Positions 1 through 64,000 of a DNA stretch of 64,000 nucleotides are shown here, one piece after another. The notes beneath the pieces were generated by a model. That model made no database searches. It was given only the letters and a program-made list of their open reading frames with translations, and was not told the DNA's origin. This DNA comes from Halovivax gelatinilyticus (GTDB taxonomy: Archaea > Halobacteriota > Halobacteria > Halobacteriales > Natrialbaceae). The stretch is from the NCBI RefSeq assembly GCF_024300625.1, contig NZ_CP101322.1:1191992-1255991 (forward strand), read 5' to 3'. Within the stretch, counting starts at the first letter, position 1. Each line of letters begins with the position of its first letter. Both the position numbers and the translations under genes were made by a program.

Positions 1-707
1 AAGTCGTCTGTGCGGTCCTCGTCACCGTCGATCGTCGCGAAGAACCGGTCGGCGTCGTGGACCGCGTACCGGCCAGTTTCGACCGTCTCCCACGCGACGG
101 GGTTCGAAAACGAGTCGTCGGCCAGGTAGTCGTCGGCGCGAGAGTGGCTCGACCGAGCCGCGCCGAGGCGCTCTTCCGCGTGGGCACCCTGGACGACGAC
201 TTGGGTGAGCGCCTCGCCGGCGTACCGGCGTTCGAAGGTCTCGAGTTCGTCGCCGAGGGACTCGTGGGCGGCTCGCAGTTCGTCGCTCGGGCGGCCGGAG
301 TCGGGTTCAAGATAGTGACCGCGGGCGGTGGCACTACTGGCGACCGAGAGCCGATAGGCGTTGAGCGCGTCGTGGCGTTCGTCGCCGTGGCCGATCTCTG
401 CGGGCGGATGTGCGTCGAGTCCAGCTCTCGCGTTCTCGAGGCGGTTGTATTCCGGGTCGTCAGACGTGCCGACGAGTTCGTCGGTCTCACTGACGTGGGC
501 TTTGGCCCACTCGTGGGCCGCTTCGAGGTGTGCGTCGGTGACCTCGACCGGATCGGCTATTGTCGGGACCGGGACGTCGAGGGCCGTCTCGATCGCGTTG
601 ACCTCGTCTCGTCGGCGGATCGCCCGACGATTCCAGTAGGCGACGCCGGTCCGACCGAGGACGGTGGCACCGAGGGCGGTGAGGAGGGTCCGTCTGCGGG
701 GACTCAT
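1..707 (-). CDS. Secreted or membrane-anchored haloarchaeal protein (3' end outside window)
   Basis: The frame opens at ATG (705-707) and stays open for 235 codons to the window edge, so the C-terminus is missing. The N-terminus MSPRRRTLLTALGATVLG is a basic patch followed by a short hydrophobic stretch, which fits a Tat-like signal or signal anchor. The remainder is soluble, acidic and rich in Ala, Glu, Asp and His, with probable long helices (around residues 60-200). I recognise no catalytic motif or family. The opposite strand is also open here, but only because GC-rich haloarchaeal DNA lacks stop codons; the signal-like N-terminus and acidic composition favour this strand. Function unknown; probably an exported helical protein. 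Confidence 0.7.
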   Translation of the reverse strand, partial: MSPRRRTLLTALGATVLGRTGVAYWNRRAIRRRDEVNAIETALDVPVPTIADPVEVTDAHLEAAHEWAKAHVSETDELVGTSDDPEYNRLENARAGLDAHPPAEIGHGDERHDALNAYRLSVASSATARGHYLEPDSGRPSDELRAAHESLGDELETFERRYAGEALTQVVVQGAHAEERLGAARSSHSRADDYLADDSFSNPVAWETVETGRYAVHDADRFFATIDGDEDRTDD

Positions 708-860
708 ATGTTAAATGGTCAAGGTAAGTCGCCATAAGTCTTCAGATTCGGAGAATGATCGAATCGGTTCGGGGGGTCGGTCGTCGAACGAAGACCGCTC
801 AACGATCGGCGGTTCCGAGCGGACGCCGCCCGGGACCTGCCGCGGGCTGGTCGACTCCGG

Positions 861-1307
861 TCAGACCTCGTCAGGGTACGCCGCCACGCCGAGCTGGACC
901 ATCATCTCCATCGAGTCGCTCAACAGCCACTCCTCGGCGACGCGATCGTCTTCTAACCGCATCAGGCTCATCACCGGGACGTCGATCGACTCTCCGGTCG
1001 GTTCGATGCCCATGAACTCGCCGTCGTGCGTGCCGCTGATGGTGAGGTGAGTCAGGAGTAACTCGTCGTCGGCCACGGTTCGTTCGATGTCGATCTCGAA
1101 GTCCGGGAACGCCGAGCGCAACTCGCGAACCCGCTCTTTGTACGCCTCCGGGCCGTGGATGTCCGGAAGCGATTCCGGCGTGTGCCGGACGAAGTCGTGT
1201 GCGAACCGGTCGTCGATCGCGTCGACGTCGCCGTCGTTCCACACGCGTTCTGCGAGCGAAGACATCTCGTCTTTCAGCTGATCTGTCTCTCGTCGTGACT
1301 GGGCCAT
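861..1307 (-). CDS. SnoaL-like / ester cyclase family protein (NTF2 fold)
   Basis: A 148-aa protein beginning MAQSRRETDQL. The pattern of a helix (AERVWNDGDVDAIDD), then FVRHTP, a YKERVRELRSAFPDFEIDIE segment, LTISGTHDGEFMGIEPTG and a closing strand with EEW is typical of SnoaL-like polyketide cyclase or ester cyclase proteins, single-domain alpha+beta barrels of about 130-150 aa. The substrate cannot be read from sequence, and many members are uncharacterised. I chose the ATG at 1307 because the 43 codons upstream in frame are unlike the family. It is a lone gene with no obvious operon partner. Cytoplasmic; no signal peptide. Confidence 0.8.
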   Translation of the reverse strand: MAQSRRETDQLKDEMSSLAERVWNDGDVDAIDDRFAHDFVRHTPESLPDIHGPEAYKERVRELRSAFPDFEIDIERTVADDELLLTHLTISGTHDGEFMGIEPTGESIDVPVMSLMRLEDDRVAEEWLLSDSMEMMVQLGVAAYPDEV

Positions 1308-1510
1308 TAGTACACACCCGAACGACCACATGCTATTGTGTGACATACAACGATCCCAGGCGTGCGCTACGGCGGATGCGCAGACGTTCCGACGCAACGG
1401 AGGACGATCCACCTCGGCGGGTCCGTCGAGACCCAACGGACGAGTTCCCTACGAACGGTCCGGAGGCACACACCGGATCGGCGTCACCGTGAGCGCAACG
1501 ATCGATCGGC

Positions 1511-1990
1511 TCAGACCGCCCCGGTGCGTGCCAGCATCCACCGATGGCCGGCGTAGACGGTCGCGACGAACAACGTGGCGACGAACGCGACCAGCCAGGC
1601 GAGCGCGGCGTAGCCGACGACGGCGTGCTCGTACGGACCGACGACGTCCGCAGGGGGTTCGACGGCCACCGGCCCGAAGTGGGCCAGGGTGACGACGGCG
1701 AAGATAGCGCCGAAGAGTATCGTCCAGTAGCCCGCACCGACCCGACCGGAACGCGTCAGATAGAGCCCGACCGCGACGAGCGGGTAGATCGCGAGCGTGT
1801 AGGTGAAGGGTGTGATCTCCGGAGTTATCGGCCAGCCGACGTGGTTTCCGCGGATCACGTGATCGACGTGATGTCCGATCCCGAACGACGTAGCCACGGC
1901 CAACAATGCGTAGAGGCGGGCGTCAACGCTGTCGGATCCCCGCCGCTCGAACGAGCGCGACGGCCACCCCTCGGAGAGGCTCTCGATCAT
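1511..1990 (-). CDS. Four-helix membrane protein with His-rich first loop
   Basis: A 159-aa integral membrane protein with about four hydrophobic helices (near residues 25-42, 62-78, 85-105 and 125-150). Between the first two lies a His-rich segment, GHHVDHVIRGNHVGWP, which could bind a metal or cofactor or simply face the membrane surface. I do not recognise a named family. The start lies 37 bp downstream of a perfect 12-bp palindrome, and the same 14-bp sequence recurs upstream of the adjacent HTH-10 regulator gene. That suggests the regulator controls this gene. The regulator's stop is only 64 bp upstream of this start and both genes are on the minus strand. Confidence 0.75.
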   Translation of the reverse strand: MIESLSEGWPSRSFERRGSDSVDARLYALLAVATSFGIGHHVDHVIRGNHVGWPITPEITPFTYTLAIYPLVAVGLYLTRSGRVGAGYWTILFGAIFAVVTLAHFGPVAVEPPADVVGPYEHAVVGYAALAWLVAFVATLFVATVYAGHRWMLARTGAV

Positions 1991-2025
1991 ACCGGTACTG
2001 ATCGAGCGAGCGCAGAGAGAGTTTG

Positions 2026-2039
2026 GCCAACATGTTGGG
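2026..2039. promoter_or_regulatory. Putative operator GCCAACATGTTGGG (copy 1)
   Basis: The core CCAACATGTTGG (2027-2038) is a perfect 12-bp palindrome, 37-48 bp upstream of the membrane-protein start at 1990. The identical 14-bp sequence occurs again at 2783-2796 upstream of the HTH-10 regulator. The spacing suits an activator-type site just upstream of a TATA element. The symmetry resembles the ACC...GG upstream element bound by Bat at the bop promoter of Halobacterium, but that is an analogy only. Confidence 0.6.
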
Positions 2040-2053
2040 GTGGCATCGGTTCG

Positions 2054-2704
2054 TCACCGACCCCGCGGGGAGATTGGCTCCGGTCCCGTCAGGAACCACT
2101 CCAGAATCGTCGCCTCGCCGCGGCGAAGAATTGTGCTCGCCGAGGACTTGTCGATACCGACCGAATCGGCGAGTTCTGCGAGCGTACACTCTCGCGGGAC
2201 CTCGTAGTAACCCGCACGAAGTGCGGCCGCTAAGAGCTCGCGCTGCCGATCGGTGACCAGCGTCTCGTCGGCAGCCGCGTGGACGATCGAGCCGAGTTCG
2301 TAGGCGACGGGAGCGGCCTCCAGGGTTTCGTCTAACTGCTCGAACTCCGCTCGCGTCCCGGTCAGGTCGAACGCGAACCAGCCGGCCTGGGCGACGACCG
2401 GGAACTCGATCGGGAGCGAGGAGGACTCGACGAACGCGTAGAGGTCCGTATCGACCGCCTCGTACTTAGCGAGGGCGCGACCGTCGGTCGATTCGAGGAG
2501 TTCGTACTGCGAGATCGATGGATGGGATCGCATGGCCGCGACGATCTCGCCCGGCTCGTCGGCGACGACCTCGCCGAGTTCGAGCGCCGCCTCGTCGACG
2601 CGATAGCCGGCCAGGAGCCTGAACCGGGCGTCGGGGAATCGGTCCGAAAGCTCCCGCACCCACACCCCGTCGGGTAGTCGAATTCGAAAGCGAGCGCGGA
2701 TCAC
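2054..2704 (-). CDS. HTH-10 (Bat-type) transcriptional regulator
   Basis: A 216-aa protein with GTG start. Residues 1-145 form an alpha/beta sensory-like domain without recognisable ligand residues. Residues 150-205 (TDRQRELLAAALRAGYYEVPRE then LAELADSVGIDKSSASTILRR) match the HTH-10 domain of the bacterio-opsin activator (Bat) family, which is abundant in haloarchaea and usually acts as transcriptional activator or repressor. Its own upstream region and that of the next gene downstream (four-helix membrane protein) carry the same 14-bp palindromic site, consistent with autoregulation plus control of the membrane protein. The ligand or signal is unknown. Family assignment is confident; target assignment is inference. 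Confidence 0.88.
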   Translation of the reverse strand: MIRARFRIRLPDGVWVRELSDRFPDARFRLLAGYRVDEAALELGEVVADEPGEIVAAMRSHPSISQYELLESTDGRALAKYEAVDTDLYAFVESSSLPIEFPVVAQAGWFAFDLTGTRAEFEQLDETLEAAPVAYELGSIVHAAADETLVTDRQRELLAAALRAGYYEVPRECTLAELADSVGIDKSSASTILRRGEATILEWFLTGPEPISPRGR

Positions 2705-2782
2705 GGCGACCCCTCCGACCGGCGCTTGACGTCACCGGGACCGGGTTGATCGGTGATCGAACGCGAGCCGGATCGGGCCGAA

Positions 2783-2796
2783 GCCAACATGTTGGG
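2783..2796. promoter_or_regulatory. Putative operator GCCAACATGTTGGG (copy 2)
   Basis: A second exact copy of the 14-bp palindromic sequence, 80-91 bp upstream (core) of the GTG start of the HTH-10 regulator. Two perfect copies about 760 bp apart, each upstream of one gene of a regulator/membrane-protein pair, are unlikely by chance. The rest of the 2705-2999 gap holds no convincing gene. Confidence 0.6.
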
Positions 2797-2999
2797 AAGT
2801 CACGTGGAAGCAGTCGCTCCACGGCTTAAATCACCGTGATCGAGTCGACAAACGGATCGGATCGCGGTGGGCGGATCGACGGCGGTAGAGAGAGGTGTGC
2901 GAAGGCGACCAGGAGACTGGACCATCGACGAGACGGAATCGATCGGCGAGGGGAAAGACGATCATATCGGGCGTGTTCTGGCGGTCGAGACATTTCCCC

Positions 3000-3470
3000 T
3001 CAACAGTCCTGTTCGATCCATCGATCCGCAGCGACGTCGGCGACCGGCTCCTCGGAGGCCGGATCCGACTCCAGTTCGGCCCGGTAGACGCCGTCTTCGG
3101 TGAGGAGGTACGCCGCGTAGACCGGCGGGTCGTGTGCGACGTCGTCGTCCATCTCGTAGGTCGCCTCGCCCACGGTGTCGACCCGGACGGAGCCGTCGTC
3201 TCGGTCGAAATTCCTGGTGACGGCGTTCACGCTGGCGCCGTCGTCGGCCGATTCACGGATCGCCTCGCGTTCGAGCGCTTCGACCGCCACGGTGATCGCA
3301 TCCTCGTCTGCCCCGTCGATCGCGTCCAGCGAGAGATCAAACTCGTCCGTGGGACACGGCACCGAAGGTGCGTCGGTCGGGTTCGGATCGTCGGTAGTTC
3401 GATCGGCCAGGCAGCCGGCGAGGGCGGCCGGTACCAGCGCGATCGAGGCGAGGAGGGCGCGTCGATGCAT
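3000..3470 (-). CDS. Small haloarchaeal lipoprotein
   Basis: A 156-aa secreted protein. The N-terminus MHRRALLASIALVPAALAGC has a basic start, a hydrophobic core and a lipobox (LAGC, Cys20), so the mature protein is probably lipid-anchored outside the membrane. The mature part is acidic, beginning with a Asp/Pro-rich linker (DRTTDDPNPTDAPS) and followed by a small alpha+beta domain around residues 45-150 with a YAAYLLTEDGVYRAELES strand pair. I recognise no enzymatic motif. It is monocistronic as far as can be seen. Function unknown; extracytoplasmic binding or structural roles are possible. Confidence 0.78.
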   Translation of the reverse strand: MHRRALLASIALVPAALAGCLADRTTDDPNPTDAPSVPCPTDEFDLSLDAIDGADEDAITVAVEALEREAIRESADDGASVNAVTRNFDRDDGSVRVDTVGEATYEMDDDVAHDPPVYAAYLLTEDGVYRAELESDPASEEPVADVAADRWIEQDC

Positions 3471-3575
3471 GCGCGAGCGTTATGGCGGTCCGATAGGTGT
3501 TTTCGGGAGACCGATCGCGGGAACGGGTCCACACGGACCGGGTGAGGCGGAAACGGTTCGTCGGCCCGACCGGCC

Positions 3576-3709
3576 GACCCACCCGGGTTCTATACTGCCC
3601 CTCGTGGTAGGGCCGGCGCGAGTGGGCGCACCGCTCGAACGGGGTGAGAGATGACTGTCATCGCACGATTCGAGGTCATCCCCGTTCGCGACGGGAGCCC
3701 CGCCGAGAG
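3576..3709 (+). repeat. Left copy of a ~135-bp direct repeat flanking the toxin-antitoxin module
   Basis: This stretch repeats 4659-4798, including the upstream sequence, the GGTGAGAG element just before the start and the first 19 codons of the thiamine-binding-family gene. In the coding part 54 of 57 bases are identical; the upstream part has several substitutions and one small indel. The two copies lie in the same orientation and bracket the winged-helix/PemK gene pair. Confidence 0.85.
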
Positions 3710-3737
3710 ACGGTCGACAGCACTCGTCCGGCGATAA
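3651..3737 (+). pseudogene. 5' fragment of an MTH1187-family thiamine-binding gene
   Basis: Starts with ATG and reads MTVIARFEVIPVRDGSPAE, nearly the same as the intact gene at 4740-5051 (MTVIARFEVIPVRDGSLAE), then diverges after about 19 codons and stops at a TAA (3735-3737). Only the first fifth of the family's usual ~100 residues remains. It is the left arm of the direct repeat that brackets the toxin-antitoxin pair, so it most likely arose when the module entered or when the locus was duplicated. Confidence 0.8.
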
Positions 3738-3750
3738 TACGTCAAATACT

Positions 3751-3778
3751 TAAAATATATCAGTACACTCAATAGTGT
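3751..3778 (+). promoter_or_regulatory. TATA box and inverted-repeat operator of the winged-helix/PemK operon
   Basis: TAAAATATAT (3751-3760) is a strong archaeal TATA-like element 38-47 bp upstream of the ATG at 3798. Just downstream, over the expected transcription start, is the inverted repeat ACACT-CAAT-AGTGT (3765-3778), flanked on both sides by CAGTAC-like sequence. Its position would let the first gene product repress the operon by blocking transcription initiation. Confidence 0.6.
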
Positions 3779-3797
3779 CAGTACCGTATACTCGTTC

Positions 3798-4175
3798 ATG
3801 TCGATCGATATCGAGCGGTTCGAGGAGGACGATCCAGACGCGTGGGAAGAGCCCACGAACGCCGAGCGGGTGCTGGCGTTCCTCGCCGATCACGACGACC
3901 GGGCCTGGAAAGCCGGTGAGATCGCCGATCGCACCGGTATCTCCCAAGGGTCGATTGGGCCGGTGCTGGTCAGACTCCGCGAGCAAGATCTCGTCCGCCA
4001 CCGGGGATCGTACTGGGCGATCACCGACGACCGGGAGCGACTTCACGACGCGACCGAACTGCACCGAATCACGGCGAGTCTCGACGAGCGGTTCGGGTCG
4101 GAAGATCGGAGCGAGTGGATCGCCCACGCGGCAGAATCAACCGACGAAGGTACCGCAGAACGAGACGAAGGATGA
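3798..4175 (+). CDS. Winged-helix (MarR-like) protein, likely antitoxin
   Basis: A 125-aa acidic protein. Residues about 22-80 form a winged helix (NAERVLAFLADHD, then KAGEIADRTGISQGSIGPVL as recognition region, then LVRHRGSYWAITDD as the wing); the C-terminal 45 residues are Glu/Asp-rich and probably flexible. The stop overlaps the start of a PemK/MazF-like toxin gene (ATGA), so the two are translationally coupled. This geometry, with DNA-binding protein first and RNase toxin second, is that of a type II toxin-antitoxin operon, but the antitoxin is a winged helix rather than the usual MazE/AbrB fold. The inverted repeat at 3765-3778 is a plausible autoregulatory site. The antitoxin role is inferred. 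Confidence 0.75.
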   Translation: MSIDIERFEEDDPDAWEEPTNAERVLAFLADHDDRAWKAGEIADRTGISQGSIGPVLVRLREQDLVRHRGSYWAITDDRERLHDATELHRITASLDERFGSEDRSEWIAHAAESTDEGTAERDEG

Positions 4176-4507
4176 CGTACGAGCGTGGTACGGTCATCTG
4201 GTGTCGTGATCCGTTCAAAACCGACCCGGACGCCGGTCGGCCGTGGGTTGTCGTAAACAATCGAACCCATCCGTTCGGCGACGAACAGTACATCACGGTA
4301 GCCCTCTCGACGAGCGGGCACGACGGAGCGATTCCACTGACGATGGACGACTGGATAGATGGCGAAACGCCGCGCCAAAGTTACATTCTTCCCTGGTCGA
4401 CTCACTCACCGAGGAGCCGTTACGTCGAGTTCAGACAGGGACGACTCACTAGTGACGTCGTGAACGCTGCGCTGGACGAACTATTCTCGTACGTCGACGC
4501 CGAGTAA
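4172..4507 (+). CDS. PemK/MazF-like toxin (mRNA interferase family)
   Basis: A 111-aa protein starting at the ATG that overlaps the upstream stop. The N-terminus MTYERGTVIWCRDPF, followed by GRPWVVVNNRTHPF, ITVALSTS and a mid-protein SYILPWSTHSPRSRYVE strand, follows the SH3-like barrel pattern of PemK/MazF/CcdB-fold toxins: a basic Arg-Gly start, an RPxVVVNN strand, and a conserved Ser/Thr region before a C-terminal helix. Family members cleave RNA or poison gyrase; which applies here cannot be read, though RNA cleavage is most common. The gene lies inside a direct-repeat-flanked segment, suggesting acquisition as a module. Confidence 0.75.
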   Translation: MTYERGTVIWCRDPFKTDPDAGRPWVVVNNRTHPFGDEQYITVALSTSGHDGAIPLTMDDWIDGETPRQSYILPWSTHSPRSRYVEFRQGRLTSDVVNAALDELFSYVDAE

Positions 4508-4658
4508 CGAAGAACAGCATCGCCCCTGGGACACGTACCGGTTCAGACAGTTCGACGGAATCGTCTCGGCGAAACGCTTCACTGGCGGACGTCCCTATCG
4601 ACACCTCGGCCGAATTCGCGTTCGGTTCGACCGCAGGTATCCACCGGGTCAACTGCAC

Positions 4659-4798
4659 GACCACCCGGGTACTATGACGATCCTCGTAGTAGGGCTGGTG
4701 CGAGTGGGTGGCCGAACCACCGCTCGAACAGGGTGAGAGATGACTGTCATCGCACGATTCGAGGTCATCCCGGTACGCGACGGGAGCCTCGCCGAGGA
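4659..4798 (+). repeat. Right copy of the direct repeat flanking the toxin-antitoxin module
   Basis: Pairs with 3576-3709. It contains the upstream region and first 19 codons of the intact thiamine-binding gene. The unrepeated interior between the copies (about 3710-4658) holds exactly the two-gene winged-helix/PemK operon and roughly 150 bp after it in which I see nothing. Confidence 0.85.
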
Positions 4799-5051
4799 GA
4801 TCGCACGGGCCGTAGACGCGCTCGAGGAGTTCGGCGTGTCGTACGAACTGACCGCGACGGACACGGTGGTCGAAGCCGACCACGTGGACGAGGTGTTCGA
4901 CGCCGTCAAGGCGGCCCACGACGCGGTCGACGGCGACCGCGTGATCACCTCGCTCGAGGTCGACGAGCACCGGAGCCGGGAGCAGGACGCCGAAGATCGC
5001 GTCGAATCCGTCGCGAGCGTGCTCGGACGCGAACCGAAGCGAACGGCGTAG
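4740..5051 (+). CDS. MTH1187-family thiamine-binding protein
   Basis: A 103-aa protein beginning MTVIARFEVIPVRDGSLAEEIA, with the EFGVSYELTATDTVVEADHVDEVFDAVKAAHDAV core of the MTH1187/YkoF (formerly UPF0045) family. Members are small ferredoxin-like alpha/beta proteins that assemble as tetramers; the YkoF branch binds thiamine or its pyrimidine precursor. Length and spacing match the family well. A short Arg/Glu-rich tail follows the fold. A nearly identical 5' fragment lies 1.09 kb upstream. Cytoplasmic. Ligand identity is inferred from the family. Confidence 0.88.
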   Translation: MTVIARFEVIPVRDGSLAEEIARAVDALEEFGVSYELTATDTVVEADHVDEVFDAVKAAHDAVDGDRVITSLEVDEHRSREQDAEDRVESVASVLGREPKRTA

Positions 5052-5214
5052 ATATCCGGTCGTGAACACGGGCAGGTGAGTCGGTCGACCGATCGGCGCT
5101 CCACGCCCGTGAAGTGTGCTTTGATAACATGGCGGTCGTTCTGACGCTCCGGCTTTTCTGTCATTTGAGTTAAGTTTATCTCAGCTGGGAGCCTCTGTAG
5201 TGGTGTGAATTGAC

Positions 5215-6108
5215 ATGCCAACTACTGTCGATGACTCCACCTTCGGAGAGCAGTCACGCGAACGCGACGGGGCGAGCCGGTTCGGACGAGTTCGTAAGGG
5301 GCGATCGGTTCGCTCACTCGTCCGGCTGGGGGCGTTTTCCCTCTCGCTGGCGCTCGCCGCGCTGATGACGGTCGCGTTCCTGCCGGATCTGCTGGCGCTT
5401 CTCGCCCTCGGCTGGACGGGCGAGGTCGGCGCGGAACTCGGCATCCACCGACTGCACGTGATGGGAATCGCCGCGGTCGTCGGCGCGTTCTTGCTCGGAC
5501 TGTTCAGCCAGGCCTACCGCCCGAGAAAGCGGATCGCGGCCATGTGGGGTGCGTTCGGAACCATCCTCGTCGTCAGCGTCGGCACGCTCGCCTACGGCGT
5601 CGGGCGACCGGAGGAGGTCCTCCCGTTCCTGGCGGTGACGAGCGTCGCGCTCGTCGCCCACCCGGCGGGGCGGGGACTGCTTCGCCGTGGCTCGAGTTAC
5701 AGCCCGGCTATGCTGGCACTGGTCGCCGTCGCCGCCGTGCCGCTCGCCGCGTTCGCGCTATCGCAGTGGAGCCTCTCGACCAGCGCGACGGACCCGCACG
5801 CCCTCGACGGCCACTACGTGATGATGGCCGGGCTCGTCCTCGCGCCGCTCGCCTACGGGACGGTCGCCGCGCTCGGCTTCGTCGGGTGGCGTCTGGCCGC
5901 GTGGATCGCCGCGCTTCCGATCGCCTACTACGGTCTGCTCTCTGCGGCGTTCACGACGCAGTCGGGTTCGACCGGCGTCGCCTGGGGCGGCGCGGCCGTG
6001 GTCTGGGCGATCGCGTTCGTCGCCGTCGCCGAGTACTCGCGCACTAACGACGCCTCGATCCTGCGCAGACCGATCGGTCGGACGGACGAATCGTCCAGGT
6101 CCGCCTGA
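5215..6108 (+). CDS. Multi-pass haloarchaeal membrane protein
   Basis: A 297-aa integral membrane protein with a 35-residue charged N-terminal cytoplasmic segment and about eight hydrophobic helices (first near residues 36-65, last near 262-280). Motifs include GIHRLHVMGIAAVVGAFLLGLFSQAYRP in the second helix region and an LDGHYVMMAGLVLAPLAYGTVAALGF stretch, where conserved His residues could be functional. I cannot name the family. A TATA-like AAGTTTATC (5173-5181) lies about 35 bp before the ATG. After the stop, a T-rich stretch (CGTTTTATTTC, 6144-6154) may end transcription, since the next gene converges. Confidence 0.8.
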   Translation: MPTTVDDSTFGEQSRERDGASRFGRVRKGRSVRSLVRLGAFSLSLALAALMTVAFLPDLLALLALGWTGEVGAELGIHRLHVMGIAAVVGAFLLGLFSQAYRPRKRIAAMWGAFGTILVVSVGTLAYGVGRPEEVLPFLAVTSVALVAHPAGRGLLRRGSSYSPAMLALVAVAAVPLAAFALSQWSLSTSATDPHALDGHYVMMAGLVLAPLAYGTVAALGFVGWRLAAWIAALPIAYYGLLSAAFTTQSGSTGVAWGGAAVVWAIAFVAVAEYSRTNDASILRRPIGRTDESSRSA

Positions 6109-6160
6109 TCGAATCGGTATTCGGACCCGGGCGATCCGACCTACGTTTTATTTCTCGAAC

Positions 6161-7447
6161 TTATCCGCGCCGTTCGACCCGCAGCGGTTGTCTCTCGCGA
6201 TAGGTGAGCACGCGCCAGAGCCACTCGATCGGGCCGTACCGGAAGTAGTGCAGCCAGAGAACCGACAGCGGGATCTGAATCGCCCAGATAACCACGACGA
6301 TCCCGAGCGCTTCGACGCGCGTCACGTGGCCGAACAGCCCGAGGCCGTGGCCGTAGAAGATCGACGTCGCGAGGACCGTCTGCAGGATGTAATTGCTGAA
6401 GGCGGTCCGACCCACCGCCGCGAGCCCCGTCGACACCATCCCGGTCGGTCGCCAGCGACAAAAGCGCATCACGAGGCCGACGTACGCGACGGCGAGCGCG
6501 ATCGATCCCCAGTAATTGAACTGCCGGTAAAAGAGTGCGGCTTCGACCCCCCAGTCAGCCGACTCGACGTACCAGACGCCGGCAAGGATAACCGCAATTC
6601 CGCCCGCGCCGCCGACGGCGATCAGCCGACCGTACTCGCGAGTGGTACGCTCGTTCGTCAGGACGCCCCACTTGAACAGCGCCATGCCGAGTAGCATCAG
6701 CCCGCCGACCCGCCAGGCCGTGTAGCCGAGAAAGCCGGACGTCTGTCGGCCGAACGCAGCCGGTATTCGGTGAGAGAATTGATCGACGTAGCTCCCGCGG
6801 TAGGCCGCGAATTCGGCCTCGATCGACGCGGTCGACGGCTCCCACGTGCTCGCGACGATGGCCGGATCGGCGAACAGCCCCGCGAGCGCCTCGATCACCG
6901 ACGGAACCGCCAGGAAGAGCACGCCGACGGTCGCGAGGACGCGCGCCGTCAGGTCCTTCAGGAGGACGACGAAGAGCCCGCATAGCGCGTAGGCGACGAG
7001 GATGTCGCCGTACCACAGCAGGTAGGCGTGGGCCAGGCCGAACGCGAGCAACCAGCCGATCCGCCAGAAGTAGAGATCGAACGGCTCCCGGCCGCCGCGG
7101 TCGGCTCGTCGCGTAAACAAAATCACGCCGCCGCCGAACAGGATGGTAAACAGCGCGATGAACGTCCCCTCGGCGAAGACGTGACCGACGAACCACGCCC
7201 AGTAGTTCGCGCCCGAAAAGTCGCCGTAGATCGTCGGGTTCGCGAGCACCCGCTCGGGCATCGAGAACACCCGAATGTTGATCACCAGAATGCCGAGCAA
7301 TGCGAACCCGCGCAACGCGTCGAGCGCGACGATCCGCTCGGATGGCGGCGTGGGACCGTCCGACCGGTCGGGGTTAGACCCCGCTCGAGATTCCTCCTGA
7401 CCCGCCGATTCGTCGGCCCCCGCGGCGCCCGGGCGGTCGTCGCTCAT
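6161..7447 (-). CDS. DUF418 (YeiB-type) membrane protein
   Basis: A 428-aa protein with an acidic 35-residue N-terminal tail and about ten transmembrane helices. The first helix signature RIVALDALRGFALLGILVINI and the C-terminal segment GRTAFSNYILQTVLATSIFYGHGLGLFG ... PLSVLWLHYFRYGPIEWLWRVLTY are hallmarks of YeiB/DUF418 proteins, relatives of acyltransferase-3 (heparan-alpha-glucosaminide N-acetyltransferase) membrane enzymes. Function of DUF418 is poorly known; membrane acyl transfer is one idea. Convergent with the gene ending at 6108 and downstream of the subtilase gene on the same strand, but separated by a terminator-like region. Confidence 0.9.
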   Translation of the reverse strand: MSDDRPGAAGADESAGQEESRAGSNPDRSDGPTPPSERIVALDALRGFALLGILVINIRVFSMPERVLANPTIYGDFSGANYWAWFVGHVFAEGTFIALFTILFGGGVILFTRRADRGGREPFDLYFWRIGWLLAFGLAHAYLLWYGDILVAYALCGLFVVLLKDLTARVLATVGVLFLAVPSVIEALAGLFADPAIVASTWEPSTASIEAEFAAYRGSYVDQFSHRIPAAFGRQTSGFLGYTAWRVGGLMLLGMALFKWGVLTNERTTREYGRLIAVGGAGGIAVILAGVWYVESADWGVEAALFYRQFNYWGSIALAVAYVGLVMRFCRWRPTGMVSTGLAAVGRTAFSNYILQTVLATSIFYGHGLGLFGHVTRVEALGIVVVIWAIQIPLSVLWLHYFRYGPIEWLWRVLTYRERQPLRVERRG

Positions 7448-7523
7448 CGATCACCGCGTCGGTGAGTCGGACAGCCCGGTTCGAAAACGATCATCGCGTA
7501 CTGCGTTCGTCGAGCGGTCGGTA

Positions 7524-7600
7524 CAAAAAATGAGGTGAACGGCGGTCGGCCGGCAGTGGCGCGGCGGTCGGCCGGCAGTGGCGGAACCGGTGTGCGCCGG
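7524..7600 (-). terminator. Terminator region of the subtilase gene with a duplicated 22-bp unit
   Basis: Reading on the minus strand after the protease stop, a CCGGCGCACACCGG hairpin and two copies of a 22-bp GC-rich unit (7541-7560 and 7563-7582 share GGCGGTCGGCCGGCAGTGGC) lead into CATTTTTTGTAC (7521-7532). A T-run after GC-rich sequence is what archaeal intrinsic termination needs. The tandem duplication itself is probably replication slippage. Confidence 0.55.
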
Positions 7601-7622
7601 TCCCGTCCGAAACCGCCCGCGT

Positions 7623-10433
7623 TTAGTCGTCGCTCGTTCCGACGACGGGGCCGGCAGGGACGCCCTCTGACGGACGTCCACGACCTGATTCGAGGTAGAA
7701 TTCCGGTGACTCCCAAGTGTCCCAGTGGTCGGGATTTTCGGGATCGCCGAGTGTCCGAAGGGCCTCGACGACGAGCGTGTATCGACCCGGCGGGACCGGG
7801 CGGCGGTTGTCACTCCCGCCCGACGGGGTCCGTCCGTCCCAGGCGAACGCGTAGTAGGTCTCCGGGTCTGGACTTCGAGAAACGTACGCCGATTCCATCG
7901 CGAGCCACTCCCGACCGCTCTGCTGGTGGACGGCAGTGACGCGGAACGTCCGCGGGAAGTGACCGAAGAACGCCTCGACGACCGGGAGATCGTCGTCGCC
8001 CGGCGTGAACGCGTGGCCCGGATCGACCGGTTCGTAGCCGACCGGTTCACCGTCTTCGAAGACGATCGACGCGAGGTGGGGTTCCTGCTCGACGAACTCG
8101 GTGGCGTCGGCGTAGTAGCCGAACAGGGGCAGGTCCTGGTAGTCGCCCTCGTAGCCCGAGTAGGGTACGTGGAGCGTGTCGTGGGACTCGTCGGTCGGTT
8201 CCAGCACGACGTAGCCGCCGTACTGGTGGTTTGGCCACCCGAACGCCGGCGCGTGGATGGAGACGTCGACGTCGGCGGAGTCACCGGCTGGAACCGTGAC
8301 GGTCGCGGGTGCGTCGATGACGCTACCAGGGCCGAGGAACGCCGGCGCAAACGTGTTTGCGGCCGTCCCCAGCGTCCCGACGTTGCCGATCGCGTATTCG
8401 ACGTCCGCGTCGCCGTCGTTCGTGAGTGTGAGCGTGGTGTCGGTCCCGTCCCCGTCTCCGAGCGAGAGCTGACCCGGCGTCACTCGCCCGTCGGCCTGGA
8501 TCGCCGCGTCCACCTGTACCATCCCCGCCCCCTGTCGGAACGAGTGATCGAGGAGACCGGCGCCTGGATTCAACGACCAGGCCATCGGCTCGGCCGTGTT
8601 CTGCAGTCGATCGCGCACGTCGAACGGATCGAGATCCGGTTCGGCTTCCAGTAACAGCGTGACCGCCCCGGCCACGTGCGGTGCGCTCATGGACGTCCCC
8701 GAGAGCATGGCGTACTCGCCCAGATCGAGCGGGTAGGTCGACGTGATGAGTCCACCCGGTGCGGTGACGCTCGGGCCGAAGGCCAGTTCGACGTCCTGCC
8801 CGTAGGAGGTGAAATCCGAGAGCAGCCCGCCGGTCGGATTCGGAACGGTGACTTGCTCGTCCGTAAATTCGAGCGTGACCTCCTCGCCCTCATCGAGCAG
8901 GTCGACGAGGGCGGCGCCGCCGGCGTCGCTGATGCCGGCGCCCCAGACGCCCTCGACGCCGGCGTCCGCGATCGTTCCGCTGAACAGACCGGCGACGTTG
9001 TTGTAGATGACGACGCCGGTCGCCCCCGCGTCGACGGCGTTCAGGTACTTGTCCGCGAACGCGCAGTGACCGCGCTCGATCAGCGCGACGTGTCCCTCGG
9101 GGAAGTCCGCGAAGTCCTCGGCGTCGCAGCCGAAGTAGCCGACCTCTCCGTCGATCTCGCTCTCGGCCGGCAGGGCGAGCGGGTCCGACTCGCCCTCGGT
9201 CGGCGGCAGCTCCGCCCCGCTGAGTTCCAGATACGGGACCGGGTCTTCGAGCTGTTCTACCTCGAATGCGAGCGCTTCGAGGTGCGTGTTGTCCGCGCTG
9301 GCGACGCTGATGATGTCGTGGGCGTTCGCCGGCGCGCTCATGCTCCAGGCGCCGAGTCCCCCGTCGTTCCCGGCCGAGTTGACCACGACGACGCCCTGGT
9401 CTGCGAGTTCGTTACTCGCCGCCGTCGTCGGGTACGCCTGGCCCCAGGCCAGGGTCGCACCGAGCGACATGTTCACGACGTCCATTCCGTCCTCGTAGGC
9501 GTCCTCCAGTGCCTCGACGATGATCTCGGCCGTGCTCGATCCGACGTCGAAGATCTTGTACGCACCGAGGGTGGTCTCAGGGGCGACGCCGGTCACGCCG
9601 CCGTCGTCGGCCGCGTCGGCCCCGACGATACCGCCGACGTGCGTGCCGTGGCCCTGCGGGTCCATCGGATCGGGATTCGGATCCGGTTCGTCCGCGTCAG
9701 GATCGCCAGCATCGTATCCCGCGCCGACGTAATCCCAGCCGTGGCTGATGCGCGAGTGGGGCTCCCCGTCGGCGTCGGTAAGCGTCCGGTCTGCGGCCGA
9801 GATCGCCGTGTAGACGTCGTCCGGATCGCCGCTGCCGCCGAGGTCGGGGTGATTGTAGTCGATCCCCGTGTCGATCACCGCGACGGCGTAGCCCGCGCCG
9901 GTGTAGCCGAGTTCGGACCGAGCCGCGTCCGCCCCGGTCATCGACAGGGCCGTCTCGAGCGCCGGCGAGGCCTCGTCGGGCTCGGGGTGGTCGACGATCG
10001 CAACCGGGTAGACCGCGTCGACGCTATCGAGCGCAGAAAGCGCGACGGCCTCGCCGAATCCCGCCTCGACCGTGAGGCCGTTCCACAGCGTCGAAAAGTC
10101 CCGCCGCTGTGCGAACCGAACGCCCTCCGCCCGCGCCTCGCTCCGGAAATCGGCACGCTCCGTGGCGTGGGTGCTCGCCGCGACGCCGCGAGCCCGCGGG
10201 GCCGCCTCGAACGCGACGAACCAGCGATCCCTGACGAACCGATCGGGTGTCCCCTCTACGGTCTCCCACGGCGGCGGACTCTCCGGATCGAGGGGCGCGG
10301 GATCCGACGAGTCGCCTCCGGCGGTAGCCATCCCCGAAAGGACCGCCCCCAGTCCCGCCACGCTCGCGAGCTTCAGCGTCGTTCGTCTGTCGAGTCGATA
10401 CGTGCCGTCCTCCGCTGTGTCGTGATCGCTCAT
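7623..10433 (-). CDS. Tat-exported subtilisin-like S8 serine protease with PA domain
   Basis: A 936-aa extracellular protease. A Tat signal (RRTTLKL, residues 16-22) is followed by an I9-type inhibitory propeptide (about 65-150). The S8 catalytic domain carries Asp188 (AVIDTG), His262 (GHGTHVGG), oxyanion Asn356 (SAGND) and Ser581 (SGTSMSAPHVAG). A PA domain is inserted before the Ser (about 390-525; FPEGHVALIERGHCAFADK), as in lactocepin or C5a-peptidase type subtilases, and Fn3/beta-sandwich segments follow to the C-terminus. I chose the ATG at 10433; an in-frame ATG at 10568 adds 45 residues that would bury the Tat motif. A TATA-like CTTATACA near 10585 would suit a short leader. Likely halolysin-like nutrient or maturation protease. 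Confidence 0.93.
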   Translation of the reverse strand: MSDHDTAEDGTYRLDRRTTLKLASVAGLGAVLSGMATAGGDSSDPAPLDPESPPPWETVEGTPDRFVRDRWFVAFEAAPRARGVAASTHATERADFRSEARAEGVRFAQRRDFSTLWNGLTVEAGFGEAVALSALDSVDAVYPVAIVDHPEPDEASPALETALSMTGADAARSELGYTGAGYAVAVIDTGIDYNHPDLGGSGDPDDVYTAISAADRTLTDADGEPHSRISHGWDYVGAGYDAGDPDADEPDPNPDPMDPQGHGTHVGGIVGADAADDGGVTGVAPETTLGAYKIFDVGSSTAEIIVEALEDAYEDGMDVVNMSLGATLAWGQAYPTTAASNELADQGVVVVNSAGNDGGLGAWSMSAPANAHDIISVASADNTHLEALAFEVEQLEDPVPYLELSGAELPPTEGESDPLALPAESEIDGEVGYFGCDAEDFADFPEGHVALIERGHCAFADKYLNAVDAGATGVVIYNNVAGLFSGTIADAGVEGVWGAGISDAGGAALVDLLDEGEEVTLEFTDEQVTVPNPTGGLLSDFTSYGQDVELAFGPSVTAPGGLITSTYPLDLGEYAMLSGTSMSAPHVAGAVTLLLEAEPDLDPFDVRDRLQNTAEPMAWSLNPGAGLLDHSFRQGAGMVQVDAAIQADGRVTPGQLSLGDGDGTDTTLTLTNDGDADVEYAIGNVGTLGTAANTFAPAFLGPGSVIDAPATVTVPAGDSADVDVSIHAPAFGWPNHQYGGYVVLEPTDESHDTLHVPYSGYEGDYQDLPLFGYYADATEFVEQEPHLASIVFEDGEPVGYEPVDPGHAFTPGDDDLPVVEAFFGHFPRTFRVTAVHQQSGREWLAMESAYVSRSPDPETYYAFAWDGRTPSGGSDNRRPVPPGRYTLVVEALRTLGDPENPDHWDTWESPEFYLESGRGRPSEGVPAGPVVGTSDD

Positions 10434-10657
10434 ATCTCTCTGGTTGTGCGTCGCCAGCGCCGGGCCGATCGGTCCGCCACGGCACTCGGTCGGATTCGGC
10501 GCCGAGTAGATTCGTCCGGAATCTGGTACGTTCGGCCGGCGGGAGTTACCGCCCGGCGTGACACTCATTGGTGTCCATAATCGTGTATAAGAATGTATGG
10601 TTATTCCTCAAGGAAATGATGAATTTCCCGGATACTCTGGTCTTCCGCTCGAAGGAT

Positions 10658-11521
10658 CTAAACCGAAAGGAACGATCGGATCGAGTCGGCCACCCGTTTC
10701 TGCCCGCGCTTTGAGAGTACGTGTTTCTCGCCCGGGAGGATCCCGACCCGGTCTGCCGATTCGAGTCGGTCCGATGCACGCGGCTCGATCACGTCGGGCG
10801 GAAAGAACGGATCCTCCTCGCCGAGGGACAGCGCCACCGGCGCGTCGAAGTCGGCTAGCTCGTCCGCGCTCGCCGTCGGGAACTCGCGTTCGAGTTCGAC
10901 GTGTCGAAGCGAGGCGGCGACTGTCTCGCGGACGACCGGGTCGGCGTCGGGATCGGTGACGATCGAGGCGAGCACTCGATCGAGTAGCCGGTCGCTGGGG
11001 ACGTATCGATACGCGATCGAGCAGAGCCCGATTTTCGCCATGGTCGAGATCGAGCCCGTGCCGAATCCGGCTGGAACGACGAGGCCGGCGCGGTCGATCC
11101 GGTCGGGCGCGCGGGCGGCCGTCCGGAGGACGATCCCGGCCCCGTAGGAGGTGCCGATCATCGGAGCGGACGCCAGCTCGAACGCGTCGAGGAGGTCGAC
11201 GACCCACGCGCCGTAGCCCTCGCCCCGCGGATCCGGCCGCGTCTCGGCGCTGTAGCCCGGTTGGCCGATCGTATCCGGGGCGATCAGTCGGTACTCGTCG
11301 GCCAGATCGGCGTACCACGACAGCGTCATCGGGTTGGTGGCGTTCCCGCCGTGAAAGACGATCACCGGCTGCCCGTCCGTCGGCCCGGCACAGAGGACGT
11401 GCGTCTCGCCGGCCCACGTGTCGACGAATCGCTCCGTGACGTCGACGTCGAGACGGGCCAGAGCGTCCTCGTAACACGCCTCGAGAACGCGTCGTCCCGC
11501 AGCGGACCGGTAGACGGACAT
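10658..11521 (-). CDS. Alpha/beta-hydrolase
   Basis: A 287-aa cytoplasmic alpha/beta-hydrolase. The oxyanion-hole motif HGGNATNP (57-64), nucleophile elbow GTSYGAG (Ser125), an acid in the SLGEEDPFFPP strand, and late His267 (PGEKHVLSK) form the expected catalytic set. The TIGQPGYSAETRPDPRGEGYGAWVVDLLDAF segment is typical of the lipase/esterase or dienelactone branch, with a small cap around residues 155-215. Substrate cannot be assigned. The gene lies between the subtilase and a lipoprotein gene, all on the minus strand, but spacing of 220 bp and 82 bp does not prove co-transcription. Confidence 0.9.
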   Translation of the reverse strand: MSVYRSAAGRRVLEACYEDALARLDVDVTERFVDTWAGETHVLCAGPTDGQPVIVFHGGNATNPMTLSWYADLADEYRLIAPDTIGQPGYSAETRPDPRGEGYGAWVVDLLDAFELASAPMIGTSYGAGIVLRTAARAPDRIDRAGLVVPAGFGTGSISTMAKIGLCSIAYRYVPSDRLLDRVLASIVTDPDADPVVRETVAASLRHVELEREFPTASADELADFDAPVALSLGEEDPFFPPDVIEPRASDRLESADRVGILPGEKHVLSKRGQKRVADSIRSFLSV

Positions 11522-11603
11522 CGTGCGTACGTGTTCGGACGAGCGAAAAAGCGATTGCGGTGCGCGATACCGACGGTGGGCCGGCCCGTTCGAAACCGGC
11601 GTC

Positions 11604-12086
11604 TCAGTGTTCTGGGAACGGCTCCGGCGATAACGCCTCCACCTCGCCGTCGATCTCGTCGTAGAGGAGCCATCGGTCGCCGTGTCGGCAGAATTCGAAC
11701 TGGACTTCGGATTGATACCTGGGTTGATCGGGGTGTGTTACTCGAATTAGCGCGCTCGCCTGCGTTCGATCCTCATCGTCAAGGATCTCTTCGTGGAGGC
11801 CCGATTCGATCACGTGAGAGTCCTCCCCGGGATCATCCCACTCTGAAGTGATCGCGGTGACCCGTTGTTCGTCGTAGAGTGTTAGATCGTTCACGTCGAA
11901 ATCGACCGGTGAGTCCGGGTGGAGGTGCGTACTCGCTTCGTCGAGATCGACGGCATCGAGTGCCCTGAAGAATTCTTTGAGGGCATCCGGTGGATCGGGT
12001 GGGTCATCTTCAAAGGAGTCGGTACAGCCTGCGACACCGAGGGTGAAGGCGGACACCGCGATCAGTTCGTATTCACGCCTCCTCAT
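11604..12086 (-). CDS. Lipoprotein, copy A of a tandem pair
   Basis: A 160-aa lipoprotein with signal and lipobox MRRREYELIAVSAFTLGVAGC. The mature part starts with a short acidic/proline linker (FEDDPPDPPD), then a helical segment ALKEFFRALDAVDLDEASTHLHPDSPV resembling NTF2/DUF4878-type domains (small alpha+beta barrels of lipoproteins), and ends VQFEFCRHGDRWLLYDEIDGEVEALSPEPFPEH. It is clearly paralogous to the sequence directly upstream (12073-12552), which carries an internal stop; the reading frame upstream of 12086 in this frame is only that neighbour's shadow. Function unknown; extracytoplasmic. Confidence 0.82.
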   Translation of the reverse strand: MRRREYELIAVSAFTLGVAGCTDSFEDDPPDPPDALKEFFRALDAVDLDEASTHLHPDSPVDFDVNDLTLYDEQRVTAITSEWDDPGEDSHVIESGLHEEILDDEDRTQASALIRVTHPDQPRYQSEVQFEFCRHGDRWLLYDEIDGEVEALSPEPFPEH

Positions 12087-12552
12087 CGGTACCCTCTGCA
12101 TCAGGAAACGGCTCGGAAGTGAATGCCTCAACGTTGCCCCCGACCTCATCATAGACGAACCAATCCTCGTCGGACCGACGTTATTCGAACGTACCCGAAT
12201 GAGTAAACCGCGGCGAATCGATCGCAAAACCGATGCTGAACCACTTTCGAGAGTTATCCGCCCGAACCTCTTCAGTAACGTTTCCACCGTGTTCCGGATC
12301 GACGTGAGTCACGCTGGAGGGGCGAATATCCCCATTTTCGTACACGTCCAGATTGACCGAAGCGAGATCGACCGGCGACCCGGAATGCAGAAGCTCCTCG
12401 GCGGTATCAAGATCGCCGTCGAAGAGGGCTTCGAAGAACTCTCTGAGGACGTCTGGCGGGTCGGATGGATCGTCTTCGAAGTAGCTGGAACAGCCAGCGA
12501 AGCCGATAGCTCCTACTGACACCCCGATCGTACAAAAATTTCGTCTGTTCAT
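12073..12552 (-). pseudogene. Lipoprotein, copy B, interrupted by an in-frame TAA
   Basis: Begins MNRRNFCTIGVSVGAIGFAGC (signal and lipobox) and continues FEDDPSDPPDVLREFFEALFDGDLDTAEELLHSGSPVD, colinear with copy A. After codon 123 (HSGTFE) there is a TAA at 12181-12183, but the frame stays open beyond it and encodes DEDWFVYDEVGGNVEAFTSEP, matching copy A's HGDRWLLYDEIDGEVEALSPEP with no gap. Full length would be 159 codons against copy A's 160. So it is a nonsense-interrupted gene, or a truncated 123-aa protein if the C-terminal strand is dispensable. The full frame overlaps the start of copy A by 14 nt. A TATA-like AAATAATAAATAG lies near 12585-12597. Confidence 0.75.
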
Positions 12553-12597
12553 TTGGGAGGGTCTTGCTGACTACTATGGGCAATGTCTATTTATTAT

Positions 12598-13686
12598 TTA
12601 CCCAACGTGTTTATCGTCCCAAAAATCGTCCGGGAGCGGACCGGTCAACGACATTTCGACCGGGTACTGATAGTGGAAGTCGTGATCGTCCAATTGCGCG
12701 ATTGCTTCCGTATCCAGGTCGAACCGTTCAGGGTGTGCGTTGACGGTAGCTCCGGCGTAGGCGGTCAATCCCTCGTGGATTTCTGGGAACTCGATCCCTC
12801 GAATTCCGGCATGCAGCAGCCGATCTGAACTCACACGGGCTTCGATTCGCTCGCGGAACGAGCCGGCGTTCGCGGGCATGATGAGCTCGAACGTTCCACC
12901 CATGTGCAGCGCCCCTGGTTTACCTATCAGGTCGACCACGTCGCCGACGTTGATTTCGAGCGTTTCGTTGGGTTCGAGATTTACCTCGTATTTCGTCCAC
13001 CAACTGGTCTGTTTCCGCCCGTCCCAGTCCCAGTCGCGTTCGTACGTCTCCGGTCGATCAAAGTAGTCGTCGTACAGCCATCCGAGCGCTTCGAAAATCG
13101 TCTCGGCCGCCGCGACGTACTTGTCGGCGCCCATCTGACTCAAGCCGAAATCGATGACGTAGTCGCTGACGTTGTTTCCTTCGCCGTCGTCGTACTCGTC
13201 GTGGTAACCACCGATCCAGTCGGAATTAGGCGCTGCGTGGATGAGTCCTTCTTGCGGTCCAGCCGCAGAACTATCGTCCCAGGAGATCGCGTGTCCGGAG
13301 CGCTCTACGTTGGATAACAGTACGCCGGTGTCGGTGTGGGTTATTGCGTTCCCGTTGATTTGAAGTGATATCCGGTCCCAAGGCTGATCTGACACCGGGT
13401 TTGCTTTGAACTGGACGACCGCCATGGAGGCATAGCCTTCTACACTCCCGCCGTAATTATCGGTCGCTTCGTCGCTGAACTCCCAGGTCCGGTTAATGTC
13501 ACCGCCTCCGCCGCCCGGTGGCGGATCGAACGGATTCCGGTCGTCCGTCCCTGCGTCGTCATCGTCTCTAGCCGAAACCGTCTGTGAGAGCAGACCCGCA
13601 CTCACGCCCGTTATCGCCGCAGTTTGGAGGAACTGCCGACGCGGGCGGCTCGGTCGTCGTCGGTCGTATGGGTTGTCATTTCCCAT
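12598..13686 (-). CDS. Tat-exported protein of unknown function
   Basis: A 362-aa secreted protein. The signal contains RRQFLQTAAITGVSAGLLSQTVSA with a twin Arg; the preceding PYDRRRPSRP is unusually basic. A low-complexity linker (DDDDAGTDDRNPFDPPPGGGGG) leads to a soluble domain rich in Trp, Tyr and Asp (about 75-362) containing AAETIFEALGWLYDDYFDRPETYERDWDWDGRKQ and LEPNETLEINVGDVVDLIGKPGALHMGGTFELI. No lipobox, so it is probably released or surface-associated. I do not recognise a family. It starts at ATG 13686 behind an AT-rich region (TTATATTC, near 13725-13740) that can serve as promoter. Confidence 0.75.
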   Translation of the reverse strand: MGNDNPYDRRRPSRPRRQFLQTAAITGVSAGLLSQTVSARDDDDAGTDDRNPFDPPPGGGGGDINRTWEFSDEATDNYGGSVEGYASMAVVQFKANPVSDQPWDRISLQINGNAITHTDTGVLLSNVERSGHAISWDDSSAAGPQEGLIHAAPNSDWIGGYHDEYDDGEGNNVSDYVIDFGLSQMGADKYVAAAETIFEALGWLYDDYFDRPETYERDWDWDGRKQTSWWTKYEVNLEPNETLEINVGDVVDLIGKPGALHMGGTFELIMPANAGSFRERIEARVSSDRLLHAGIRGIEFPEIHEGLTAYAGATVNAHPERFDLDTEAIAQLDDHDFHYQYPVEMSLTGPLPDDFWDDKHVG

Positions 13687-14204
13687 GAGACAGACATTCA
13701 CAACCAGCGTCACAAGTGTTTGTAAAATGAATATAATTAACTGTATAGGGGAATAGAGAACATTAAATTAGAATGTCTTGAGTCATTTCTTCGAAAGTGG
13801 TGGTCATTCAGCTGTTCGTTTTGGATATCGCCATTCAGTTTTCCCCATGGGTCGCCCCACGACTCGGCATCGAACCGGCGATCGACGGCCGGATCCCCGC
13901 TCGTCAACTCGGCACGAGAAGGCCCTCTCTCCACTCCCGTACCCTACCAAAGTCGAACTCGAACGCGGCAACGGGCACCCGAGTAGTCATCTGCAAGCAC
14001 TTGGAGTGCAGTTGGCCGATCACGCCGGAGTCCCGGCGTCGAGCACCACGCTCTTCGTTCGGTCACGGACGAACGAAGTAGACACGTACTGGGTGTAGTT
14101 CGAAGGGCGGGCGACTATCCTATCTAATGGAACGACCAGAGGACCGAACACTCCACCCCGCTGATCCGCGAGACACCGATGCTTCGAGCCACCGGACCCG
14201 CGAG
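13687..14204. other. 518-bp gene-free stretch with a 9-bp-stem hairpin
   Basis: The first 60 bp are AT-rich and hold the promoter of the Tat protein gene. Further on, CTTCGTTCG (14053-14061) and CGAACGAAG (14070-14078) form a perfect 9-bp stem with an 8-nt loop, and CTGCA/TGCAG (13991-14011) can form a smaller one. A 65-codon minus-strand frame at 13737-13934 has no recognisable features. No other gene is visible. Confidence 0.5.
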
Positions 14205-14798
14205 TCACCCCCGCTTCGACTCCTCGTACTCCGCTCTGGAAATCGAGTATCGGTGACAGTCGAAGACCTCGCCTTCGACCGCCAGGTCGTTTCGCAGCAA
14301 GCCCACGTACCGGCCGCCGAACCGGTCGACGTACCGTTCGACCGCGCGTTTCGAGCGCTCGTTGCCGTCGATGTACTTGACGGCGACCAGGTCGAGGTCG
14401 AGCCGGTCGAACGCGAGTTCGAGAAAGACCGCAGCCCGCTCTCCTGAATAGCCCCGGCCCCAGAAGCGCGTATCGAGGATGATCCCGAGCGTGGCGACGC
14501 GGCGATCCCACTTCGGATACAGTCCAGCGATGCCCGCGAGTTCGCCGGCGTGGGGTTCGCCCTCCGTCGGTCGAATCGCGTACTGCACCCACTCGCCATC
14601 CTCGAAGGCGTCCTGGGCGCGCTGGATCAGGTCGTAGGACTCTTTGACCGTCCGGTGTGGATCGGAATCGACGTACTCGAAGATTTCGTCGGCGTCGGGA
14701 TTCGCCCCGAAGACCTCGTAGAGCGCACGCGCGTCGAGCGAGTCGTGAGACAATCGCTCGAACGTCAAGCGCTCCGATTCGATGGTTTCGGGGAACAT
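14205..14798 (-). CDS. GNAT acetyltransferase (RimJ/RimL type)
   Basis: A 197-aa protein beginning MFPETIESERLTFERLSHDSLD, the usual opening of RimJ/RimL-like N-acetyltransferases. The acetyl-CoA pyrophosphate-binding motif is RFWGRGYSGE (111-120), followed by the helix AAVFLELAFDRLDLDLVAVKYIDGNERSKRAVERYVDRFGG characteristic of this subfamily. Some members acetylate ribosomal proteins, others small molecules; substrate not determinable. I chose the ATG at 14798 because 66 in-frame codons upstream are Arg-rich non-homologous shadow. The downstream end is followed by a 518-bp gap; another GNAT gene sits 68 bp upstream in the same orientation. Confidence 0.88.
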   Translation of the reverse strand: MFPETIESERLTFERLSHDSLDARALYEVFGANPDADEIFEYVDSDPHRTVKESYDLIQRAQDAFEDGEWVQYAIRPTEGEPHAGELAGIAGLYPKWDRRVATLGIILDTRFWGRGYSGERAAVFLELAFDRLDLDLVAVKYIDGNERSKRAVERYVDRFGGRYVGLLRNDLAVEGEVFDCHRYSISRAEYEESKRG

Positions 14799-14866
14799 GT
14801 CGAGGAGTACGTGGCTATCTGACAAGAATGTTCGCGGTGAGGGCCGACGATGCAGTTCGGGCGGGA

Positions 14867-15370
14867 CTAGGCGGACAGCGTCTTTCGCATCTCGGTCACG
14901 GTCCCGTAGACGCCGTCGTCGAACTCGAGGTCGTGGTCGGTCACCCGCGAGTAGCCGTGAGATTCGTAGAACGAAACCGCGTTTAGCGAGGCCCACAGCC
15001 CCAGCGACGACACGCCCGCCGACCGTGCACGCGACTCCAGAGCCGCGTAGACGGCCGATCCGACGCCCTCACCCGAGACCGACGGGTGGACGTAGACCGC
15101 CGTGATTTCCCCGTCGACCGCAGCCTCGATGTAGTCGTCGGCGTCCGGTTTCATCCAACCGAAGCCAACGATAGTCCCGCCGCAGTCGGCGACGAGGAAC
15201 TCGGTTTCGGGCGACTCGATCGGGTACTCGTCCGGATCGCGATCGTGCGCCCACGCGCCGACCTGCTCGTCGTCGTAGTGGTCGCCGGCGAGTCCCTCGA
15301 TCGACGCCAGGTGGACGTCCCGAATAGCGTGGGCGTCGGCGGGAACGGCCTCGCGAACCTGCGTCTCCAT
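14867..15370 (-). CDS. GNAT acetyltransferase
   Basis: A 167-aa GNAT protein: N-terminal REAVPADAHAIRDVH helix, central strand EFLVADCGGTIVGFGWMKP, and acetyl-CoA motif AVYVHPSVSGEGVGSAVYAALE (about 91-112), followed by LGLWASLNAVSFYESHGY, a classic motif-B signature. It resembles the broad putative acetyltransferase group with unknown substrates. It precedes the RimJ-type gene in the same orientation with a 68-bp gap, so co-transcription is possible, but the two are only distantly related and are not a recent duplication. Confidence 0.88.
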   Translation of the reverse strand: METQVREAVPADAHAIRDVHLASIEGLAGDHYDDEQVGAWAHDRDPDEYPIESPETEFLVADCGGTIVGFGWMKPDADDYIEAAVDGEITAVYVHPSVSGEGVGSAVYAALESRARSAGVSSLGLWASLNAVSFYESHGYSRVTDHDLEFDDGVYGTVTEMRKTLSA

Positions 15371-15456
15371 CTATCGATGGCCAGAACGAGGAGCGATATC
15401 GGTGTTACGGGCCATTCGACAGCGCAACCAAGAATGGTGAGAAAAACGTCCACCAG

Positions 15457-16143
15457 CTAGCCGTCGACGCCGAGTTCGTCGAGGAGCGCCTTTGCGGCGG
15501 CGTTCGAGGACCCCGGTCCGCGAGCGGTCAACAGGTCACCGTCGACCGTGACCGAGGTCTCCGAATCGAGTTCGGCGTCCCAGTTCCCGCCGACAGCTTC
15601 GACCTCATCTTCGACCCAGTAGGGCAGTTTTCGACCGTCGGGTAAGCGGTCGCGCTCGTCGACGATGTCCTCCTCCCAGGCGTTCGGAAAGCCGGTGACG
15701 TCGCGGCCCTCGACGAGCATCCCGCCGTCGGAATCGCGGGTGAACGCCAGCAGACCGACGGCGTGACAGACGACGAGCGCCTTCGACCGCTCGGTCTCGA
15801 CGGCCGTCCGGAGCGCCTCCCGTGCGTGTCCGTCCTGCGTGATGTCCCACTCGGTTCCGTGGCCGCCGGGGAAGACGACCGCGTCGTACTCGTCGGGGGT
15901 CGCCTCCGCGAGCGCGATCGGGTTGTTCAACCGCTCGTCGGTCTCGTGGACCTCGCGGACCCGCTCGGCCGTCTCCTCGCCGACCTCCTCGGGATCGACC
16001 GACAGGTCGTCGACGACCGGCGGGTTTCCGGTCGGCGTCGCGACGGTGACGTCGACGCCGGCGTCCGAGAGCGTCGTCAGCGGCTCGACGCACTCTTCTC
16101 CCCAGTAGCCCCCCTCGCTCACGATGAACAGTGCGGACGTCAT
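15457..16143 (-). CDS. DJ-1/PfpI family protein (Hsp31-like)
   Basis: A 228-aa class I glutamine-amidotransferase-fold protein. The nucleophile elbow is VVCHAVG (Cys126, His127), with a conserved Glu in GGYWGEECVEP (Glu16/Glu17), and FPGGHGTEWD (91-100), the pattern of the Hsp31/YDR533C-like subgroup, which includes glyoxalase III-like deglycases and chaperones. The Cys-His-Glu site is intact, so catalytic activity on methylglyoxal or related aldehydes is plausible. Cytoplasmic. No operon partner: the next gene on this strand starts 87 bp downstream and is a GNAT gene. Confidence 0.9.
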   Translation of the reverse strand: MTSALFIVSEGGYWGEECVEPLTTLSDAGVDVTVATPTGNPPVVDDLSVDPEEVGEETAERVREVHETDERLNNPIALAEATPDEYDAVVFPGGHGTEWDITQDGHAREALRTAVETERSKALVVCHAVGLLAFTRDSDGGMLVEGRDVTGFPNAWEEDIVDERDRLPDGRKLPYWVEDEVEAVGGNWDAELDSETSVTVDGDLLTARGPGSSNAAAKALLDELGVDG

Positions 16144-16462
16144 GCATGGCTAGCGTCGCGAGTGACTGGCAAATAGCCCGAGTGCACCCATCAGAACGGC
16201 GACCGGTCGAGACGTCGAACGTGCCGGCTCGCTGGTCCGGGACACCGACGACCGATCCAGTTCTCGCCCGTTGATCGGCTTCCATCCCACGAGTTCGGCC
16301 GTTACCGTGACCGAGCACCGTCGTATAGTTTGGAAGACGTCTCACACCGAATCCCGTACCCGACCACTCGACCCGACACGTCATCGCTTCGTAAAACAGG
16401 CCTATTATCCGAAGTAAGGAAATATACAAGTAGTAAGGCCGCCATTGTTACGTAAGGACAGT
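16144..16462. other. 319-bp intergenic region containing the vapBC promoter
   Basis: No gene seen. Close to the vapB start, AAATATACAAGTA (16420-16432) is a TATA-like element, and AGTAAGG (16414-16420) and AGTAAGG (16433-16439) are close direct repeats bracketing it, a possible antitoxin operator. The left two thirds have no recognisable signal. Confidence 0.4.
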
Positions 16463-16720
16463 ATGATCACAAAGGACGCGACCATCACGAGCAAGGGACA
16501 GGTGACGATTCCGAAGGAGATACGCGAACGACTCGAACTCGATTCGGGGACAGAAGTCGAGTTCGTACTCGACAGTGGAGAACTCGCCGTCAAGCGAAAG
16601 CAATCGACGATGGACGAGTTGCGTGCGCTACGCGACAGGCTCTCACATCGTGAAGTCGACGTAGACGAGATGCGTCGCGAATCGAATCGGGCGTGGGCCG
16701 ACCACCTCGAGAGGCAATGA
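16463..16720 (+). CDS. vapB: AbrB-type antitoxin (VapB)
   Basis: An 85-aa protein with an N-terminal SpoVT/AbrB swapped-hairpin domain: MITKDATITSKGQVTIPKEIRERLELDSGTEVEFVL, where TSKGQVTIPKEIR is the family signature. The C-terminal half (STMDELRALRDRLSHREVDVDEMRRESNRAW) is the helical part that normally wraps the toxin. I start at ATG 16463 rather than the in-frame TTG 18 bp earlier. It is followed after 7 bp by a PIN-domain toxin, so the pair is a standard VapBC type II toxin-antitoxin operon, probably autoregulated. Confidence 0.92.
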   Translation: MITKDATITSKGQVTIPKEIRERLELDSGTEVEFVLDSGELAVKRKQSTMDELRALRDRLSHREVDVDEMRRESNRAWADHLERQ

Positions 16721-16727
16721 ACGCAGT

Positions 16728-17144
16728 ATGCTATTTCTCGATTCCTGGGTGTGGCTCGAGTATCTCTTCGACGGGGAGGCGTCCGAGTCCGCCGAGCGGG
16801 TGATCCAGCGGGCGATAACCGAGGGTGGACTTATCGCCCCGACCGTCGTGGCCGAAGTTCGCTATCGCGTTCGAACGGTAGATGGCAAAGAATCAGCGGA
16901 TGACGCCGTTCGAGCGCTAACCACCGCCGACGAAATTCGAAGTATGCCGATCGTAGACGAGATCGCCGCACGCGCCGCCGACCTCCGCTATCGGTATTAC
17001 GAGCGCGGTACCTGTGAACTCTCGTACGCGGACGCGATCCACGTCGCGACGGCCAGCGCTCACGGCGACTGCGAGGCGCTCTACACCGGCGATCCGGACT
17101 TCGCGAGCGTCGACGAGGTCGAGACCGTCGTGCTCGAACGGTGA
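16728..17144 (+). CDS. vapC: PIN-domain toxin (VapC)
   Basis: A 138-aa PIN-domain ribonuclease. The acidic metal-binding residues are in place: Asp5 (MLFLDSWVWLEYL), Glu43 (VVAEVRYR), Asp102 (SYADAIHVATA) and Asp122/Asp124 (YTGDPDFASV). VapC toxins cleave tRNA or rRNA with Mg2+. The gene is 7 bp downstream of the AbrB-type antitoxin and presumably neutralised by it. Full length with no missing active-site residue, so likely functional. Confidence 0.93.
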   Translation: MLFLDSWVWLEYLFDGEASESAERVIQRAITEGGLIAPTVVAEVRYRVRTVDGKESADDAVRALTTADEIRSMPIVDEIAARAADLRYRYYERGTCELSYADAIHVATASAHGDCEALYTGDPDFASVDEVETVVLER

Positions 17145-17177
17145 ACGGTATCCGTCTCGACCGAGTATGGAGCACCG

Positions 17178-17648
17178 ATGACGGCCGAATCTGGCGACGA
17201 CGCGGCGTGGTACGAGACCGAAGCCGACGCGCTGGAAGCCCTTCGGGACGAACTAGAGAGCGAGGACGTCACCGAAACCCGCCTCGCCGGTCTCTACGAG
17301 CAGGTCAGTACCAGTCCGCCGCAGCTCTGGAACACGGCGACAGCCTTCATCGACATCGAAGTCAACGAGGCGACGAGCGATGTGAGTCGTCTCGATTCGG
17401 AGAGCGGTGAACCGCAGGGGGCCGCGAACGGCGAGGCGGTCGTCACGGAGGTGTCGAAACTGGCGCGCGGCTGGTGGGCTCCGGAGATCGTCGAAGATTG
17501 TGACGCGATGATAACGCTGGAGGTCCGGCGCGGACTCCCGGCCGACGACTTCGCGTCCCTCGCCTCGAAGGAACTCGCGGAGCTGATCGAGGACGCGAGA
17601 AAGAACGCAGAAAAGGCGCGATCGGCCGACGAAAGCGAACAATCCTGA
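17178..17648 (+). CDS. Acidic haloarchaeal protein of unknown function
   Basis: A 156-aa soluble acidic protein. Residues 10-65 look helical (YETEADALEALRDELESEDVTETRLAGLYEQV), a short Ser/Gly/Glu linker follows (75-90), and a conserved-looking second part contains VTEVSKLARGWWAPEIVEDCDAMITLEVRRGLPADDF. No catalytic or metal motif is evident. It lies 33 bp downstream of vapC on the same strand and might be co-transcribed, though nothing links it to the toxin. It converges with the O-methyltransferase gene, only 9 bp away. Function unknown. Confidence 0.7.
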   Translation: MTAESGDDAAWYETEADALEALRDELESEDVTETRLAGLYEQVSTSPPQLWNTATAFIDIEVNEATSDVSRLDSESGEPQGAANGEAVVTEVSKLARGWWAPEIVEDCDAMITLEVRRGLPADDFASLASKELAELIEDARKNAEKARSADESEQS

Positions 17649-17657
17649 CGTGACTAG

Positions 17658-18323
17658 TTACGCTTCCCGGGTCGTCACGGCCAGCCCGCTTCCCACCGGC
17701 AGGACGACCGTGTGAAAGCCGTCGGCCGCCCGAACGGTGTCGAGGTAGTCGGCGATCCCTCGCGTGTTGTCGTCGTCGGGAAGCGGCTCCCCGGATTCGA
17801 CGTACGGAAGGATATCCTCGTAGTCGACCGCACCGTAGAAGATGTTGTCCGCGATGACGACGCCGCCCGGCGCGAGTTCGTCGCGGATCAGCTCGAACGC
17901 GTCTGCGTACCTGGACTTCTGGTGGTCGATGAGGACGACGTCGAACGGTCCCTCGTGTTCGCGGGCGATCTCCATCGCGTCGCCGTGTTCGAACGTGGCA
18001 CGATCGGCGACGCCGGCCTCGGCGAGGAACCGCTCGCCCTCGGCGAGTTCCTCTTTGTCGATCTCGGTGAGGATAATCTCGCCGTCGTCGGCCATCCCCT
18101 TCAGGAACCAGTAAGCGGAGTAACCAAAGCCGGAGCCGAACTCGAAGACGCGCTCGGCTCTCGTCGCCGCGGCGTAGGATCGGAGGACGCCGCCGGCGTC
18201 GGGGCCGATGATCGGAAACCCGCACTCGTCGGCGTGATCCGCCATCGCCGCGTGGATCTCGTCGTGGTCGGGACCGGTCGCCCGAAGGTACCGCTTGACG
18301 GAGTCGTCGAGGTAGTCGGCCAT
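17658..18323 (-). CDS. SAM-dependent O-methyltransferase (class I, COMT-like)
   Basis: A 221-aa Rossmann-fold methyltransferase. Motif I FEFGSGFGYSAYWF (residues about 61-74), an acidic SAM-ribose residue at ILTEIDKEE, and the motif VLIDHQKSRYADAFELIRDELAPGGVVIADNIFYGA that supplies metal-binding Asp residues are typical of the cation-dependent O-methyltransferase-3 family (caffeoyl-CoA/catechol type). Start at ATG 18323 (MADYLDDSVKRYL); the longer frame upstream is unlike the family. Substrate unknown, probably a catechol-like or small phenolic compound. It sits downstream of the E1 beta gene on the same strand, 136 bp apart. Confidence 0.9.
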   Translation of the reverse strand: MADYLDDSVKRYLRATGPDHDEIHAAMADHADECGFPIIGPDAGGVLRSYAAATRAERVFEFGSGFGYSAYWFLKGMADDGEIILTEIDKEELAEGERFLAEAGVADRATFEHGDAMEIAREHEGPFDVVLIDHQKSRYADAFELIRDELAPGGVVIADNIFYGAVDYEDILPYVESGEPLPDDDNTRGIADYLDTVRAADGFHTVVLPVGSGLAVTTREA

Positions 18324-18459
18324 GCGAGAGCCGAGGATAGACGGCGCCATAAACGGTCGGGCACCGGAAATCACACCGTCGATGGAACCGCTAATCACCC
18401 CCTTGCTGTCGACCAGGGGAGTACCAAAGGGCAGGTCTAACGAGCGTTCACCGCCCGAC

Positions 18460-19485
18460 TCAGGCCTCGACCGTCTCCAATACCCCCTCTCGAATCCGAA
18501 GCGCCTGGGGCAGGTAGAAGTCCTCCAGCGAGTGCAACGGGACGGGCGCGTCGAGACCCGTCACTCGCGTGACGGGCGCTTCGAGGGAGTACAGCGCCTC
18601 CTCGTTGATCGTCGCGACGATCTCGGCGCCGACGCCGGCGGTCTTCGGCGCCTCGTGGACGACGACGGCACGGCCGGTCTTACGGACGGAGTCGGTGATC
18701 GTCTCGATATCGAGCGGCGAGAGGCTTCGCAGGTCGACGACCTCCACCTCGATCCCCCGCTCGGCGGCGAGTTCGTCGGCGACGGCGAGCGCCGGCTGCG
18801 TACTCGACCCCCAGGTGAACAGCGAGAGATCCTCGCCCTCGCGACGGATCGATGCTTCGCCGATCGGCGTCGTGTACGACTCGGTCGGCACGTCTTCGCG
18901 GAAGGCGCGGTAGAGGCGCTTCGGTTCGAGGACGATGACGGGGTCGGGATCGCGAATCGCGGCGGCGATCAACCCCTTCGCGTCCGTCGGCGTACTCGGC
19001 GTCACCACCTTCAGTCCCGGCTCGTGGACGTAGGCGGCCTCGCGTGACTCGGAGTGGTGTTCGGGAGCGCTGATACCGCCGCCGTAGGGCATCCGGACGA
19101 CCATCGGGAGCGTATACTGTCCGTGGGTGCGCGATCGCATCCGGGCGGCGTGGCTGACCAGCTGGTCGTACGCCGGCGAGGCGAAACCCATGAACTGCAT
19201 CTCCGCGACCGGACGCATTCCGGAGAGCGCGAGTCCGATCGAGGAGCCGACGATCGCCGACTCCGCCAGCGGCGTGTCGATAACCCGCTGCGGACCGAAC
19301 TCGTCCTGTAAGTGCTCCGTCGCCCGGAAGACGCCCCCGTTCGTCCCGACGTCCTCGCCGAGAACGACGACGCTGTCGTCGCGAGCGAGTTCGCCCGCCA
19401 GCCCGTCGCGAACGGCCTCGACGAGCGAGAGTGGCTCGGTTTCGGTCTCTGCGCCCTGCTCGGATGGGGTGGTCGTCGTGCTCAT
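18460..19485 (-). CDS. 2-oxoacid dehydrogenase E1 component, beta subunit
   Basis: A 341-aa transketolase-like protein with the E1 beta signatures LGEDVGTNGGVFRATEHL, DTPLAESAIVGSSIGLALSGMRPVAEMQFMGF and MVVRMPYGGGISAPEHHSES. It pairs with the alpha subunit immediately upstream, whose stop overlaps this start (ATGA, 19482-19485), so they form an alpha2beta2 thiamine-diphosphate decarboxylase. No lipoyl E2 or flavoprotein E3 gene lies in the window. In haloarchaea pyruvate oxidation normally uses ferredoxin oxidoreductases, and such dehydrogenase operons are of uncertain substrate (branched-chain 2-oxoacids have been proposed). Substrate here is not determinable. Confidence 0.92.
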   Translation of the reverse strand: MSTTTTPSEQGAETETEPLSLVEAVRDGLAGELARDDSVVVLGEDVGTNGGVFRATEHLQDEFGPQRVIDTPLAESAIVGSSIGLALSGMRPVAEMQFMGFASPAYDQLVSHAARMRSRTHGQYTLPMVVRMPYGGGISAPEHHSESREAAYVHEPGLKVVTPSTPTDAKGLIAAAIRDPDPVIVLEPKRLYRAFREDVPTESYTTPIGEASIRREGEDLSLFTWGSSTQPALAVADELAAERGIEVEVVDLRSLSPLDIETITDSVRKTGRAVVVHEAPKTAGVGAEIVATINEEALYSLEAPVTRVTGLDAPVPLHSLEDFYLPQALRIREGVLETVEA

Positions 19486-20657
19486 TCGCCCACCTCCCCG
19501 AACGCCTCGTCGCCGTGGCGTTCGCGTAATTCCGCCAGGTCCGAAAGCTGTTCGCGTAGCCGGTCGGTCGGCTCCTCGTAGACGTGTTCGACGATCCGCC
19601 CGGGATCGGTTTCGACGGCTTCGGCCCGCTCGACGGCCAGTTCGAGACAGTCCTCGACATCGTCTTTGATGGATTCAGCCGTCTCGTCGTCGAGAATCTC
19701 CTCACGGTAGAGGTATCGTTCGAGTCGTTCGACCGGGTCGCGCTCTTCCCAACCGGAGGCGTCGTCCTCGTCGCGGTACGCCGATGGATCGTCGGCGGTC
19801 GAGTGCGGGCCGAGCCGGTACTGGCAGGATTCGATGAGCGTCGGGCGGCGTTCGCCCTCGGCCGGGTGCTTCGCCTTTCGGACCGCCGCTCTCGTCACGG
19901 CGTAGACGGCGAGCGGATCGGTGCCGTCGACGCGGACCCCTTCGATGCCGTAGGCGGCCGCCTTCTGGACGATCGTCTCCGAGGCAGTCTGGGCCTCGAC
20001 GGGCATGGAGATCGCCCACTGGTTGTTGTTACAGACGAAGATCGCGGGCACGTCGTAGACGCCGGCGAAGTTTAACCCCTCGTGGAAGTCACCGGTCGAA
20101 GTCGCCCCGTCGCCGAAGTGACAGAGGACCGCACGGTCGTGTTCGCCCTGCATCGAAAAGCCCCAGGCGAGGCCCATCGCTTGTGGCACTTGCGTGCCGA
20201 TCGGTATGTACTCCGGCAAGGCGTTTACGTCGTCCGGGACGGCGTATCCCTCGCGATAGCCCCGGAGGTGGCTGAGCAACGACGCGTACGATCGGCCGTG
20301 GGCGTGCTTTGCGGCGTGGTCGCGGTAGGTCGGGACGAGCCAGTCCTCGTCTTCCAGCGCGAAGCTCGTCGCGACCTGCGATCCCTCCTGGCCGGCCATC
20401 GGCGCGTACGTCGAGATGCGCCCCTGACGCTGGAGACCGGTCGCCCGCTCGTCGAAACGCCGGGCGAGGACGAGTTCCTCGTACATCTCTAGGAGTTGCT
20501 CGTCGGACAGGTTCGGGCGTTCGGCTCCCGGCAGGATCTCGCCGTCAGTGGACAGAACCTGGACCATGTCCTCGGGCGGACTGGCCGTCTCTTCGGCGTC
20601 ACGTTGGCCGGTCGGTTGCGGTCGATGCGTCGGTTTCGGATCGTCGTGTGTGCTCAT
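19482..20657 (-). CDS. 2-oxoacid dehydrogenase E1 component, alpha subunit
   Basis: A 391-aa thiamine-diphosphate enzyme subunit. The ThDP motif runs from HFGDGATSTGDFHEGLNFA to VCNNNQWAIS (GDG...NN), and the phosphorylation-loop region reads YRLGPHSTADDPSAYRDEDD. The N-terminal 35 residues are a hydrophilic Pro/His/Asp extension. I start at ATG 20657 (MSTHDDPKPTHRPQ). The substrate-channel sequence around GQEGSQVATSFAL and YRDHAAKHAHGRSYASLLSHLRGYREGYA matches both pyruvate and branched-chain types. The operon continues into E1 beta with a 4-nt overlap. Acts in cytoplasm with an E2/E3 presumably encoded elsewhere. Confidence 0.92.
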   Translation of the reverse strand: MSTHDDPKPTHRPQPTGQRDAEETASPPEDMVQVLSTDGEILPGAERPNLSDEQLLEMYEELVLARRFDERATGLQRQGRISTYAPMAGQEGSQVATSFALEDEDWLVPTYRDHAAKHAHGRSYASLLSHLRGYREGYAVPDDVNALPEYIPIGTQVPQAMGLAWGFSMQGEHDRAVLCHFGDGATSTGDFHEGLNFAGVYDVPAIFVCNNNQWAISMPVEAQTASETIVQKAAAYGIEGVRVDGTDPLAVYAVTRAAVRKAKHPAEGERRPTLIESCQYRLGPHSTADDPSAYRDEDDASGWEERDPVERLERYLYREEILDDETAESIKDDVEDCLELAVERAEAVETDPGRIVEHVYEEPTDRLREQLSDLAELRERHGDEAFGEVGE

Positions 20658-21193
20658 CGTTAGCGGTCGTGGGTATCGGGTTGGTGTGTGGTGTGACAGT
20701 TCGTCGGTCACCCGCAACGCTGTCGGGTGAACGTGCCGGCCCGGCCTCGCTGGCTACGAGAACCGGGAAACGGACGACGACGCCTCGGAATCGGTGTCAG
20801 CGAGCCGAGGCGGGTGTCCGCCGATTAAAATGTTACTCGAATAATAAGCCAGAGAAAATCCTCTACGCGTCGCGGAATCTGCTTGGCGGACGAACGCGTC
20901 TCGTACTGGCTGGCGGACGCCATACCCCTTCGTTCGGGGAGGATGTACATAATTCTTCGTGAGTTGCGTTGCCACACGCCAGGATTCGGCCGATTATCCC
21001 CACAAGAAAGTCGATTCTCGAACGAACGTCCAGGTTCGGTGGCGAAATTCGACGGTATGTCGGCCATTCACCACAGTGTACGACGGTGAGTTGTACGAAT
21101 GTCAACACCAGAAGGAGTCGATTCGCGCCGTATCCGCCTCGTATCGGATCGTTCGGAACGCGTAACGATGACGAGTCGCGTTCACGATCGAGT
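20658..21193. other. 536-bp intergenic region upstream of the E1 operon
   Basis: No convincing gene on either strand. On the minus strand an AT-rich block (20825-20850, TTATTATTCGAG) could be the E1 alpha promoter, which would give a leader of about 150 nt; that is unusually long for a haloarchaeon. Nothing else recognisable. Confidence 0.4.
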
Positions 21194-21637
21194 GTGCACG
21201 GGACGGAATCGCGGCCCCGAACGAAGACGACGGTTCTCGTCGGACTCTGGGTGCTGGTAACGCTGACGTTCGCAGGGACGGCCTGGATTCTCGTCGACGA
21301 AGACACCACCGAGTCGTTTGACGCGGCCGGGCTCGAAGATTCCCCGGATGAAACCTGGAACGCCCAACCGGATCCGCTCGTCGACGAGCCTCGGACCGAG
21401 ACGGGAGCCGATTCGGAGGGAACGTCCGCACCTGAGGACGGTGAGGACGATCACCCAACGGCGGATTCGGACGGCGACCCGTCTCACGAGCGCGGACCGC
21501 CGGCAGATCGTGGACCGTCAGCTGACCACGGTCCACCCGATGACCGCGGGCCGCCGTCCCACGCCGCCTCGAGTAGTGACGAGTCCGATCGCGGGCCACC
21601 CTCCGAGGACGGACCTGCCGGTATCGACGATGAGTGA
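21194..21637 (+). CDS. Single-pass membrane protein with Arg-Gly-Pro-Pro repeats
   Basis: A predicted 147-aa protein with GTG start. One transmembrane helix (TTVLVGLWVLVTLTFAGTAWILV, about residues 12-34) is followed by a long acidic, disordered, presumably external tail. The tail ends in a repeat series: ERGPP-ADRGPS-ADHGPP-DDRGPP-SHA...DRGPP-SEDGP, five to six copies of a (D/E)RGPP-like motif. No family recognised. The start is uncertain: the only in-frame ATG is 225 bp upstream and that stretch looks non-coding. Composition (acidic, low complexity) supports a real haloarchaeal surface protein, but the call is moderate. Confidence 0.5.
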   Translation: MHGTESRPRTKTTVLVGLWVLVTLTFAGTAWILVDEDTTESFDAAGLEDSPDETWNAQPDPLVDEPRTETGADSEGTSAPEDGEDDHPTADSDGDPSHERGPPADRGPSADHGPPDDRGPPSHAASSSDESDRGPPSEDGPAGIDDE

Positions 21638-21716
21638 GTCCCTCGAGTCGACGTCGACGAAAAGGGGCGGACTGGTGCGCCCACCGGCCCGCTTCCCGGT
21701 CGCTCAGCGGATCCCT

Positions 21717-21826
21717 GGTCCGGTATCGCCGGACCGATATCGGCTACGAGAGCCAGCGAAAAGGGTGGTCGCCCTGAGCGTTGCAAGGTTGGACCGGCGA
21801 GCCTGCATGTTCAGGCACCTCGCCGG
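21717..21826 (+). other. Two strong hairpins in a 339-bp gap
   Basis: The gap 21638-21976 contains GGTCCG-GTATCGC-CGGACC (21717-21735) and a longer hairpin: CCGGCGAG plus CCTG (21794-21805), loop CATGTT, CAGG (21812-21815), a 3-nt bulge, then CTCGCCGG (21819-21826). The second has 12 paired bases. No T-run follows, so it is not an obvious terminator; a structured RNA or 5' UTR element of the next gene is possible. Confidence 0.45.
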
Positions 21827-21976
21827 ATCGATTCGTCGAGTTAAATCGGGCCGACCGGCCGCTAGAACGCGACCGAAACCAACCACTACGATTATGTGAC
21901 TCCCATCCAATCGATTACTCGAATAGCCGGGCGCCGTCTCGATTCGAGTAGACGGACCCGTAAGACAGTGATCCAG

Positions 21977-22231
21977 ATGTTCGATCTCACCCTACCCGCG
22001 CGACCGCGTCTCACCAAGACGACGCTCTATCACGTCGTCGGGTGGGGCCTGCGAATCTACGTCGCCTGCCTCCTCGTAATCGGTCTCTACAGCGTCCTCT
22101 GGCTCGCCGAAGTCGCTGGCTACCTCGACGAACAGACGCTCGCCGTCATCTGGCTCGCCGTCGCAGGGATGGGAACCGCCTTCCTCGTCCTGCTCGTCCC
22201 GCTGTATTACTCCAGTCGTCGCCGATCGTGA
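21977..22231 (+). CDS. Small two-helix membrane protein
   Basis: An 84-aa protein starting MFDLTLPARPRLTKTTLYHVVGWG, with two hydrophobic helices (about residues 22-45 and 53-76) separated by a short acidic loop and ending in a basic YYSSRRRS tail, which places the C-terminus in the cytoplasm. A longer version from the GTG at 21896 would add 27 mostly basic residues; the ATG fits better. I recognise no family. It lies in a region of small, poorly conserved genes. Confidence 0.6.
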   Translation: MFDLTLPARPRLTKTTLYHVVGWGLRIYVACLLVIGLYSVLWLAEVAGYLDEQTLAVIWLAVAGMGTAFLVLLVPLYYSSRRRS

Positions 22232-22362
22232 CGCCCGACGCCAACGGCTGAACGCCGACCGAGAGAGGAGCGTCTACACCACTGCGAGCGGACAGCCCGG
22301 CACGATCGGCTGTCTCTCTGGATTCGTCACCCGAACCACGTCCAGCACCACGCTCCACCTGA

Positions 22363-22440
22363 TCTACGAGCACTGCATCTGCATCAACTCTACGAGCGAT
22401 ACGTCTCCGCCTGGTCTACGAGCGCCGCGTCTCCGAGTAT
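22363..22440 (+). repeat. Degenerate tandem repeat with exact 26-bp period
   Basis: Three units start at 22363, 22389 and 22415, each opening TCTACGAGC; units two and three share TCTACGAGCGnnnCGTCTCCG. A weaker similarity precedes unit one. The period is not a multiple of three and no frame uses it, so it is not coding. It occupies the gap between the small membrane-protein gene and the queuosine-precursor-type transporter gene. Confidence 0.6.
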
Positions 22441-22528
22441 CTGACCTGCTATCGAGGACGGACTAGAGTGTCATCCCAGTGCTCTACAGATAGTATCCTT
22501 TAGGGTGTCTCGCGCATAACGGCTCACA

Positions 22529-23251
22529 ATGAGTGATTCGACCGCGACGCCGACGATTCCCCAGGTGACGCTGATCGCCGTGTTCGTCACCGGACTCGTC
22601 ACCGCACAGCTGACCGCCGCGAAGGTGCTCTCGTTTTCGATTCCGTTCTCGCTCCCCGTCACCGGCAGCGAACTCGTCCTGCCGGGCGCCGCCGTAGCCT
22701 ACGCGGTCACCTTCTTCGCCAGCGATTGTTACACGGAGCTCTACGGCAAGCGCGCCGCTCAAATCGTGGTCAACGTCGCGTTCGCGATGAATTTCCTCGT
22801 CCTCGCGCTAGTCTGGTCGACCGCGGTCGCCCCGGTCGCGCCGACCTCGCCCGTCGGCGGCGAGGAGTTCTCCGACGTCCTCCTGCCGGCAACCTACGTC
22901 GTCGCCGGGAGTCTGCTCGCCTACGTGGTGAGCCAGAACTGGGACGTCTGGTTCTTCCACCGGATCCGCGAGGTGACCGGCGCCGAAAAGCTCTGGCTTC
23001 GCAACATCGCCTCGACGGGGACGAGCCAGGCGATCGACACCGTCATCTTCGTCTCGATCGCCTTCGCGATCGCACCCGCCCTCGCGGGCGACGACGTCAT
23101 GGCGCTCTCGCTGATCGCCTCGCTCGTGGTCGGCCAGTACCTCCTCAAGCTCTCGATCGCACTCCTCGACACGCCGGTCGTCTACGCCGTCGTCCGCGTC
23201 GTCAGGGAGAAGACCGACTCGCCGCACGTCGGCGGCGTCGCCGCCGAGTGA
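22529..23251 (+). CDS. Queuosine/archaeosine precursor transporter (YhhQ/VUT family)
   Basis: A 240-aa membrane protein of about six helices with the YhhQ family signatures: AAKVLSF, a VTFFASDCYTELYGKRAAQ loop, VVSQNWDVWFFHRI, TGTSQAIDTVIF and a final LKLSIALLDTPVVYAVV. Bacterial members import preQ0/preQ1. In archaea the product of interest is archaeosine, made from preQ0, so this transporter likely salvages preQ0 or a related 7-deazapurine across the cell membrane. A CCTTTAGG element about 30 bp before the ATG fits a short-leader promoter. No archaeosine synthesis gene is adjacent. Confidence 0.92.
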   Translation: MSDSTATPTIPQVTLIAVFVTGLVTAQLTAAKVLSFSIPFSLPVTGSELVLPGAAVAYAVTFFASDCYTELYGKRAAQIVVNVAFAMNFLVLALVWSTAVAPVAPTSPVGGEEFSDVLLPATYVVAGSLLAYVVSQNWDVWFFHRIREVTGAEKLWLRNIASTGTSQAIDTVIFVSIAFAIAPALAGDDVMALSLIASLVVGQYLLKLSIALLDTPVVYAVVRVVREKTDSPHVGGVAAE

Positions 23252-23273
23252 CCGGAGGCCACCGACGGCGAGA

Positions 23274-23326
23274 CGAACCGGCGACGCGAACCGGCGACGC
23301 GAACCGGAAGCGACGCGGGTTTATCA
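23274..23326 (+). promoter_or_regulatory. 13-bp tandem repeat and leaderless promoter of the aminopeptidase
   Basis: CGAACCGGCGACG is repeated at 23274-23286 and 23287-23299, with a partial third unit to 23307. Directly after it, GGTTTATCAG (23318-23327) is a TATA-like element whose centre is about 26 bp before the ATG at 23347, so the transcript is probably leaderless. Confidence 0.5.
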
Positions 23327-23346
23327 GTTCGCAGACGATATCGACT

Positions 23347-24426
23347 ATGGATCCACGCGTCCACGAGCACGCCGAGGTGCTCGTCGACTGGAGCGCACGC
23401 ATCGAAGCCGGCGACGACGTCGTTCTCTCCGTCGGCCCCGACGCACACGAGCTGGCCGTCGCCGTCGCCGAGACGATCGGCGAACGCGGCGCGAACCTGC
23501 TCACGACGTACGGCTCGGGCGAGATCGAACGCGCCTACCAGCGCGCCCACGACGGTGACTTCGACGAACCGAGCCACGAGCTGGCACTGTTCGAGGCGGC
23601 CGACGTCTACCTCCGCATCGGCGGCGGCCGCAACACGAGCGCGACGGCCGACGTTCCCGCCGAAACGCGCCAGGCGTACCGTAACGCGCGGACGAATCTA
23701 CGCGAGGCGCGCTACGATACGCGCTGGGTATCGACCGTTCACCCGACGCGCTCGCTCGCCCAGCAGGCGAACATGGCCTACGAGGAGTACGCGGACTTCG
23801 TCTACGACGCCGTCCTCCGGGACTGGGAGTCGCTCGCAGACGAGATGGCGAAGCTCAAAGATCGGCTCGACGAGGGAAGCGAGGTTCGCCTCGTCGGTCC
23901 CGGGACCGACCTCACGATGTCGATCGAGGGCAGAACCGCCGTCAATAGCGCCGCCTCAGTCGCCTACGACTCGCACAACCTCCCGAGCGGCGAGGTCTTC
24001 ACCGCGCCGTACGACACCGACGGACAGGTGACGTTCGACGTGCCGATGACCCTCCAGGGTCAGTCGGTCCGCGACGTCACGCTCAACTTCGAAGCCGGCG
24101 AGGTCATCGGGTTCGACGCGGCAGAGGGCGAAGACGTAATCGAAGAGATACTGGAAACCGACGAGGGTGCTCGCCGACTCGGCGAACTCGGCATCGGGAT
24201 GAACCGCGGCATCGATCGCCTCACCGACAACATCCTCTTCGACGAGAAGATGGGCGACACCGTCCACCTCGCGGTCGGCCGCGCCTACGACGCCTGCCTG
24301 CCCGACGGCGAAACGGGCAACGAATCGGCCGTCCACGTCGACATGATCACCGACGTGAGCGAAGACTCGCGCATGGAAATCGACGGCGAGGTGGTCCAGG
24401 AAAATGGGACGTTTGTGTGGGAGTAG
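23347..24426 (+). CDS. M29-family aminopeptidase
   Basis: A 359-aa metallo-aminopeptidase of the M29 (thermophilic aminopeptidase T/AmpS) family. The dinuclear metal ligands are recognisable: Glu216 in HNLPSGEVFTAP, Glu280 in RLGELGIGMN, His307 in TVHLAVGRAY, and His330/Asp332 in AVHVDMI. The N-terminal half (1-180) is the alpha/beta domain that shapes the dimer. It trims N-terminal residues from peptides in the cytoplasm, complementing the M20 and S9 hydrolases in this window. The ATG at 23347 is preceded by a well-placed TATA element. The stem-loop array starts right after its stop. Confidence 0.93.
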   Translation: MDPRVHEHAEVLVDWSARIEAGDDVVLSVGPDAHELAVAVAETIGERGANLLTTYGSGEIERAYQRAHDGDFDEPSHELALFEAADVYLRIGGGRNTSATADVPAETRQAYRNARTNLREARYDTRWVSTVHPTRSLAQQANMAYEEYADFVYDAVLRDWESLADEMAKLKDRLDEGSEVRLVGPGTDLTMSIEGRTAVNSAASVAYDSHNLPSGEVFTAPYDTDGQVTFDVPMTLQGQSVRDVTLNFEAGEVIGFDAAEGEDVIEEILETDEGARRLGELGIGMNRGIDRLTDNILFDEKMGDTVHLAVGRAYDACLPDGETGNESAVHVDMITDVSEDSRMEIDGEVVQENGTFVWE

Positions 24427-24560
24427 CGCGGTTCGGAGTGAGCGGAGCGAGCGAGAAACGCGGTAAAACGAGCGGCGAAGCCGCGAGTAGCGAGGATTGA
24501 GCGAGCGTCGCGAGCGAAATCCTCGGAATTGTGAGCGGGGAACGAAGTGACCCGCGAGCA
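24427..24560 (+). repeat. Stem-loop array, copy 1 (GAACGAAGTGA-loop family)
   Basis: A run of GC-rich inverted repeats directly after the aminopeptidase stop: GCGGC-GAA-GCCGC (24472-24484); CGAGGATT/AATCCTCG (24491-24498 and 24518-24525) with a 19-nt loop; and GCGGG-GAACGAAGTGA-CCCGC (24535-24555). The loops are purine-rich and the stems differ. The same 13-nt GCGGCGAAGCCGC hairpin and the GAACGAAGTGA loop recur at 26181-26242. Related short repeats are common between haloarchaeal genes; role unknown. Confidence 0.7.
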
Positions 24561-24631
24561 GCGTGACCGCCAGGAGTGTGGGGCCGAGTCGGATCACCAG
24601 ATACAAATGCGAGAGCGACTACCCGTCAGGT

Positions 24632-24781
24632 ATGGCCAGTTTCGACGCCGCGGAAAAGCGGACCCTGGAGAAGCTCATCTGCATGAAGTGTAACGCCCGA
24701 AACCCACAGCGCGCAGAGCGCTGTCGCAAGTGCGGGTACGGCAACATGCGCCCGAAGGCGAAAGAGACCCGCGCGTCCTGA
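24632..24781 (+). CDS. rpl40e: 50S ribosomal protein L40e
   Basis: A 49-aa protein: [37 protein letters not shown], followed by [12 protein letters not shown]. The two CxxC pairs (Cys17/Cys20 and Cys31/Cys34) form the zinc ribbon of eukaryotic/archaeal L40e, a small large-subunit protein. Archaeal L40e lacks the ubiquitin fused to it in eukaryotes, as here. Length and motif are exactly those of haloarchaeal orthologues. It is a single gene downstream of the stem-loop array, and its start is fixed by the short family length. Confidence 0.96.
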
Positions 24782-24888
24782 TCGAGGTCGCGGTCGCGAT
24801 TTCGTCTCTCTGAGAGCCGCGGCGTCGGTCGGACGCGGATTCGATTTTTCCTGCTATCGAGTCGAGCAGACGTCCCGCCAGGAGTCGT

Positions 24889-25359
24889 TCAAGCGAGGTG
24901 GAACAGCGCGACTGGCAGCCCGATCACGGCCACCATCGTCAGGACGACGATCGTTGCGACCTGTTTCATCGTCGGTTCGATCGATTCGTGGGGGCCGGTC
25001 CACTCCTGGTGGGCGAGGGCGACCAGGACGAGCGCCCAGACGACGGGCGTGAGCGCGTTGAACTCGAGAGCGACGTGAGGAGCGTAGGCGATACCGGTCG
25101 CGAGCGCGAGCAGACCGTAGCCGAGGCCGGCCCGGCGAAAGGGGTCGAGGTCGACGTCGACTAGCGTGACGGTTCCCGATCTGTGGACGCTGAAGAGTGC
25201 GATTCCGGCCGCGAGCGAGAGCGCGAACGCAGCGAGGACCGAGACCGAGAGGCCCTCGGTGTAGAGGACGAACGCGCTGCCGCCGGCGAGGACGAACCAG
25301 AGCAGCGTTCCGCCGAGGAGCGTCCGGCGGCGGAGGGGTTCTAGTGGGTCGTCGTTCAT
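24889..25359 (-). CDS. Haloarchaeal membrane protein, four to five helices
   Basis: A 156-aa hydrophobic protein with helices near residues 12-32, 36-55, 72-92, 98-116 and 133-153, joined by short acidic loops. The N-terminal MNDDPLEPLRRRTLL is positively charged after the acidic start, suggesting a cytoplasmic N-terminus. No conserved catalytic residues or named domain are visible. It is downstream of hisH on the same strand (50 bp gap), so the two may be co-transcribed, although nothing suggests a role in histidine synthesis. Confidence 0.72.
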   Translation of the reverse strand: MNDDPLEPLRRRTLLGGTLLWFVLAGGSAFVLYTEGLSVSVLAAFALSLAAGIALFSVHRSGTVTLVDVDLDPFRRAGLGYGLLALATGIAYAPHVALEFNALTPVVWALVLVALAHQEWTGPHESIEPTMKQVATIVVLTMVAVIGLPVALFHLA

Positions 25360-25409
25360 ACCTACGCAGTCGGTGGGCGAAATATAAACCCTCGTCTCGG
25401 AGAGCGAGA

Positions 25410-26114
25410 TTACTCGGCGCAGAGTGAGACGAAGTTTCGGAGGATGCGGAGACCGGTCTCGCCGCTCTTTTCGGGGTGAAATTGCGTGCCGAAGACGGTT
25501 CCCGACTCGTCGGCGATCACGGCGGGGACGGTGACGCCGTAGTCGACCGTCGCGACGATGGTCGACTCGTCGTCGGGGACCGCGTAGTAGGAGTGAACGA
25601 AGTAGGTGTACTCGCCGTCGACGACCTCGGGCTGGTCCGTGCCGTTCGCAGGTCGCCGCCCGACGCCCTCGACGATCGGGTGTGGTCGTTCGATCGTCAG
25701 GTCGTTCCAGCCCATGTGGGGAACCTTCTGCCCCTGGGCGAAGCGAACGTTAGTTCCCGGAATCAGATCCAGTCCGCGGACGGCCGCCGAGCCCGCCGAC
25801 CCCTCCTCGCTGTCGGTTAGCAGCATCTGCATGCCCAGACAGATCCCGAAGAGCGGCGTCTCCGACGCGGCGACGGCGAGGAGGTCCTCGCGAATCGGAT
25901 CGGCGTTCTCGACCCCCTCGCGAAAGGCGCCGACTCCGGGGAGGACGACGCCGTCGGCGGCGAGAAAGTCCGCCGACTCGTCGGTGATCGTCACGTCCGC
26001 GCCGGCGCGTTCGAGCCCGCGAGTGACGCTGTGTAGATTGCCGAGCCCGTAGTCGACGACCGCGACGCTCGCCTGCGCCGTCTCGGCCGACGACTGGCTC
26101 TCCTGTGTGCTCAT
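25410..26114 (-). CDS. hisH: Imidazole glycerol phosphate synthase, glutaminase subunit HisH
   Basis: A 234-aa class I glutamine amidotransferase. SVAVVDYGLGNLHSVTRGLERAGA and VVLPGVGAFREGV are HisH hallmarks. The catalytic triad is Cys92 (FGICLGMQML), His213 and Glu215 (TQFHPEKSG). HisH releases ammonia from glutamine for HisF, which closes the imidazole ring in histidine synthesis and yields AICAR. No other his gene is in this window, as is usual for scattered haloarchaeal his genes. The first 15 residues (MSTQESQSSAETAQA) are a hydrophilic extension. Upstream lies a stem-loop array. Confidence 0.95.
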   Translation of the reverse strand: MSTQESQSSAETAQASVAVVDYGLGNLHSVTRGLERAGADVTITDESADFLAADGVVLPGVGAFREGVENADPIREDLLAVAASETPLFGICLGMQMLLTDSEEGSAGSAAVRGLDLIPGTNVRFAQGQKVPHMGWNDLTIERPHPIVEGVGRRPANGTDQPEVVDGEYTYFVHSYYAVPDDESTIVATVDYGVTVPAVIADESGTVFGTQFHPEKSGETGLRILRNFVSLCAE

Positions 26115-26160
26115 ATTTCTACCTCCGGCAGTCGGAACGAAGGGCCTTTCGTTAGAGGAC

Positions 26161-26340
26161 CACGAGGAGCTGAGCGAATGCGAGGCCGAACGAAGTGAGG
26201 CCTCGAATACGTGAGCGGCGAAGCCGCGAGCGAACGAAGTGAACGAAATACTCGGACTCGCTAACCACGAGATTTCGAGCCGCACGGTTCGGAGAGCACG
26301 ATTCGAAGAACGAAGCGAATTGCGAGGGATGAGCGAGCGA
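26161..26340 (+). repeat. Stem-loop array, copy 2 (GAACGAAGTGA-loop family)
   Basis: Between the UDG stop and hisH start. CGAGGCC-GAACGAAGTGA-GGCCTCG (26181-26205) has perfect 7-bp arms; GCGGC-GAA-GCCGC (26215-26227) is identical to the one at 24472-24484; a third GAACGAAGTGA sits at 26232-26242; and ATTCG-N10-CGAAT (26301-26320) forms another. The loop motif is conserved while the stem changes sequence but keeps pairing. The motif is on the plus strand here, antisense to both flanking genes. Confidence 0.7.
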
Positions 26341-26355
26341 CGGCGAGACCGTCGA

Positions 26356-26970
26356 TCAGTACTCGCCGAGACGGGACTGGCCACCCTCGTCGGTCGGCGA
26401 GACGCCGGCGATCGCTGCGGCTTCCCGAATCGTCTCGGCGAACGCAGGTTCCTGGCTCCGGTCGTACAGCGTCGCCGCGGGGTGGAGACAGATGAGGACG
26501 GGGCGGGGCGTGTCGCCGATGCGCACCTCTTCGACCGAGCCCGCCTCCTTCGTGACCGCGACCGAGCGTCCGAGGAGGTGTTCGCCCGGGACCTTCCCGA
26601 GGGTGACGACCACGTCCGGATCGACGCGATCGATTTCGGCTTCGAGGTAGCCCCGGCAGTGTTCGAGTTCCTCCGTCGATGGGTCGCGGTTGTCCGGCGG
26701 TCGACATCGGACGCAGTTGGTGATTCGCACCGACTCGCGTTCGAGTCCGACCGTTCGAAGTTGTTCGTCCAGAACCGAGCCGCTCCGGCCGACGAACGGT
26801 TCGCCCTCGGCGTCTTCCTGTGCGCCCGGCGCTTCACCGACGAAGAGAACGTCGGCGTCGGCGGGGCCCGTTCCGTTTACGATTCGGCTTCGCGAGTCGA
26901 CGAGCGACGGGCACCGGGGGCATCCCTCGACCGCGAGCCCATCCATGTGCTGGGCCTGCTCATCCTCCAT
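26356..26970 (-). CDS. Type-4 uracil-DNA glycosylase (Fe-S)
   Basis: A 204-aa DNA repair enzyme. Motif A is GEAPGAQED (45-53), followed by GRSGSVLDE, and the C-terminal motif is HPAA (His163). Four Cys that bind the [4Fe-4S] cluster are present with family spacing: Cys17, Cys20 (CPRC), Cys86 (ITNCVRC) and Cys105 (EHCRGYL). It excises uracil from DNA after cytosine deamination, a frequent lesion in hot, GC-rich genomes. The start at ATG 26970 gives the normal ~200 residues; earlier in-frame codons are non-homologous. The preceding gene is divergent, a PhiH1-type repressor. Confidence 0.94.
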   Translation of the reverse strand: MEDEQAQHMDGLAVEGCPRCPSLVDSRSRIVNGTGPADADVLFVGEAPGAQEDAEGEPFVGRSGSVLDEQLRTVGLERESVRITNCVRCRPPDNRDPSTEELEHCRGYLEAEIDRVDPDVVVTLGKVPGEHLLGRSVAVTKEAGSVEEVRIGDTPRPVLICLHPAATLYDRSQEPAFAETIREAAAIAGVSPTDEGGQSRLGEY

Positions 26971-27172
26971 GTACGTCCGATGCGCCGGAGCCCACCTACG
27001 CGTTTCGAACCGTTCTCGACGGTCGGTCCGATCGAACGTGTCCCGAGTGCGAAAAAGGCACAATCTACCATTGTTAGCGGCTATACGGACCGAATCAGTC
27101 TCGTTCGGGCATTCGATCTGGCCGGAAGTATTACCTATTTCTAAACTAATCGCCCCACAAGGACGTGGTTTC

Positions 27173-27514
27173 GTGAAACTAAGACAGCCAACCGACTTCC
27201 TGATCCTCGAAGCGCTCGAAGAGACGGGACGAAACGTCGCACCGAACCTCGCATCGCACACCGGAAAGAGCCGGAAGAACATAAACACCCGACTGCCCGT
27301 ACTCGAAGACTACGGACTCGTCGAGAAGGTGGGCCCGGCCGATCGATCGGGACTGTACGAGATTACGCAGCTCGGAAAGTCGGCCCTCGTCCACCAGAGC
27401 GAGTACGACGAGGTCGACGACTTCGACTCGCTCATCGCCAGCGCGGACGCGGCCACCGACGGTGGAACACCGGCGCAAGCGGTCGCTCGCGGCGAGCACG
27501 ACGACGAGGAGTAG
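27173..27514 (+). CDS. PhiH1-repressor-like winged-helix regulator
   Basis: A 113-aa DNA-binding protein with GTG start: VKLRQPTDFLILEALEETGRNVAPNLASHTGKSRKNINTRLPVLEDYGLV, then VGPADRSGLYEITQLG as the wing. This is the haloarchaeal winged helix annotated after the phage PhiH1 repressor; chromosomal copies are numerous and mostly uncharacterised. The C-terminal 40 residues are acidic and probably disordered. The divergent neighbour is the uracil-DNA glycosylase gene, with 200 bp between starts. Being a chromosomal member, it does not by itself indicate a prophage, and no phage gene is nearby. Confidence 0.88.
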   Translation: MKLRQPTDFLILEALEETGRNVAPNLASHTGKSRKNINTRLPVLEDYGLVEKVGPADRSGLYEITQLGKSALVHQSEYDEVDDFDSLIASADAATDGGTPAQAVARGEHDDEE

Positions 27515-27540
27515 TTCGGTGCCGGAGGCAGTGAGCAGAA

Positions 27541-27554
27541 ACAGCGATAGCGCT
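27541..27554 (+). terminator. Possible terminator hairpin after the PhiH1-like gene
   Basis: CAGCG-ATAG-CGCTG (27541-27554) is a perfect 5-bp stem with a 4-nt loop 26 bp after the stop, followed by CTTTC. The stem is flanked by further complementary AGCAG/CTGCT-like bases. A short T-run only, so the call is weak. Confidence 0.35.
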
Positions 27555-27684
27555 GCTTTCGGTGGTCTACACCGGTTACGGCGGTGTTACCTGAGCTATA
27601 TCTCGCGACGGACCGTAGGCGCAACCGATGAGTGTGACAACCAGATCGACCGATTCAGTGGGCGGTCAGCCGAATCGAGAACCG

Positions 27685-27710
27685 GCCACCGAACGCCCCG
27701 ATTCGGTGGC
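27685..27710 (+). other. 9-bp hairpin just upstream of the VOC gene start
   Basis: GCCACCGAA (27685-27693) and TTCGGTGGC (27702-27710) pair perfectly around an 8-nt loop CGCCCCGA. The 3' end is 17 bp before the GTG start at 27728, inside the expected promoter/leader. It could be an operator for a dimeric regulator or an RNA structure controlling initiation. Confidence 0.5.
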
Positions 27711-27727
27711 GGGCCGACGGTGAGACC

Positions 27728-28177
27728 GTGACTGGCGATCCCCATCTCGTCGGGCACGTCCACCTCAAGGTGTCCGACCTGGAAGCGGCGAGCGAGTTCT
27801 ACACCGAGGTCCTCGGGCTGTCGGTCACCGAGTCGCACGGCCGATTCCGGTTTCTCTCGTGGGGCGAGCGCCACCACGACGTCGCGCTGCAGGAAGTCAG
27901 ACCGGATGCTCCGGGCCCGAACGACGGCGTCGGGCTCTACCACGCGGCGATGGAGGTTCCCGACGGCGCTTCGCTGGCGGCGGTGTACGAGCGGGTGCGG
28001 GCCCGCGGCGTCGACGTCTCGGCCGTAGACCACGGCATCAGCAAGGCGATTTACTTTTCAGACCCGGCCGGTAACGGGCTCGAGATCTATCTCGATACGC
28101 GCGAGGAGAACGACCAACCGCACTGGTCGGGCACTAACCGGTCGTTCGACCCCGAGGGGCTCGCGGCGGATCGGTGA
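27728..28177 (+). CDS. VOC-family dioxygenase/glyoxalase-like protein
   Basis: A 149-aa protein of the vicinal-oxygen-chelate superfamily with two beta-alpha-beta-beta-beta units: GHVHLKVSDLEAASEFYTEVLGL opens the first and LYHAAMEVPDGASLAAVYERV the second, closing with AIYFSDPAGNGLEIYLD. Metal ligands at the expected places are His (GHVHLKV), His (LYHAAM) and Glu (NGLEIY), as in extradiol dioxygenases and glyoxalase I. The substrate is not determinable. The GTG start follows a perfect 9-bp inverted repeat. No pathway neighbours. Confidence 0.9.
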   Translation: MTGDPHLVGHVHLKVSDLEAASEFYTEVLGLSVTESHGRFRFLSWGERHHDVALQEVRPDAPGPNDGVGLYHAAMEVPDGASLAAVYERVRARGVDVSAVDHGISKAIYFSDPAGNGLEIYLDTREENDQPHWSGTNRSFDPEGLAADR

Positions 28178-28188
28178 TCGGATCCCGC

Positions 28189-28773
28189 TCACCGAGATTC
28201 TGGCGACCCGTCGAAGCGTGCTCGATACGTCGATCCCGCCCGGGCGAGTTCTCTGGCGACGCGGACGGGTTCCGGACGGCCGCCTTCGGGCGTGAACGCT
28301 CGTACGAGGTCCTCTCTCTCGTCTACGGAGAGGCCGACGGACCGAAGGTAGACGCGTTCGCCGCCCACCTCGAACGGCGAGCGCGCCGGGAGGTTCCGGT
28401 AGCGGTCGAGCCGGTCTGCGAGCGCCTCGCCGTCGAAGGCGTCCCGGAGTGCGGGTTCGAGGCCGTCGCTCGCTTCGAACGTGACCGCGATCGTCGGCAG
28501 GTCGGTCTCGGCGGCCAGGCGGTCCATGTCGAGAACGTTGAACCAGGCGGGAGCGATCGCCCCCACGAGGGTACCGTGGAGATCTTCGCGCTCGAGATCG
28601 GAGACGATCTGGACGATCGCGTCGGTGAAGTCCAGACCGCCGACGGTCGCCGATTCGAAGGCGGCGCCATCGACGACCCGATCAGCGCGGACCACCGCGC
28701 CGGCCACGGTACACCGGTCGCCACGCGTGGATTCGGCGATACCGAGCGCCCTGATTCCGGACGAGTCGCTCAT
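28189..28773 (-). CDS. DUF99 family protein (endonuclease V-like)
   Basis: A 194-aa protein with the DUF99 signatures: GIRALGIAESTRGDRCTVAGAVVRADRVVDGAAFESATVGGLDFTDAIVQIV near the N-terminus and IAPAWFNVLDMDRLAAETDLPTIAVTFEAS in the middle. DUF99 (UPF0215) proteins are archaeal and adopt an endonuclease-V-like RNase H fold; their activity is not established. The conserved FTDAI and FNVLDMDRL segments correspond to the acidic surface of that fold. It follows the DUF5786 gene by 40 bp on the same strand and converges with the VOC gene (11 bp). Likely a nucleic-acid enzyme. Confidence 0.88.
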   Translation of the reverse strand: MSDSSGIRALGIAESTRGDRCTVAGAVVRADRVVDGAAFESATVGGLDFTDAIVQIVSDLEREDLHGTLVGAIAPAWFNVLDMDRLAAETDLPTIAVTFEASDGLEPALRDAFDGEALADRLDRYRNLPARSPFEVGGERVYLRSVGLSVDEREDLVRAFTPEGGRPEPVRVARELARAGSTYRARFDGSPESR

Positions 28774-28813
28774 GGGTGTGGTCGTCGAGGGAGACGTTTG
28801 GCGGCGACGAGCG

Positions 28814-28987
28814 TTACCCGTCGTCTTTGATGTCTGCGAGCCGGTCGATGAGTTCGTCGCTGGTGGCGCCGTTGTCGAACTCGATCGACCCCCGATGCTC
28901 GCTCGCGTCGGACTCGATTGCCTCGTCCTCGTCGAAGTCGGCGTCGAAGTCTTGCTGGTCGGACTCGTCGTAGCTACCAAAACCCAT
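28814..28987 (-). CDS. DUF5786-like small acidic protein
   Basis: A 57-aa gene starting MGFGSYDESDQQDFDADFDEDEA and ending with SIEFDNGATSDELIDRLADIKDDG. The MGFGSYDES start and the EFDxGATSDELIxRL tail are the marks of a small haloarchaeal acidic family (DUF5786) found across the class, whose function is unknown. Length matches the family closely, so it is an intact gene. It lies 40 bp upstream of the DUF99 gene in the same direction, probably one transcript. Such high acidity suggests a soluble, possibly partly disordered protein; the C-terminal part is likely helical. Confidence 0.85.
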   Translation of the reverse strand: MGFGSYDESDQQDFDADFDEDEAIESDASEHRGSIEFDNGATSDELIDRLADIKDDG

Positions 28988-29165
28988 ACGTGTGTCACTA
29001 CGGGATCGATCTCCTAAAATGCACTGCCGGATCGAGTCGTGCGACGGGTCGGTCAGGGGCGCTGCGAGCCCGATAGCTGATCGGAGCGAATTCGAACGCG
29101 AAGGCGATTGTCCAGTGGCCGAGACGCGGACATTTTAGGCGGTCGGTCGCGTCGGATTCGACGAG

Positions 29166-29777
29166 ATGGAGGTCTACACCGTTACGGACGCTGCGGAGTC
29201 GTTCACCTGTAACGCCTTTCTGGTTTCGGGCGAGCGGACGACGCTGGTCGACGCGGGTGCGTACGACGGAGTCGTCGACGAAATCGCAGATCGTGTACCG
29301 ACCCTGGATGCGGTCGTGCTCACCCACCAGCACGGTGACCACGTCGACCAGCTCTCGGCCGTCGACGAGGCGTTCGATCCCGAGATATACGCCTACGGCG
29401 ACCACCCGCTGCGGACGAACGCGATCGACGACGGCGATTCGGTACCGATCGGCGACGAGGCGTTCGAGGTGGTGTACACGCCGGGACACGCCGACGATCA
29501 CGTCTCGTTCGTCTCCGAGACGACGCTCTTTTCGGGCGACGTGGTCGTCCACGACGACGGCGCGTTCGAGTACGGGAGCTTCGGGCGAACCGACCTACCC
29601 GGCCAATCGCGAGAGACGCTCATCGAGAGCATCCGCCGGCTCCTGGATCGGATGCCCGAGACGGTCGAACGGATGTACGCCGGCCACGGCGAGGCGTTCT
29701 CCGGCGACGTCCGCGACGTCGTCGAGACGGCGCTGGGACGGGCCGAAAAACGCGAACCGAAGTATCCGGACGAGTGA
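29166..29777 (+). CDS. MBL-fold metallo-hydrolase
   Basis: A 203-aa metallo-beta-lactamase-fold protein. The metal-binding motif is THQHGDHVDQ (HxHxDH, about residues 54-60), with further ligands His in YTPGHADDHV, Asp in FSGDVVVHD and His in YAGHGEAF. Overall length and the simple core fit the glyoxalase-II-like small hydrolase group. Substrate unknown. A CATTTTAGG element about 30 bp upstream of the ATG can be its TATA box. It is transcribed away from the DUF5786/DUF99 pair, and a short-spaced gene follows after 99 bp. Confidence 0.92.
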   Translation: MEVYTVTDAAESFTCNAFLVSGERTTLVDAGAYDGVVDEIADRVPTLDAVVLTHQHGDHVDQLSAVDEAFDPEIYAYGDHPLRTNAIDDGDSVPIGDEAFEVVYTPGHADDHVSFVSETTLFSGDVVVHDDGAFEYGSFGRTDLPGQSRETLIESIRRLLDRMPETVERMYAGHGEAFSGDVRDVVETALGRAEKREPKYPDE

Positions 29778-29876
29778 CGATCAGGGACCGGACGTCGGCC
29801 GGTCGAACGGAAGGACTTTTTCAGCAGAGACCGCCGCCTAGGGCATGGAGTCGCGACGTACCCGCGACGGATTGGC

Positions 29877-30395
29877 GTGACCGACGAGCGGCCACCGGAC
29901 GGCGAGCCGGAGTCCGGCGACAGCGGTACCGACCGGGCCGATATCGATCGGGCGGAGACCGAACCGTGGGCGGAGTTGCTCGGCGACGCCGAAGCGATCG
30001 CGTCGGAGTATCGCGCGGAGGGGTGGACCGTCGAACGGGTCGATCCGATCGACGTCGTCCCGTGGGCGGACGACGACGGCGGCGGATTCGCGATACTGGC
30101 GGATGGCAACCGGGTTCAGGCGCTCGAATCGCTCGTCTCCGATCGAACGTTCGGCGCCGCGGAGGTCTACCAGCGTCCCGTCGACGCCGGGAGTTTCCTC
30201 GTGCTCGTCGAACTCGACGAGCCGACCGAGCGGGCGATCGTTCTGTCGCTTTACTACCGACGGGAAGAGGCCGAAAACGCCCTCTCGCGGGCGAACGAGG
30301 CGGGCGAGCTACAGGTGCGTCTTCGATCGACTGACGGTGACGACTGGCTCACGTTCGTTCACGACGACCCGTCACTGTTCGACGCGGACGGGTAG
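29877..30395 (+). CDS. Acidic haloarchaeal protein of unknown function
   Basis: A 172-aa soluble protein with GTG start. The first 30 residues are an acidic disordered tail; the folded part holds EPWAELLGDAEAIASEYRAEGWTVERVDPIDVVPW, then FAILADGNRVQALESLVSDRTFGAAEVYQRPVDAGSFLVLVELDEPTERAIVLSLYYRREEAENALSRA, suggesting an alpha/beta domain of two similar halves. The final VRLRSTDGDDWLTFVHDDPSLF resembles a family conserved among haloarchaea but uncharacterised. No motif for catalysis. Weak link to the upstream MBL gene (same strand). Confidence 0.75.
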   Translation: MTDERPPDGEPESGDSGTDRADIDRAETEPWAELLGDAEAIASEYRAEGWTVERVDPIDVVPWADDDGGGFAILADGNRVQALESLVSDRTFGAAEVYQRPVDAGSFLVLVELDEPTERAIVLSLYYRREEAENALSRANEAGELQVRLRSTDGDDWLTFVHDDPSLFDADG

Positions 30396-30469
30396 CGCGC
30401 GGACACCGACGGCCCGCACGGTGGGCGAACTGCTCAGCGGCGGCCCGGTCGGCAGACGCGCCGACGCGA

Positions 30470-31588
30470 CTACGGCGATGACTCCGGTTCGGCGGTCGAT
30501 TCACCGTCGTCGTCCCGGTCGTCTGCCGTCTCTCCGTCGTCGAGTTCGTCGGCCGTATCCGCAGTATCTGCGTCCGAGTCGTCGACTGGAGGTTCGCCGT
30601 CGCTTGATTCGTCGACGTCGGTTCGCTCGTCGACCGACTCGTCGTCGCCGGCGTCGGGTCCGTCCTCGCGGCCCTCATCGGAGTCGTCAGTGCCGTCGAC
30701 CGACTCGTCGTCGCTTGCGTCGGCTTCGAGGAGCGTTTCCTCCTCTCGGAGCGCCTTGCTCGCTTCACGGACCTCGCGCATCACGCTCGAGATGCGCTCT
30801 TCGGCCTCGAGTTCGTCCTCGACGGCGAGGTCGACCCCCTCGACTTCGAGTAAGAACTTCGAGACCTCGGTCACCTCGTACATGACGTCGTCGAGTTCCT
30901 CGGCGGCGTAGAAGTCACACATCGCGCCGTAGAGAAAGGTCGCGCCCGCTTTCCGGACTTTGTCGTCGAACGACGATCTGGCCTGGTTGACCGCCTGGGG
31001 CGTGTACGTATCGGTCATGAAGGGGACGAGCGATGGAAGATTCTCGCCGATCTTCGTCATCTCGACGCCGGTCTCGGTTCGAAAGTCCGCACACAGGCGG
31101 GCGATGGCCCACTCGCGAGCGGTGATGTAGGTCCGGTCCCGGAGAAACTCGTTGACCCGCTCGTACTGTGCGCCGTCCATCTTCTTGAATCGCTCGTACT
31201 TCCGGACGTCCTCCGGGACGGTCTTGTCCGGGTCCGGGACGCCCGGCATCGGTGTATCGGAGGCGTTCGAATCGGATTCCGACTCGGTCGCCGGACCGTC
31301 GTCACCGGATCGCGACGCGTCGGTCGAGGTCGAAGCGGGATCGTCGCCCTCCTCCCGGGCGCCGTCATCGTCGGCGTTCGACGCGTCCGACGGGCTGGCG
31401 TCCGCGTCGGCTCCGTCCGTCGACCGCTCACCGGGCCCCGAATCGACGGGAGTCGGTTCCTCGGCGGTGTCACTGCCGCTCTCACCGCGAGTGCGACCGC
31501 CCGACGGGGTGCGGCCTTCAGATCCGTCGGCCTCGTCGCCGGACGTCCGATCCGACTCACGGTCGTCCGACTGGGTACGATCCTTCAT
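30470..31588 (-). CDS. DUF5806-like haloarchaeal protein with acidic tails
   Basis: A 372-aa protein (from ATG 31588). A conserved core of about 155 residues (EDVRKYERFKKMDGAQYERVNEFLRD, RTYITAREWAIARLCADFRTETGVEMTKIGENLPSLVPFMTDTYTPQAVNQARSSFDDKVRKAGATFLYGAMCDFYAAEELDDVMYE) is flanked by acidic low-complexity tails of about 115 residues before it and 100 after. The core is a haloarchaeal family (DUF5806-like) of unknown function, rich in helices, and resembles DNA- or RNA-associated proteins only superficially. The tails are Asp/Ser/Glu-rich and unlikely to fold. Cytoplasmic. Confidence 0.83.
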   Translation of the reverse strand: MKDRTQSDDRESDRTSGDEADGSEGRTPSGGRTRGESGSDTAEEPTPVDSGPGERSTDGADADASPSDASNADDDGAREEGDDPASTSTDASRSGDDGPATESESDSNASDTPMPGVPDPDKTVPEDVRKYERFKKMDGAQYERVNEFLRDRTYITAREWAIARLCADFRTETGVEMTKIGENLPSLVPFMTDTYTPQAVNQARSSFDDKVRKAGATFLYGAMCDFYAAEELDDVMYEVTEVSKFLLEVEGVDLAVEDELEAEERISSVMREVREASKALREEETLLEADASDDESVDGTDDSDEGREDGPDAGDDESVDERTDVDESSDGEPPVDDSDADTADTADELDDGETADDRDDDGESTAEPESSP

Positions 31589-31779
31589 GGCCACTCATTG
31601 CCAAACCCTCGAAATAAGGCTGTCCCTCCGGGAGTCTCGAGCGGTTCGACAACCTGCCGGTCATCGACCTCGTTTTCGTACTGGACAGCGAACGACGACG
31701 ACCGCTCCGAATCAACGGTTCGAACGGGCCGTGTCGAACGGTGACACCAGCCGGTTCGCGTCGACCGTATCGAGCGGCG

Positions 31780-31932
31780 CTACCACGCCCATCCGTCCTC
31801 CGGGTCGGGCTCGTCTCCTCCATCTTCCGTCGCCGCGGCGAACGTACTCGCGCCGGCGAGTACGCCCGCACCGGCCGTGATCGATCGAAGAACGTGACGG
31901 CGACTTCGTCTTCCCGCATCAGTAGAGCGCAT
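31780..31932 (-). CDS. 50-aa Tat-signal micropeptide
   Basis: A short frame from ATG 31932 to TAG 31780-31782. It encodes a twin-Arg signal (SRRHVLRSITAG), a hydrophobic stretch (AGVLAGASTFAAA) and then only about 16 acidic residues ending DEPDPEDGWAW. Upstream, TTTAAATATATAAT (minus strand, 31971-31984) is a strong TATA element, its centre about 45 bp before the start, giving a short leader. The signal organisation, promoter and clean frame argue for a real gene. A mature peptide of this size could be a signal, inhibitor or toxin peptide, or the gene could be a decayed exported protein; I do not recognise it. Confidence 0.6.
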   Translation of the reverse strand: MRSTDAGRRSRRHVLRSITAGAGVLAGASTFAAATEDGGDEPDPEDGWAW

Positions 31933-31970
31933 AGGACCAGGTATGTATTCACCGCTTAAGTTCTTTGGCT

Positions 31971-31984
31971 ATTATATATTTAAA
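31971..31984 (-). promoter_or_regulatory. TATA box of the Tat micropeptide gene
   Basis: TTTAAATATATAAT on the minus strand lies in an AT-rich patch between the micropeptide and thiolase genes. Its centre is about 45 bp upstream of ATG 31932, so transcription would start roughly 19 bp before the codon. The thiolase gene on the other strand has its own TATA-like CATTTAAG (32103-32110), centred 27 bp before its ATG, implying a leaderless message. Confidence 0.6.
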
Positions 31985-32134
31985 CAATTATAACAAACAG
32001 CCATCACGCGATAGTGATTGTAACAGGGTTCGGAGATGGCGGTCGGTCACGCTCGGGACCCACTCTCGTAAACTCCGCTCGCATCCCCAGCGGTTCTACG
32101 GTCATTTAAGTCCGTGACGGACGTTCGTCCGAAT

Positions 32135-33271
32135 ATGAGCCAGACCCCAGTGATCGCACGGGCCGTACGAACGCCACAGGGAAAGGACGGCGGCGTCTTC
32201 GCCGACGTTCGAAGCGAGGATCTCTCGATCGCGCTGATATCCGACATCCTGGAAGAGACCGGACTCACCGGCGACGACGTCGACGACCTCATGTGGGGCG
32301 TCGCGGGCCAGCGCGGCGAACAGGACAACAACATCGCCCGGGTGATCGCGTTGCTCTCCGGTCTCGGCGAGAGCGTCCCCGCGACGACGATCAACCGGTG
32401 GTGTGCCTCCTCGATGCAGGCGATCATCTCCGCGTCGGACGCGATCCGCGCCGGCCAGCGCGAGTGCATCATCGCCGGCGGCGTCGAGAACATGTCACGC
32501 GTACCGATGCAAGGCGGCGAGCGTGACCTTCACCCCCGACTCGCCGAGGAGTACGTCGTCACCGACCTGATGATGGGAATGACCGCCGAGGAGGTCGCCG
32601 AACGGTACGACGTCCCCCGCGAGGTTCAAGACGAGTACGCCGCCAAGAGCCAGCAGCGCGCCGTCGCGGCGACGGAAGAGGGTCGCTTCGACGACCAGAT
32701 CGTCCCGATCGAGACCGAGGAGGGAACGGTCACCGAGGACGAGGGGCTCAGGCCGGGGACGACGGCCGAAAAGCTCGCCGGACTCCCCTCGGTCTTCCTC
32801 GGCGACGGCACCGTCACCGCGGGCAACGCCTCGCAGATCTCCGACGGTGCCGCGGCGGTCCTCGTCACGAGCGAAGCGTTCGCCGAAGACCACGGCCTCG
32901 AGATCATGGCCACAGTCGGCGACAACAACGTCGCCGGCGTCGATCCGACCGTGATGGGCATCGGACCCGTCCCGGCGACGCAGGGCCTGCTCGAACGCAC
33001 CGGTCGCGACATCGAGGACTACGACCTCGTCGAACTCAACGAGGCGTTCGCCAGCCAGAGCGTCTACGCCCGCGACGAACTCGGCATCGACCCCGAGATA
33101 TTCAACGTCAACGGCGGCGCCATCGCCATCGGCCACCCGCTCGGCGCCTCGGGCGCTCGGCTCCCGGTCACGCTGATCCACGAACTACAGCGACGCGGCG
33201 GCGGCCGCGGCCTGGCGACGCTCTGCGTCGGCTTCGGGCAAGGCGCGGCGATCGACTTCGTCGTCGAGTGA
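32135..33271 (+). CDS. Thiolase (acetyl-CoA C-acyltransferase)
   Basis: A 378-aa thiolase. The nucleophile is Cys90 ([11 protein letters not shown]), the base His334 ([14 protein letters not shown]) and the second Cys364 (LCVGFGQG), the complete degradative/synthetic thiolase set. The [14 protein letters not shown] loop is also typical. It cleaves 3-ketoacyl-CoA or condenses two acetyl-CoA, as in fatty-acid breakdown or mevalonate supply; sequence alone does not decide. The ATG at 32135 is preceded 27 bp upstream by CATTTAAG, so the mRNA is probably leaderless. A long-chain acyl-CoA ligase is encoded 5 kb away. Confidence 0.93.
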
Positions 33272-33332
33272 GCGGATTCGACCGCGCGGGAATCGGGGCC
33301 ACCGTTTTCGTCCTGGCCACCGTAGGTCGCCC

Positions 33333-33740
33333 ATGGTCGACCTCCTGCTCGTCGCACTCGTCGCCATCCCCGTCTTCGTCCAGCTCTTGCTCGCCGGCTT
33401 TACCTACTACGACGCCGGCGACGTCGGGATGGACCGGCGCAAGTGGACGGCGATCGTCGGATTGATCCCCGTCTACGGGTTGATTCTCTACATTCTCACC
33501 CGGAGCGAACAGTCGTACGATCCGTCGACGGATCCACACCGCGAGCGAGCGTTCGAGATTCACCCTTCCAGGCAGGGCGAAGGGCTCGGGCCCGCCGACG
33601 AACGGCCGGCCGCCACGCGGGGCGGCGACGGGCCGGAAACGCACGCCGGCGACGACTACTGGGAAAATCGATCCTACGCTGACGAAGACGACGCGTGGGA
33701 CGACGTCGACGTCGACTGGGAGGGGGACGACGAGAACTGA
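33333..33740 (+). CDS. Small membrane protein with acidic cytoplasmic tail
   Basis: A 135-aa protein with two helices (about residues 3-25 and 38-56: [23 protein letters not shown] and [19 protein letters not shown]) and an 80-residue acidic tail ending [13 protein letters not shown]. The two-helix hairpin with a polar DVGMDRRK loop resembles PLDc-N/phospholipase-associated and similar small modules, but no name is certain. It is downstream of the thiolase gene (61 bp) on the same strand. Probably interacts with other membrane proteins; function unknown. Confidence 0.72.
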
Positions 33741-33824
33741 GAACGGATTCTGTACGGGGAACGCACGACGTGTGACCGCCCCGGGCCGGGAGACTCATCC
33801 CGTCCGCGTGAGGAGTTCCGTCCG

Positions 33825-34730
33825 ATGAGCGAGCCGGTGGCCTGGCGGATCGACCCCGCGACCGACCGAACGGTCAGATGCCTCCACCTGAGTCAGGTGG
33901 GGCTGGTCGACGGCTGGGCGCTCGTCGGGACCGGACTCCTGTGCGCGTCGGCGGTCGGCGCGACGTCGATCGGACCGATCGCGGGGTTCGTCACGGTGGC
34001 GATCCTCCTCGCTCGCGTTCTCGCGTGGATCGACTCAGATCGGGAATGGCTGACCGGCCTCGACGGCGAGGTGGCCGCGGCGGCGTCGACGCTCGGGCGA
34101 ACGTCCGGAGAGAGTGATCACCCAGAACTGGTCGCCCTCGGCGGGACGCTGATCGCCGGCGCGGTGCTGTACCTGGGTGGATACGCCCTACTCGGCGAGT
34201 CGATCGTCCTCCTCGCCCTCGGTGCCGGCCTGGTCGGTGCCGTCTCGTTTTCGCTCCTCGAGGGTGCCAGCACCGGCGGCGAGATCGACCCGGTTGATGA
34301 TCGGCTCCGCTACGGTTCACGGACGCGGCGGCTCTCGTCGGTGGCCGGCTGTCAGCGGCTCACGGTCGGGTCGCTGGTTCTCGTTCGGCTTCAGGGGCGT
34401 GCGGGGCTCGACGAACCGCGGTGGCTCGTCGTTTCGCGATCGGACGCAGCGCCGGTTACGTCGGCGCTCACCCGCAAGGAGCGTGGATCTGTGACGGATT
34501 CGGTGGTGGCCGACGAGCCGTCGCCGGTGACCCACTGGCGTCGACTCCGCGCCCCGCCGGTCGCCGTCGCGGTCCTGTCGGCGGTGGTGGTTCCGGTGGC
34601 CGGCCTGAGCGCCCGCCACCTCGAAGGACTGACCGCCGCGGCGGCCGTCGCACTCGCGGCGATCGCGCTCGGCACCCTCCTCGCCGTGATACACGTCTCC
34701 GTTCGCCCGTCACGCGTTCGAATCGAGTGA
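33825..34730 (+). CDS. Multi-pass haloarchaeal membrane protein
   Basis: A 301-aa protein with about six hydrophobic helices (near residues 28-60, 107-127, 128-145, 242-262 and 268-292). The middle part (about 150-235: DDRLRYGSRTRRLSSVAGCQRLTVGSLVLVRLQGR) is a soluble beta-rich domain of PH-like character. The arrangement of helices, a soluble domain and two more helices resembles uncharacterised haloarchaeal membrane proteins. No transport or enzyme motif. Same orientation as its neighbours with gaps near 90 bp. Function unknown. Confidence 0.75.
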   Translation: MSEPVAWRIDPATDRTVRCLHLSQVGLVDGWALVGTGLLCASAVGATSIGPIAGFVTVAILLARVLAWIDSDREWLTGLDGEVAAAASTLGRTSGESDHPELVALGGTLIAGAVLYLGGYALLGESIVLLALGAGLVGAVSFSLLEGASTGGEIDPVDDRLRYGSRTRRLSSVAGCQRLTVGSLVLVRLQGRAGLDEPRWLVVSRSDAAPVTSALTRKERGSVTDSVVADEPSPVTHWRRLRAPPVAVAVLSAVVVPVAGLSARHLEGLTAAAAVALAAIALGTLLAVIHVSVRPSRVRIE

Positions 34731-34824
34731 CCGTAACTCGGGCGACGGGAGGTCGGTTCCCCCGATCACGGGGTCGGTTCGCCACCTCCCCAATCGTCTA
34801 TACTACCCGCCTCCAACGACTCGT

Positions 34825-36069
34825 ATGATCGTCGACGAGGATCGACTCCGCAGGGACATCGACGCCAACGCGGCATTCGGCGAGATCGACACCGACGTCG
34901 GCCGCGGGCGGACGGTACTCACGGGCACCGAGGCCAACCGGAAGGCGCGCGATCGATTCGTCGGCCGGCTCGACGACGCCGGCCTCGACGTCTCGGTTGA
35001 CGCCGTCGGAAACGTGTTCGGGCGCTGGGTGCCAGAGAGTGCCGATCCCGACGCCGCTCCGATCGTCGCGGGGAGCCACCTCGACTCGGTCCCCGAGGGC
35101 GGCATCTTCGACGGTCCGCTCGGCGTCTACGCCGCGCTCGAAGCCGTCCGGTCGCTCCAGGAGCGCGGCGTCGAACCGGCGCGGCCGGTCGGCGTCGTCT
35201 CGTTCACCGAAGAGGAGGGATCGCGCTTTGGCGGCGGGATGCTCGGATCGGCCGTCGCGACCGGGCAACTCGATCCCGAGGGGGCGCTCTCGCTCGAAGA
35301 CGACGACGGCGTTTCGCTCGAATCCGCGCTCGACTCGATCGGCTACCGCGGCGAGGACGTCGTCGACGCGAGCGAGTGGGCGGGCTTCCTCGAACTCCAC
35401 GTCGAACAGGATACGCGGCTGGAGCACGCGGGCGTCGCCGCCGGTATCGTCACGACGGTGACGGGCATCGCCCAGGCGACCGTCACGTTCGAAGGCGAGG
35501 CGAATCACGCCGGCGCGACGGCCATGGACGACCGCCGAGACGCCCTGGCCGCGGCGAGCGAGTTCATCAGCGTGGTCGAGCGGGTCGGCCAGAGCGAGGC
35601 GGACGCTGGCGAGAACACGGCCGTCGCCACGGTCGGGAAGCTCTCCGTCGGCCCGAACGCGACGAACGTCGTTCCCGGTCACGTCGAACTCGGCGTCGAC
35701 GTTCGCGACGTCGAGCGCGAGTCGATGGAGCGCATCTTCGACGCGCTGGCCAACGCGCTCGGCGAAATCGAGTCGTCTCGAGGCGTCGAGACATCGTTCG
35801 ACCGGACCCTCGACGTCGATCCGGCACCGATGAGCGACGTGTGTCAGGACGCGCTCCGGGCGGGAGCGGACGCGGCCGTCGTCCAGGTGCTGTCGATGCA
35901 CTCGGGAGCGGCCCACGACGCGATGCGGGTCTCGCGGATCACCGACGCAGGAATGCTCTTTGCGCCCTCCCGAGACGGTATCTCGCACAATCCGCGCGAG
36001 TGGACCGACTGGGAAGACTGTGGGCGGACGGCGTCGGTGCTCACGAACGCGATCGAAGAACTGGTCTGA
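34825..36069 (+). CDS. M20-family amidohydrolase (N-carbamoyl-amino acid / allantoate type)
   Basis: A 414-aa zinc hydrolase of the M20/hydantoinase-C group. Metal ligands: His85/Asp87 (GSHLDSVPEGG), Asp96 (IFDGPLG), Glu130 (FTEEEGSRFGGG), then the HVEQD motif in the lid region and a late His in QVLSMHSGAAHDAM. The family includes allantoate amidohydrolase, beta-ureidopropionase and N-carbamoyl-L-amino-acid hydrolase, all acting on ureido or amide bonds in nucleobase and amino-acid breakdown. Which substrate applies cannot be read here. TATA-like GTCTATACTA 24 bp before the ATG suggests a leaderless message. Confidence 0.9.
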   Translation: MIVDEDRLRRDIDANAAFGEIDTDVGRGRTVLTGTEANRKARDRFVGRLDDAGLDVSVDAVGNVFGRWVPESADPDAAPIVAGSHLDSVPEGGIFDGPLGVYAALEAVRSLQERGVEPARPVGVVSFTEEEGSRFGGGMLGSAVATGQLDPEGALSLEDDDGVSLESALDSIGYRGEDVVDASEWAGFLELHVEQDTRLEHAGVAAGIVTTVTGIAQATVTFEGEANHAGATAMDDRRDALAAASEFISVVERVGQSEADAGENTAVATVGKLSVGPNATNVVPGHVELGVDVRDVERESMERIFDALANALGEIESSRGVETSFDRTLDVDPAPMSDVCQDALRAGADAAVVQVLSMHSGAAHDAMRVSRITDAGMLFAPSRDGISHNPREWTDWEDCGRTASVLTNAIEELV

Positions 36070-36119
36070 TATCGAACGTCGGTCGACGTCCGGTCGTTCG
36101 GCGATAGAAGGCGTCCGTT

Positions 36120-37805
36120 TCAGTCCTCGGCCGTCGCCCCGGCCCCGCCCTCACCGACGGCGTCGGTCGGCACCGTGCCGTCGTCGTTCCAGCCGCGCAC
36201 CTCGTAGTACTCGGAGAGGGCGGTCTCGAAGTCGGGTAAGTCGTAGGGGAGCGCGTCGTCGGCCCGGTCGAAACCGCGCTGGTTGTTGAAGTGGCGCTCC
36301 ATCGTGACGATCTCGGCCCCGATCTCGAGCAGGGCGTCGTACTCGGCGTCGAGCAACTCCTCGATGCGCTCTTCGGTCAGGAAGTCCCGCGAGAACTTAC
36401 AGAAGACGGCGCTGTCTTTGATCGCGTTGATGTTTTCTTTTTCGGCGATCTTCGGCGGCTTGCCCTCGAGTCCCTCCTTGTCCATCGCGCCCTCGCGGAC
36501 GAGCGGGTACTCGTAGGGGTAGAACTCGGCGTACATGTGGTCGGCGCCGCGGTTCGACGTGGCGAATGCCAGCCCCTGCCCGTGCAGGGCTCGACCGTCG
36601 TGGGCGGCGAACTCGAGACCCTTGACGCTCCAGTTTTCGACGCCGAGTTCGTCGTGACAGCGGTCGATCCCCTCGGCGAGCGTATCGCCGATTCCCTCCC
36701 GGTGGGCTATTCTTTCGACGGTTTCGAAGAGCAGGTCGGCGTCGCCGAACGCGTCCTCGCTCGCGAGGTACGCGGAGACGACGTCGCCACAGGAGATGGT
36801 GTCCATCCCGAACTGGTCGCAGAGTTCGTTCGCCTGCATCACGTCGACGATGTCGTCGATGCCGGCGTTCGAGCCGAAGGCCATGTTGGTCTCGAACTCC
36901 GGCCCCTCGGTCTCGACGCCGCGTTCTTCGTCCCTCGTCGGGAGTTTACAGGCGAAGGCGCAGGCCGAACAGGTCCCCTTCTTGTACTTCTTCTCGGCGA
37001 CGCGATCGCCCGAGATCGACTCGACGTCGTCGTAAGACCGCTCGGAGAAGTAGTACGTCGGGAGCGCCTCGACGGAGTTCGCGTACTCGGTGACCGACGT
37101 CGTCCCGGCTTCTTTCATCGGGTGGTCGGCCTGGGCGGCCTCGCTGTGGACGTCCATCTGTAGCGGCGGGATCTCGACCTCGGCGGTCGAATCGCCGTCG
37201 AAGGTCATCGCCTTGACGTTCTTCGAGCCGAGGACGGCACCCAGCCCGCCGCGACCGAACGCCCGACTCGCGGAGGTCATGATCGAGGCGAAGCGAACCA
37301 GGTTCTCGCCCGCCGGGCCGACGTGTAACAGCTGATCTTCGTCCATCTCGTGTTCGGCCTCGGCCCACGCACACACCTCGTCGGTGGTGGCTCCGTCGAG
37401 GTCGGGAACGGCCTCGAACTCGACGCCGTCGTCGGTGACGTGAATCACGATCAGCTCGTCGCTCTCGCCGACGACCTCGACGGCCGCGTAGCCGGTCGCC
37501 GTGAAGTTACGCGAGAGGAAGCCGCCGGCGTTCGACGAGAGCAATCCGCCGGTAAGCGGCGAGACGCTCGTCGCAGACATCCGACCGGTGAAGCTCATCG
37601 TCGAGTACTGCATCGGCCCCGTCGCGAAGTAGATCCGATTCTCGGGCCCGAGCGGGTCGACGTCGAACGGAATCCGGTCGTGTGCCAGCTTCGTACCGAC
37701 GCCGCGTCCGCCGATAAACTCGGCCGCGACGTCGTCGATCGGCTCCGTCTCCGTCGTGCGGGAGTCGAGATCGATCGTCAGCAGTGGTCCCGGGACGTGT
37801 CGCAT
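36120..37805 (-). CDS. Aldehyde ferredoxin oxidoreductase family protein
   Basis: A 561-aa tungsten/molybdenum bispyranopterin enzyme. FTGRMSATSVSPLTGGLLSSNAGGFLSRNF and GPAGENLVRFASIMTSASRAFGRGGLGAVLGSKNVKAM are the AOR N-terminal cofactor domain; the [4Fe-4S] Cys ligands appear in CSACAFACKLPTRDEERG and a later SAVFCKFS; and HDGRALHGQGLAFATSNRGADHM belongs to the cofactor pocket. Family members oxidise aldehydes to acids with ferredoxin. Substrate is unknown. An acidic tail ends the protein. The metal (W vs Mo) cannot be told. A nearby MobA-like/XdhC gene pair serves a different Mo enzyme class. Confidence 0.93.
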   Translation of the reverse strand: MRHVPGPLLTIDLDSRTTETEPIDDVAAEFIGGRGVGTKLAHDRIPFDVDPLGPENRIYFATGPMQYSTMSFTGRMSATSVSPLTGGLLSSNAGGFLSRNFTATGYAAVEVVGESDELIVIHVTDDGVEFEAVPDLDGATTDEVCAWAEAEHEMDEDQLLHVGPAGENLVRFASIMTSASRAFGRGGLGAVLGSKNVKAMTFDGDSTAEVEIPPLQMDVHSEAAQADHPMKEAGTTSVTEYANSVEALPTYYFSERSYDDVESISGDRVAEKKYKKGTCSACAFACKLPTRDEERGVETEGPEFETNMAFGSNAGIDDIVDVMQANELCDQFGMDTISCGDVVSAYLASEDAFGDADLLFETVERIAHREGIGDTLAEGIDRCHDELGVENWSVKGLEFAAHDGRALHGQGLAFATSNRGADHMYAEFYPYEYPLVREGAMDKEGLEGKPPKIAEKENINAIKDSAVFCKFSRDFLTEERIEELLDAEYDALLEIGAEIVTMERHFNNQRGFDRADDALPYDLPDFETALSEYYEVRGWNDDGTVPTDAVGEGGAGATAED

Positions 37806-37940
37806 GACTCAGCCTGGCACCCGAACTCGCAAAACCGTACCGGTTTCTGGGACGAGGAGGTGACACGCCCGAGCGGAACGGATACCCTTCAGGGGAGTAG
37901 CTGTCTCATTACAACGGCCTCGCCCACGAAGCGTCGAGCA

Positions 37941-38558
37941 ATGTGGCCGTGGGAACACGTGATCATCGGCTACCTCGCGTACTCGCTATTCTGTCACCTC
38001 TTCTTGCGCGACTCGCCGGGCGGACTCGAAACGATCGCCGTCGTCTTCGCCTCCGTCCTCCCGGATCTGATCGATAAGCCGCTCGCCTGGGAGTACGGCG
38101 TCTTCGAGAGCGGCTACGCGTTGGGTCACTCGATCTTCTTCGCGATCCCGCTCTCGATCGCGATCGGATTGCTGGCGAGACGCTTCGGTCGGACGCGGGC
38201 GGGGATCGCCTTCGGGATCGGCTACCTGCTCCACCTGCCGGCGGACGTCGTCGACGGCTACGTGCGAGGCGGGGTCTACGATCCCGGCATCCTCCTCTGG
38301 CCGGTCGAACGCGGCGTTGATTTCGGTCACGGGCAGGGATTTCAGGACCAGTTTCTGCACCACTTCGGGCAGTACCGGGCGGAGCTCTCGGCCGGCGATC
38401 CGTCGACGTACGTGCTGGCGCAGGTGGGGTTGTCCGTGCTCGTCGTCTGCGTCTGGCTCTACGACGGGGCGCCGGTACTCCGAGAGAGTATAATCGGCGG
38501 AAAACGACTCGGCGAAAGTCTACGGTCGGCGATCGAACGCGAGCCGTCGCGAGAGTGA
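37941..38558 (+). CDS. Membrane-bound YdjM/DUF457-like metal-dependent hydrolase
   Basis: A 205-aa membrane protein starting MWPWEHVIIGYLAYSLFCHL. Conserved features of the YdjM/DUF457-like family include a His in the first helix (WEHVIIGY), PDLIDKPLAW, YALGHSIFFAIPL and YLLHLPADVVDG, where His and Asp residues are placed as potential metal ligands in the membrane. About four hydrophobic helices. The enzymatic role is unproven in the family (annotated metal-dependent hydrolase). A short acidic/basic C-terminal tail is cytoplasmic. It is convergent with the acyl-CoA ligase gene. Confidence 0.87.
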   Translation: MWPWEHVIIGYLAYSLFCHLFLRDSPGGLETIAVVFASVLPDLIDKPLAWEYGVFESGYALGHSIFFAIPLSIAIGLLARRFGRTRAGIAFGIGYLLHLPADVVDGYVRGGVYDPGILLWPVERGVDFGHGQGFQDQFLHHFGQYRAELSAGDPSTYVLAQVGLSVLVVCVWLYDGAPVLRESIIGGKRLGESLRSAIEREPSRE

Positions 38559-38580
38559 GACGGTACGGCCGCGCGCAATT

Positions 38581-40572
38581 CTACGTCTCCACGTACATCT
38601 CCTCGATGCGGTCGGCGAAGCGCTCGGTGATCGTCCGGCGTTTCTTCTTCATCGTCGGCGTCATGAGGTCGTTTTCCTCGGTGAACTCCTCGCCGACGAG
38701 TCGGAACTTCTTGATCGTCTCGTGGGGTTCGAAGTCCGCGTTGACGCGTTCGACCTCGGCGCCGACGTACTCGCGGACCCGGTCGTCGGCACAGACCTCC
38801 CTGGAATCCCCGGGGAGGTCGATTCCCTCGCCCTCGGCCCACTCCCGGACGTGCTCCAGGTTGGGGACGAGCAGCGCGGAGACGAACTTTCGACCGTCGC
38901 CGACCACCATGCACTGTTCGACGACCTGGCTGGCCGCGAAGGCGTCCTCGATCGGCCCCGGCGCGACGTTCTTGCCCGTCGAGAGGACGAGGATCTGCTT
39001 TGCGCGCTCGCGGAACTCGATGTAGCCGTCGGGTCGGCGGTGAACGATGTCGCCCGTTCGGAACCACAGCCCCGCCCGCTCCGGGTGTTCGAGTTCACCC
39101 TGGATCGATTTCGGCGGCTTGTCGGTGAACGCCCGATCGGTCGCCCCGGGTCGGTTCCAGTAGCCGTCGCTGACGTTCGGCCCGCGGACGACGAGTTCGC
39201 CCACCTCGCCCGGATCGTCGGCGAAGGCGCCGTCTTCGACGACGCTCGGATCGATTCCCGTCTCCATGTCGACGACCGGCGGCCCGATCGTCCCGATCTT
39301 CGGAGCCGCGGGCGGGTTCACCGTCACGACCGGCGACGTCTCGGTGAGGCCGTAGCCCTCGTAGATCGGCAGCCCCATCGCGTGGTAGAGCTTCGCCAGT
39401 TCGGGCGAGAGGCTCCCGCCGCCGCTGATGAGCATCTCGATGTTGCCCCCGAGCGCGTCGCGAACCGTCGAGAAGACGAGCTTATCCGCTATTTTACGTT
39501 TGGTTTCGAGGATCGTCCCCGGCGAGTCGGCGTCCTGGTAGCGAACGCCGACGTCGACCGCCCACTCGAAGATGCGCTGTTTGACCGACGACTCGCTGGC
39601 CTGCTCGCGAATGGCGTCGTAGATCTTCTCGTAAACGCGTGGAACGCTGGTCGCGCTCGTCGGCCGAACGGCCGCGAAATCCTCCTGGAGCGTGTCCGGC
39701 GACTCGGCGTAGGCGACGCTCGCCCCGCTGGCAAACTGCAGGAAGTGACCGCCCGTCCGCTCGAAGACGTGCGCGAGCGGGAGGTACGAGACGACGCGGG
39801 TCTCCTCGTTGATCGACGGCACGTCGGCGGGCGTGTCGGGACGACGCGCCACGCGCTTTCGGATCTGATTGACGTTCGACCGGAAGTTCCGGTGGGTGAG
39901 CTGGACGCCCTTCGGCTTGCCGGTCGTCCCGCTCGTGTAGATGAGACTCGCGAGGTCGTCCATCGCCGGCTCGTCGAGCCAGCCCTCGTAGGCGTCGGGA
40001 TCGAACGCCTCGGCGCCCAATTCGTAGACGTCGGCCAGCGAGTGGAGGTCGGGTCGGTCGTAGCCCTCGACGGCGTCCATCGAGACGATGACCGAGAGGT
40101 CGAGGGCGTCTTCGACCTCCAACAGCCGCTCCAGGAGCTCCTCGTTCTCAACGACGACCGCGTCCGCGCCCGCGTCCCCCAGCAGGTACTCCACCTTCGA
40201 GGGTGACGAGCCCGGATACACCGTCGTGACGACCGCGCCGGCCGACAGCAGCGCGAAGTCCGACTGGGCCCACTCCATGCGCGTATCGGCGAAGATGCCG
40301 ACCCGGTCGCCCGCCTCGACGCCGAGTTCCCGAAAGCCCGTCGCGAGCTTCCGAACGACGTCGCGCATCTCGCCGTACGTGATCGACTCCCACTCGCCGG
40401 GTGCGGGTTTCGGGAGGATATCGCGCGTCAGCGTTCGATCGTAGACGCCGCCCTTGTACAGCTGGGCCGGGCGGTCCGTGTGACGCGTCGCCGCGTCGTC
40501 GAACAGCCGACCGAGCGTCGTCTCACCGATTACGTCGTCCGTGTATTCGCGTTCCGAAGCCAACCAGTTCAT
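38581..40572 (-). CDS. Long-chain acyl-CoA synthetase (AMP-forming)
   Basis: A 663-aa adenylate-forming enzyme. The phosphate-binding motif LASLIYTSGTTGKPKGVQLTHRN (about 210-232) and the region YGLTETSPVVTVNPP, followed by DGYIEFRERAKQILVLSTGKNVAPGPIEDA, give the standard A3, A5, A7/A8 and hinge motifs of long-chain fatty acyl-CoA ligases (FAA1/FadD type). It activates fatty acids as acyl-adenylates and then acyl-CoA for beta-oxidation or lipid use. Haloarchaea have ether lipids, so the likely role is catabolic. The thiolase at 32135 could act downstream, but they are not in one operon. Cytoplasmic, with peripheral membrane contact likely. Confidence 0.94.
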   Translation of the reverse strand: MNWLASEREYTDDVIGETTLGRLFDDAATRHTDRPAQLYKGGVYDRTLTRDILPKPAPGEWESITYGEMRDVVRKLATGFRELGVEAGDRVGIFADTRMEWAQSDFALLSAGAVVTTVYPGSSPSKVEYLLGDAGADAVVVENEELLERLLEVEDALDLSVIVSMDAVEGYDRPDLHSLADVYELGAEAFDPDAYEGWLDEPAMDDLASLIYTSGTTGKPKGVQLTHRNFRSNVNQIRKRVARRPDTPADVPSINEETRVVSYLPLAHVFERTGGHFLQFASGASVAYAESPDTLQEDFAAVRPTSATSVPRVYEKIYDAIREQASESSVKQRIFEWAVDVGVRYQDADSPGTILETKRKIADKLVFSTVRDALGGNIEMLISGGGSLSPELAKLYHAMGLPIYEGYGLTETSPVVTVNPPAAPKIGTIGPPVVDMETGIDPSVVEDGAFADDPGEVGELVVRGPNVSDGYWNRPGATDRAFTDKPPKSIQGELEHPERAGLWFRTGDIVHRRPDGYIEFRERAKQILVLSTGKNVAPGPIEDAFAASQVVEQCMVVGDGRKFVSALLVPNLEHVREWAEGEGIDLPGDSREVCADDRVREYVGAEVERVNADFEPHETIKKFRLVGEEFTEENDLMTPTMKKKRRTITERFADRIEEMYVET

Positions 40573-40801
40573 ATTCCTGTGAGAGAGTCTGACGCATGAT
40601 AAAGGCTGAGGATCAGCGAGGGGATTGAAACGAGTTTATTCGTCGGTTCTCGACACATTCACCGTATTTTACTCCAGAATCTGAGAATTTATCTCGCTGG
40701 TTCGAGAGAGCGGACGTCACGGCCGGCGGACTCGCTCGCATCGCACCGATCGTCGACAGCGACCAGAAGTATCATCCCCCGGCCCGTCGAACCGAACGAC
40801 C

Positions 40802-42094
40802 GTGCGTCTCGTACAACTGGCGGTGCCGAACGGCTCGCGCGAATCGGTGCTGTCGACGCTCGACGATCGCAACATCGATTACGTCGTTACCGAGGAGGTG
40901 ACGGCAGATCCGTACACGGCCGTCGTCTACTTCCCGCTGCCGAAACCGGCGGTCGAGCCCGTCCTGGACGCGCTGAGCGAACAGGGCATCTCCGACGACG
41001 CTTACACCATCGTTCTGGACGCCGAGACGGTCGTCTCTCGTCGGTTCGAAGAGCTCAAAGCGGAGTACTCCGAGGACTCCGTCGAATCCGAACGGATCTC
41101 CCGGCAGGAGCTGCTGACCGAAGCCCAATCGCTCACCCCGACGATCGACGTCTTCGTCACGCTGACCGTCGTCAGCGCGGTCGTCGCGACGGCCGGCCTG
41201 CTGCTAGACTCCCCGGCGGTCGTCGTCGGGTCGATGGTCATCGCGCCGCTTATCGGTCCCGCCCTCGGCGCGAGCGTCGGCTCCGTGCTCAACGACGAGT
41301 CGCTGTTTCGACAGAGCATTCGCTATCAGTTTCTCGGCGTCGTCCTCTCGATCCTCGCCGCGGCCGTCTTCGCCGTCCTCGTTCGCTACACCAACATCGT
41401 CCCGCCGGGACTCGTTCTGGCCGACGTTTCCGAGATAGACGAACGGCTGGCACCCGACTTGCTTTCACTCGCCGTCGCGCTCGGCGCTGGCGTGGCCGGC
41501 GTGGTGAGTATCTCGACGGGCATCGGCGTGGCGCTCGTCGGCGTCATGATCGCCGCGGCGCTCATCCCGCCGGCCGCCGCGGCGGGCATCGCCATCGCGT
41601 GGGGCCAGCCGGCCGCGGCGACGGGCGCGACCGTCCTCGTGTTCGTCAACGTGCTCTCGGTGAACCTCGCCGGGCTGGTGACGCTGTGGTACGCCGGCTA
41701 CCGACCGGAGCACCTCTGGGATCTCGGCCCGACCGAAAAACGTGTCCGACGACGCGTCCTCGGACTCGTGGTCGTCGTCGGCGTGTTCGCCCTCTTTCTC
41801 GGCGGGATCACCTACGCCTCCTACCAGGCCGCCAGCTTCGAAGAGGACGCCCGCGAGGAGGTCGAACTCGTCCTCGACGAGGACGAAACCTACCAGCTGC
41901 TGGACCTCGAGGTCCACATGGACGAGGACTTTCCGTTCCAGTCGCCCGAGCGCGTCGTCGTCACGGTCGGCGGTCCGCCGGGAGAAGCCGATCCGGCGCT
42001 CGTCTCGGCGTTGCGCGACCGGGTCGACGCCCAGACGACCGGCGACGTCACCGTCCAGGTGCGGTTCGTCGGCGTCATCGAAGGGGAGACGTGA
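40802..42094 (+). CDS. DUF389 (TIGR00341) membrane protein
   Basis: A 430-aa protein with GTG start. A soluble ferredoxin-like N-terminal domain (1-110: MRLVQLAVPNGSRESVLSTLDDRNIDYVVTEE) precedes the DUF389 membrane core of about six helices (TVVSAVVATAGLLLDSPAVVVGSMVIAPLIGPALGASVGSVL and GIAIAWGQPAAATGATVLVFVNVLSVNLAGLVTLWYAG). A soluble acidic C-terminal domain of about 90 residues follows. The family is widespread in haloarchaea; transport or sensing roles have been suggested but none is established. An orphan ArlF/ArlG-like gene follows after 57 bp on the same strand. Confidence 0.9.
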   Translation: MRLVQLAVPNGSRESVLSTLDDRNIDYVVTEEVTADPYTAVVYFPLPKPAVEPVLDALSEQGISDDAYTIVLDAETVVSRRFEELKAEYSEDSVESERISRQELLTEAQSLTPTIDVFVTLTVVSAVVATAGLLLDSPAVVVGSMVIAPLIGPALGASVGSVLNDESLFRQSIRYQFLGVVLSILAAAVFAVLVRYTNIVPPGLVLADVSEIDERLAPDLLSLAVALGAGVAGVVSISTGIGVALVGVMIAAALIPPAAAAGIAIAWGQPAAATGATVLVFVNVLSVNLAGLVTLWYAGYRPEHLWDLGPTEKRVRRRVLGLVVVVGVFALFLGGITYASYQAASFEEDAREEVELVLDEDETYQLLDLEVHMDEDFPFQSPERVVVTVGGPPGEADPALVSALRDRVDAQTTGDVTVQVRFVGVIEGET

Positions 42095-42151
42095 GGCCAG
42101 TAGGGTTATAGCCGATCCACCCCCACGATTCGTACCCACGAGGTCGTTCCA

Positions 42152-42907
42152 GTGCGCGAATCGATCGTCCAGTTGATCTTCTTCGTCGCCATCGTCGCCG
42201 TAACGACGGTGCTCGTCGGCTCGCTGGTGACCAACGCCGCACTCTTCGGCCAGTCTGTCGAGCGCGACGGCGAGCGATCGGCCGCTGGAATCGACGCCGA
42301 AATCGAACTCGTAAACGATCCGGCGGTCGACGCCTACGATCCCGACGCGAACGTCGACGGCTCGTCGGAATCGGGTGGCGTCACCCTCTACGTCAAGAAC
42401 GTCGGCGGCGCGACGCTCCAGTCGGACGATCTCGACGTCCTGGTCGACGGCCAGTACGCGGGGGCGGTCTCGACGACGGTGCTCGACGGCGACCGCTGGC
42501 GGGTCGGGACCGTCCTCGAAGTCACCGCCGAGGCCGATCTGGACCCCGGCGAACACCGGGTTCAGGTCGACGTCCGCGGCTCGTCCGATCGATTCTCCTT
42601 CGAACACCGGATCGCCTACTGGGACGATCCGGAGAACGCGACGGACGACGACGGCGTCTGGGTCGTCGAGCGGTCGACGGTCGACCTGACGATCGTCACG
42701 GAGCCGGCTCACCCCGACGAGACGGTCGCGGTTTCGACGAACGAGTCGGAAACCGCGACGGTCGATCCGGAAACGGTCACGATCGGCGACGACGGAACCG
42801 GCGAGACGACGCTCGACTTCGACGACGAACCGGGGACCGTAGCCGTCACCCTCGACACCGGCTGGGCGACGGACGAAATCGTCGTCAGGTACGAGGAAAC
42901 CGGATGA
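42152..42907 (+). CDS. Orphan ArlF/ArlG-like (archaellum stator) protein
   Basis: A 251-aa protein with GTG start. MRESIVQLIFFVAIVAVTTVLVGSLVTNA is a single N-terminal membrane helix as in archaellar accessory proteins ArlF/ArlG (FlaF/FlaG), and the following beta-sandwich contains VTLYVKNVGGATLQSDDLDVLVDGQYAG and EVTAEADLDPGEHRVQVDVRGSSD, the characteristic ArlG repeat-like strands. No archaellin or other arl gene is nearby, so it is a lone paralogue; it could support other surface filaments or a distinct cell-surface structure. The last third is an acidic beta-rich extension beyond the usual ArlG length (about 140 aa). Confidence 0.75.
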   Translation: MRESIVQLIFFVAIVAVTTVLVGSLVTNAALFGQSVERDGERSAAGIDAEIELVNDPAVDAYDPDANVDGSSESGGVTLYVKNVGGATLQSDDLDVLVDGQYAGAVSTTVLDGDRWRVGTVLEVTAEADLDPGEHRVQVDVRGSSDRFSFEHRIAYWDDPENATDDDGVWVVERSTVDLTIVTEPAHPDETVAVSTNESETATVDPETVTIGDDGTGETTLDFDDEPGTVAVTLDTGWATDEIVVRYEETG

Positions 42908-43022
42908 ATCGGGCAGGTGCGAGAAGACCGAATGAAGGGTGACCGGTCGTCCCGGACGCATAAGACGGTCCGAGTCGACGAACCGAGCGAACTACGCCGA
43001 CCGAAACCGTACCGCTCGCACG

Positions 43023-43682
43023 ATGACCGACGTCGTCGGAGCGGTACTCGCCGCCGGGAAGGGGACCAGATTCGATCCAGCCGAGCGAGCGGCCGCGACG
43101 GGCGACGGTCGGTCCGACGGTGAGTCGCCCCCCGACGTCAAACTTCTCGCCCGACTCGACGGGGAGCCGATCGTTCGCCGCGCCGCCTCGTCGCTCGCGG
43201 TCTCAGAGATCGATCGCGTCGTCGCGATCGTCGGACACGAAGACGAGGCCGTGGCCGCGTGCGTTTCGGACGTCGTCGACGAGGTGCGGGAACATTCGGC
43301 GTACGAGACGGGCCAGGCCGCGTCGGTCGCCCTCGCCGCCCGACGAGCGCGAGCGTACGGTGCCGACGCGATCTGTTACCTCCCGGGTGACGTCCCCTGC
43401 GTCGATCCGGCGACGACGAACCGGGTGCTCGAGGCGATCGGCGCGGACGGTCACCCGGACGCCGTCGTTCCAACGCACGCCGGCCAACGCGGACACCCGG
43501 TCTGTTTCGCCTCGAGTCAGTTCGAGGCGCTGTCGGCGCTCTCGGGTGACGTCGGCGGACGTGCGCTGTTCGACGAGATCGACGTGACACGAGTCCCGGT
43601 CGACGATCCCTGGATTCGACGCGACGTCGACACGGTCTCCGACCTGGCGGCGCTACGCCTGGCGTACGAATCCCGCTCCTGA
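43023..43682 (+). CDS. MobA-like nucleotidyltransferase (MocA type)
   Basis: A 219-aa NTP-transferase. The signature VLAAGKGTRFDP (8-19) is the nucleotide-binding loop; ARLDGEPIVRRAA, VVAIVGHEDEAV and CYLPGDVPCVDP (Asp for metal) match the MobA/MocA family, which adds CMP or GMP to molybdopterin. MocA-type members supply MCD cofactor to XDH/CODH-family hydroxylases and are usually next to xdhC. Indeed an xdhC gene converges on it (19 bp apart). A short charged insertion (FDPAERAAATGDGRSDGESPPD) sits between motifs, as in several haloarchaeal homologues. A substrate hydroxylase is not in the window. Confidence 0.88.
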   Translation: MTDVVGAVLAAGKGTRFDPAERAAATGDGRSDGESPPDVKLLARLDGEPIVRRAASSLAVSEIDRVVAIVGHEDEAVAACVSDVVDEVREHSAYETGQAASVALAARRARAYGADAICYLPGDVPCVDPATTNRVLEAIGADGHPDAVVPTHAGQRGHPVCFASSQFEALSALSGDVGGRALFDEIDVTRVPVDDPWIRRDVDTVSDLAALRLAYESRS

Positions 43683-43701
43683 GTCGGCCGCTCTCTCGAC
43701 G

Positions 43702-44868
43702 TCAGTCGACTTCCGTCGCCGACTCGTCGTGGATCGGTCCCTCCCGCTCGGTAAGCGGGCCGCCATCGCGGTCGTTACTGGCCGCGAGCACCTCCGAAAC
43801 GACGCTCATCGCGATCTCGATCGGCTCGCCGCCACCCAGATCGAGACCGACGGGCGCGGCGATTCGCGCCTCGTCGGCCGGTGAGAGGGTGACGCCCTCC
43901 GCGTTCAGTTCCGCTCGAAGGTCGTCGAAGCGCGATAGCGGCCCCATGAGGCCGACGTACGGGACCGGCGTTTCGAGCAACGACTGGAGCGCCAGCCGGT
44001 CGTCGACGAAGTTGTGCGACATGCAGACGACGTACGTCCGCTCGTCGGCGAGCGAGGCGAGGTCGGTCGGGTGCGTGGAGACGACCCGATCGGCCGCCGG
44101 AAAATTCGCGGGGTCTGCCCGGCCGCCGCGCGCCGTCGCGACGGTGACACGAAAGCCGACCGCCCTGGCGAGCCTCGCGACGGGCCTGACGTCGGGCTGA
44201 CCACCGAAGACGAGCAGGTGATCCGGCGGCGAGAGACCGTCGACGAACAGGCAGACGGTGCCGTCCGCGGTCGATACGTCGCGTCTGAGCCAGGTTCCAT
44301 CGTCCGCACAGCGTTCGATCTCGTCAGTGATCGACTCGAGTATCGAATCCGGAAGGGTCGTCGAGACGATCGAAACGTCGCCCGAAGCGTGGGGTGTTTC
44401 CGACGGATCGACCGGCCGGCACACCGCCCGCGAGCCGACCGGGATCGAGCCGTCGCCGTCGACCGCCGTCACCAGAACCCGTTTCTCCCCGTCGGCGACC
44501 GCCTCGGCTACCCGTCGCCAGGGCGCGTCGACGGGTTCGACCAGCACGTCGACGACGCCGTCGCAGCCGAGCCCGAGTCCCCAGCCCTCGCCGTCGTCGG
44601 TGAGGTCGAACGTGACGACTCGCGGGTCGTCGGCGTCGATGATCGATCGCGCTTTCGCGGCGAGTGGCCCCTCGAGACAGCCGGCGGTCACGGCGCCGAA
44701 CGTGGTTCCGTCGGCTTCCAGCACCATCTTCGCGCCGGGCGGTCGGTAGGCCGACCCCTCGACGCCGACGACCGTCGCGACCGCCAGCGGCCCGTCGCTC
44801 GCACCGATCCGATCGTACAGGTCGCGAGTCGGAACGCTCCAGGGGTCGAACGCGCCGGTACCGTCCAT
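43702..44868 (-). CDS. XdhC-family molybdo-hydroxylase maturation protein
   Basis: A 388-aa protein. The XdhC/CoxI N-terminal domain is seen in VVGVEGSAYRPPGAKMVLEADGTTFGAVTAGCLEGPLAAKA, and the C-terminal Rossmann domain in LLVFGGQPDVRPVARLARAVGFRVTVATARGG with HNFVDDRLAL and VGLMGPLSRF following. XdhC binds Moco, protects it and helps sulfuration and insertion into xanthine dehydrogenase-like enzymes. Its convergent neighbour is a MobA-like transferase, so the two make one maturation unit split by orientation. The Cys of the first domain (AGCLEGP) is present. Ends with an acidic disordered tail. Confidence 0.92.
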   Translation of the reverse strand: MDGTGAFDPWSVPTRDLYDRIGASDGPLAVATVVGVEGSAYRPPGAKMVLEADGTTFGAVTAGCLEGPLAAKARSIIDADDPRVVTFDLTDDGEGWGLGLGCDGVVDVLVEPVDAPWRRVAEAVADGEKRVLVTAVDGDGSIPVGSRAVCRPVDPSETPHASGDVSIVSTTLPDSILESITDEIERCADDGTWLRRDVSTADGTVCLFVDGLSPPDHLLVFGGQPDVRPVARLARAVGFRVTVATARGGRADPANFPAADRVVSTHPTDLASLADERTYVVCMSHNFVDDRLALQSLLETPVPYVGLMGPLSRFDDLRAELNAEGVTLSPADEARIAAPVGLDLGGGEPIEIAMSVVSEVLAASNDRDGGPLTEREGPIHDESATEVD

Positions 44869-45057
44869 GGCTGTGGCCTGGGTCGGCGTTACTAAAGGCG
44901 TTATCCTGGCGGAGAATCGCAGCCTGTCGTGGCGTCGTGGTCACGACGGCATGGGTTCGAATCGTGGAAACCGGCGGCAGGGCGCACACGTCACACGGTG
45001 AAACGCCGGTTTCACCTTCCGGTACGCTTTCAGGGCTACGTCGAGTCGACTTCGAGT

Positions 45058-45786
45058 ATGACGAGCTGGTCACGGCGGCGGCTGCTGGCGGGTGCTGCCG
45101 GCGCAAGCACGGTGCTCGCCGGCTGTTTGAGCGAGGTCGGGCCCGACGGTGACGACGATGACGACGGAGACTCGCCGGGCGCTGACGGATCCGTCGACGA
45201 CGATGCGGACGGCTCGAACGGACACCCGGACGACGACGGCGCCGAAGAGTCCGACGAGGCGACCGAACCCGCGTCGATGGAGGCCCAGGGCGACCTGGAC
45301 GACGTCACGTACCTCCAGTACTCCCACCCGCGCTACCCCGACCGACCGGTCGTCGAACTCTTCACCTCATCTAGGGACGTCGAGTCCTGGCTGGACGGCC
45401 ACGACGGACTCCCGGCCGACGACCGCGCTCGCGAGTTCCTGGAGGGAGTCGATTTCTCGACGACGAGCGCCGTCGCGATCGAGGCCGGGGCGTCCGACCT
45501 CTGTCACGAACTCGCCGTCCGCGCAGTCGAGGTTGACGACGGAACGCTCTCGATCCGGGCGGCGGTTCGACGCCAGGACGACGCCGGCGATATGTGCGCC
45601 CAGCAGATGGTCGCGGAGGGAGCCGTGATCCGAGCGACCGCCAGCGAAGAACCGCCGACCGACCTCTCCGTCTCACTCGACGCCGATGGTGGCGAATACG
45701 GAATCGCAACCGGATCGGATACCGTCAGCGAGACGGACGACGAAGATGGATCGGACAGCGAGGACGATCGGGACGAGGGCGAGTAG
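45058..45786 (+). CDS. Tat-dependent lipoprotein with acidic linker
   Basis: A 242-aa lipoprotein. SRRRLLAGAAGASTVLAGC combines a twin-Arg motif with a lipobox (LAGC), typical of Tat-exported haloarchaeal lipoproteins. A 55-residue Asp/Gly/Ser linker keeps a globular domain (about 80-210: VTYLQYSHPRYPDRPVVELFTSSRDVESWLD, AVAIEAGASDLCHELAVRAVEVDDGTLSIRAAVRR) away from the membrane. Two Cys (DLCHE and DMCAQ) in the domain may form a disulfide. The last 35 residues are acidic. No family named. Start is the ATG just before the twin Arg; longer frames are non-homologous. Confidence 0.8.
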   Translation: MTSWSRRRLLAGAAGASTVLAGCLSEVGPDGDDDDDGDSPGADGSVDDDADGSNGHPDDDGAEESDEATEPASMEAQGDLDDVTYLQYSHPRYPDRPVVELFTSSRDVESWLDGHDGLPADDRAREFLEGVDFSTTSAVAIEAGASDLCHELAVRAVEVDDGTLSIRAAVRRQDDAGDMCAQQMVAEGAVIRATASEEPPTDLSVSLDADGGEYGIATGSDTVSETDDEDGSDSEDDRDEGE

Positions 45787-45813
45787 GACCGTCGCCTCGT
45801 ACGAACGCACCGA

Positions 45814-47088
45814 TCAGAGCGCCTCGGCGTACGCCTCGAGCGTTCGTTCGACGTCGGCTTCGGTGTGAGCCGCGCTGACGAACTGACACTCGAACTGGTT
45901 CTGCGAGAGGAAGATCTCTTGTTCGAGCATCGACTCCCAGAAGATGCGCCGCCAGCGGTCGGTCTCGGCCCGTTTGACGTCGCCGGCGTTGCGCGGCGGC
46001 TGTCCGTCGCGGGTGAAGATCACTTTGAACATACTCGCCGTTCCGGCGACGGTGTACTCGGGCGCCTGATCGGCGACGATCTCTTCTAACCCCGATCGGA
46101 GCTGGTCGCCGAGGCGGTCGACGTGCTCGTAGACGTCGTTCTCGGCGGCGTAGCGAAGCGTCTCGAGACCGGCGGCCATCGTGACCGGGTGGCCGGAGAA
46201 CGTTCCGGCCTGGAAGACCTCGCCCGCCGGCGCGAGATCGGCCATAATCTCGTCGCGTCCGCCGAGCGCGCCGACGGGGAAGCCGCCGCCGACGACCTTG
46301 CCGAACGTCGTCAGGTCGGGCGTGATCCCGAATCGACCCTGCGCACAGCCGAGCCCGCCGACGCGAAAGCCGGTGATGACCTCGTCGAAGATGAGGAGCG
46401 CACCGTGCTCGTCGGTGAGGTCGCGGAGGAACTCGTGGTAGCCGTCTTCGGGGTGGACGATGCCGTAATTGCCGAGGATCGGCTCCGTGAGCACCGCGGC
46501 GATGTCGTCGCCGTGTTCGTCGAACACGTCGGTCATCGCCTCGCGGTCGTTGAAGGGGACCGGGAGGGTGTGTTTCGCGAACGACTGCGGGACGCCCGCG
46601 GAGGACGGGCGCGGATTCTCGGCGTCGCCCTCGACGAGCGTCGACTCCTGGGCGCCGTGGTAGCCGCCCTGCATGACGACGATCTTGTTCCGACCGGTGT
46701 GTCCCCTGGCCAGTCGGACGGCCGAGACGGTCGCCTCGGTGCCGGAGTTGACGAAGCGGATCTTCTCGACGCTCGGGACGTGCCGGGTGACGAATTCGGC
46801 CAGGTCGACCTCGAGTTCCGTCGGGGCGCCGTACATCGGCCCCTCGCTCGCGGTGCGCTGGATCGCCGCCCGAACCTGTTCCGGCATGTCGTGACCGAGC
46901 AGAAGGGGGCCGAGTCCCATCACCCAGTCGACGTAGCGGTTGTCGTCCGCGTCGATGACGTGGCCGCCGTCGCCCTTGCGGACGAAGAACGGGTACGGTT
47001 CGATCGCCGCCCGGACGGCCGAGTTGACGCCGCCCGGCATCACCGAGAGCGCCCGATCGTAGAGCGCGCGCGATTGATCGTGGTTCAT
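45814..47088 (-). CDS. hemL: Glutamate-1-semialdehyde 2,1-aminomutase
   Basis: A 424-aa class-III aminotransferase-fold enzyme. [22 protein letters not shown] and [31 protein letters not shown] are HemL-specific openings; the PLP Lys is Lys264 ([16 protein letters not shown]) and the Asp binding pyridine N is in [14 protein letters not shown]. It converts glutamate-1-semialdehyde to 5-aminolevulinate, the C5-pathway precursor of heme, siroheme and cobalamin. It is divergent from an S9 peptidase gene. hemB, the next pathway enzyme, is encoded 4 kb away on the same strand; hemA and hemC are not in the window. Confidence 0.96.
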
Positions 47089-47221
47089 GGTCGCGGGTTG
47101 TTCGTCGGGCGGCAAAGATGTACCGAGGTGACGGCGGGTTCGAGACGAACGCGTTCGCACGAGCCGATCAGTTCCCTGCCGCCACCCGCACGTTGATACC
47201 GATCGCTCGGCGACGGAGTGT

Positions 47222-49450
47222 ATGGCAGTGAGTTTCACGGTGGAAGACGCGCTCGGCCTCCGGTACGTCCACGAGCACGCGTGGAACGCGAAGGGATCGG
47301 CCGTCGGCTACCTCCGGTTCGACGGCGGCGAGACCGACCTCGTCGTCCGACGGACCGATACCGACAGACCGGCTCCGGATGAACCGCCAGATTCCGACCC
47401 CGACGCCCTCACGGATCTCGGCACCGTCACCGGGTTCGACTGGCGACCAGATCGTCCCACGGATCTCGCGCTCGTCGCCGACGGAGCGATCGAGCGATTC
47501 AACACGAAGACCGGCGATCGGCGCACGCTCGTCGACGCCGACGACGCGTACGCTTCGATCACCTGGGCACCGGACGGCGACCGACTCGCCGCGGTATCGG
47601 ACGGCTCGATCTGGCTGTTCGACGAGCGCGAGGGATCGAGCCGAACGCTCGCACGTGATTCGTCGCTGTCGGTCGCCTCGCTCTTCGCGGCGACGCCGCT
47701 CGAGTGGAGTCCCGACGGGCGGTACCTGGCGACGGTCGTCGAGGCGCCCGCCGACGGACTCGGTCTCGCCGTCGTCGACGTCGCGGGCGACGAGGTTGCC
47801 TGGACGTACCGTCCGGACCCGACCGACGGCCGTCTCGCGACGACGTTCGACTGGGTCGGCCCGGAGACGCTGGTCTACGTCGCCGAGACCGTCGATGGCA
47901 CTCATCGAGCCTACAGAGCAGTGACACTCGGCGAGGGGCGCAGGTCCGGGACGGACGAAAACGGGACAGGCAACGACGGAACGACGCTCCTTTCGGAGAG
48001 CGACGGGCGGGGGCTCCCGCGCGATCCCATCGTCGGGGCCGACGACGGCCGGTTCGCCGTTCTCTCCGCGCGGACGGGCTACCACCACGTCTACGCGATC
48101 GACGTCGACGCGCGACGAGCGGCGGTCGAGTCGCTCTCCGATCGAGACGATCCCGGGTTCGACGGACCCGGGGTCTGCCAGGTCACGTCCGGCGAGTTCG
48201 AAGCCCGCGGCGACGCCCTGGACGAGCCCGCGTGGTCGCCAGACGGCGAGCGGCTGGCGTTCGTCACGAACGAGCGCGATCCGGGCGAGCGCGACCTGGT
48301 GGTCTGTACGATCGGCGACCTGTCGTCGAACGACGCCGTCACCGATCGGCGCGTCGTAGACGACGAACCCGGCAACGTCCTCTATCCGACGTGGTCGCCT
48401 GACGGCGAGCGGCTGGCGGTGATCCGCGCCGGTCGGACGACGTCAGCGGACGTCCACGTCGTCGACGCGTCAGGCAGGTCCGACGACCCCCGACTGCACA
48501 GACTCTCCCGGGCCCACACCGATCCGGCAGTCTTCGAGGCGTTCCCGGAACCGGAGCCGGTCTCGATTCCACGAGATCTTGGGGCGCCCGTCGGCGACGA
48601 GCGGTCGACCGTCGACGATTCGCAGGGCGAGACCGTTCCGGGCTACCTCTACCTCCCGCCGGACGCCGAACCCGGAGACGACCGACCGGCCGTCGTCTGG
48701 TGTCACGGCGGACCCATGCGCCAGATGCGCCGCGGGTTTCACCACATGCGATCGTACGCCGCCTTCCACGCCTTCAACTACGTGCTGGTCTCGAAGGGAT
48801 ACGCCGTCCTCTCGATCAACTACCGGGGCGGGATCGGCTACGGGCGCGACTTCGAGAACGGTATCGTCGAGTCGATCGGCGAGACCGACGTCGACGACTG
48901 CGTCGCGGCCGCGGCGTTCTGTCGCGACCACCCCGTCGTCGGCGATCGCGTCGGCCTCTGGGGGCTGAGCTACGGGGGATACCTCGCCTGCGCCCTGGCG
49001 ACGACGTCCGACGCCTACGACTGCACGGTCAACTTCGCGGGCGTCTGGGACTGGGCCGACTGGGTCCGATTCGCGACCGAGCGCCACTGGGGCGCCGGCC
49101 GCGGGTTCGTCGCCCGGTTCGGGGGCCACCCCGACGAGATCGAGCGCGACGACGCGCTCGCCGAGCGGTATCGAATCGCCTCTCCTGCGTCCTCCGTCGA
49201 CGAACTGGACACCCCGCTGTTCTCGCTCCACGGAACGGCCGATCCGAACGTGCCGTTCGACCAGCTCGATGCGATCGTCGCAGACTGCGTCGAGTCCGGT
49301 CGCGCCCACGAGGTGATGTACTACCCGGACGAGAATCACATGTTCGAGGGCGATGCGACCTGGCGCGACGCCCTCGGACGGGTGCTCCCCTTCCTGGACG
49401 AGCACCTCCGGGGCGACTCTTTGCGAGATGACCGCGAGGGTGGGACGTGA
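47222..49450 (+). CDS. S9-family peptidase (acylaminoacyl-peptidase/DPP-like)
   Basis: A 742-aa prolyl-oligopeptidase-clan serine peptidase. Residues 1-470 are a beta-propeller with repeated WSPDG elements ([54 protein letters not shown]). The C-terminal alpha/beta-hydrolase domain holds Ser583 (GLSYGGY), Asp674 (GTADPN) and His706 (DENHMF). It releases acylated or N-terminal dipeptide residues in the cytoplasm; no signal peptide is present. The last residues (DDREGGT) are acidic, as usual. It is divergent from hemL, 133 bp between starts. Confidence 0.93.
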
Positions 49451-49541
49451 GGATCGGGCGATTCCGCCGCGCCGAAGATCGTGGTGAGACGTATCAACAC
49501 GATGAGAATCGTTACGTCGCGTCGACTCGTTCATCACGTCC

Positions 49542-50444
49542 ATGAGCCGGCGAAACGCCGCGGGATTCGTGCTGCTTTCGGCCGTCTGGGGAACCTCGTT
49601 TCCCGCAGTCAGAGCGGGCGTCCAGGAGGCCCCGCCGGTGCTCTTCGCCGCCCTCCGATTCGACGCGATGGCGATCCTCGTCCTGGGGCTCGCGCTGGTC
49701 GTCGACGGTCGCTGGCGCCCGCGTCGCGCCGACATCGGCGGGATCCTCGCCGGCGGGGTGCTGATCGTCGCTGTCCACCACGCGTTCTTGTTCGCCGGCC
49801 AGCAGTACGTGACGAGCGCCGTCGCGGCCGTCGTCGTCGCGACGGTGCCCATCCTCGCGGCCGGCTTCTCGCGGTTCGTGCTCCCGAGCGAGCGGCTCTC
49901 ACTTCTCGGACTCGTCGGTCTCGGCCTCGGCTTTCTGGGGACGGCGGTCGTCGCCGATCCGAATCCGGCGACGCTGACCGCCGTCCACGCGATCGGCGTG
50001 GGGCTCGTGTTCGCTTCCGCCGTCGCGCTCGCGCTCGGAACGGTGCTCGTCCAGTGGACGCGAACCGACATGCCCGTCCTCGCGATGCAGGGGTGGATGA
50101 TGCTGGCCGGCGCGCCGCTGTTACACGCGGCGAGTCTCGGACTCGGCGAACCCCAGTCGGTGACGTGGACGCCGACGGTCGTCATCGCGCTCGCCTACCT
50201 CGTCCCCGTCGCGGGCGTCGGCGGCTACCTGCTGTACTTCCACCTGCTCGACGAACTCGGATCGGTCGAGCTGACGCTGGTGAACTACGTCCTGCCGGTC
50301 TTCGCCGCGCTGGTCGGGTGGGTCGCGCTCGGCGAGGGGCTCGAGGTACCGACGGTCGTCGGCTTCGCCATCGTCGCGATCGGGTTCGCCCTCGTGAAGC
50401 GACGCGCCCTGCAGTCGCTCCTTCGACGACGAATGGAGGGATGA
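49542..50444 (+). CDS. EamA/DMT-family transporter
   Basis: A 300-aa protein with about ten transmembrane helices and the two EamA repeats: NAAGFVLLSAVWGTSFPAVRAGVQEAPPVLFAALRFDAMA opens the first, and VTWTPTVVIALAYLVPVAGVGGYLLYFHLLDELGSVELTLVNYVLPVFAALVGWVALGEGL is in the second. These drug/metabolite transporters export amino acids, nucleotides or drugs, usually proton-coupled. Substrate cannot be assigned. The short basic tail (KRRALQSLLRRR) is cytoplasmic. Follows the S9 gene on the same strand, 91 bp apart. Confidence 0.92.
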   Translation: MSRRNAAGFVLLSAVWGTSFPAVRAGVQEAPPVLFAALRFDAMAILVLGLALVVDGRWRPRRADIGGILAGGVLIVAVHHAFLFAGQQYVTSAVAAVVVATVPILAAGFSRFVLPSERLSLLGLVGLGLGFLGTAVVADPNPATLTAVHAIGVGLVFASAVALALGTVLVQWTRTDMPVLAMQGWMMLAGAPLLHAASLGLGEPQSVTWTPTVVIALAYLVPVAGVGGYLLYFHLLDELGSVELTLVNYVLPVFAALVGWVALGEGLEVPTVVGFAIVAIGFALVKRRALQSLLRRRMEG

Positions 50445-50498
50445 AACGAGACTGCGGACCACGTTGTGTCTGCGTGGCGACGGTCGACGACCGCCGAT

Positions 50499-51014
50499 TC
50501 AGAGGTACTGGTCGACGACGTACCAGCCGTCGCCGTCGATTTCGACCATAATCCAGGTTCCGCGCTCCTCATCGCCGTCGAGGTCGCCCCGGATCGGATG
50601 CTCGCCGGAGATGGTCCGAACGATCTCCACCTCGTAGGCGTCAGTGATCTCGTGGCCTCCGAAGACCTCGGATTCGAGGAACTCGACGTCCGGATCATCG
50701 TCGTCGAGCGCCGTTTCGGACTCGCACCTGACGTCGTCCAGTTCGAGTAGCTCCTGGAACGCCTCCCCGAGTTCGTCGACGTCGTAGGCGCCGACGGCCT
50801 CTTCGCGGGTCATCACGTCCTCGTACTCGTAGGGGACGTACTCCGCCGCCGTCTCCGCCTCGCCGTACCAGGCGGCCTCCCGTAACGACGTCGCCGCCGA
50901 GCACGGATCGTCGGAGCTTCCCCCGACGCCCGGAACGCTACCGGTACAGCCGGCCAGTCCGACGATCGCTCCCGTTACTGTTGCCTTCAATACTCGCCGT
51001 CTTCTTGGATTCAC
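50499..51014 (-). CDS. Haloarchaeal lipoprotein
   Basis: A 171-aa lipoprotein with GTG start; signal MNPRRRRVLKATVTGAIVGLAGC with a lipobox (LAGC). After a Ser/Gly linker, the mature domain (about 40-171) begins CSAATSLREAAWYGEAETAAEYVPYEYEDVMTREEAVGAYDVDELGEAFQELLELDDV and ends ERGTWIMVEIDGDGWYVVDQYL, the layout of small NTF2-like lipoprotein domains with a final WYVVDQ-type strand. Two Cys in the domain may pair. The promoter (TATAAA at 51039-51044) is 28 bp before the GTG, so the mRNA is probably leaderless. Confidence 0.8.
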   Translation of the reverse strand: MNPRRRRVLKATVTGAIVGLAGCTGSVPGVGGSSDDPCSAATSLREAAWYGEAETAAEYVPYEYEDVMTREEAVGAYDVDELGEAFQELLELDDVRCESETALDDDDPDVEFLESEVFGGHEITDAYEVEIVRTISGEHPIRGDLDGDEERGTWIMVEIDGDGWYVVDQYL

Positions 51015-51019
51015 GACCG

Positions 51020-51045
51020 CACGATCGTGTCTTTAGAGTATAAAT
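51020..51045 (-). promoter_or_regulatory. Promoter with 10-bp palindrome, leaderless lipoprotein gene
   Basis: AATTTATAC (51038-51046 on the minus strand) is a TATA element centred 28 bp before the GTG codon, which places the transcription start at the codon itself. Between them CACGATCGTG (51020-51029) is a perfect 10-bp palindrome. A repressor bound here would block initiation. The palindrome could be chance, since GATCG is common in this genome. Confidence 0.5.
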
Positions 51046-51294
51046 TCTCTGTTCAGTATGTTATGGGACGTCCCGGGCGACCGGCTAGCGGAATACCGCC
51101 GGTTGGGTCTCGCCAGCCGTACCGGGAGAGATCGATCTGAACAGACCGCTCGGCCTCAACGGCTCCGGTGACCTATGTCGCCATAGCGATCGGAGAGCCG
51201 CAACACGGCCGTCGATCCGTTTCTGAGTACCCTGCGCGGTCCCAGAGTGACTGTCGCTGGGCTTCTGGGACGCTCGATCGTCGCGGTGGATCCA

Positions 51295-52314
51295 CTAGCC
51301 CGAACGGTCGTTCAGGGTGGTCGCAACGCCCTCGGCGAAGTAGGTGAGGATCAGGTCGGCGCCGGCGCGCTTGATCGAGACGAGCGACTCGAAGGCCGCC
51401 TCCTCCAGGTCGAGCCAGCCCTTCTCGGCCGCGGCGTGGATCATCGCGTACTCGCCAGAGACGTTGTAGGCGGCGACCGGGTGGTCGAACTCCCGACGCA
51501 CGTCGGCGACGATGTCGAGGTAGGCGAGCGCGGGTTTGACCATCAGGACGTCCGCGCCCTGTTCGACGTCGAGGGCGACCTCTCGGCGGGCCTCGCGGGC
51601 GTTTCCGGGATCCATCTGGTAGTGGCGCCGGTCGCCGAAGGTCGGCGCGCCGTCGGCAGCGTCGCGAAACGGCCCGTAAAACGCGCTCTCGTACTTCGCC
51701 GCGTAGGACATGATCGGGACGTGCTCGTATCCCTCGCGGTCGAGCGCCCCTCGGATCGCCCCGACCATACCGTCCATCATGCCGCTCGGCGCGACCATGT
51801 CCGCTCCGGCCTCGGCGTGCGAAACGGCGATCTTCTCGAGGGATTCGAGCGTCGCGTCGTTGTCGACGGTGAGGGGTGTCTCGCGGTCTCGCTGACGGTC
51901 GGCCTCCCCTCGGAGACCCTCCTCCAGCGGGCCGCAGTGGCCGTGGTCGGTGTACTCGCAGAGACAGACGTCGGTGATCACGTAGGCCTCGGTCGCCTCG
52001 GTAACCTGCCGGGTCGCCTCCTGGACGACGCCGTCGTCAGCCCAGGCGCGAGTTCCGTCGGGGTCCTTCGAGCGGGGGACGCCAAACAGCATGACCGCCT
52101 CGACGCCCGCGGCGAGCACCTCCTCGACCCGGGCGACGCACTCTGTGAGGGGGACGCGCTCGTGGCCCGGCATCGACTCGATGGCGATCCGCTCGTCGGT
52201 CGTCGCGTCGACGAAGATCGGCGCGATCAGGTCCGCCGGCGACAGGCTCGTCTCGCCGACGAGGTCCCTGATCCGGTCCTGTCGGAGTCGACGGGGCCGA
52301 TTCGTGAGTTCCAT
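51295..52314 (-). CDS. hemB: Porphobilinogen synthase (delta-aminolevulinate dehydratase)
   Basis: A 339-aa HemB. The two Schiff-base Lys are Lys207 (SYAAKYESAFYGPFRDA) and Lys260 (VLMVKPALAYLD). The metal site CLCEYTDHGHCG has Cys117, Cys119 and Cys127, which indicates a zinc-type enzyme rather than the Asp-type. It condenses two 5-aminolevulinate to porphobilinogen in the heme, siroheme and cobalamin route. The start MELTNRPRRLRQDRIRDLVGE is a full-length, standard N-terminus. The adjacent gene upstream encodes a CrcB channel; hemL is 4.2 kb away. Confidence 0.96.
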   Translation of the reverse strand: MELTNRPRRLRQDRIRDLVGETSLSPADLIAPIFVDATTDERIAIESMPGHERVPLTECVARVEEVLAAGVEAVMLFGVPRSKDPDGTRAWADDGVVQEATRQVTEATEAYVITDVCLCEYTDHGHCGPLEEGLRGEADRQRDRETPLTVDNDATLESLEKIAVSHAEAGADMVAPSGMMDGMVGAIRGALDREGYEHVPIMSYAAKYESAFYGPFRDAADGAPTFGDRRHYQMDPGNAREARREVALDVEQGADVLMVKPALAYLDIVADVRREFDHPVAAYNVSGEYAMIHAAAEKGWLDLEEAAFESLVSIKRAGADLILTYFAEGVATTLNDRSG

Positions 52315-52360
52315 GTCACCTGCATGCGGCCACTGGCGCAAAAGCCCCTCGCAATTCAGC

Positions 52361-52753
52361 TCACAGCGCCACCGAAGCGACGAGCCACGCAAGCCCTATC
52401 GCGGCGAGCGAACAGGCGAGGTTACCGACGGTGTGGGCAACGGCGACGCGCCACCGGCCACGCTCGACGAGTCCGACCGTTTCGACCGAGAAGGTCGAGA
52501 ACGTGGTGAACGCCCCGCAGATCCCGAGGCCGACGAACTGCACGGCTGACTCGCTCGCCCCCGCGAAGACGACGAGTCCGAACAGAAAGCTACCGAGGAC
52601 GTTCACCAGAAGCGTCGGCCACGGAAACCGATCACCGCTCACGTGGGTGTAGACCCAGTGACGCAAGACGGCGCCGATCGCCCCGCCCGTTCCGACCAGG
52701 TGGGCGGGCTGCGGGTCGTACGAGAGTACGCCCGCCGCCAGGGATCCGATCAC
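52361..52753 (-). CDS. crcB: Fluoride channel CrcB/Fluc, subunit 2
   Basis: A 130-aa four-helix membrane protein of the CrcB/Fluc family. GTGGAIGAVLRHWVY, TLLVNVLGSFLFGLVV (with the channel Asn) and GAFTTFSTFSVE (the phenylalanine-box TTFSTFS) are the family marks. Fluc channels are antiparallel dimers that export fluoride. Because this gene overlaps another crcB (ATG of this one over the TGA of the first, 52750-52753), the product is probably a heterodimer. No crcB riboswitch-like sequence is visible upstream. Confidence 0.93.
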   Translation of the reverse strand: MIGSLAAGVLSYDPQPAHLVGTGGAIGAVLRHWVYTHVSGDRFPWPTLLVNVLGSFLFGLVVFAGASESAVQFVGLGICGAFTTFSTFSVETVGLVERGRWRVAVAHTVGNLACSLAAIGLAWLVASVAL

Positions 52754-53145
52754 GCACCATCACCTCTGACCGCGCCGGCCAGCCACCGGCCCAGCAGGAC
52801 GGCCCCGATCGCGAGGCCGTAGTTCGCACCGACGAAGGCGACGGCCGGTCCCGGCCCCGCCGTCGCGGCGTCGGCAGTGTAGAACGCAAACCCGCTGTAC
52901 GTCGTCAGCGAGGAGAGAAACCCGGTCGTAAAGAGCAGGCGCGACTTCCGGTCGACGATCCCCGCATAACGCGCCTCGTAGATCAGAAAGCCGAGGACGA
53001 GGCTGCCGAGGACGTTCGCGACGAGGATTCCGGCGAGCGACGACCAGGCGTCGACCGCGAAAAACCGGAGGTTCGCGCCGGCGAATCCGCCGATCCCGAC
53101 GATGGCGAGCGTCTCGAACCGGGCGAGTGCGTCTTCGAGTGACAT
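52750..53145 (-). CDS. crcB: Fluoride channel CrcB/Fluc, subunit 1
   Basis: A 131-aa CrcB paralogue, more diverged. VGIGGFAGANLRFFAV, LVANVLGSLVLGFLI and GFLSSLTTYSGFAFYTADA align with the Fluc helices, but the phenylalanine-box appears as LTTYSGF, Tyr replacing one Phe. The partner lies directly downstream with a 4-nt overlap, so both are translated together. Haloarchaea often encode such pairs as obligate heterodimers in which each chain supplies different pore residues. The substitution suggests specialised halves rather than a dead copy. Confidence 0.9.
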   Translation of the reverse strand: MSLEDALARFETLAIVGIGGFAGANLRFFAVDAWSSLAGILVANVLGSLVLGFLIYEARYAGIVDRKSRLLFTTGFLSSLTTYSGFAFYTADAATAGPGPAVAFVGANYGLAIGAVLLGRWLAGAVRGDGA

Positions 53146-53404
53146 CGGAAATCGTCCGTTCCGGGCGTTCTTCGACCGAACGAGACCGCACCGTACACGC
53201 GTCGCTTCGAAGAACGATCACAAGAGCATTTGGATACGGCGGCCCGGCCGTGTCGAACCGATCGCGTGGCGGTCGCCCATCCTGCCCGTCTTCGGGTCAA
53301 CGTGATCAATCCGTCTACGGTCCGAGAGAACCACTCCGTCTACGGTCTGCCGTACCAAACTCGTCACCGGGTTTGCCGAGCAGCGGCTACCCGGCCCCAG
53401 CGAA

Positions 53405-53635
53405 TCAGTACCGGCCGCCGATTCGGTCGAGAACCCACCGACAGTGCGGCGCGAGTCGGGATGACCGGGTGGCCCCGTCGGCGTCGGCGACCAGGGCGGC
53501 GGTTCCACACTCGCGACAGACGAGGGAGCCCGTCCCGTCGACGTACACCGTTCGTCCGTGCTCGCAGGTCTCGTCGTCGCTGCTCGCGACGGGGTCGCGC
53601 CGTTCGCCGTCCTCGCGAAAGTGGTTCGAGTACAC
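53405..53635 (-). CDS. Small Cys-rich haloarchaeal protein (zinc ribbon)
   Basis: A 76-aa protein using the GTG at 53635 (MYSNHFREDGERRDPVASSDDETCEHGRTVY, then VDGTGSLVCRECGTAALV). The C-x-H and C-x2-C pairs around CEHG and CRECG form a likely zinc site. A longer version begins at GTG 53662, nine residues earlier. The tail (RLAPHCRWVLDRIGG) adds another Cys. I recall this style of protein from haloarchaeal genomes, but without a named function. The neighbouring gene starts divergently 160 bp away. Confidence 0.6.
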   Translation of the reverse strand: MYSNHFREDGERRDPVASSDDETCEHGRTVYVDGTGSLVCRECGTAALVADADGATRSSRLAPHCRWVLDRIGGRY

Positions 53636-53796
53636 GATCGCGTACGTGTTCGTCGGTAACACACATCAATGTTTCCCCGAATCGCCGGGTTTTGGCCGCC
53701 AGAACGCCCATCGAAGCATATTTCGGTTCGAAAGTCCGAGTCGGCTCGACGGCGAGAAAACAGTCTTTTTGCCGGCGCGGGTACCCAGGTTCGACC

Positions 53797-54720
53797 ATGA
53801 CAATCGGGGACGTCGTCACGGTGACGGTCGGTGACTGCACCGACCTCCACTACGTCGATACGGGAATGTACGAGACGGAGGCCTACGGATCGGTGTACCT
53901 CATCGAGGATGACCGCCCGGCGATCGTCGATTCGGGGATCGGGACGAACTACGAGCGAATCCTCGCGGCGATGGAGACGGTTGGTATCGACCGCGACGAG
54001 CTGGCCGTCATCGCGTTGACCCACGTCCACCTCGATCACGCGGGTGGCGCCGGCTTGCTCGCGGAGGCGTGTCCGAACGCGACGGTCTACGCGCCCGAAA
54101 ACGGCGCACGTCACGTACTCGACCCGTCCAGGCTGGTCGAGGGGACGAAAGCCGCCGTCGGCGACCAGTGGCGCTACTACACCGAGCCGGAACCCGTTCC
54201 CGAAGAGCGTCTCGAACCCTACGAGGACGGCGACGTGATCGACCTCGGGACCCACGAGTTGTGCGTTCACGCGGCGCCCGGGCACGCGCCACACCACTAC
54301 GTCTTCGAAGATGCGGCGAACGACGCGATCTTCGTCGGCGACGGGGCCGGGATCTGGGTGCCGGCGATCGACGAGGTGCGTCCGACCAGCCCGCCGCCGC
54401 AGTTCGACCTCGAAGCCTGTCTCGACGACGTCGAAACCCTGCAATCGCTCGACCGATCCGTACTCTGTTTCGCACACTTCGGCCCGCGCGAAACCGGGGA
54501 CGTCCTGAACGAGTACGCGGAAACGCTCACCGAGTGGGTCGATGCGGTCCGTGAGAAACGAGCGGAACTCGGCTCGGACGACGCCGTCGTCGCACACTTC
54601 GCCGAGCAGACCGATCTCGACGCAGTTTGGGGCGCAGAGAAAGCCCGCGGCGAGGTCGGGATGAACGTCAGAGGGGTACTTTCCTCCCTCGATCGGACGG
54701 AGTCGGATCCGACGAGCTAA
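53797..54720 (+). CDS. MBL-fold metallo-hydrolase
   Basis: A 307-aa metallo-beta-lactamase-fold protein. VYLIEDDRPAIVDSGIGTNYERIL precedes the metal motif ALTHVHLDHAGGAG (HxHxDH), followed by His in HAAPGHAPHHYVFED, Asp in FVGDGAGI and late His in CFAHFGPRET. The HHYVF and FAHFG signatures resemble the haloarchaeal glyoxalase-II/zinc phosphodiesterase-like group, and the extra C-terminal helices (about 245-307) are a substrate or dimer extension. Substrate unknown. It is larger than the other MBL gene in this window (203 aa), with little similarity outside the motifs. Confidence 0.9.
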   Translation: MTIGDVVTVTVGDCTDLHYVDTGMYETEAYGSVYLIEDDRPAIVDSGIGTNYERILAAMETVGIDRDELAVIALTHVHLDHAGGAGLLAEACPNATVYAPENGARHVLDPSRLVEGTKAAVGDQWRYYTEPEPVPEERLEPYEDGDVIDLGTHELCVHAAPGHAPHHYVFEDAANDAIFVGDGAGIWVPAIDEVRPTSPPPQFDLEACLDDVETLQSLDRSVLCFAHFGPRETGDVLNEYAETLTEWVDAVREKRAELGSDDAVVAHFAEQTDLDAVWGAEKARGEVGMNVRGVLSSLDRTESDPTS

Positions 54721-54787
54721 CGCTCGACCGGCGTTGTGGCAGTTGCGCGAAAAATCGATTCCAGTCGTCGGCTAGCGAGTGGCCTAC

Positions 54788-55132
54788 TTACTCGTCTTCG
54801 TCGTCCGCATCGTCGCCGTTTTCATCGTCATCGCCGTTTCCGGGTTCGTCGTCTCCGTTTTCATCATCGTCGCCGTTTCCGGGTTCGTCGTCTCCGTTTT
54901 CATCATCGTCGCCGTCTCCGTTTTCATCATCGTCGCCGTTTCCGTTCTCATCATCGTCGCCGTTTTCTCCCTCATCACCGTTTACGGGTTCGTCGTCGAC
55001 GTCATCGTCGCCCGTGTCGTCTTCTGGCGAGTCGTCACCGTCGTCATCACCGCCCATACAGCCGGCGAGCGGGAGCAGGAGGGCGCTTACGATACCGATA
55101 CCGAACGTTCGTCTGGTTGGGGACCGAACCAT
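54788..55132 (-). CDS. Lipoprotein with long Asp/Asn/Glu/Gly repeats
   Basis: A 114-aa protein. Signal MVRSPTRRTFGIGIVSALLLPLAGC has a twin Arg and lipobox (LAGC). The whole mature part is an acidic, disordered repeat: NGDDDENGDDEPG units of 13 residues (39 bp in DNA) and shorter NGDDDENGD units, about 54815-55000. Such tails may bind cations or serve as a hydrated surface layer; a function cannot be named. The strong TATA at 55163-55173 (minus strand) argues that it is expressed. Repeat DNA makes copy number prone to change between strains. Confidence 0.8.
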   Translation of the reverse strand: MVRSPTRRTFGIGIVSALLLPLAGCMGGDDDGDDSPEDDTGDDDVDDEPVNGDEGENGDDDENGNGDDDENGDGDDDENGDDEPGNGDDDENGDDEPGNGDDDENGDDADDEDE

Positions 55133-55162
55133 ACAGAGGAGCGGGGACAGATTGCTGATATA

Positions 55163-55173
55163 CTTTTATATTT
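55163..55173 (-). promoter_or_regulatory. TATA box of the acidic-repeat lipoprotein gene
   Basis: AAATATAAAAG on the minus strand is centred 36 bp upstream of the ATG at 55132, giving a leader of about 9 nt. The surrounding 55150-55210 is unusually AT-rich for this genome, and GATCAAA recurs twice beside it (near 55171-55185). Confidence 0.6.
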
Positions 55174-55390
55174 GATCGTTTGATCTATTAATTATACTTT
55201 TTGTTTCCAGAAGTAGGAGAGGGGAAGATGGAACGGTTCATCGATCGAGTTCGTCGCAGGTGATAGAATCGTAGAAGATCGGCGGAACTCACTTTCGAAA
55301 ACGAATCGGGCGGCGGTGCGACATACCGTGGCGAACTCGGCTTCGAGCGTGCGTCGCGAGACTTAACTGAGTCGCCGGCCCAGAGCCCGT

Positions 55391-56008
55391 ATGTTCGAAG
55401 GTCGTCCGGATCGCGACGCCGAGGTCGTTCTCGTCGGTCGGTCGAACGTCGGAAAGTCGACGCTGATGCGCGAACTCACCGGCCACGCCGTCGAGACGGG
55501 CGGAAAGCCGGGCGTGACGCGCCAGCCCAATCACTACGACTGGGCGTCCGAGGACTTCGTCCTGACGGATCTCCCGGGATTCGGCTTCATGAGTGGCGTC
55601 GAGGCGGACCGACGCGAGCAGATAAAGACCGACGTCGTCCGCTACGTCGAAGACCACGCCGAACACGTCCTCGTCGGCGTACTCGTCGTCGACGGAAAGA
55701 GCGTCATCGACATCATCGACCGCCACTCCGGACCGGACTCGATTCCCTACGACGTCGAGATGTTTCACTTCCTGCGCGAACTCGAGATTCCCACCGTCGT
55801 CGCCGTCAACAAGATGGACAAGGTCGACGACCGCGACGAACGACTCGACGAGGTTTGCGACCGGCTCGGGCTTCACCCGCCGTGGCAGCAGTGGCAGGAC
55901 ACGATCGCCCCGATCACGGCCAAGCGAGGCACCGTAAACGCGCTTACCGAGGCGATCAGAACCCACCTCCACGACCAGCAGCGCGACGATCTCTTCAAGT
56001 TCTTCTAA
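55391..56008 (+). CDS. engB: EngB-type GTPase (YihA/YsxC)
   Basis: A 205-aa GTPase of the EngB family: Walker [10 protein letters not shown] (16-24), switch region [13 protein letters not shown]3 DLPGFG, and G4 NKMD (guanine specificity). The remaining helices with ITAKRG (G5-like) complete the domain. In bacteria EngB assists large ribosomal subunit assembly; archaeal members are presumed similar. Start ATG at 55391 gives the compact single-domain size (about 200 aa). Cytoplasmic. It is convergent with the M14 peptidase gene. Confidence 0.94.
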
Positions 56009-56049
56009 CGTCGGGGCGGTTCCCGTCGTTCGCACCGTTCGGCGTCAGC

Positions 56050-58869
56050 CTACCGCAACTCGCCCCAGACGCCGACGAGTTCGCCGTCGACGTACCGGTG
56101 CTGTTCGAACCCGAGCGCGTTGCAGATCAGGGTGTGACCCATGAACGAGAGGGCGTAGTCTGCCATCCCGAACGGGTGGAGTTCGCGCTGGTTGGCGACC
56201 GGTAAGACTGAGCCGAGTACTTCGATCTCACCGTCGCCGGCCGGGATCGTGCCGGCCGCGACGCCGCTCTCGCCGGGCGACCAGGAACTTCCCGCGTACA
56301 TCCGACCGGCGATCTCGCCGCCGGCCGCCTCGAACGCGTCGTCGTCGACGACGGTTCCCGGCGAATCGACGCCCGTCGTGTAGCCGACCTGCGACCCCTT
56401 CCACATCTCGAGCTGGAGTTCGCGGATATCGGTCAGCAGGTGGTGGTCGAAGTCGCGATCTTCGAGGTTCGCGATGTCGGTTTCGATCGCCGAGACGTCA
56501 CCCTTCCCGATCTCGCTCGCCCCACCGATTTCGAGCGAGCCGAGCAGGTTCACGCCGGCGTCGGTGAGCAGGACGCGGCCGCCGGCGTCGAGGAACGTCT
56601 CCAGCGCGTCGACGAACGCGGGATCGTCGGCGGCGACGTCGGTCGAGACGACGACGTTGTCGAAGTGGCGCTTGCCAGAGTTACCGCGCATCAGACGACC
56701 GATTTTGACGTGGTGGACGCTGAGCCCACGAAGCCACCCCTCGTCCAGGAACGGCTCCAGGTCCTCGAAGAACTGCATCGGGTTGACCACGTACTCGCGC
56801 TGGCTGAAGCCCATGATCTCCTCGGGGTCCGGGTGATCCTCCTCGGTGTCGATCGTGACGACGTCGAGTTCGACCTCGGCGTCGGCCGAAGCCGCCCCGA
56901 CGCCGCCGGTCGGTTCGAAGTCGACCGTGTACGCCCCCGCGTCGGGGTTCGGCACGTAGACCGTCGTCAGATCGGTCAGACAGCACGCGTCCGGACCGAG
57001 CGTGGCGATATCGATTTCGCGGACCACCTCACCGCGAGGGCCGCGGACGGTGACGACGCCGCCCCCGACGTCGTGCGTGTGGACCTGGACGGCGAGCGAG
57101 TGGGTCCGGCCGGCGGTCGTAGCGGTCGCACTCCCCGCCGGGCCGGGCTGGACGGTCTCGTGGCGTCGGTGGACCTCGGCCGCTCGACCGCGTCCCGTCC
57201 CTCGACCGGGACCCTCGTCGGTGTGAGAGAGGTCGGCCGACGTGCGCGTGAGGTCGTCGGTCGTCACGTAGGCGGTGTCCTGCCCGCCGGTGACGACGGT
57301 CGCTTCCGTCTCCGCCGCGCAGAGTTCGGCGAATTCCCGCATCGAGATGTGGTAGGCGGTCGCCAGGTGGCGCTCGATGTACGGCCGCCAGTTGGTCGCG
57401 TCGCGCATACCGAGCTCCGGCGCGACCGTGACGGCCCCCAACCCACCATCTTCCTCCGGTTGGCCGGCCCATCCCAGCAGCGCGCCGGTGACGTTGTAGC
57501 CGATCGAGTCGTAGATCGTCCCCCAGTTGAAGAACTCGTCGGGAACGTACTCGCCGATTCCGGCGGTGTCCTGTCCGGCGCGGATGGTATCGTCCGCGAT
57601 GGCTTCGACCGTCCCCCACTCGTCGTCCATGCCGGCACCGATTCGGCGGTTCACCTCGTCTAAGTTGTGCGTGCCGTCGTGGTCGTAGGCCGCGTTCGAC
57701 TCCAGGTTCAACACCATCGAGTTCGCCCAACCCATCATGTGGTAGTCACAGACGTACTCGACGTTGTCGTACCCGCGGAGGAATCCGACGGTCGCCAACG
57801 AGTCGGGGACGATGTCCCAGTACTCGTCGGGTGCATCCACCGGTTCGCCGGGGTAGAACGACGGGTCGGCCCAGCCGATCGTCGGGTACTGGCGGTTCGT
57901 GTCGACCAGCGACGCGTTGCCCCGGTAGTGTGAGAGCTGGTTTGGACTGAAAAACTGGGGTTTGCGGATCACCCAGCCGTCAGGGTTGATGTAGACGAAG
58001 GAGATGACGACGTCGTCTAGCAGGGGATTGAACTCGTCAGATTCACCCTTCGCAGCGGCTTCGAGGATGCGACTGCCCGCCTCGACGCCGGCGCGCTCGT
58101 TGCCGTGGATGCCGACGATGAAGATCGCCTTCTCCTTCTCCTCGAACGCGGCTTCGTCCTGGATGTCGTTCGTGAGTTCCGCGACGTAGATATCCCGCGG
58201 GTCGGGATCCGCGCCGGTGAAGACGTTCTCCCAGCCGGGCCCCTCGCCGATCCGGTGGACGCGAACCCGGTCGGGGTACTCGGCTTCCAGGTGGTCTAAC
58301 GCCTGGCCGACCTCCGCGTGAGCGACCCAGTCGCGCGACTCGACGACGTCGGGGAAAACGCCGTCGGCGTAGGGGTCCTCGAGCTTCCAGAACGGGTTCG
58401 CTCCCGGCGAGAAGTCGACGAGTTCGACGCCGCCCACGTCGAGGGCGTCGGCGAGTTCGTCCTCGGTCAGCGTCGCGTGGGCGGCGGGCGTCGGTTCCTC
58501 GCGCGTGACCGCTTTCGCCGCCCGGAGCGACTCGTCCGGATCCCAGTCCGGCTCGGCGTACTCGTCGGCGAACACGTCGAGCGCCGCTGCGTCCTCGAAC
58601 TCCAGGACGAGCGTCGCCGCGTAGGAATCGGGCGTCGCGGAGACGACGAACGACGCCAGGTCGGTGACCGCCTCGTCGATGACGTCCGCGGAGACGGCGC
58701 TCGGGAGGGAAAGCGCCGCCCCCGTCGCCGCTGCGACGCCCATGAACGTCCGCCGATCGATCGTCTCGTCGAACGCCTCCTCGTCGAGGGTCGCCGCCTC
58801 CTCGTACGTGTATCGATCCGGTTCGTCGCGCGATTCGTCGCCGTCAGGGTAGGGGTCGAAACTGCTCAT
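56050..58869 (-). CDS. Large Tat-exported M14-family carboxypeptidase
   Basis: A 939-aa exported zinc carboxypeptidase. The Tat signal (DRRTFMGVAAATGAALSLPSAVSA, residues 38-61) follows a 37-residue acidic leader. The zinc motif is His255-x2-Glu258 (FIVGIHGNERAGVEAG), the third ligand is His in CDYHMMGWANS (about 373), and VYINPDGWVIRK, LVDTNRQYP and the late catalytic Glu in VTVAPELGMRD are other M14 markers. After the catalytic domain (about 185-520), a Thr/Arg-rich segment and beta-sandwich regions continue, ending in a GATase1-like fold (ETFLDAGGRVLLTDAGVN). It cleaves C-terminal residues outside the cell. The long leader is unusual. Confidence 0.9.
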   Translation of the reverse strand: MSSFDPYPDGDESRDEPDRYTYEEAATLDEEAFDETIDRRTFMGVAAATGAALSLPSAVSADVIDEAVTDLASFVVSATPDSYAATLVLEFEDAAALDVFADEYAEPDWDPDESLRAAKAVTREEPTPAAHATLTEDELADALDVGGVELVDFSPGANPFWKLEDPYADGVFPDVVESRDWVAHAEVGQALDHLEAEYPDRVRVHRIGEGPGWENVFTGADPDPRDIYVAELTNDIQDEAAFEEKEKAIFIVGIHGNERAGVEAGSRILEAAAKGESDEFNPLLDDVVISFVYINPDGWVIRKPQFFSPNQLSHYRGNASLVDTNRQYPTIGWADPSFYPGEPVDAPDEYWDIVPDSLATVGFLRGYDNVEYVCDYHMMGWANSMVLNLESNAAYDHDGTHNLDEVNRRIGAGMDDEWGTVEAIADDTIRAGQDTAGIGEYVPDEFFNWGTIYDSIGYNVTGALLGWAGQPEEDGGLGAVTVAPELGMRDATNWRPYIERHLATAYHISMREFAELCAAETEATVVTGGQDTAYVTTDDLTRTSADLSHTDEGPGRGTGRGRAAEVHRRHETVQPGPAGSATATTAGRTHSLAVQVHTHDVGGGVVTVRGPRGEVVREIDIATLGPDACCLTDLTTVYVPNPDAGAYTVDFEPTGGVGAASADAEVELDVVTIDTEEDHPDPEEIMGFSQREYVVNPMQFFEDLEPFLDEGWLRGLSVHHVKIGRLMRGNSGKRHFDNVVVSTDVAADDPAFVDALETFLDAGGRVLLTDAGVNLLGSLEIGGASEIGKGDVSAIETDIANLEDRDFDHHLLTDIRELQLEMWKGSQVGYTTGVDSPGTVVDDDAFEAAGGEIAGRMYAGSSWSPGESGVAAGTIPAGDGEIEVLGSVLPVANQRELHPFGMADYALSFMGHTLICNALGFEQHRYVDGELVGVWGELR

Positions 58870-59351
58870 GGTGGTGGCTAGTGGTAACCTCTCGCATAGT
58901 CACGGACGGGTGATGATCACAATATCGTGACTGTAATTCTCAAAAATTGTGCCCGGGAGTAACGACTATATCCCATATCGAAAGGCCATGTCCCCTAGTT
59001 TATCACAGTGAGGTGGAGGATCTTGGGATGAATCGAAATCGGTAGGCCGGACAGATCAGGAGAATCGTCCGGTAGGTAGACCGGGAGAGGCGAGGAGAGT
59101 GGGAGGCGGAAGATGTGAGGAGACCGAGAGAGGCAGAAAAGGAGACCGAGAGATCGATATCGGCCCCACGCTCGCCCGCGTCGAATCGGTCCCGCCAGCA
59201 CGCGAGTGACGCGACTGTTACTTACTTTCCCCGGCGTCCGGGAACGAATAAGGGGTCGCCAGCCCTCTGTACGATCGATGACGCAACCGACACGAACGCC
59301 GAACGGATCGCTCACTGCATCACGCGCTCGTTCCCCGCCGGGTGGTCGGTG
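58870..59351. other. 482-bp intergenic region with a polypurine tract
   Basis: From 59083 to 59153 the plus strand is nearly all A and G, with GGAGACCGAGAGA repeated at 59119-59131 and 59141-59153 (22-bp spacing). The complementary strand is pyrimidine-rich, so a triplex (H-DNA) or an RNA of unusual composition is possible. An AT-rich block (58920-58960) near the M14 start may be its promoter. No gene seen. Confidence 0.5.
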
Positions 59352-59765
59352 ATGTTCGCCTCGACACCGGCGGACGTCGCCTTCCTGCTCGCCCGAATCC
59401 TCTTCGGCGGGACGCTCGCGTTCATGGGGCTCACCCACTTTCTCAGCGTCGACGAGATGGCCGGCTACGCCGAGTACAAGGGACTCCCGGCCCCCACGTT
59501 CTCGGTGCTCGCGAGCGGCGCCGTGCTCGTGCTCGGCGGCCTCTCGCTGATCGCCGGCGTCTACCCGGGGATCGGCGCGGCCGCCCTCGCCGGGTTCTTG
59601 CTCGTCGCGGCGGTGACCATGCACGACTTCTGGCGGATGGACGGCGAGGACGCCCAGAACGAACTGACCGCCTTCTTGAAGAACGTCTACGGGGCCGGCG
59701 CGGCGCTCGCGTTCGTCGCCGTCGCCGACGCGACGTGGCCCTACGCCGTGAACGTCGGGTTGTAG
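59352..59765 (+). CDS. DoxX-family membrane protein
   Basis: A 137-aa membrane protein starting MFASTPADVAFLLARILFGGTLAFMGLTHFLSVDEMAGYAEYKGLPAPTFSVLASG. The motif RxxFGGxLxxxGxxHF and YKGLPAP identify DoxX/DoxD-like proteins, four-helix relatives of the DoxD subunit and MauE. Family roles include redox protection and thiosulfate-linked quinone reduction. The conserved HDFWRM loop is on the other side of the membrane. No partner genes nearby. An upstream GTG in frame (59349) is an alternative start. Confidence 0.9.
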   Translation: MFASTPADVAFLLARILFGGTLAFMGLTHFLSVDEMAGYAEYKGLPAPTFSVLASGAVLVLGGLSLIAGVYPGIGAAALAGFLLVAAVTMHDFWRMDGEDAQNELTAFLKNVYGAGAALAFVAVADATWPYAVNVGL

Positions 59766-59778
59766 TGCCGGATCCGTA

Positions 59779-60447
59779 TTACCCGTCTCGACCGACGATC
59801 GACCGAAGCGCCGTCAGCGAGTCGATGACGTAGTCGGGTTCGACCGAGAGGGCCGTCTCCCGGTTGTGCCGGCGGCGAACGAACGCCGAGTCGAGCCCGG
59901 CCCGTCGCGCGGCGACGAGGTCGCTCTCGCTGTCGCCCACGTAGAGGGCGGTCTCGGCGGACAGATCGGCCATCGCCCGCTCGATATAGTACGGGTTCGG
60001 CTTCTTGCGACCGAGGCTCTCGATCGTCATCGGTCGGCCGTAGCGACTCGCGAACAGCGAGTCAAGTTCGAAGAACGAACAGACGAAGTCGATCGTCGTC
60101 TGGTGGTTGTTGCTGACGACGCCCCGAGGACCCGAAAGCGACGCGATCGCGCCGACGTCGTCGTATACGGTCCGCACTCCGGCCCGAAACGCCTCGAGTT
60201 GCGAGTCCTCGTCGTGGCGCTCTCTGGCCGCCCAGAACGCCTCGGGTTCGACGTCGTACCGACGGCAACACGCGTCGAGTTCCCCGGGAGTCACGCCATC
60301 GACGACCGCGCGAACGTCAGCGCGGTCGGGTTCGGCGACGCCGACGGCGCGGAACGCCGCTCGCGTCGCCGCCGATTGGGTCTCGACGGCCGGCGGCTCG
60401 ACCAGCACGCCGTCGCTGTCGAACAGGACCGCGTCGTACCTGGACAC
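59779..60447 (-). CDS. HAD-superfamily hydrolase
   Basis: A 222-aa haloacid-dehalogenase-fold hydrolase with GTG start. Motif I reads FDSDGVLVEPP (Asp-x-Asp with Ser between), motif II VVSNNHQTTID (Ser/Asn variant), motif III Lys in GRKKPNPYYIE, and motif IV GDSESDLVAARRAG. The cap domain (about 15-80) is the C1 type of phosphoglycolate-phosphatase-like enzymes. Substrate is unknown; nucleotidase or sugar phosphatase is likely. The GTG at 60447 is chosen because it places motif I near the N-terminus; frame upstream is Arg-rich. Confidence 0.9.
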   Translation of the reverse strand: MSRYDAVLFDSDGVLVEPPAVETQSAATRAAFRAVGVAEPDRADVRAVVDGVTPGELDACCRRYDVEPEAFWAARERHDEDSQLEAFRAGVRTVYDDVGAIASLSGPRGVVSNNHQTTIDFVCSFFELDSLFASRYGRPMTIESLGRKKPNPYYIERAMADLSAETALYVGDSESDLVAARRAGLDSAFVRRRHNRETALSVEPDYVIDSLTALRSIVGRDG

Positions 60448-60554
60448 GCCAGAGAGTTGGCACGTAACCGACGTTACCCTTTCGGCCGGGCGTCGTCCAT
60501 CCGCTGACGAGAGAGCCACCGGCGTTTCATACGGAACGACGGTGTACCGCCGGT

Positions 60555-61046
60555 ATGAGCCAGGACACGCTCGAACTGGACTCGGTCGACCGCGCCATCT
60601 TACAGCTGTTACAGGACGACGCCCGAAACAACACGACGACGGACATCGGCGACGCGGTCGGCGTCTCACACTCGACGGTGAGTTCTCGGATTAACGATCT
60701 CGAAGCTGACGGCGTCATCACCGGCTACACCGTCGAAATAGACTTCGAGCGAATCGGCGTAAATCCCGTGTTGCTACTCGTCTGCACCGCCCCGGCGCGG
60801 AACCGAGAATCCGTCGCGGCCGAAGCGATCGAACAGGACAACGTCACCGACGTCCGAACCGTGCTGAGCGGCGAACGAAACCTCTACGTAACCGTCGTCG
60901 CCCGCGAAGTCGACGAACTCGTCGACGTCGTCGGCCGACTCGAGGAACTGGAAATCGACGTGGTCGACTCCGGTCTCGTCAAGGACACGCATCAGAAGCC
61001 GTTTACGCACTTCGGCGAACCGGCCGTCGACTCGAACCGCGAGTGA
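60555..61046 (+). CDS. Lrp/AsnC-family transcriptional regulator
   Basis: A 163-aa Lrp-like regulator. The N-terminal HTH is LELDSVDRAILQLLQDDARNNTTTDIGDAVGVSHSTVSSRINDLEADGVI and the C-terminal RAM (amino acid-binding) domain is VLLLVCTAPARNRESVAAEAIEQDNVTDVRTVLSGERNLYVTVVARE. These act as octamers and sense amino acids such as Leu, Trp or Gln. Haloarchaea have many. Target genes are not indicated by neighbours: a HAD gene lies divergently and a HalOD1-like gene follows. Start ATG at 60555 (MSQDTLELD). Confidence 0.93.
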   Translation: MSQDTLELDSVDRAILQLLQDDARNNTTTDIGDAVGVSHSTVSSRINDLEADGVITGYTVEIDFERIGVNPVLLLVCTAPARNRESVAAEAIEQDNVTDVRTVLSGERNLYVTVVAREVDELVDVVGRLEELEIDVVDSGLVKDTHQKPFTHFGEPAVDSNRE

Positions 61047-61151
61047 GACGGACACCCCAAGCGACGAGCTGTGCGAAAGAAAGGTATCTGCACACAGGTT
61101 GCGGTGAACGCATCCCGAGGGCTCATACCGAAACCGGCCCAACCGCCTACG

Positions 61152-61436
61152 ATGACCGATTCCGTCGACATCGATCCGAGCATCGCCGTCGTCGAGACGG
61201 TCGCCGCCCACGAAGGCGTCAGACCGGCAAACCTCGACCCGCCGTTGTGGGAATCCATCGATCCGACGGCGCTCGATCGACTGGTCCGTGGCGAGCGTTC
61301 GTCCTGCGCTGTACAGTTTCGCTACCACGGCTACGACGTGTGCGTTACGAAGGAAGACGGCGTCACGGTGGACGATGGCGGCGCGATCCCGGGCGAAAGC
61401 GGGAGCGAATTGTCGGCGACGAAACCGGGCGAATAG
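61152..61436 (+). CDS. HalOD1-like output domain protein
   Basis: A 94-aa protein: SIAVVETVAAHEGVRPANLDPPLWESIDPTALDRLVRGERSSCAVQFRYHGYDVCVTKEDGVTVDD. The pattern SxAVxxxVAxxxGxxPxxLxPPLxxxIDPxALDxL is the HalOD1 (haloarchaeal output domain 1) signature, often found alone or after PAS/response-regulator domains, of unknown biochemical activity. It follows the Lrp-family gene by 105 bp in the same direction. A short acidic/Ser tail ends it. Cytoplasmic. Confidence 0.88.
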   Translation: MTDSVDIDPSIAVVETVAAHEGVRPANLDPPLWESIDPTALDRLVRGERSSCAVQFRYHGYDVCVTKEDGVTVDDGGAIPGESGSELSATKPGE

Positions 61437-61799
61437 GTAGAATCCACATCAGTCCAGACGGACGGCCATCGACAGGGCTTCCACAAAAGCGATCCCACAG
61501 ACGCCGGCCGGCCGCGTACGCCTCGGAATACCTCGATGGTGTTTATCGCACACCAAAACAGCTATACGTTTCTACATATTATTGGTGTAATTGTACGCGG
61601 TTCGATCGTCACACGGCTCCGGAGACTCCACGAGGCGTGCGGGTCAGGCGGGTGTGACCGCAAACGACTACGATGCGTACCGTCGTCGCGCCATGTTTCA
61701 CCGAATCAACGCGTTCGTCCGTCCGCCGAATCGTGATCGAAATCCCCGTCGAGTCGCTCGCGATACCGCGCGGCCCCCTCGTCCAACACGGGTGGTTCG
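61437..61799. other. 363-bp intergenic region
   Basis: No gene is convincing here. TGGTGT-N7-ACACCA (61537-61555) is a perfect 6-bp inverted repeat and the following 61555-61595 is AT-rich; together they could be a regulated promoter for the short Cys-rich gene that begins at 61800, but the start would be over 200 bp downstream. Frames overlapping the region carry no recognisable domain. Confidence 0.35.
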
Positions 61800-62048
61800 G
61801 TGAGTTCGAACCGAGAATCCGACCGCCGAGCGGAGGAGTTGCTCGAATCGCTCGGCGTCGAGGACTGGGCCAGCGTCGATCCGCGCGACCTCGCGGGCGT
61901 CGACATGCGGGACGTCCCGGACGAGGCGCTTCCAACCGACCGGCGGTGTCCACGCTGCTTCTGGCCGGTCTTTCAGATCACGACGACCGGACCACACTCT
62001 CACGCGTTGCGGCCCTGTGGCTGTCGGGTGGCGTCGGTCGACTGGTGA
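61800..62048 (+). CDS. Small Cys-rich haloarchaeal protein
   Basis: An 82-aa protein with GTG start: helical N-terminal half (NRESDRRAEELLESLGVEDWASVDPRDLAGVDMRDVPDE) followed by RRCPRCFWPVFQITTTGPHSHALRPCGCRV, where C-x2-C and C-x-C plus two His form a likely zinc site. Family name unknown to me, but the layout is repeated in small haloarchaeal zinc-finger proteins. No partners. GTG start uncertain; no ATG is in frame nearby. Confidence 0.62.
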   Translation: MSSNRESDRRAEELLESLGVEDWASVDPRDLAGVDMRDVPDEALPTDRRCPRCFWPVFQITTTGPHSHALRPCGCRVASVDW

Positions 62049-62063
62049 GTAAGTCGACTGTGA

Positions 62064-62894
62064 TCAGACGGATTGTACGGGCTCGTCACGATCGACCAGC
62101 GCGTCGATCGTCGCCCGAACCGTGTCCGCGTCCTCGGGAAACGCTCCGAAGCAGACGGCGTCGCAGTGCGGGTCGACCATCCGTGTCACGTCGACCAGTC
62201 TATCGACGTCCGTCCCCGCCGCCGATAGCTGGATCGTCACCGTCGCGTCCAGGTCGGCCAGTCGAGTCGCGAAACCGCGGGCCAACGACTCGACCCAGTA
62301 GGGCGTCTCGTAGTCACCACAGAGCGGAACGAGGAACGATTCGACGTGCGGGGAGAGCGCCTCCGGGGTGAGACCGGTCCGCGACCGAAGCGAGCCGGGA
62401 TAGGGGTCGGGATACAGCGTGACCGACAGGTCTCCCGAGACGCGTTCGGCGGCCGCCTCGACGAACGCGGTGAGGTGAGCCTCGCGCCACGCCGCTCGCG
62501 TCTCGTGTTCGCTCTCTTCGAACCGCTCGTCACAGCGGTCACACCGACAGAACGACTCGCCCGGAAATCCGGCCGTCGTCAGCCTGACGTCGCCGGTCGC
62601 ACCGACCGTCGAGATTCGATCGAGGAGGCGGTTCCGGTAGTCGGGATCGGTCGGACAGACCGTTCCCCAGTGGTGGCCCTCCGCGTCGGGCGTCGCCCGC
62701 GTTCCCTCCGCGTCGACGGCCGCCCGGTCCGGCGCTCGGCGCACCGTCTCCGTATCGCCCCAGCAGGCGACGACGGCAGTCGTCCCGGTAACCGGGTCCG
62801 ATCGACTACCGTCCGCGAAATCGGTGAACGCGTGCGTGAACTCGCCGAGACCCTCGCGAGCGAGGTCGCGGTCTCCCGTGAGAACGCCGTACAT
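62064..62894 (-). CDS. Haloarchaeal protein with TIM-barrel-like pattern and Cys cluster
   Basis: A 276-aa protein, MYGVLTGDRDLAREGLGEFTHAFTDF. Segments such as RNRLLDRISTVGATGDVRLTTAGFPGESFCRCDRCDERFEESEHETRAAWREAHLTAF, LSVTLYPDPYPGSL and HVESFLVPLCGDYETPYWVESLARGFATRLADLDATVTIQLSAAGTDVDRLVDV recall (beta/alpha) barrel proteins related to glycoside-hydrolase-like families. The motif CRCDRCDERF is found where similar barrels bind a metal, e.g. in family 10-like proteins. I cannot name it with certainty. A short intergenic gap of 257 bp separates its start from the PRC-barrel gene. Confidence 0.7.
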   Translation of the reverse strand: MYGVLTGDRDLAREGLGEFTHAFTDFADGSRSDPVTGTTAVVACWGDTETVRRAPDRAAVDAEGTRATPDAEGHHWGTVCPTDPDYRNRLLDRISTVGATGDVRLTTAGFPGESFCRCDRCDERFEESEHETRAAWREAHLTAFVEAAAERVSGDLSVTLYPDPYPGSLRSRTGLTPEALSPHVESFLVPLCGDYETPYWVESLARGFATRLADLDATVTIQLSAAGTDVDRLVDVTRMVDPHCDAVCFGAFPEDADTVRATIDALVDRDEPVQSV

Positions 62895-63151
62895 ACCCGA
62901 CGTTCAGCTGTCGCGACGAAAGGCGTTGTGGAACCGCCCGCTCGATTCATCCGCCGTACGCTATCGTCGGTCGGTTCGTTCGCTCTGGAATCGTCACCCG
63001 ATTCGAGCGCCGGCGACGTCGGTCGGTTCGGCCGTTTGCAAGCATGCCGATCGAATTGGCCATCGGTCCGAGGTCGAGTCCGCCGGGCAACGGCTGACGT
63101 CCGTCTGACGTCGCCGTGGTGTTTAATAGCTCCTGCCCTGAACGGGTAGCC

Positions 63152-63397
63152 ATGAGCGAGGTACTCGCTGAGAATCTATCGGGGAAGTCGGTGATGGGCG
63201 CCGACGGCACCGAACTCGGATTGCTCTACAACATCACGATGGACCTCTCGTCGGGCCAGCTGTACGACCTGATCGTCGAACCGGACGAAGAACTACCGGC
63301 CCGGTCGGTCGACTTCGACCACGACGAAGCTGGGCGATTCCAGATTCCCGTCTCGCGGGTTCAGGCGGTCAAAGATTACATCGTCGTCGAACGCTGA
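63152..63397 (+). CDS. PRC-barrel domain protein
   Basis: An 81-aa protein that is a single PRC-barrel domain: SEVLAENLSGKSVMGADGTELGLLYNITMDLSSGQLYDLIVEPDE and ending FQIPVSRVQAVKDYIVVER. PRC-barrels occur in photosynthetic reaction centre H subunits and RimM; in archaea stand-alone copies (CdpB-type) are linked to ribosome maturation or cell division. Here it is followed after 14 bp by the nob1 gene, so they are probably one operon. Haloarchaeal genomes often show this pair. Confidence 0.92.
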   Translation: MSEVLAENLSGKSVMGADGTELGLLYNITMDLSSGQLYDLIVEPDEELPARSVDFDHDEAGRFQIPVSRVQAVKDYIVVER

Positions 63398-63411
63398 TAC
63401 GCTACGCTTTT

Positions 63412-63870
63412 ATGTACGTTCTCGACTCGTCCGCGTTCATCCACGACTTTCACACCAGCGAACAGACCGCGACGATCCCGCTCGTCCGCGAGGAACTCAC
63501 CGGCGAGAGCGTCTACCGGTACGACGCCATGGAGGGGTCGGGGATGCACATTCACATCCCGAACGAAGACACCACGGAGACGGTTCACCGGGCCGCTCGC
63601 GAATCGGGCGACGCGGACGTGCTCTCAGAAACCGACGTCAGGCTCGTCTCGACCGCGTTCGAACTCGACGCCACGCTCGTCACCGACGATTACGCGATGC
63701 AAAACGTCGCCGAGAAACTCTCCGTCGACGTCGAGTTCATCGCCCAGGACGGCATCACCGAACAGCGCGACTGGCACTTCCAGTGTCGCGGCTGTGGGCG
63801 CGAATTCGACGAGCAGAAAGATCGGTGTCCGATCTGTGGCTCCGAGTTGTCTCGCAAGAATCCGACCTGA
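63412..63870 (+). CDS. nob1: rRNA maturation endonuclease Nob1
   Basis: A 152-aa protein with a PIN domain (Asp5 in YVLDSSAFIHDF, Asp75 in ETDVRLVSTAFELDATLVTDDYAMQNVAEKL, Asp92/93) and a C-terminal zinc ribbon (Cys125, Cys128, Cys139, Cys142 in FQCRGCGR and DRCPICGS). Nob1 cuts the 3' end of pre-18S/16S rRNA during small-subunit maturation. Compact archaeal size. Start ATG at 63412, 14 bp after the PRC-barrel stop. The PRC-barrel partner and a nearby CPBP protease gene are its neighbours. Confidence 0.95.
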   Translation: MYVLDSSAFIHDFHTSEQTATIPLVREELTGESVYRYDAMEGSGMHIHIPNEDTTETVHRAARESGDADVLSETDVRLVSTAFELDATLVTDDYAMQNVAEKLSVDVEFIAQDGITEQRDWHFQCRGCGREFDEQKDRCPICGSELSRKNPT

Positions 63871-63894
63871 GCCCCGTCGCGGTCGATCGACGAC

Positions 63895-64000
63895 TCACGC
63901 CGTCATCGCGAGGTACGCCGTGTAGAAGACGTACGCGTTGTAGAGACCGTGGACGAGCGCCGGGACGAGGAGATTGTCCGTGCGTTCGTACAGCGTTCCG
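63895..64000 (-). CDS. CPBP-family intramembrane protease, C-terminal end
   Basis: Only the last 35 codons are inside the window: a frame running in from the right edge and ending at TGA (63895-63897). It reads GTLYERTDNLLVPALVHGLYNAYVF and ends YLAMTA. The VPALVHGLYNA motif is the third conserved motif of CAAX-protease/bacteriocin-processing (CPBP) membrane proteases, with His that helps bind the catalytic metal. The rest lies outside. Convergent with nob1. Confidence 0.75.
   Translation of the reverse strand, partial: GTLYERTDNLLVPALVHGLYNAYVFYTAYLAMTA

What the first reader, a model, noticed from the sequence alone, without database searches (positions are those of the whole stretch)
3576..4798. 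A two-gene winged-helix/PemK operon bracketed by 135-bp direct repeats of a neighbouring gene's 5' end
Seen: 3576-3709 and 4659-4798 are near-identical (54 of 57 coding bases), and contain the start of a thiamine-binding-family gene, intact only on the right. The segment between them holds a winged-helix gene, a PemK/MazF-like gene (ATGA overlap), a TATA box and an inverted repeat. Established: PemK/MazF toxins usually pair with MazE/AbrB- or RHH-type antitoxins. Inferred: a toxin-antitoxin type with a winged-helix antitoxin, moved as a cassette that left a broken gene fragment.
Basis: partly seen in the sequence, partly recalled or inferred. Interest (0 to 1): 0.78.

Follow-up and report, generated by a model that had tools for sequence, protein, structure and literature searches.

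The report
Winged-helix antitoxin paired with MazF toxin
A salt-loving archaeon carries a two-gene toxin-antitoxin switch whose protective partner looks like an ordinary gene regulator; the same pair, under a shared comb of short DNA repeats, turns up across most salt-loving archaea, which suggests a widespread but so far unnamed variety of a classic bacterial system.

Summary
The repeats are real: 3576-3709 and 4659-4798 are 85% identical (54/57 in the coding part) and are the only two copies in this Halovivax chromosome. "Near-identical" holds only for the coding part.

Between them lies a winged-helix (wHTH) gene overlapping a PemK/MazF gene by ATGA. The toxin model is a clear MazF fold (top 50 PDB entries all MazF/Kid, Z 10.5-12.6), with the Arg and Ser/Thr that align with B. 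subtilis MazF R25/T48. In 125 genomes of the family, 89 of the 90 best toxin matches have this wHTH family immediately upstream. Of 62 pairs examined, 47 keep the 4-nt overlap. Both genes are under purifying selection. The wHTH ends in an acidic tail with an invariant Trp. I conclude, at genomic level only, a type II toxin-antitoxin system with a wHTH antitoxin. It is common in haloarchaea and on their plasmids and unnamed in the papers I could search.

New finding: upstream of the wHTH gene lies a one-strand array of TAC[A/G] repeats every 8-9 bp (227 seen, 40 expected), probably the operator.

The "cassette that broke a gene" story is only partly supported: the site is a genus hotspot, but no clean empty site exists.

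The parts
3576..3709 (+). Left repeat copy: promoter region plus first 19 codons of the thiamine-binding-protein gene, truncated (28-aa frame, then stop)
3738..3792 (+). Degenerate TAC-iteron array upstream of the wHTH gene: TAC at 3738, 3747, 3764, 3782, 3789 (-60, -51, -34, -16, -9 from the ATG); the -25 unit reads TAG. Probable operator
   Evidence: position-conserved TAC[AG] array in relatives
3747..3757 (+). TATA-like stretch TACTTAAAATA
   Evidence: sequence
3765..3778 (.).
3798..4175 (+). wHTH gene, 125 aa: proposed antitoxin and autorepressor; wHTH core about residues 20-77, helix 79-99, acidic C-terminal tail with G-x-E-D-x-x-E-W motif (100-107)
4172..4507 (+). PemK/MazF-like gene, 111 aa: proposed toxin (endoribonuclease); ATGA overlap with the wHTH gene
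4659..4798 (+). Right repeat copy: promoter and 5' end of the intact thiamine-binding-protein gene
4740..5051 (+). Intact thiamine-binding-protein gene (PF01910), 82% identical to its only close counterpart in the genus, in G031 (context, not part of the system)
5215..6108 (+). Context: uncharacterised membrane-protein-like gene whose homologue occupies the cassette position in G032 and of which a remnant lies beside the thiamine-binding gene in G031

Best explanation
A two-gene type II toxin-antitoxin operon. The second gene makes a MazF-fold endoribonuclease (fold and aligned catalytic residues shown; RNA cleavage inferred). The first gene makes a winged-helix protein that is the antitoxin: its wHTH domain binds the operon's own promoter (inferred from a position-conserved, one-strand TAC[A/G] array across the promoter in relatives), and its flexible acidic C-terminal tail with an invariant Trp is proposed to bind and block the toxin dimer, as the unrelated MazE tail does (inferred). 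The 4-nt overlap would couple translation so that antitoxin is made first. The operon sits in a chromosomal hotspot and is exchanged among haloarchaeal chromosomes and plasmids. At this site it lies between a broken and an intact copy of the start of a thiamine-binding gene, most likely after recombination at that gene.
For: Pairing: 73 of 90 best toxin matches by coordinates, plus 9 and 7 found by reading the upstream DNA, 89 of 90 in all; two of those wHTH genes look frameshifted, and the single exception is an interrupted toxin copy downstream of a transposase-like frame. Overlap of 4 nt in 47 of 62 pairs; toxin and antitoxin distance matrices correlate at r = 0.89, highest of 2000 permutations 0.18. 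Fold: 50 best PDB entries all MazF/Kid, Z 10.5-12.6; profile matches B. subtilis, M. tuberculosis and S. aureus MazF by sequence; R23 98% conserved, position 46 always Ser or Thr, T47 97%. Selection: dN/dS about 0.13 (wHTH) and 0.16 (toxin) against the H. asiaticus pair. Antitoxin: wHTH pLDDT above 90, tail low confidence; G100 98%, W107 100%, mean net charge of residues after 90 is -8.9. Operator: 227 TAC[AG] in -70..-1 of 64 loci against 40 +/- 6 in shuffles and 42 on the other strand, modes at -42, -34, -25, -5; spaced pair in 49 of 64 loci, 0 of 31 control upstream regions. Mobility: 81 plasmid records, none in phages.
Against: No experiment. The window protein alone scores below the Pfam PemK cut-off. 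The AlphaFold model is moderate (mean pLDDT 75; four of five models were poor). The window's own operator array is degenerate. The distance correlation partly reflects shared ancestry. The TAC array could be a site for another protein.
Confidence: 0.74

Rival explanations
1. Regulator plus RNase, not addictive: the wHTH protein is a plain MarR-like repressor that controls a MazF-fold RNase used in housekeeping mRNA turnover, and it neutralises nothing by direct binding.
For: RefSeq calls the partner a MarR family transcriptional regulator; wHTH matches MarR_2 and IclR models; a conserved operator-like array exists.
Against: Patchy, multi-copy, plasmid-borne distribution; conserved acidic C-terminal motif outside the DNA-binding domain; intact toxin without wHTH partner not seen among the 90 best matches.
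Confidence: 0.17
2. About the flanking repeats only: they arose from a tandem duplication of the thiamine-binding gene, or a single-crossover integration at it, and not from insertion of a mobile cassette with target duplication.
For: The repeat spans a promoter plus gene start, is 135 nt long and has diverged to 85%; no terminal inverted repeats, no tRNA and no recombinase gene in the segment; left and right copies are closer to each other (54/57) than to G031 (47/57), so the duplication is younger than that split.
Against: The present data do not distinguish duplication followed by replacement from integration by homologous recombination.
Confidence: 0.6
3. The TAC[A/G] array acts in RNA, as cleavage or binding sites of the MazF toxin in the operon's leader, not as a DNA operator of the wHTH protein.
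For: UACAU is the known target of B. subtilis and S. aureus MazF (PMC5408214); the array is strand-specific and confined to the upstream region (75 TACAT upstream, 2 in wHTH coding sequences).
Against: In several relatives a TTTATA box lies inside the array, which would put most repeats upstream of the transcript start; the one characterised haloarchaeal MazF cuts UUACUCA, absent from these regions; the wHTH clade with Glu at residue 67 tends to have CAC or AAC in place of TAC, as expected for a DNA reader.
Confidence: 0.12

Closest known systems
MazEF / PemIK (Kis-Kid) type II toxin-antitoxin systems
   Same: Toxin fold, aligned catalytic Arg and Ser/Thr, antitoxin-first operon with short overlap, DNA-binding N-terminus and acidic disordered C-terminus of the antitoxin
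   Different: Antitoxin DNA-binding domain is a MarR-like winged helix rather than AbrB/SpoVT, RHH or Phd; the candidate operator is a tandem one-strand array rather than the usual palindromes
MazF-hw of Haloquadratum walsbyi (cuts UUACUCA; reviewed in PMC5408214)
   Same: Haloarchaeal MazF-family endoribonuclease
   Different: Its antitoxin and its relation to this family could not be checked here; the primary paper was not read
GNAT-wHTH (GacTA) of Geobacillus (PMC6929052), a predicted system
   Same: A wHTH protein proposed as antitoxin
   Different: Different toxin (acetyltransferase), antitoxin twice as long, opposite gene order
MarR family transcriptional regulators
   Same: Winged-helix domain; name given by RefSeq annotation
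   Different: Regular toxin neighbour and conserved acidic C-terminal tail

Membership tests
PemK/MazF toxin superfamily | MazF fold | tested here: met
   Foldseek prob 1.00; VIA-align Z 10.5-12.6 over 88-107 residues, all top 50 entries MazF/Kid
PemK/MazF toxin superfamily | Sequence profile match (PF02452) | tested here: inconclusive
   Window protein 17.3 bits, below the cut-off of 23.1; all 8 aligned relatives match, best E 1.3e-6
PemK/MazF toxin superfamily | Catalytic Arg and Thr (R25 and T48 in B. subtilis MazF; residue roles from memory) | tested here: met
   Profile alignment places R23 and S46 there; R 98%, Ser/Thr 100% in 62 pairs
PemK/MazF toxin superfamily | Sequence-specific endoribonuclease activity | not testable with these tools
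   Needs protein
Type II toxin-antitoxin system | Small two-gene operon, antitoxin usually first, genes co-conserved | tested here: met
   89 of 90 best matches paired; 47 of 62 overlap by 4 nt
Type II toxin-antitoxin system | Horizontal mobility, patchy and multi-copy distribution, plasmid carriage | tested here: met
   0-7 copies per genome, 81 plasmid records, presence or absence at one site between close relatives
Type II toxin-antitoxin system | Toxic second gene neutralised by direct protein binding | not testable with these tools
   Needs expression and binding assays
Type II toxin-antitoxin system | Autoregulation by the antitoxin at its own promoter | tested here: inconclusive
   Conserved repeat array across the promoter; binding not shown; degenerate in the window
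MazE-type antitoxins (AbrB/SpoVT, RHH or Phd DNA-binding domain) | DNA-binding domain of one of these folds | tested here: not met
   wHTH by Pfam and by model
MarR family | wHTH domain of MarR type | tested here: met
   MarR_2 matched by 9 of 9 members
MarR family | MarR-type dimer with N- and C-terminal dimerisation helices | tested here: inconclusive
   TM-score only about 0.44 to MarR chains, termini low confidence
Transposon or IS insertion | Transposase, terminal inverted repeats, short target duplication | tested here: not met
   None in 3576-4798; repeat is 135 nt and 85% identical

The most novel reading that the evidence does not exclude
A widespread haloarchaeal toxin-antitoxin family in which a MarR-like winged-helix protein replaced the usual MazE domain and reads a comb of head-to-tail TAC repeats every 8-9 bp across the promoter, an operator architecture unlike the palindromes of known type II systems, with half-site letter and DNA-reading residues changing together between clades.
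Probability: 0.5. Interest if true: 0.68.

Novelty: new variant of a known kind. Interest (0 to 1): 0.56.

Why it matters
MazF is one of the best-studied toxins, yet 2009 and 2016 surveys list its antitoxin partners and antitoxin DNA-binding folds without a winged helix (PMC2701414; PMC4803016). The toxin was found in 62 of about 81 haloarchaeal genomes in an even sample, while annotation names its partner only as a MarR regulator or helix-turn-helix protein. If confirmed, many such 'regulators' would be reclassified as antitoxins, haloarchaea would gain a common addiction and stress module that can be tested in Haloferax, and the tandem-repeat operator would offer a new mode of autoregulation to study.

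Tried and rejected
Phage carriage: no match in 50,697 phage records or in IMG/VR pattern scans. tRNA-linked integration: no tRNA in window 1-20000. Target-site duplication by a transposon: rejected as unlikely because of repeat length, divergence and absence of transposase. Clean empty site: not found; G031, G030 and G032 all differ in content at the site. The TAC array as a genome-wide motif: a strict 3-unit pattern gives 8 places in the own genome, 4 in the reversed control, none at the three known loci. Toxin target UACAU or UUACUCA in the wHTH coding sequence: no enrichment beyond a synonymous shuffle. PADLOC: no toxin match; only weak wHTH matches. NCBIfam: no model names the toxin. Literature: one hit for wHTH antitoxin phrases, on an acetyltransferase system.

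Full report
OBSERVATION. The complete 3.70-Mb chromosome holds only these two copies; the second matches at 85% over 136 nt, E = 5.9e-38. The coding part is 54/57 identical, the promoter part 81% over 48 nt. The right copy opens an intact 103-aa thiamine-binding protein (PF01910). The left copy keeps 19 codons and ends in a 28-aa frame. Between them are a 125-aa winged-helix gene and a 111-aa PemK-like gene with an ATGA overlap. The closest cassette (81% identical) lies on a contig of Halovivax asiaticus, which genome search shows as G029 in the same genus, so the window is from a Halovivax.

THE TOXIN. A single-sequence search gives only a sub-threshold Pfam match (17.3 against 23.1 bits), but all eight aligned relatives match PF02452, and the profile matches B. 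subtilis, M. tuberculosis and S. aureus MazF sequences (E = 0.005 to 0.12). The AlphaFold model (mean pLDDT 75) matches only MazF/Kid structures among the 50 best PDB entries, Z 10.5-12.6 over 88-107 residues (Foldseek probability 1.00). The profile alignment puts R23 on R25 and S46 on T48 of B. subtilis MazF (that these are catalytic is my recollection). In 62 pairs R23 is 98% conserved and position 46 is always Ser or Thr.

THE ANTITOXIN CANDIDATE. The wHTH core (about residues 20-77) is predicted with pLDDT above 90; a helix 79-99 and a low-confidence tail follow. Outside the DNA-binding domain, G100 (98%) and W107 (100%) with E102, D103 and E106 form a conserved motif in an acidic tail, mean net charge of residues after 90 being -8.9. 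MazE likewise combines a DNA-binding domain with a disordered C-terminal tail that wraps MazF (PMC4803016). The resemblance is of layout, not of sequence.

CO-CONSERVATION. Of the 90 best toxin matches in 125 genomes of the same family, 73 have a wHTH match immediately upstream by coordinates. Reading the upstream DNA of the other 17 shows a wHTH homologue in 9 and 7; two of the latter look frameshifted. The one exception (L114) is an interrupted toxin copy downstream of a transposase-like frame. The 4-nt overlap occurs in 47 of 62 pairs, and distances among toxins and among antitoxins correlate at r = 0.89. Against the H. asiaticus pair, dN/dS is about 0.13 (wHTH) and 0.16 (toxin), so both are maintained as proteins.

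DISTRIBUTION. In an even sample of the phylum the toxin profile hits 62 of about 81 genomes of the order. Outside it, two strong hits (G144, G154) and about 17 weak ones appear. Of those outside the order that I inspected, G154 has the wHTH partner, G144 shows none, and two weak hits have a different small partner. Plasmids: 81 records, the listed ones all haloarchaeal; RefSeq names the pair 'MarR family transcriptional regulator' or 'helix-turn-helix' plus 'PemK/MazF family toxin'. No phage or viral contig match.

THE PROMOTER ARRAY (new here). In 64 unique loci the 70 nt before the wHTH start codon hold 227 TAC[A/G] words, against 40 +/- 6 in shuffles and 42 on the other strand. They stand at preferred positions (-42, -34, -25, -5), 8 or 9 bp apart. 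Spaced pairs occur in 49 of 64 loci and in 0 of 31 control upstream regions. In one subgroup a TTTATA box lies inside the array. The simplest reading is an operator over the promoter, read by the wHTH protein. A clade with Glu instead of Arg at residue 67 tends to have CAC or AAC instead of TAC; this is one or two clades, so weak evidence. In the window the array is degenerate: TAC at 3738, 3747, 3764, 3782 and 3789, TAG at the -25 place.

THE SITE. Across five Halovivax genomes the DNA left of the DUF418 gene is a hotspot. H. asiaticus carries the pair between flanks 92-94% identical to G032, which has at that place a homologue of window gene 5215-6108. G031 has one intact thiamine-binding gene (82% identical), no pair, and a remnant of the 5215-type gene before it. 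The left and right repeat copies are closer to each other (54/57) than either is to G031 (47/57), so the duplication is younger than that split, barring gene conversion. A 135-nt, 85%-identical repeat covering a promoter and gene start is not a typical transposon target duplication. A single crossover between the chromosomal gene and an incoming piece carrying its start would give exactly one broken and one intact copy, but a tandem duplication fits too. Undecided.

KNOWN OR NEW. A 2009 survey lists AbrB, RHH, PHD and XF1863-type partners for MazF-family toxins (PMC2701414). A 2016 review of antitoxin DNA-binding domains does not mention winged helices and calls targets usually palindromic (PMC4803016). 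A later network survey gives no wHTH or MarR partner in its main text (PMC10440598). One haloarchaeal MazF is characterised biochemically (MazF-hw, UUACUCA; PMC5408214); I could not test whether it belongs to this family. Subscription papers, supplements and databases are not covered, so 'not described' is limited to what was searched. Verdict: new variant of a known kind, toxicity and neutralisation unproven.

Noticed in passing
upstream of wHTH genes, e.g. L016 1075-1144, L024 1059-1128, L046 4548-4617: One-strand TAC[A/G] array every 8-9 bp at preferred positions before the start codon, conserved across haloarchaeal families
   Followed up: yes
L052 6993-7717, L053 2647-3371, and G032 beside the same site: A DUF7387 plus PIN-domain pair (VapBC-like layout) sits at the same hotspot in three relatives (78-98% identical) but not in the window
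   Followed up: partly
L054 (G000:C1:1843000-1856500); L004, L005: A second site of the own genome holds two more wHTH-PemK pairs about 6 kb apart, one with a stop codon inside the toxin
   Followed up: no
L114: The only best-match toxin without a wHTH partner is itself interrupted and lies downstream of the end of a transposase-like frame
   Followed up: partly
G029:C14 about 104900-106950 (joined region 16899-18948) versus G032: Between 92-94% identical flanks the whole content is exchanged, not merely inserted, which suggests a gene-swapping hotspot next to the DUF418 gene
   Followed up: partly
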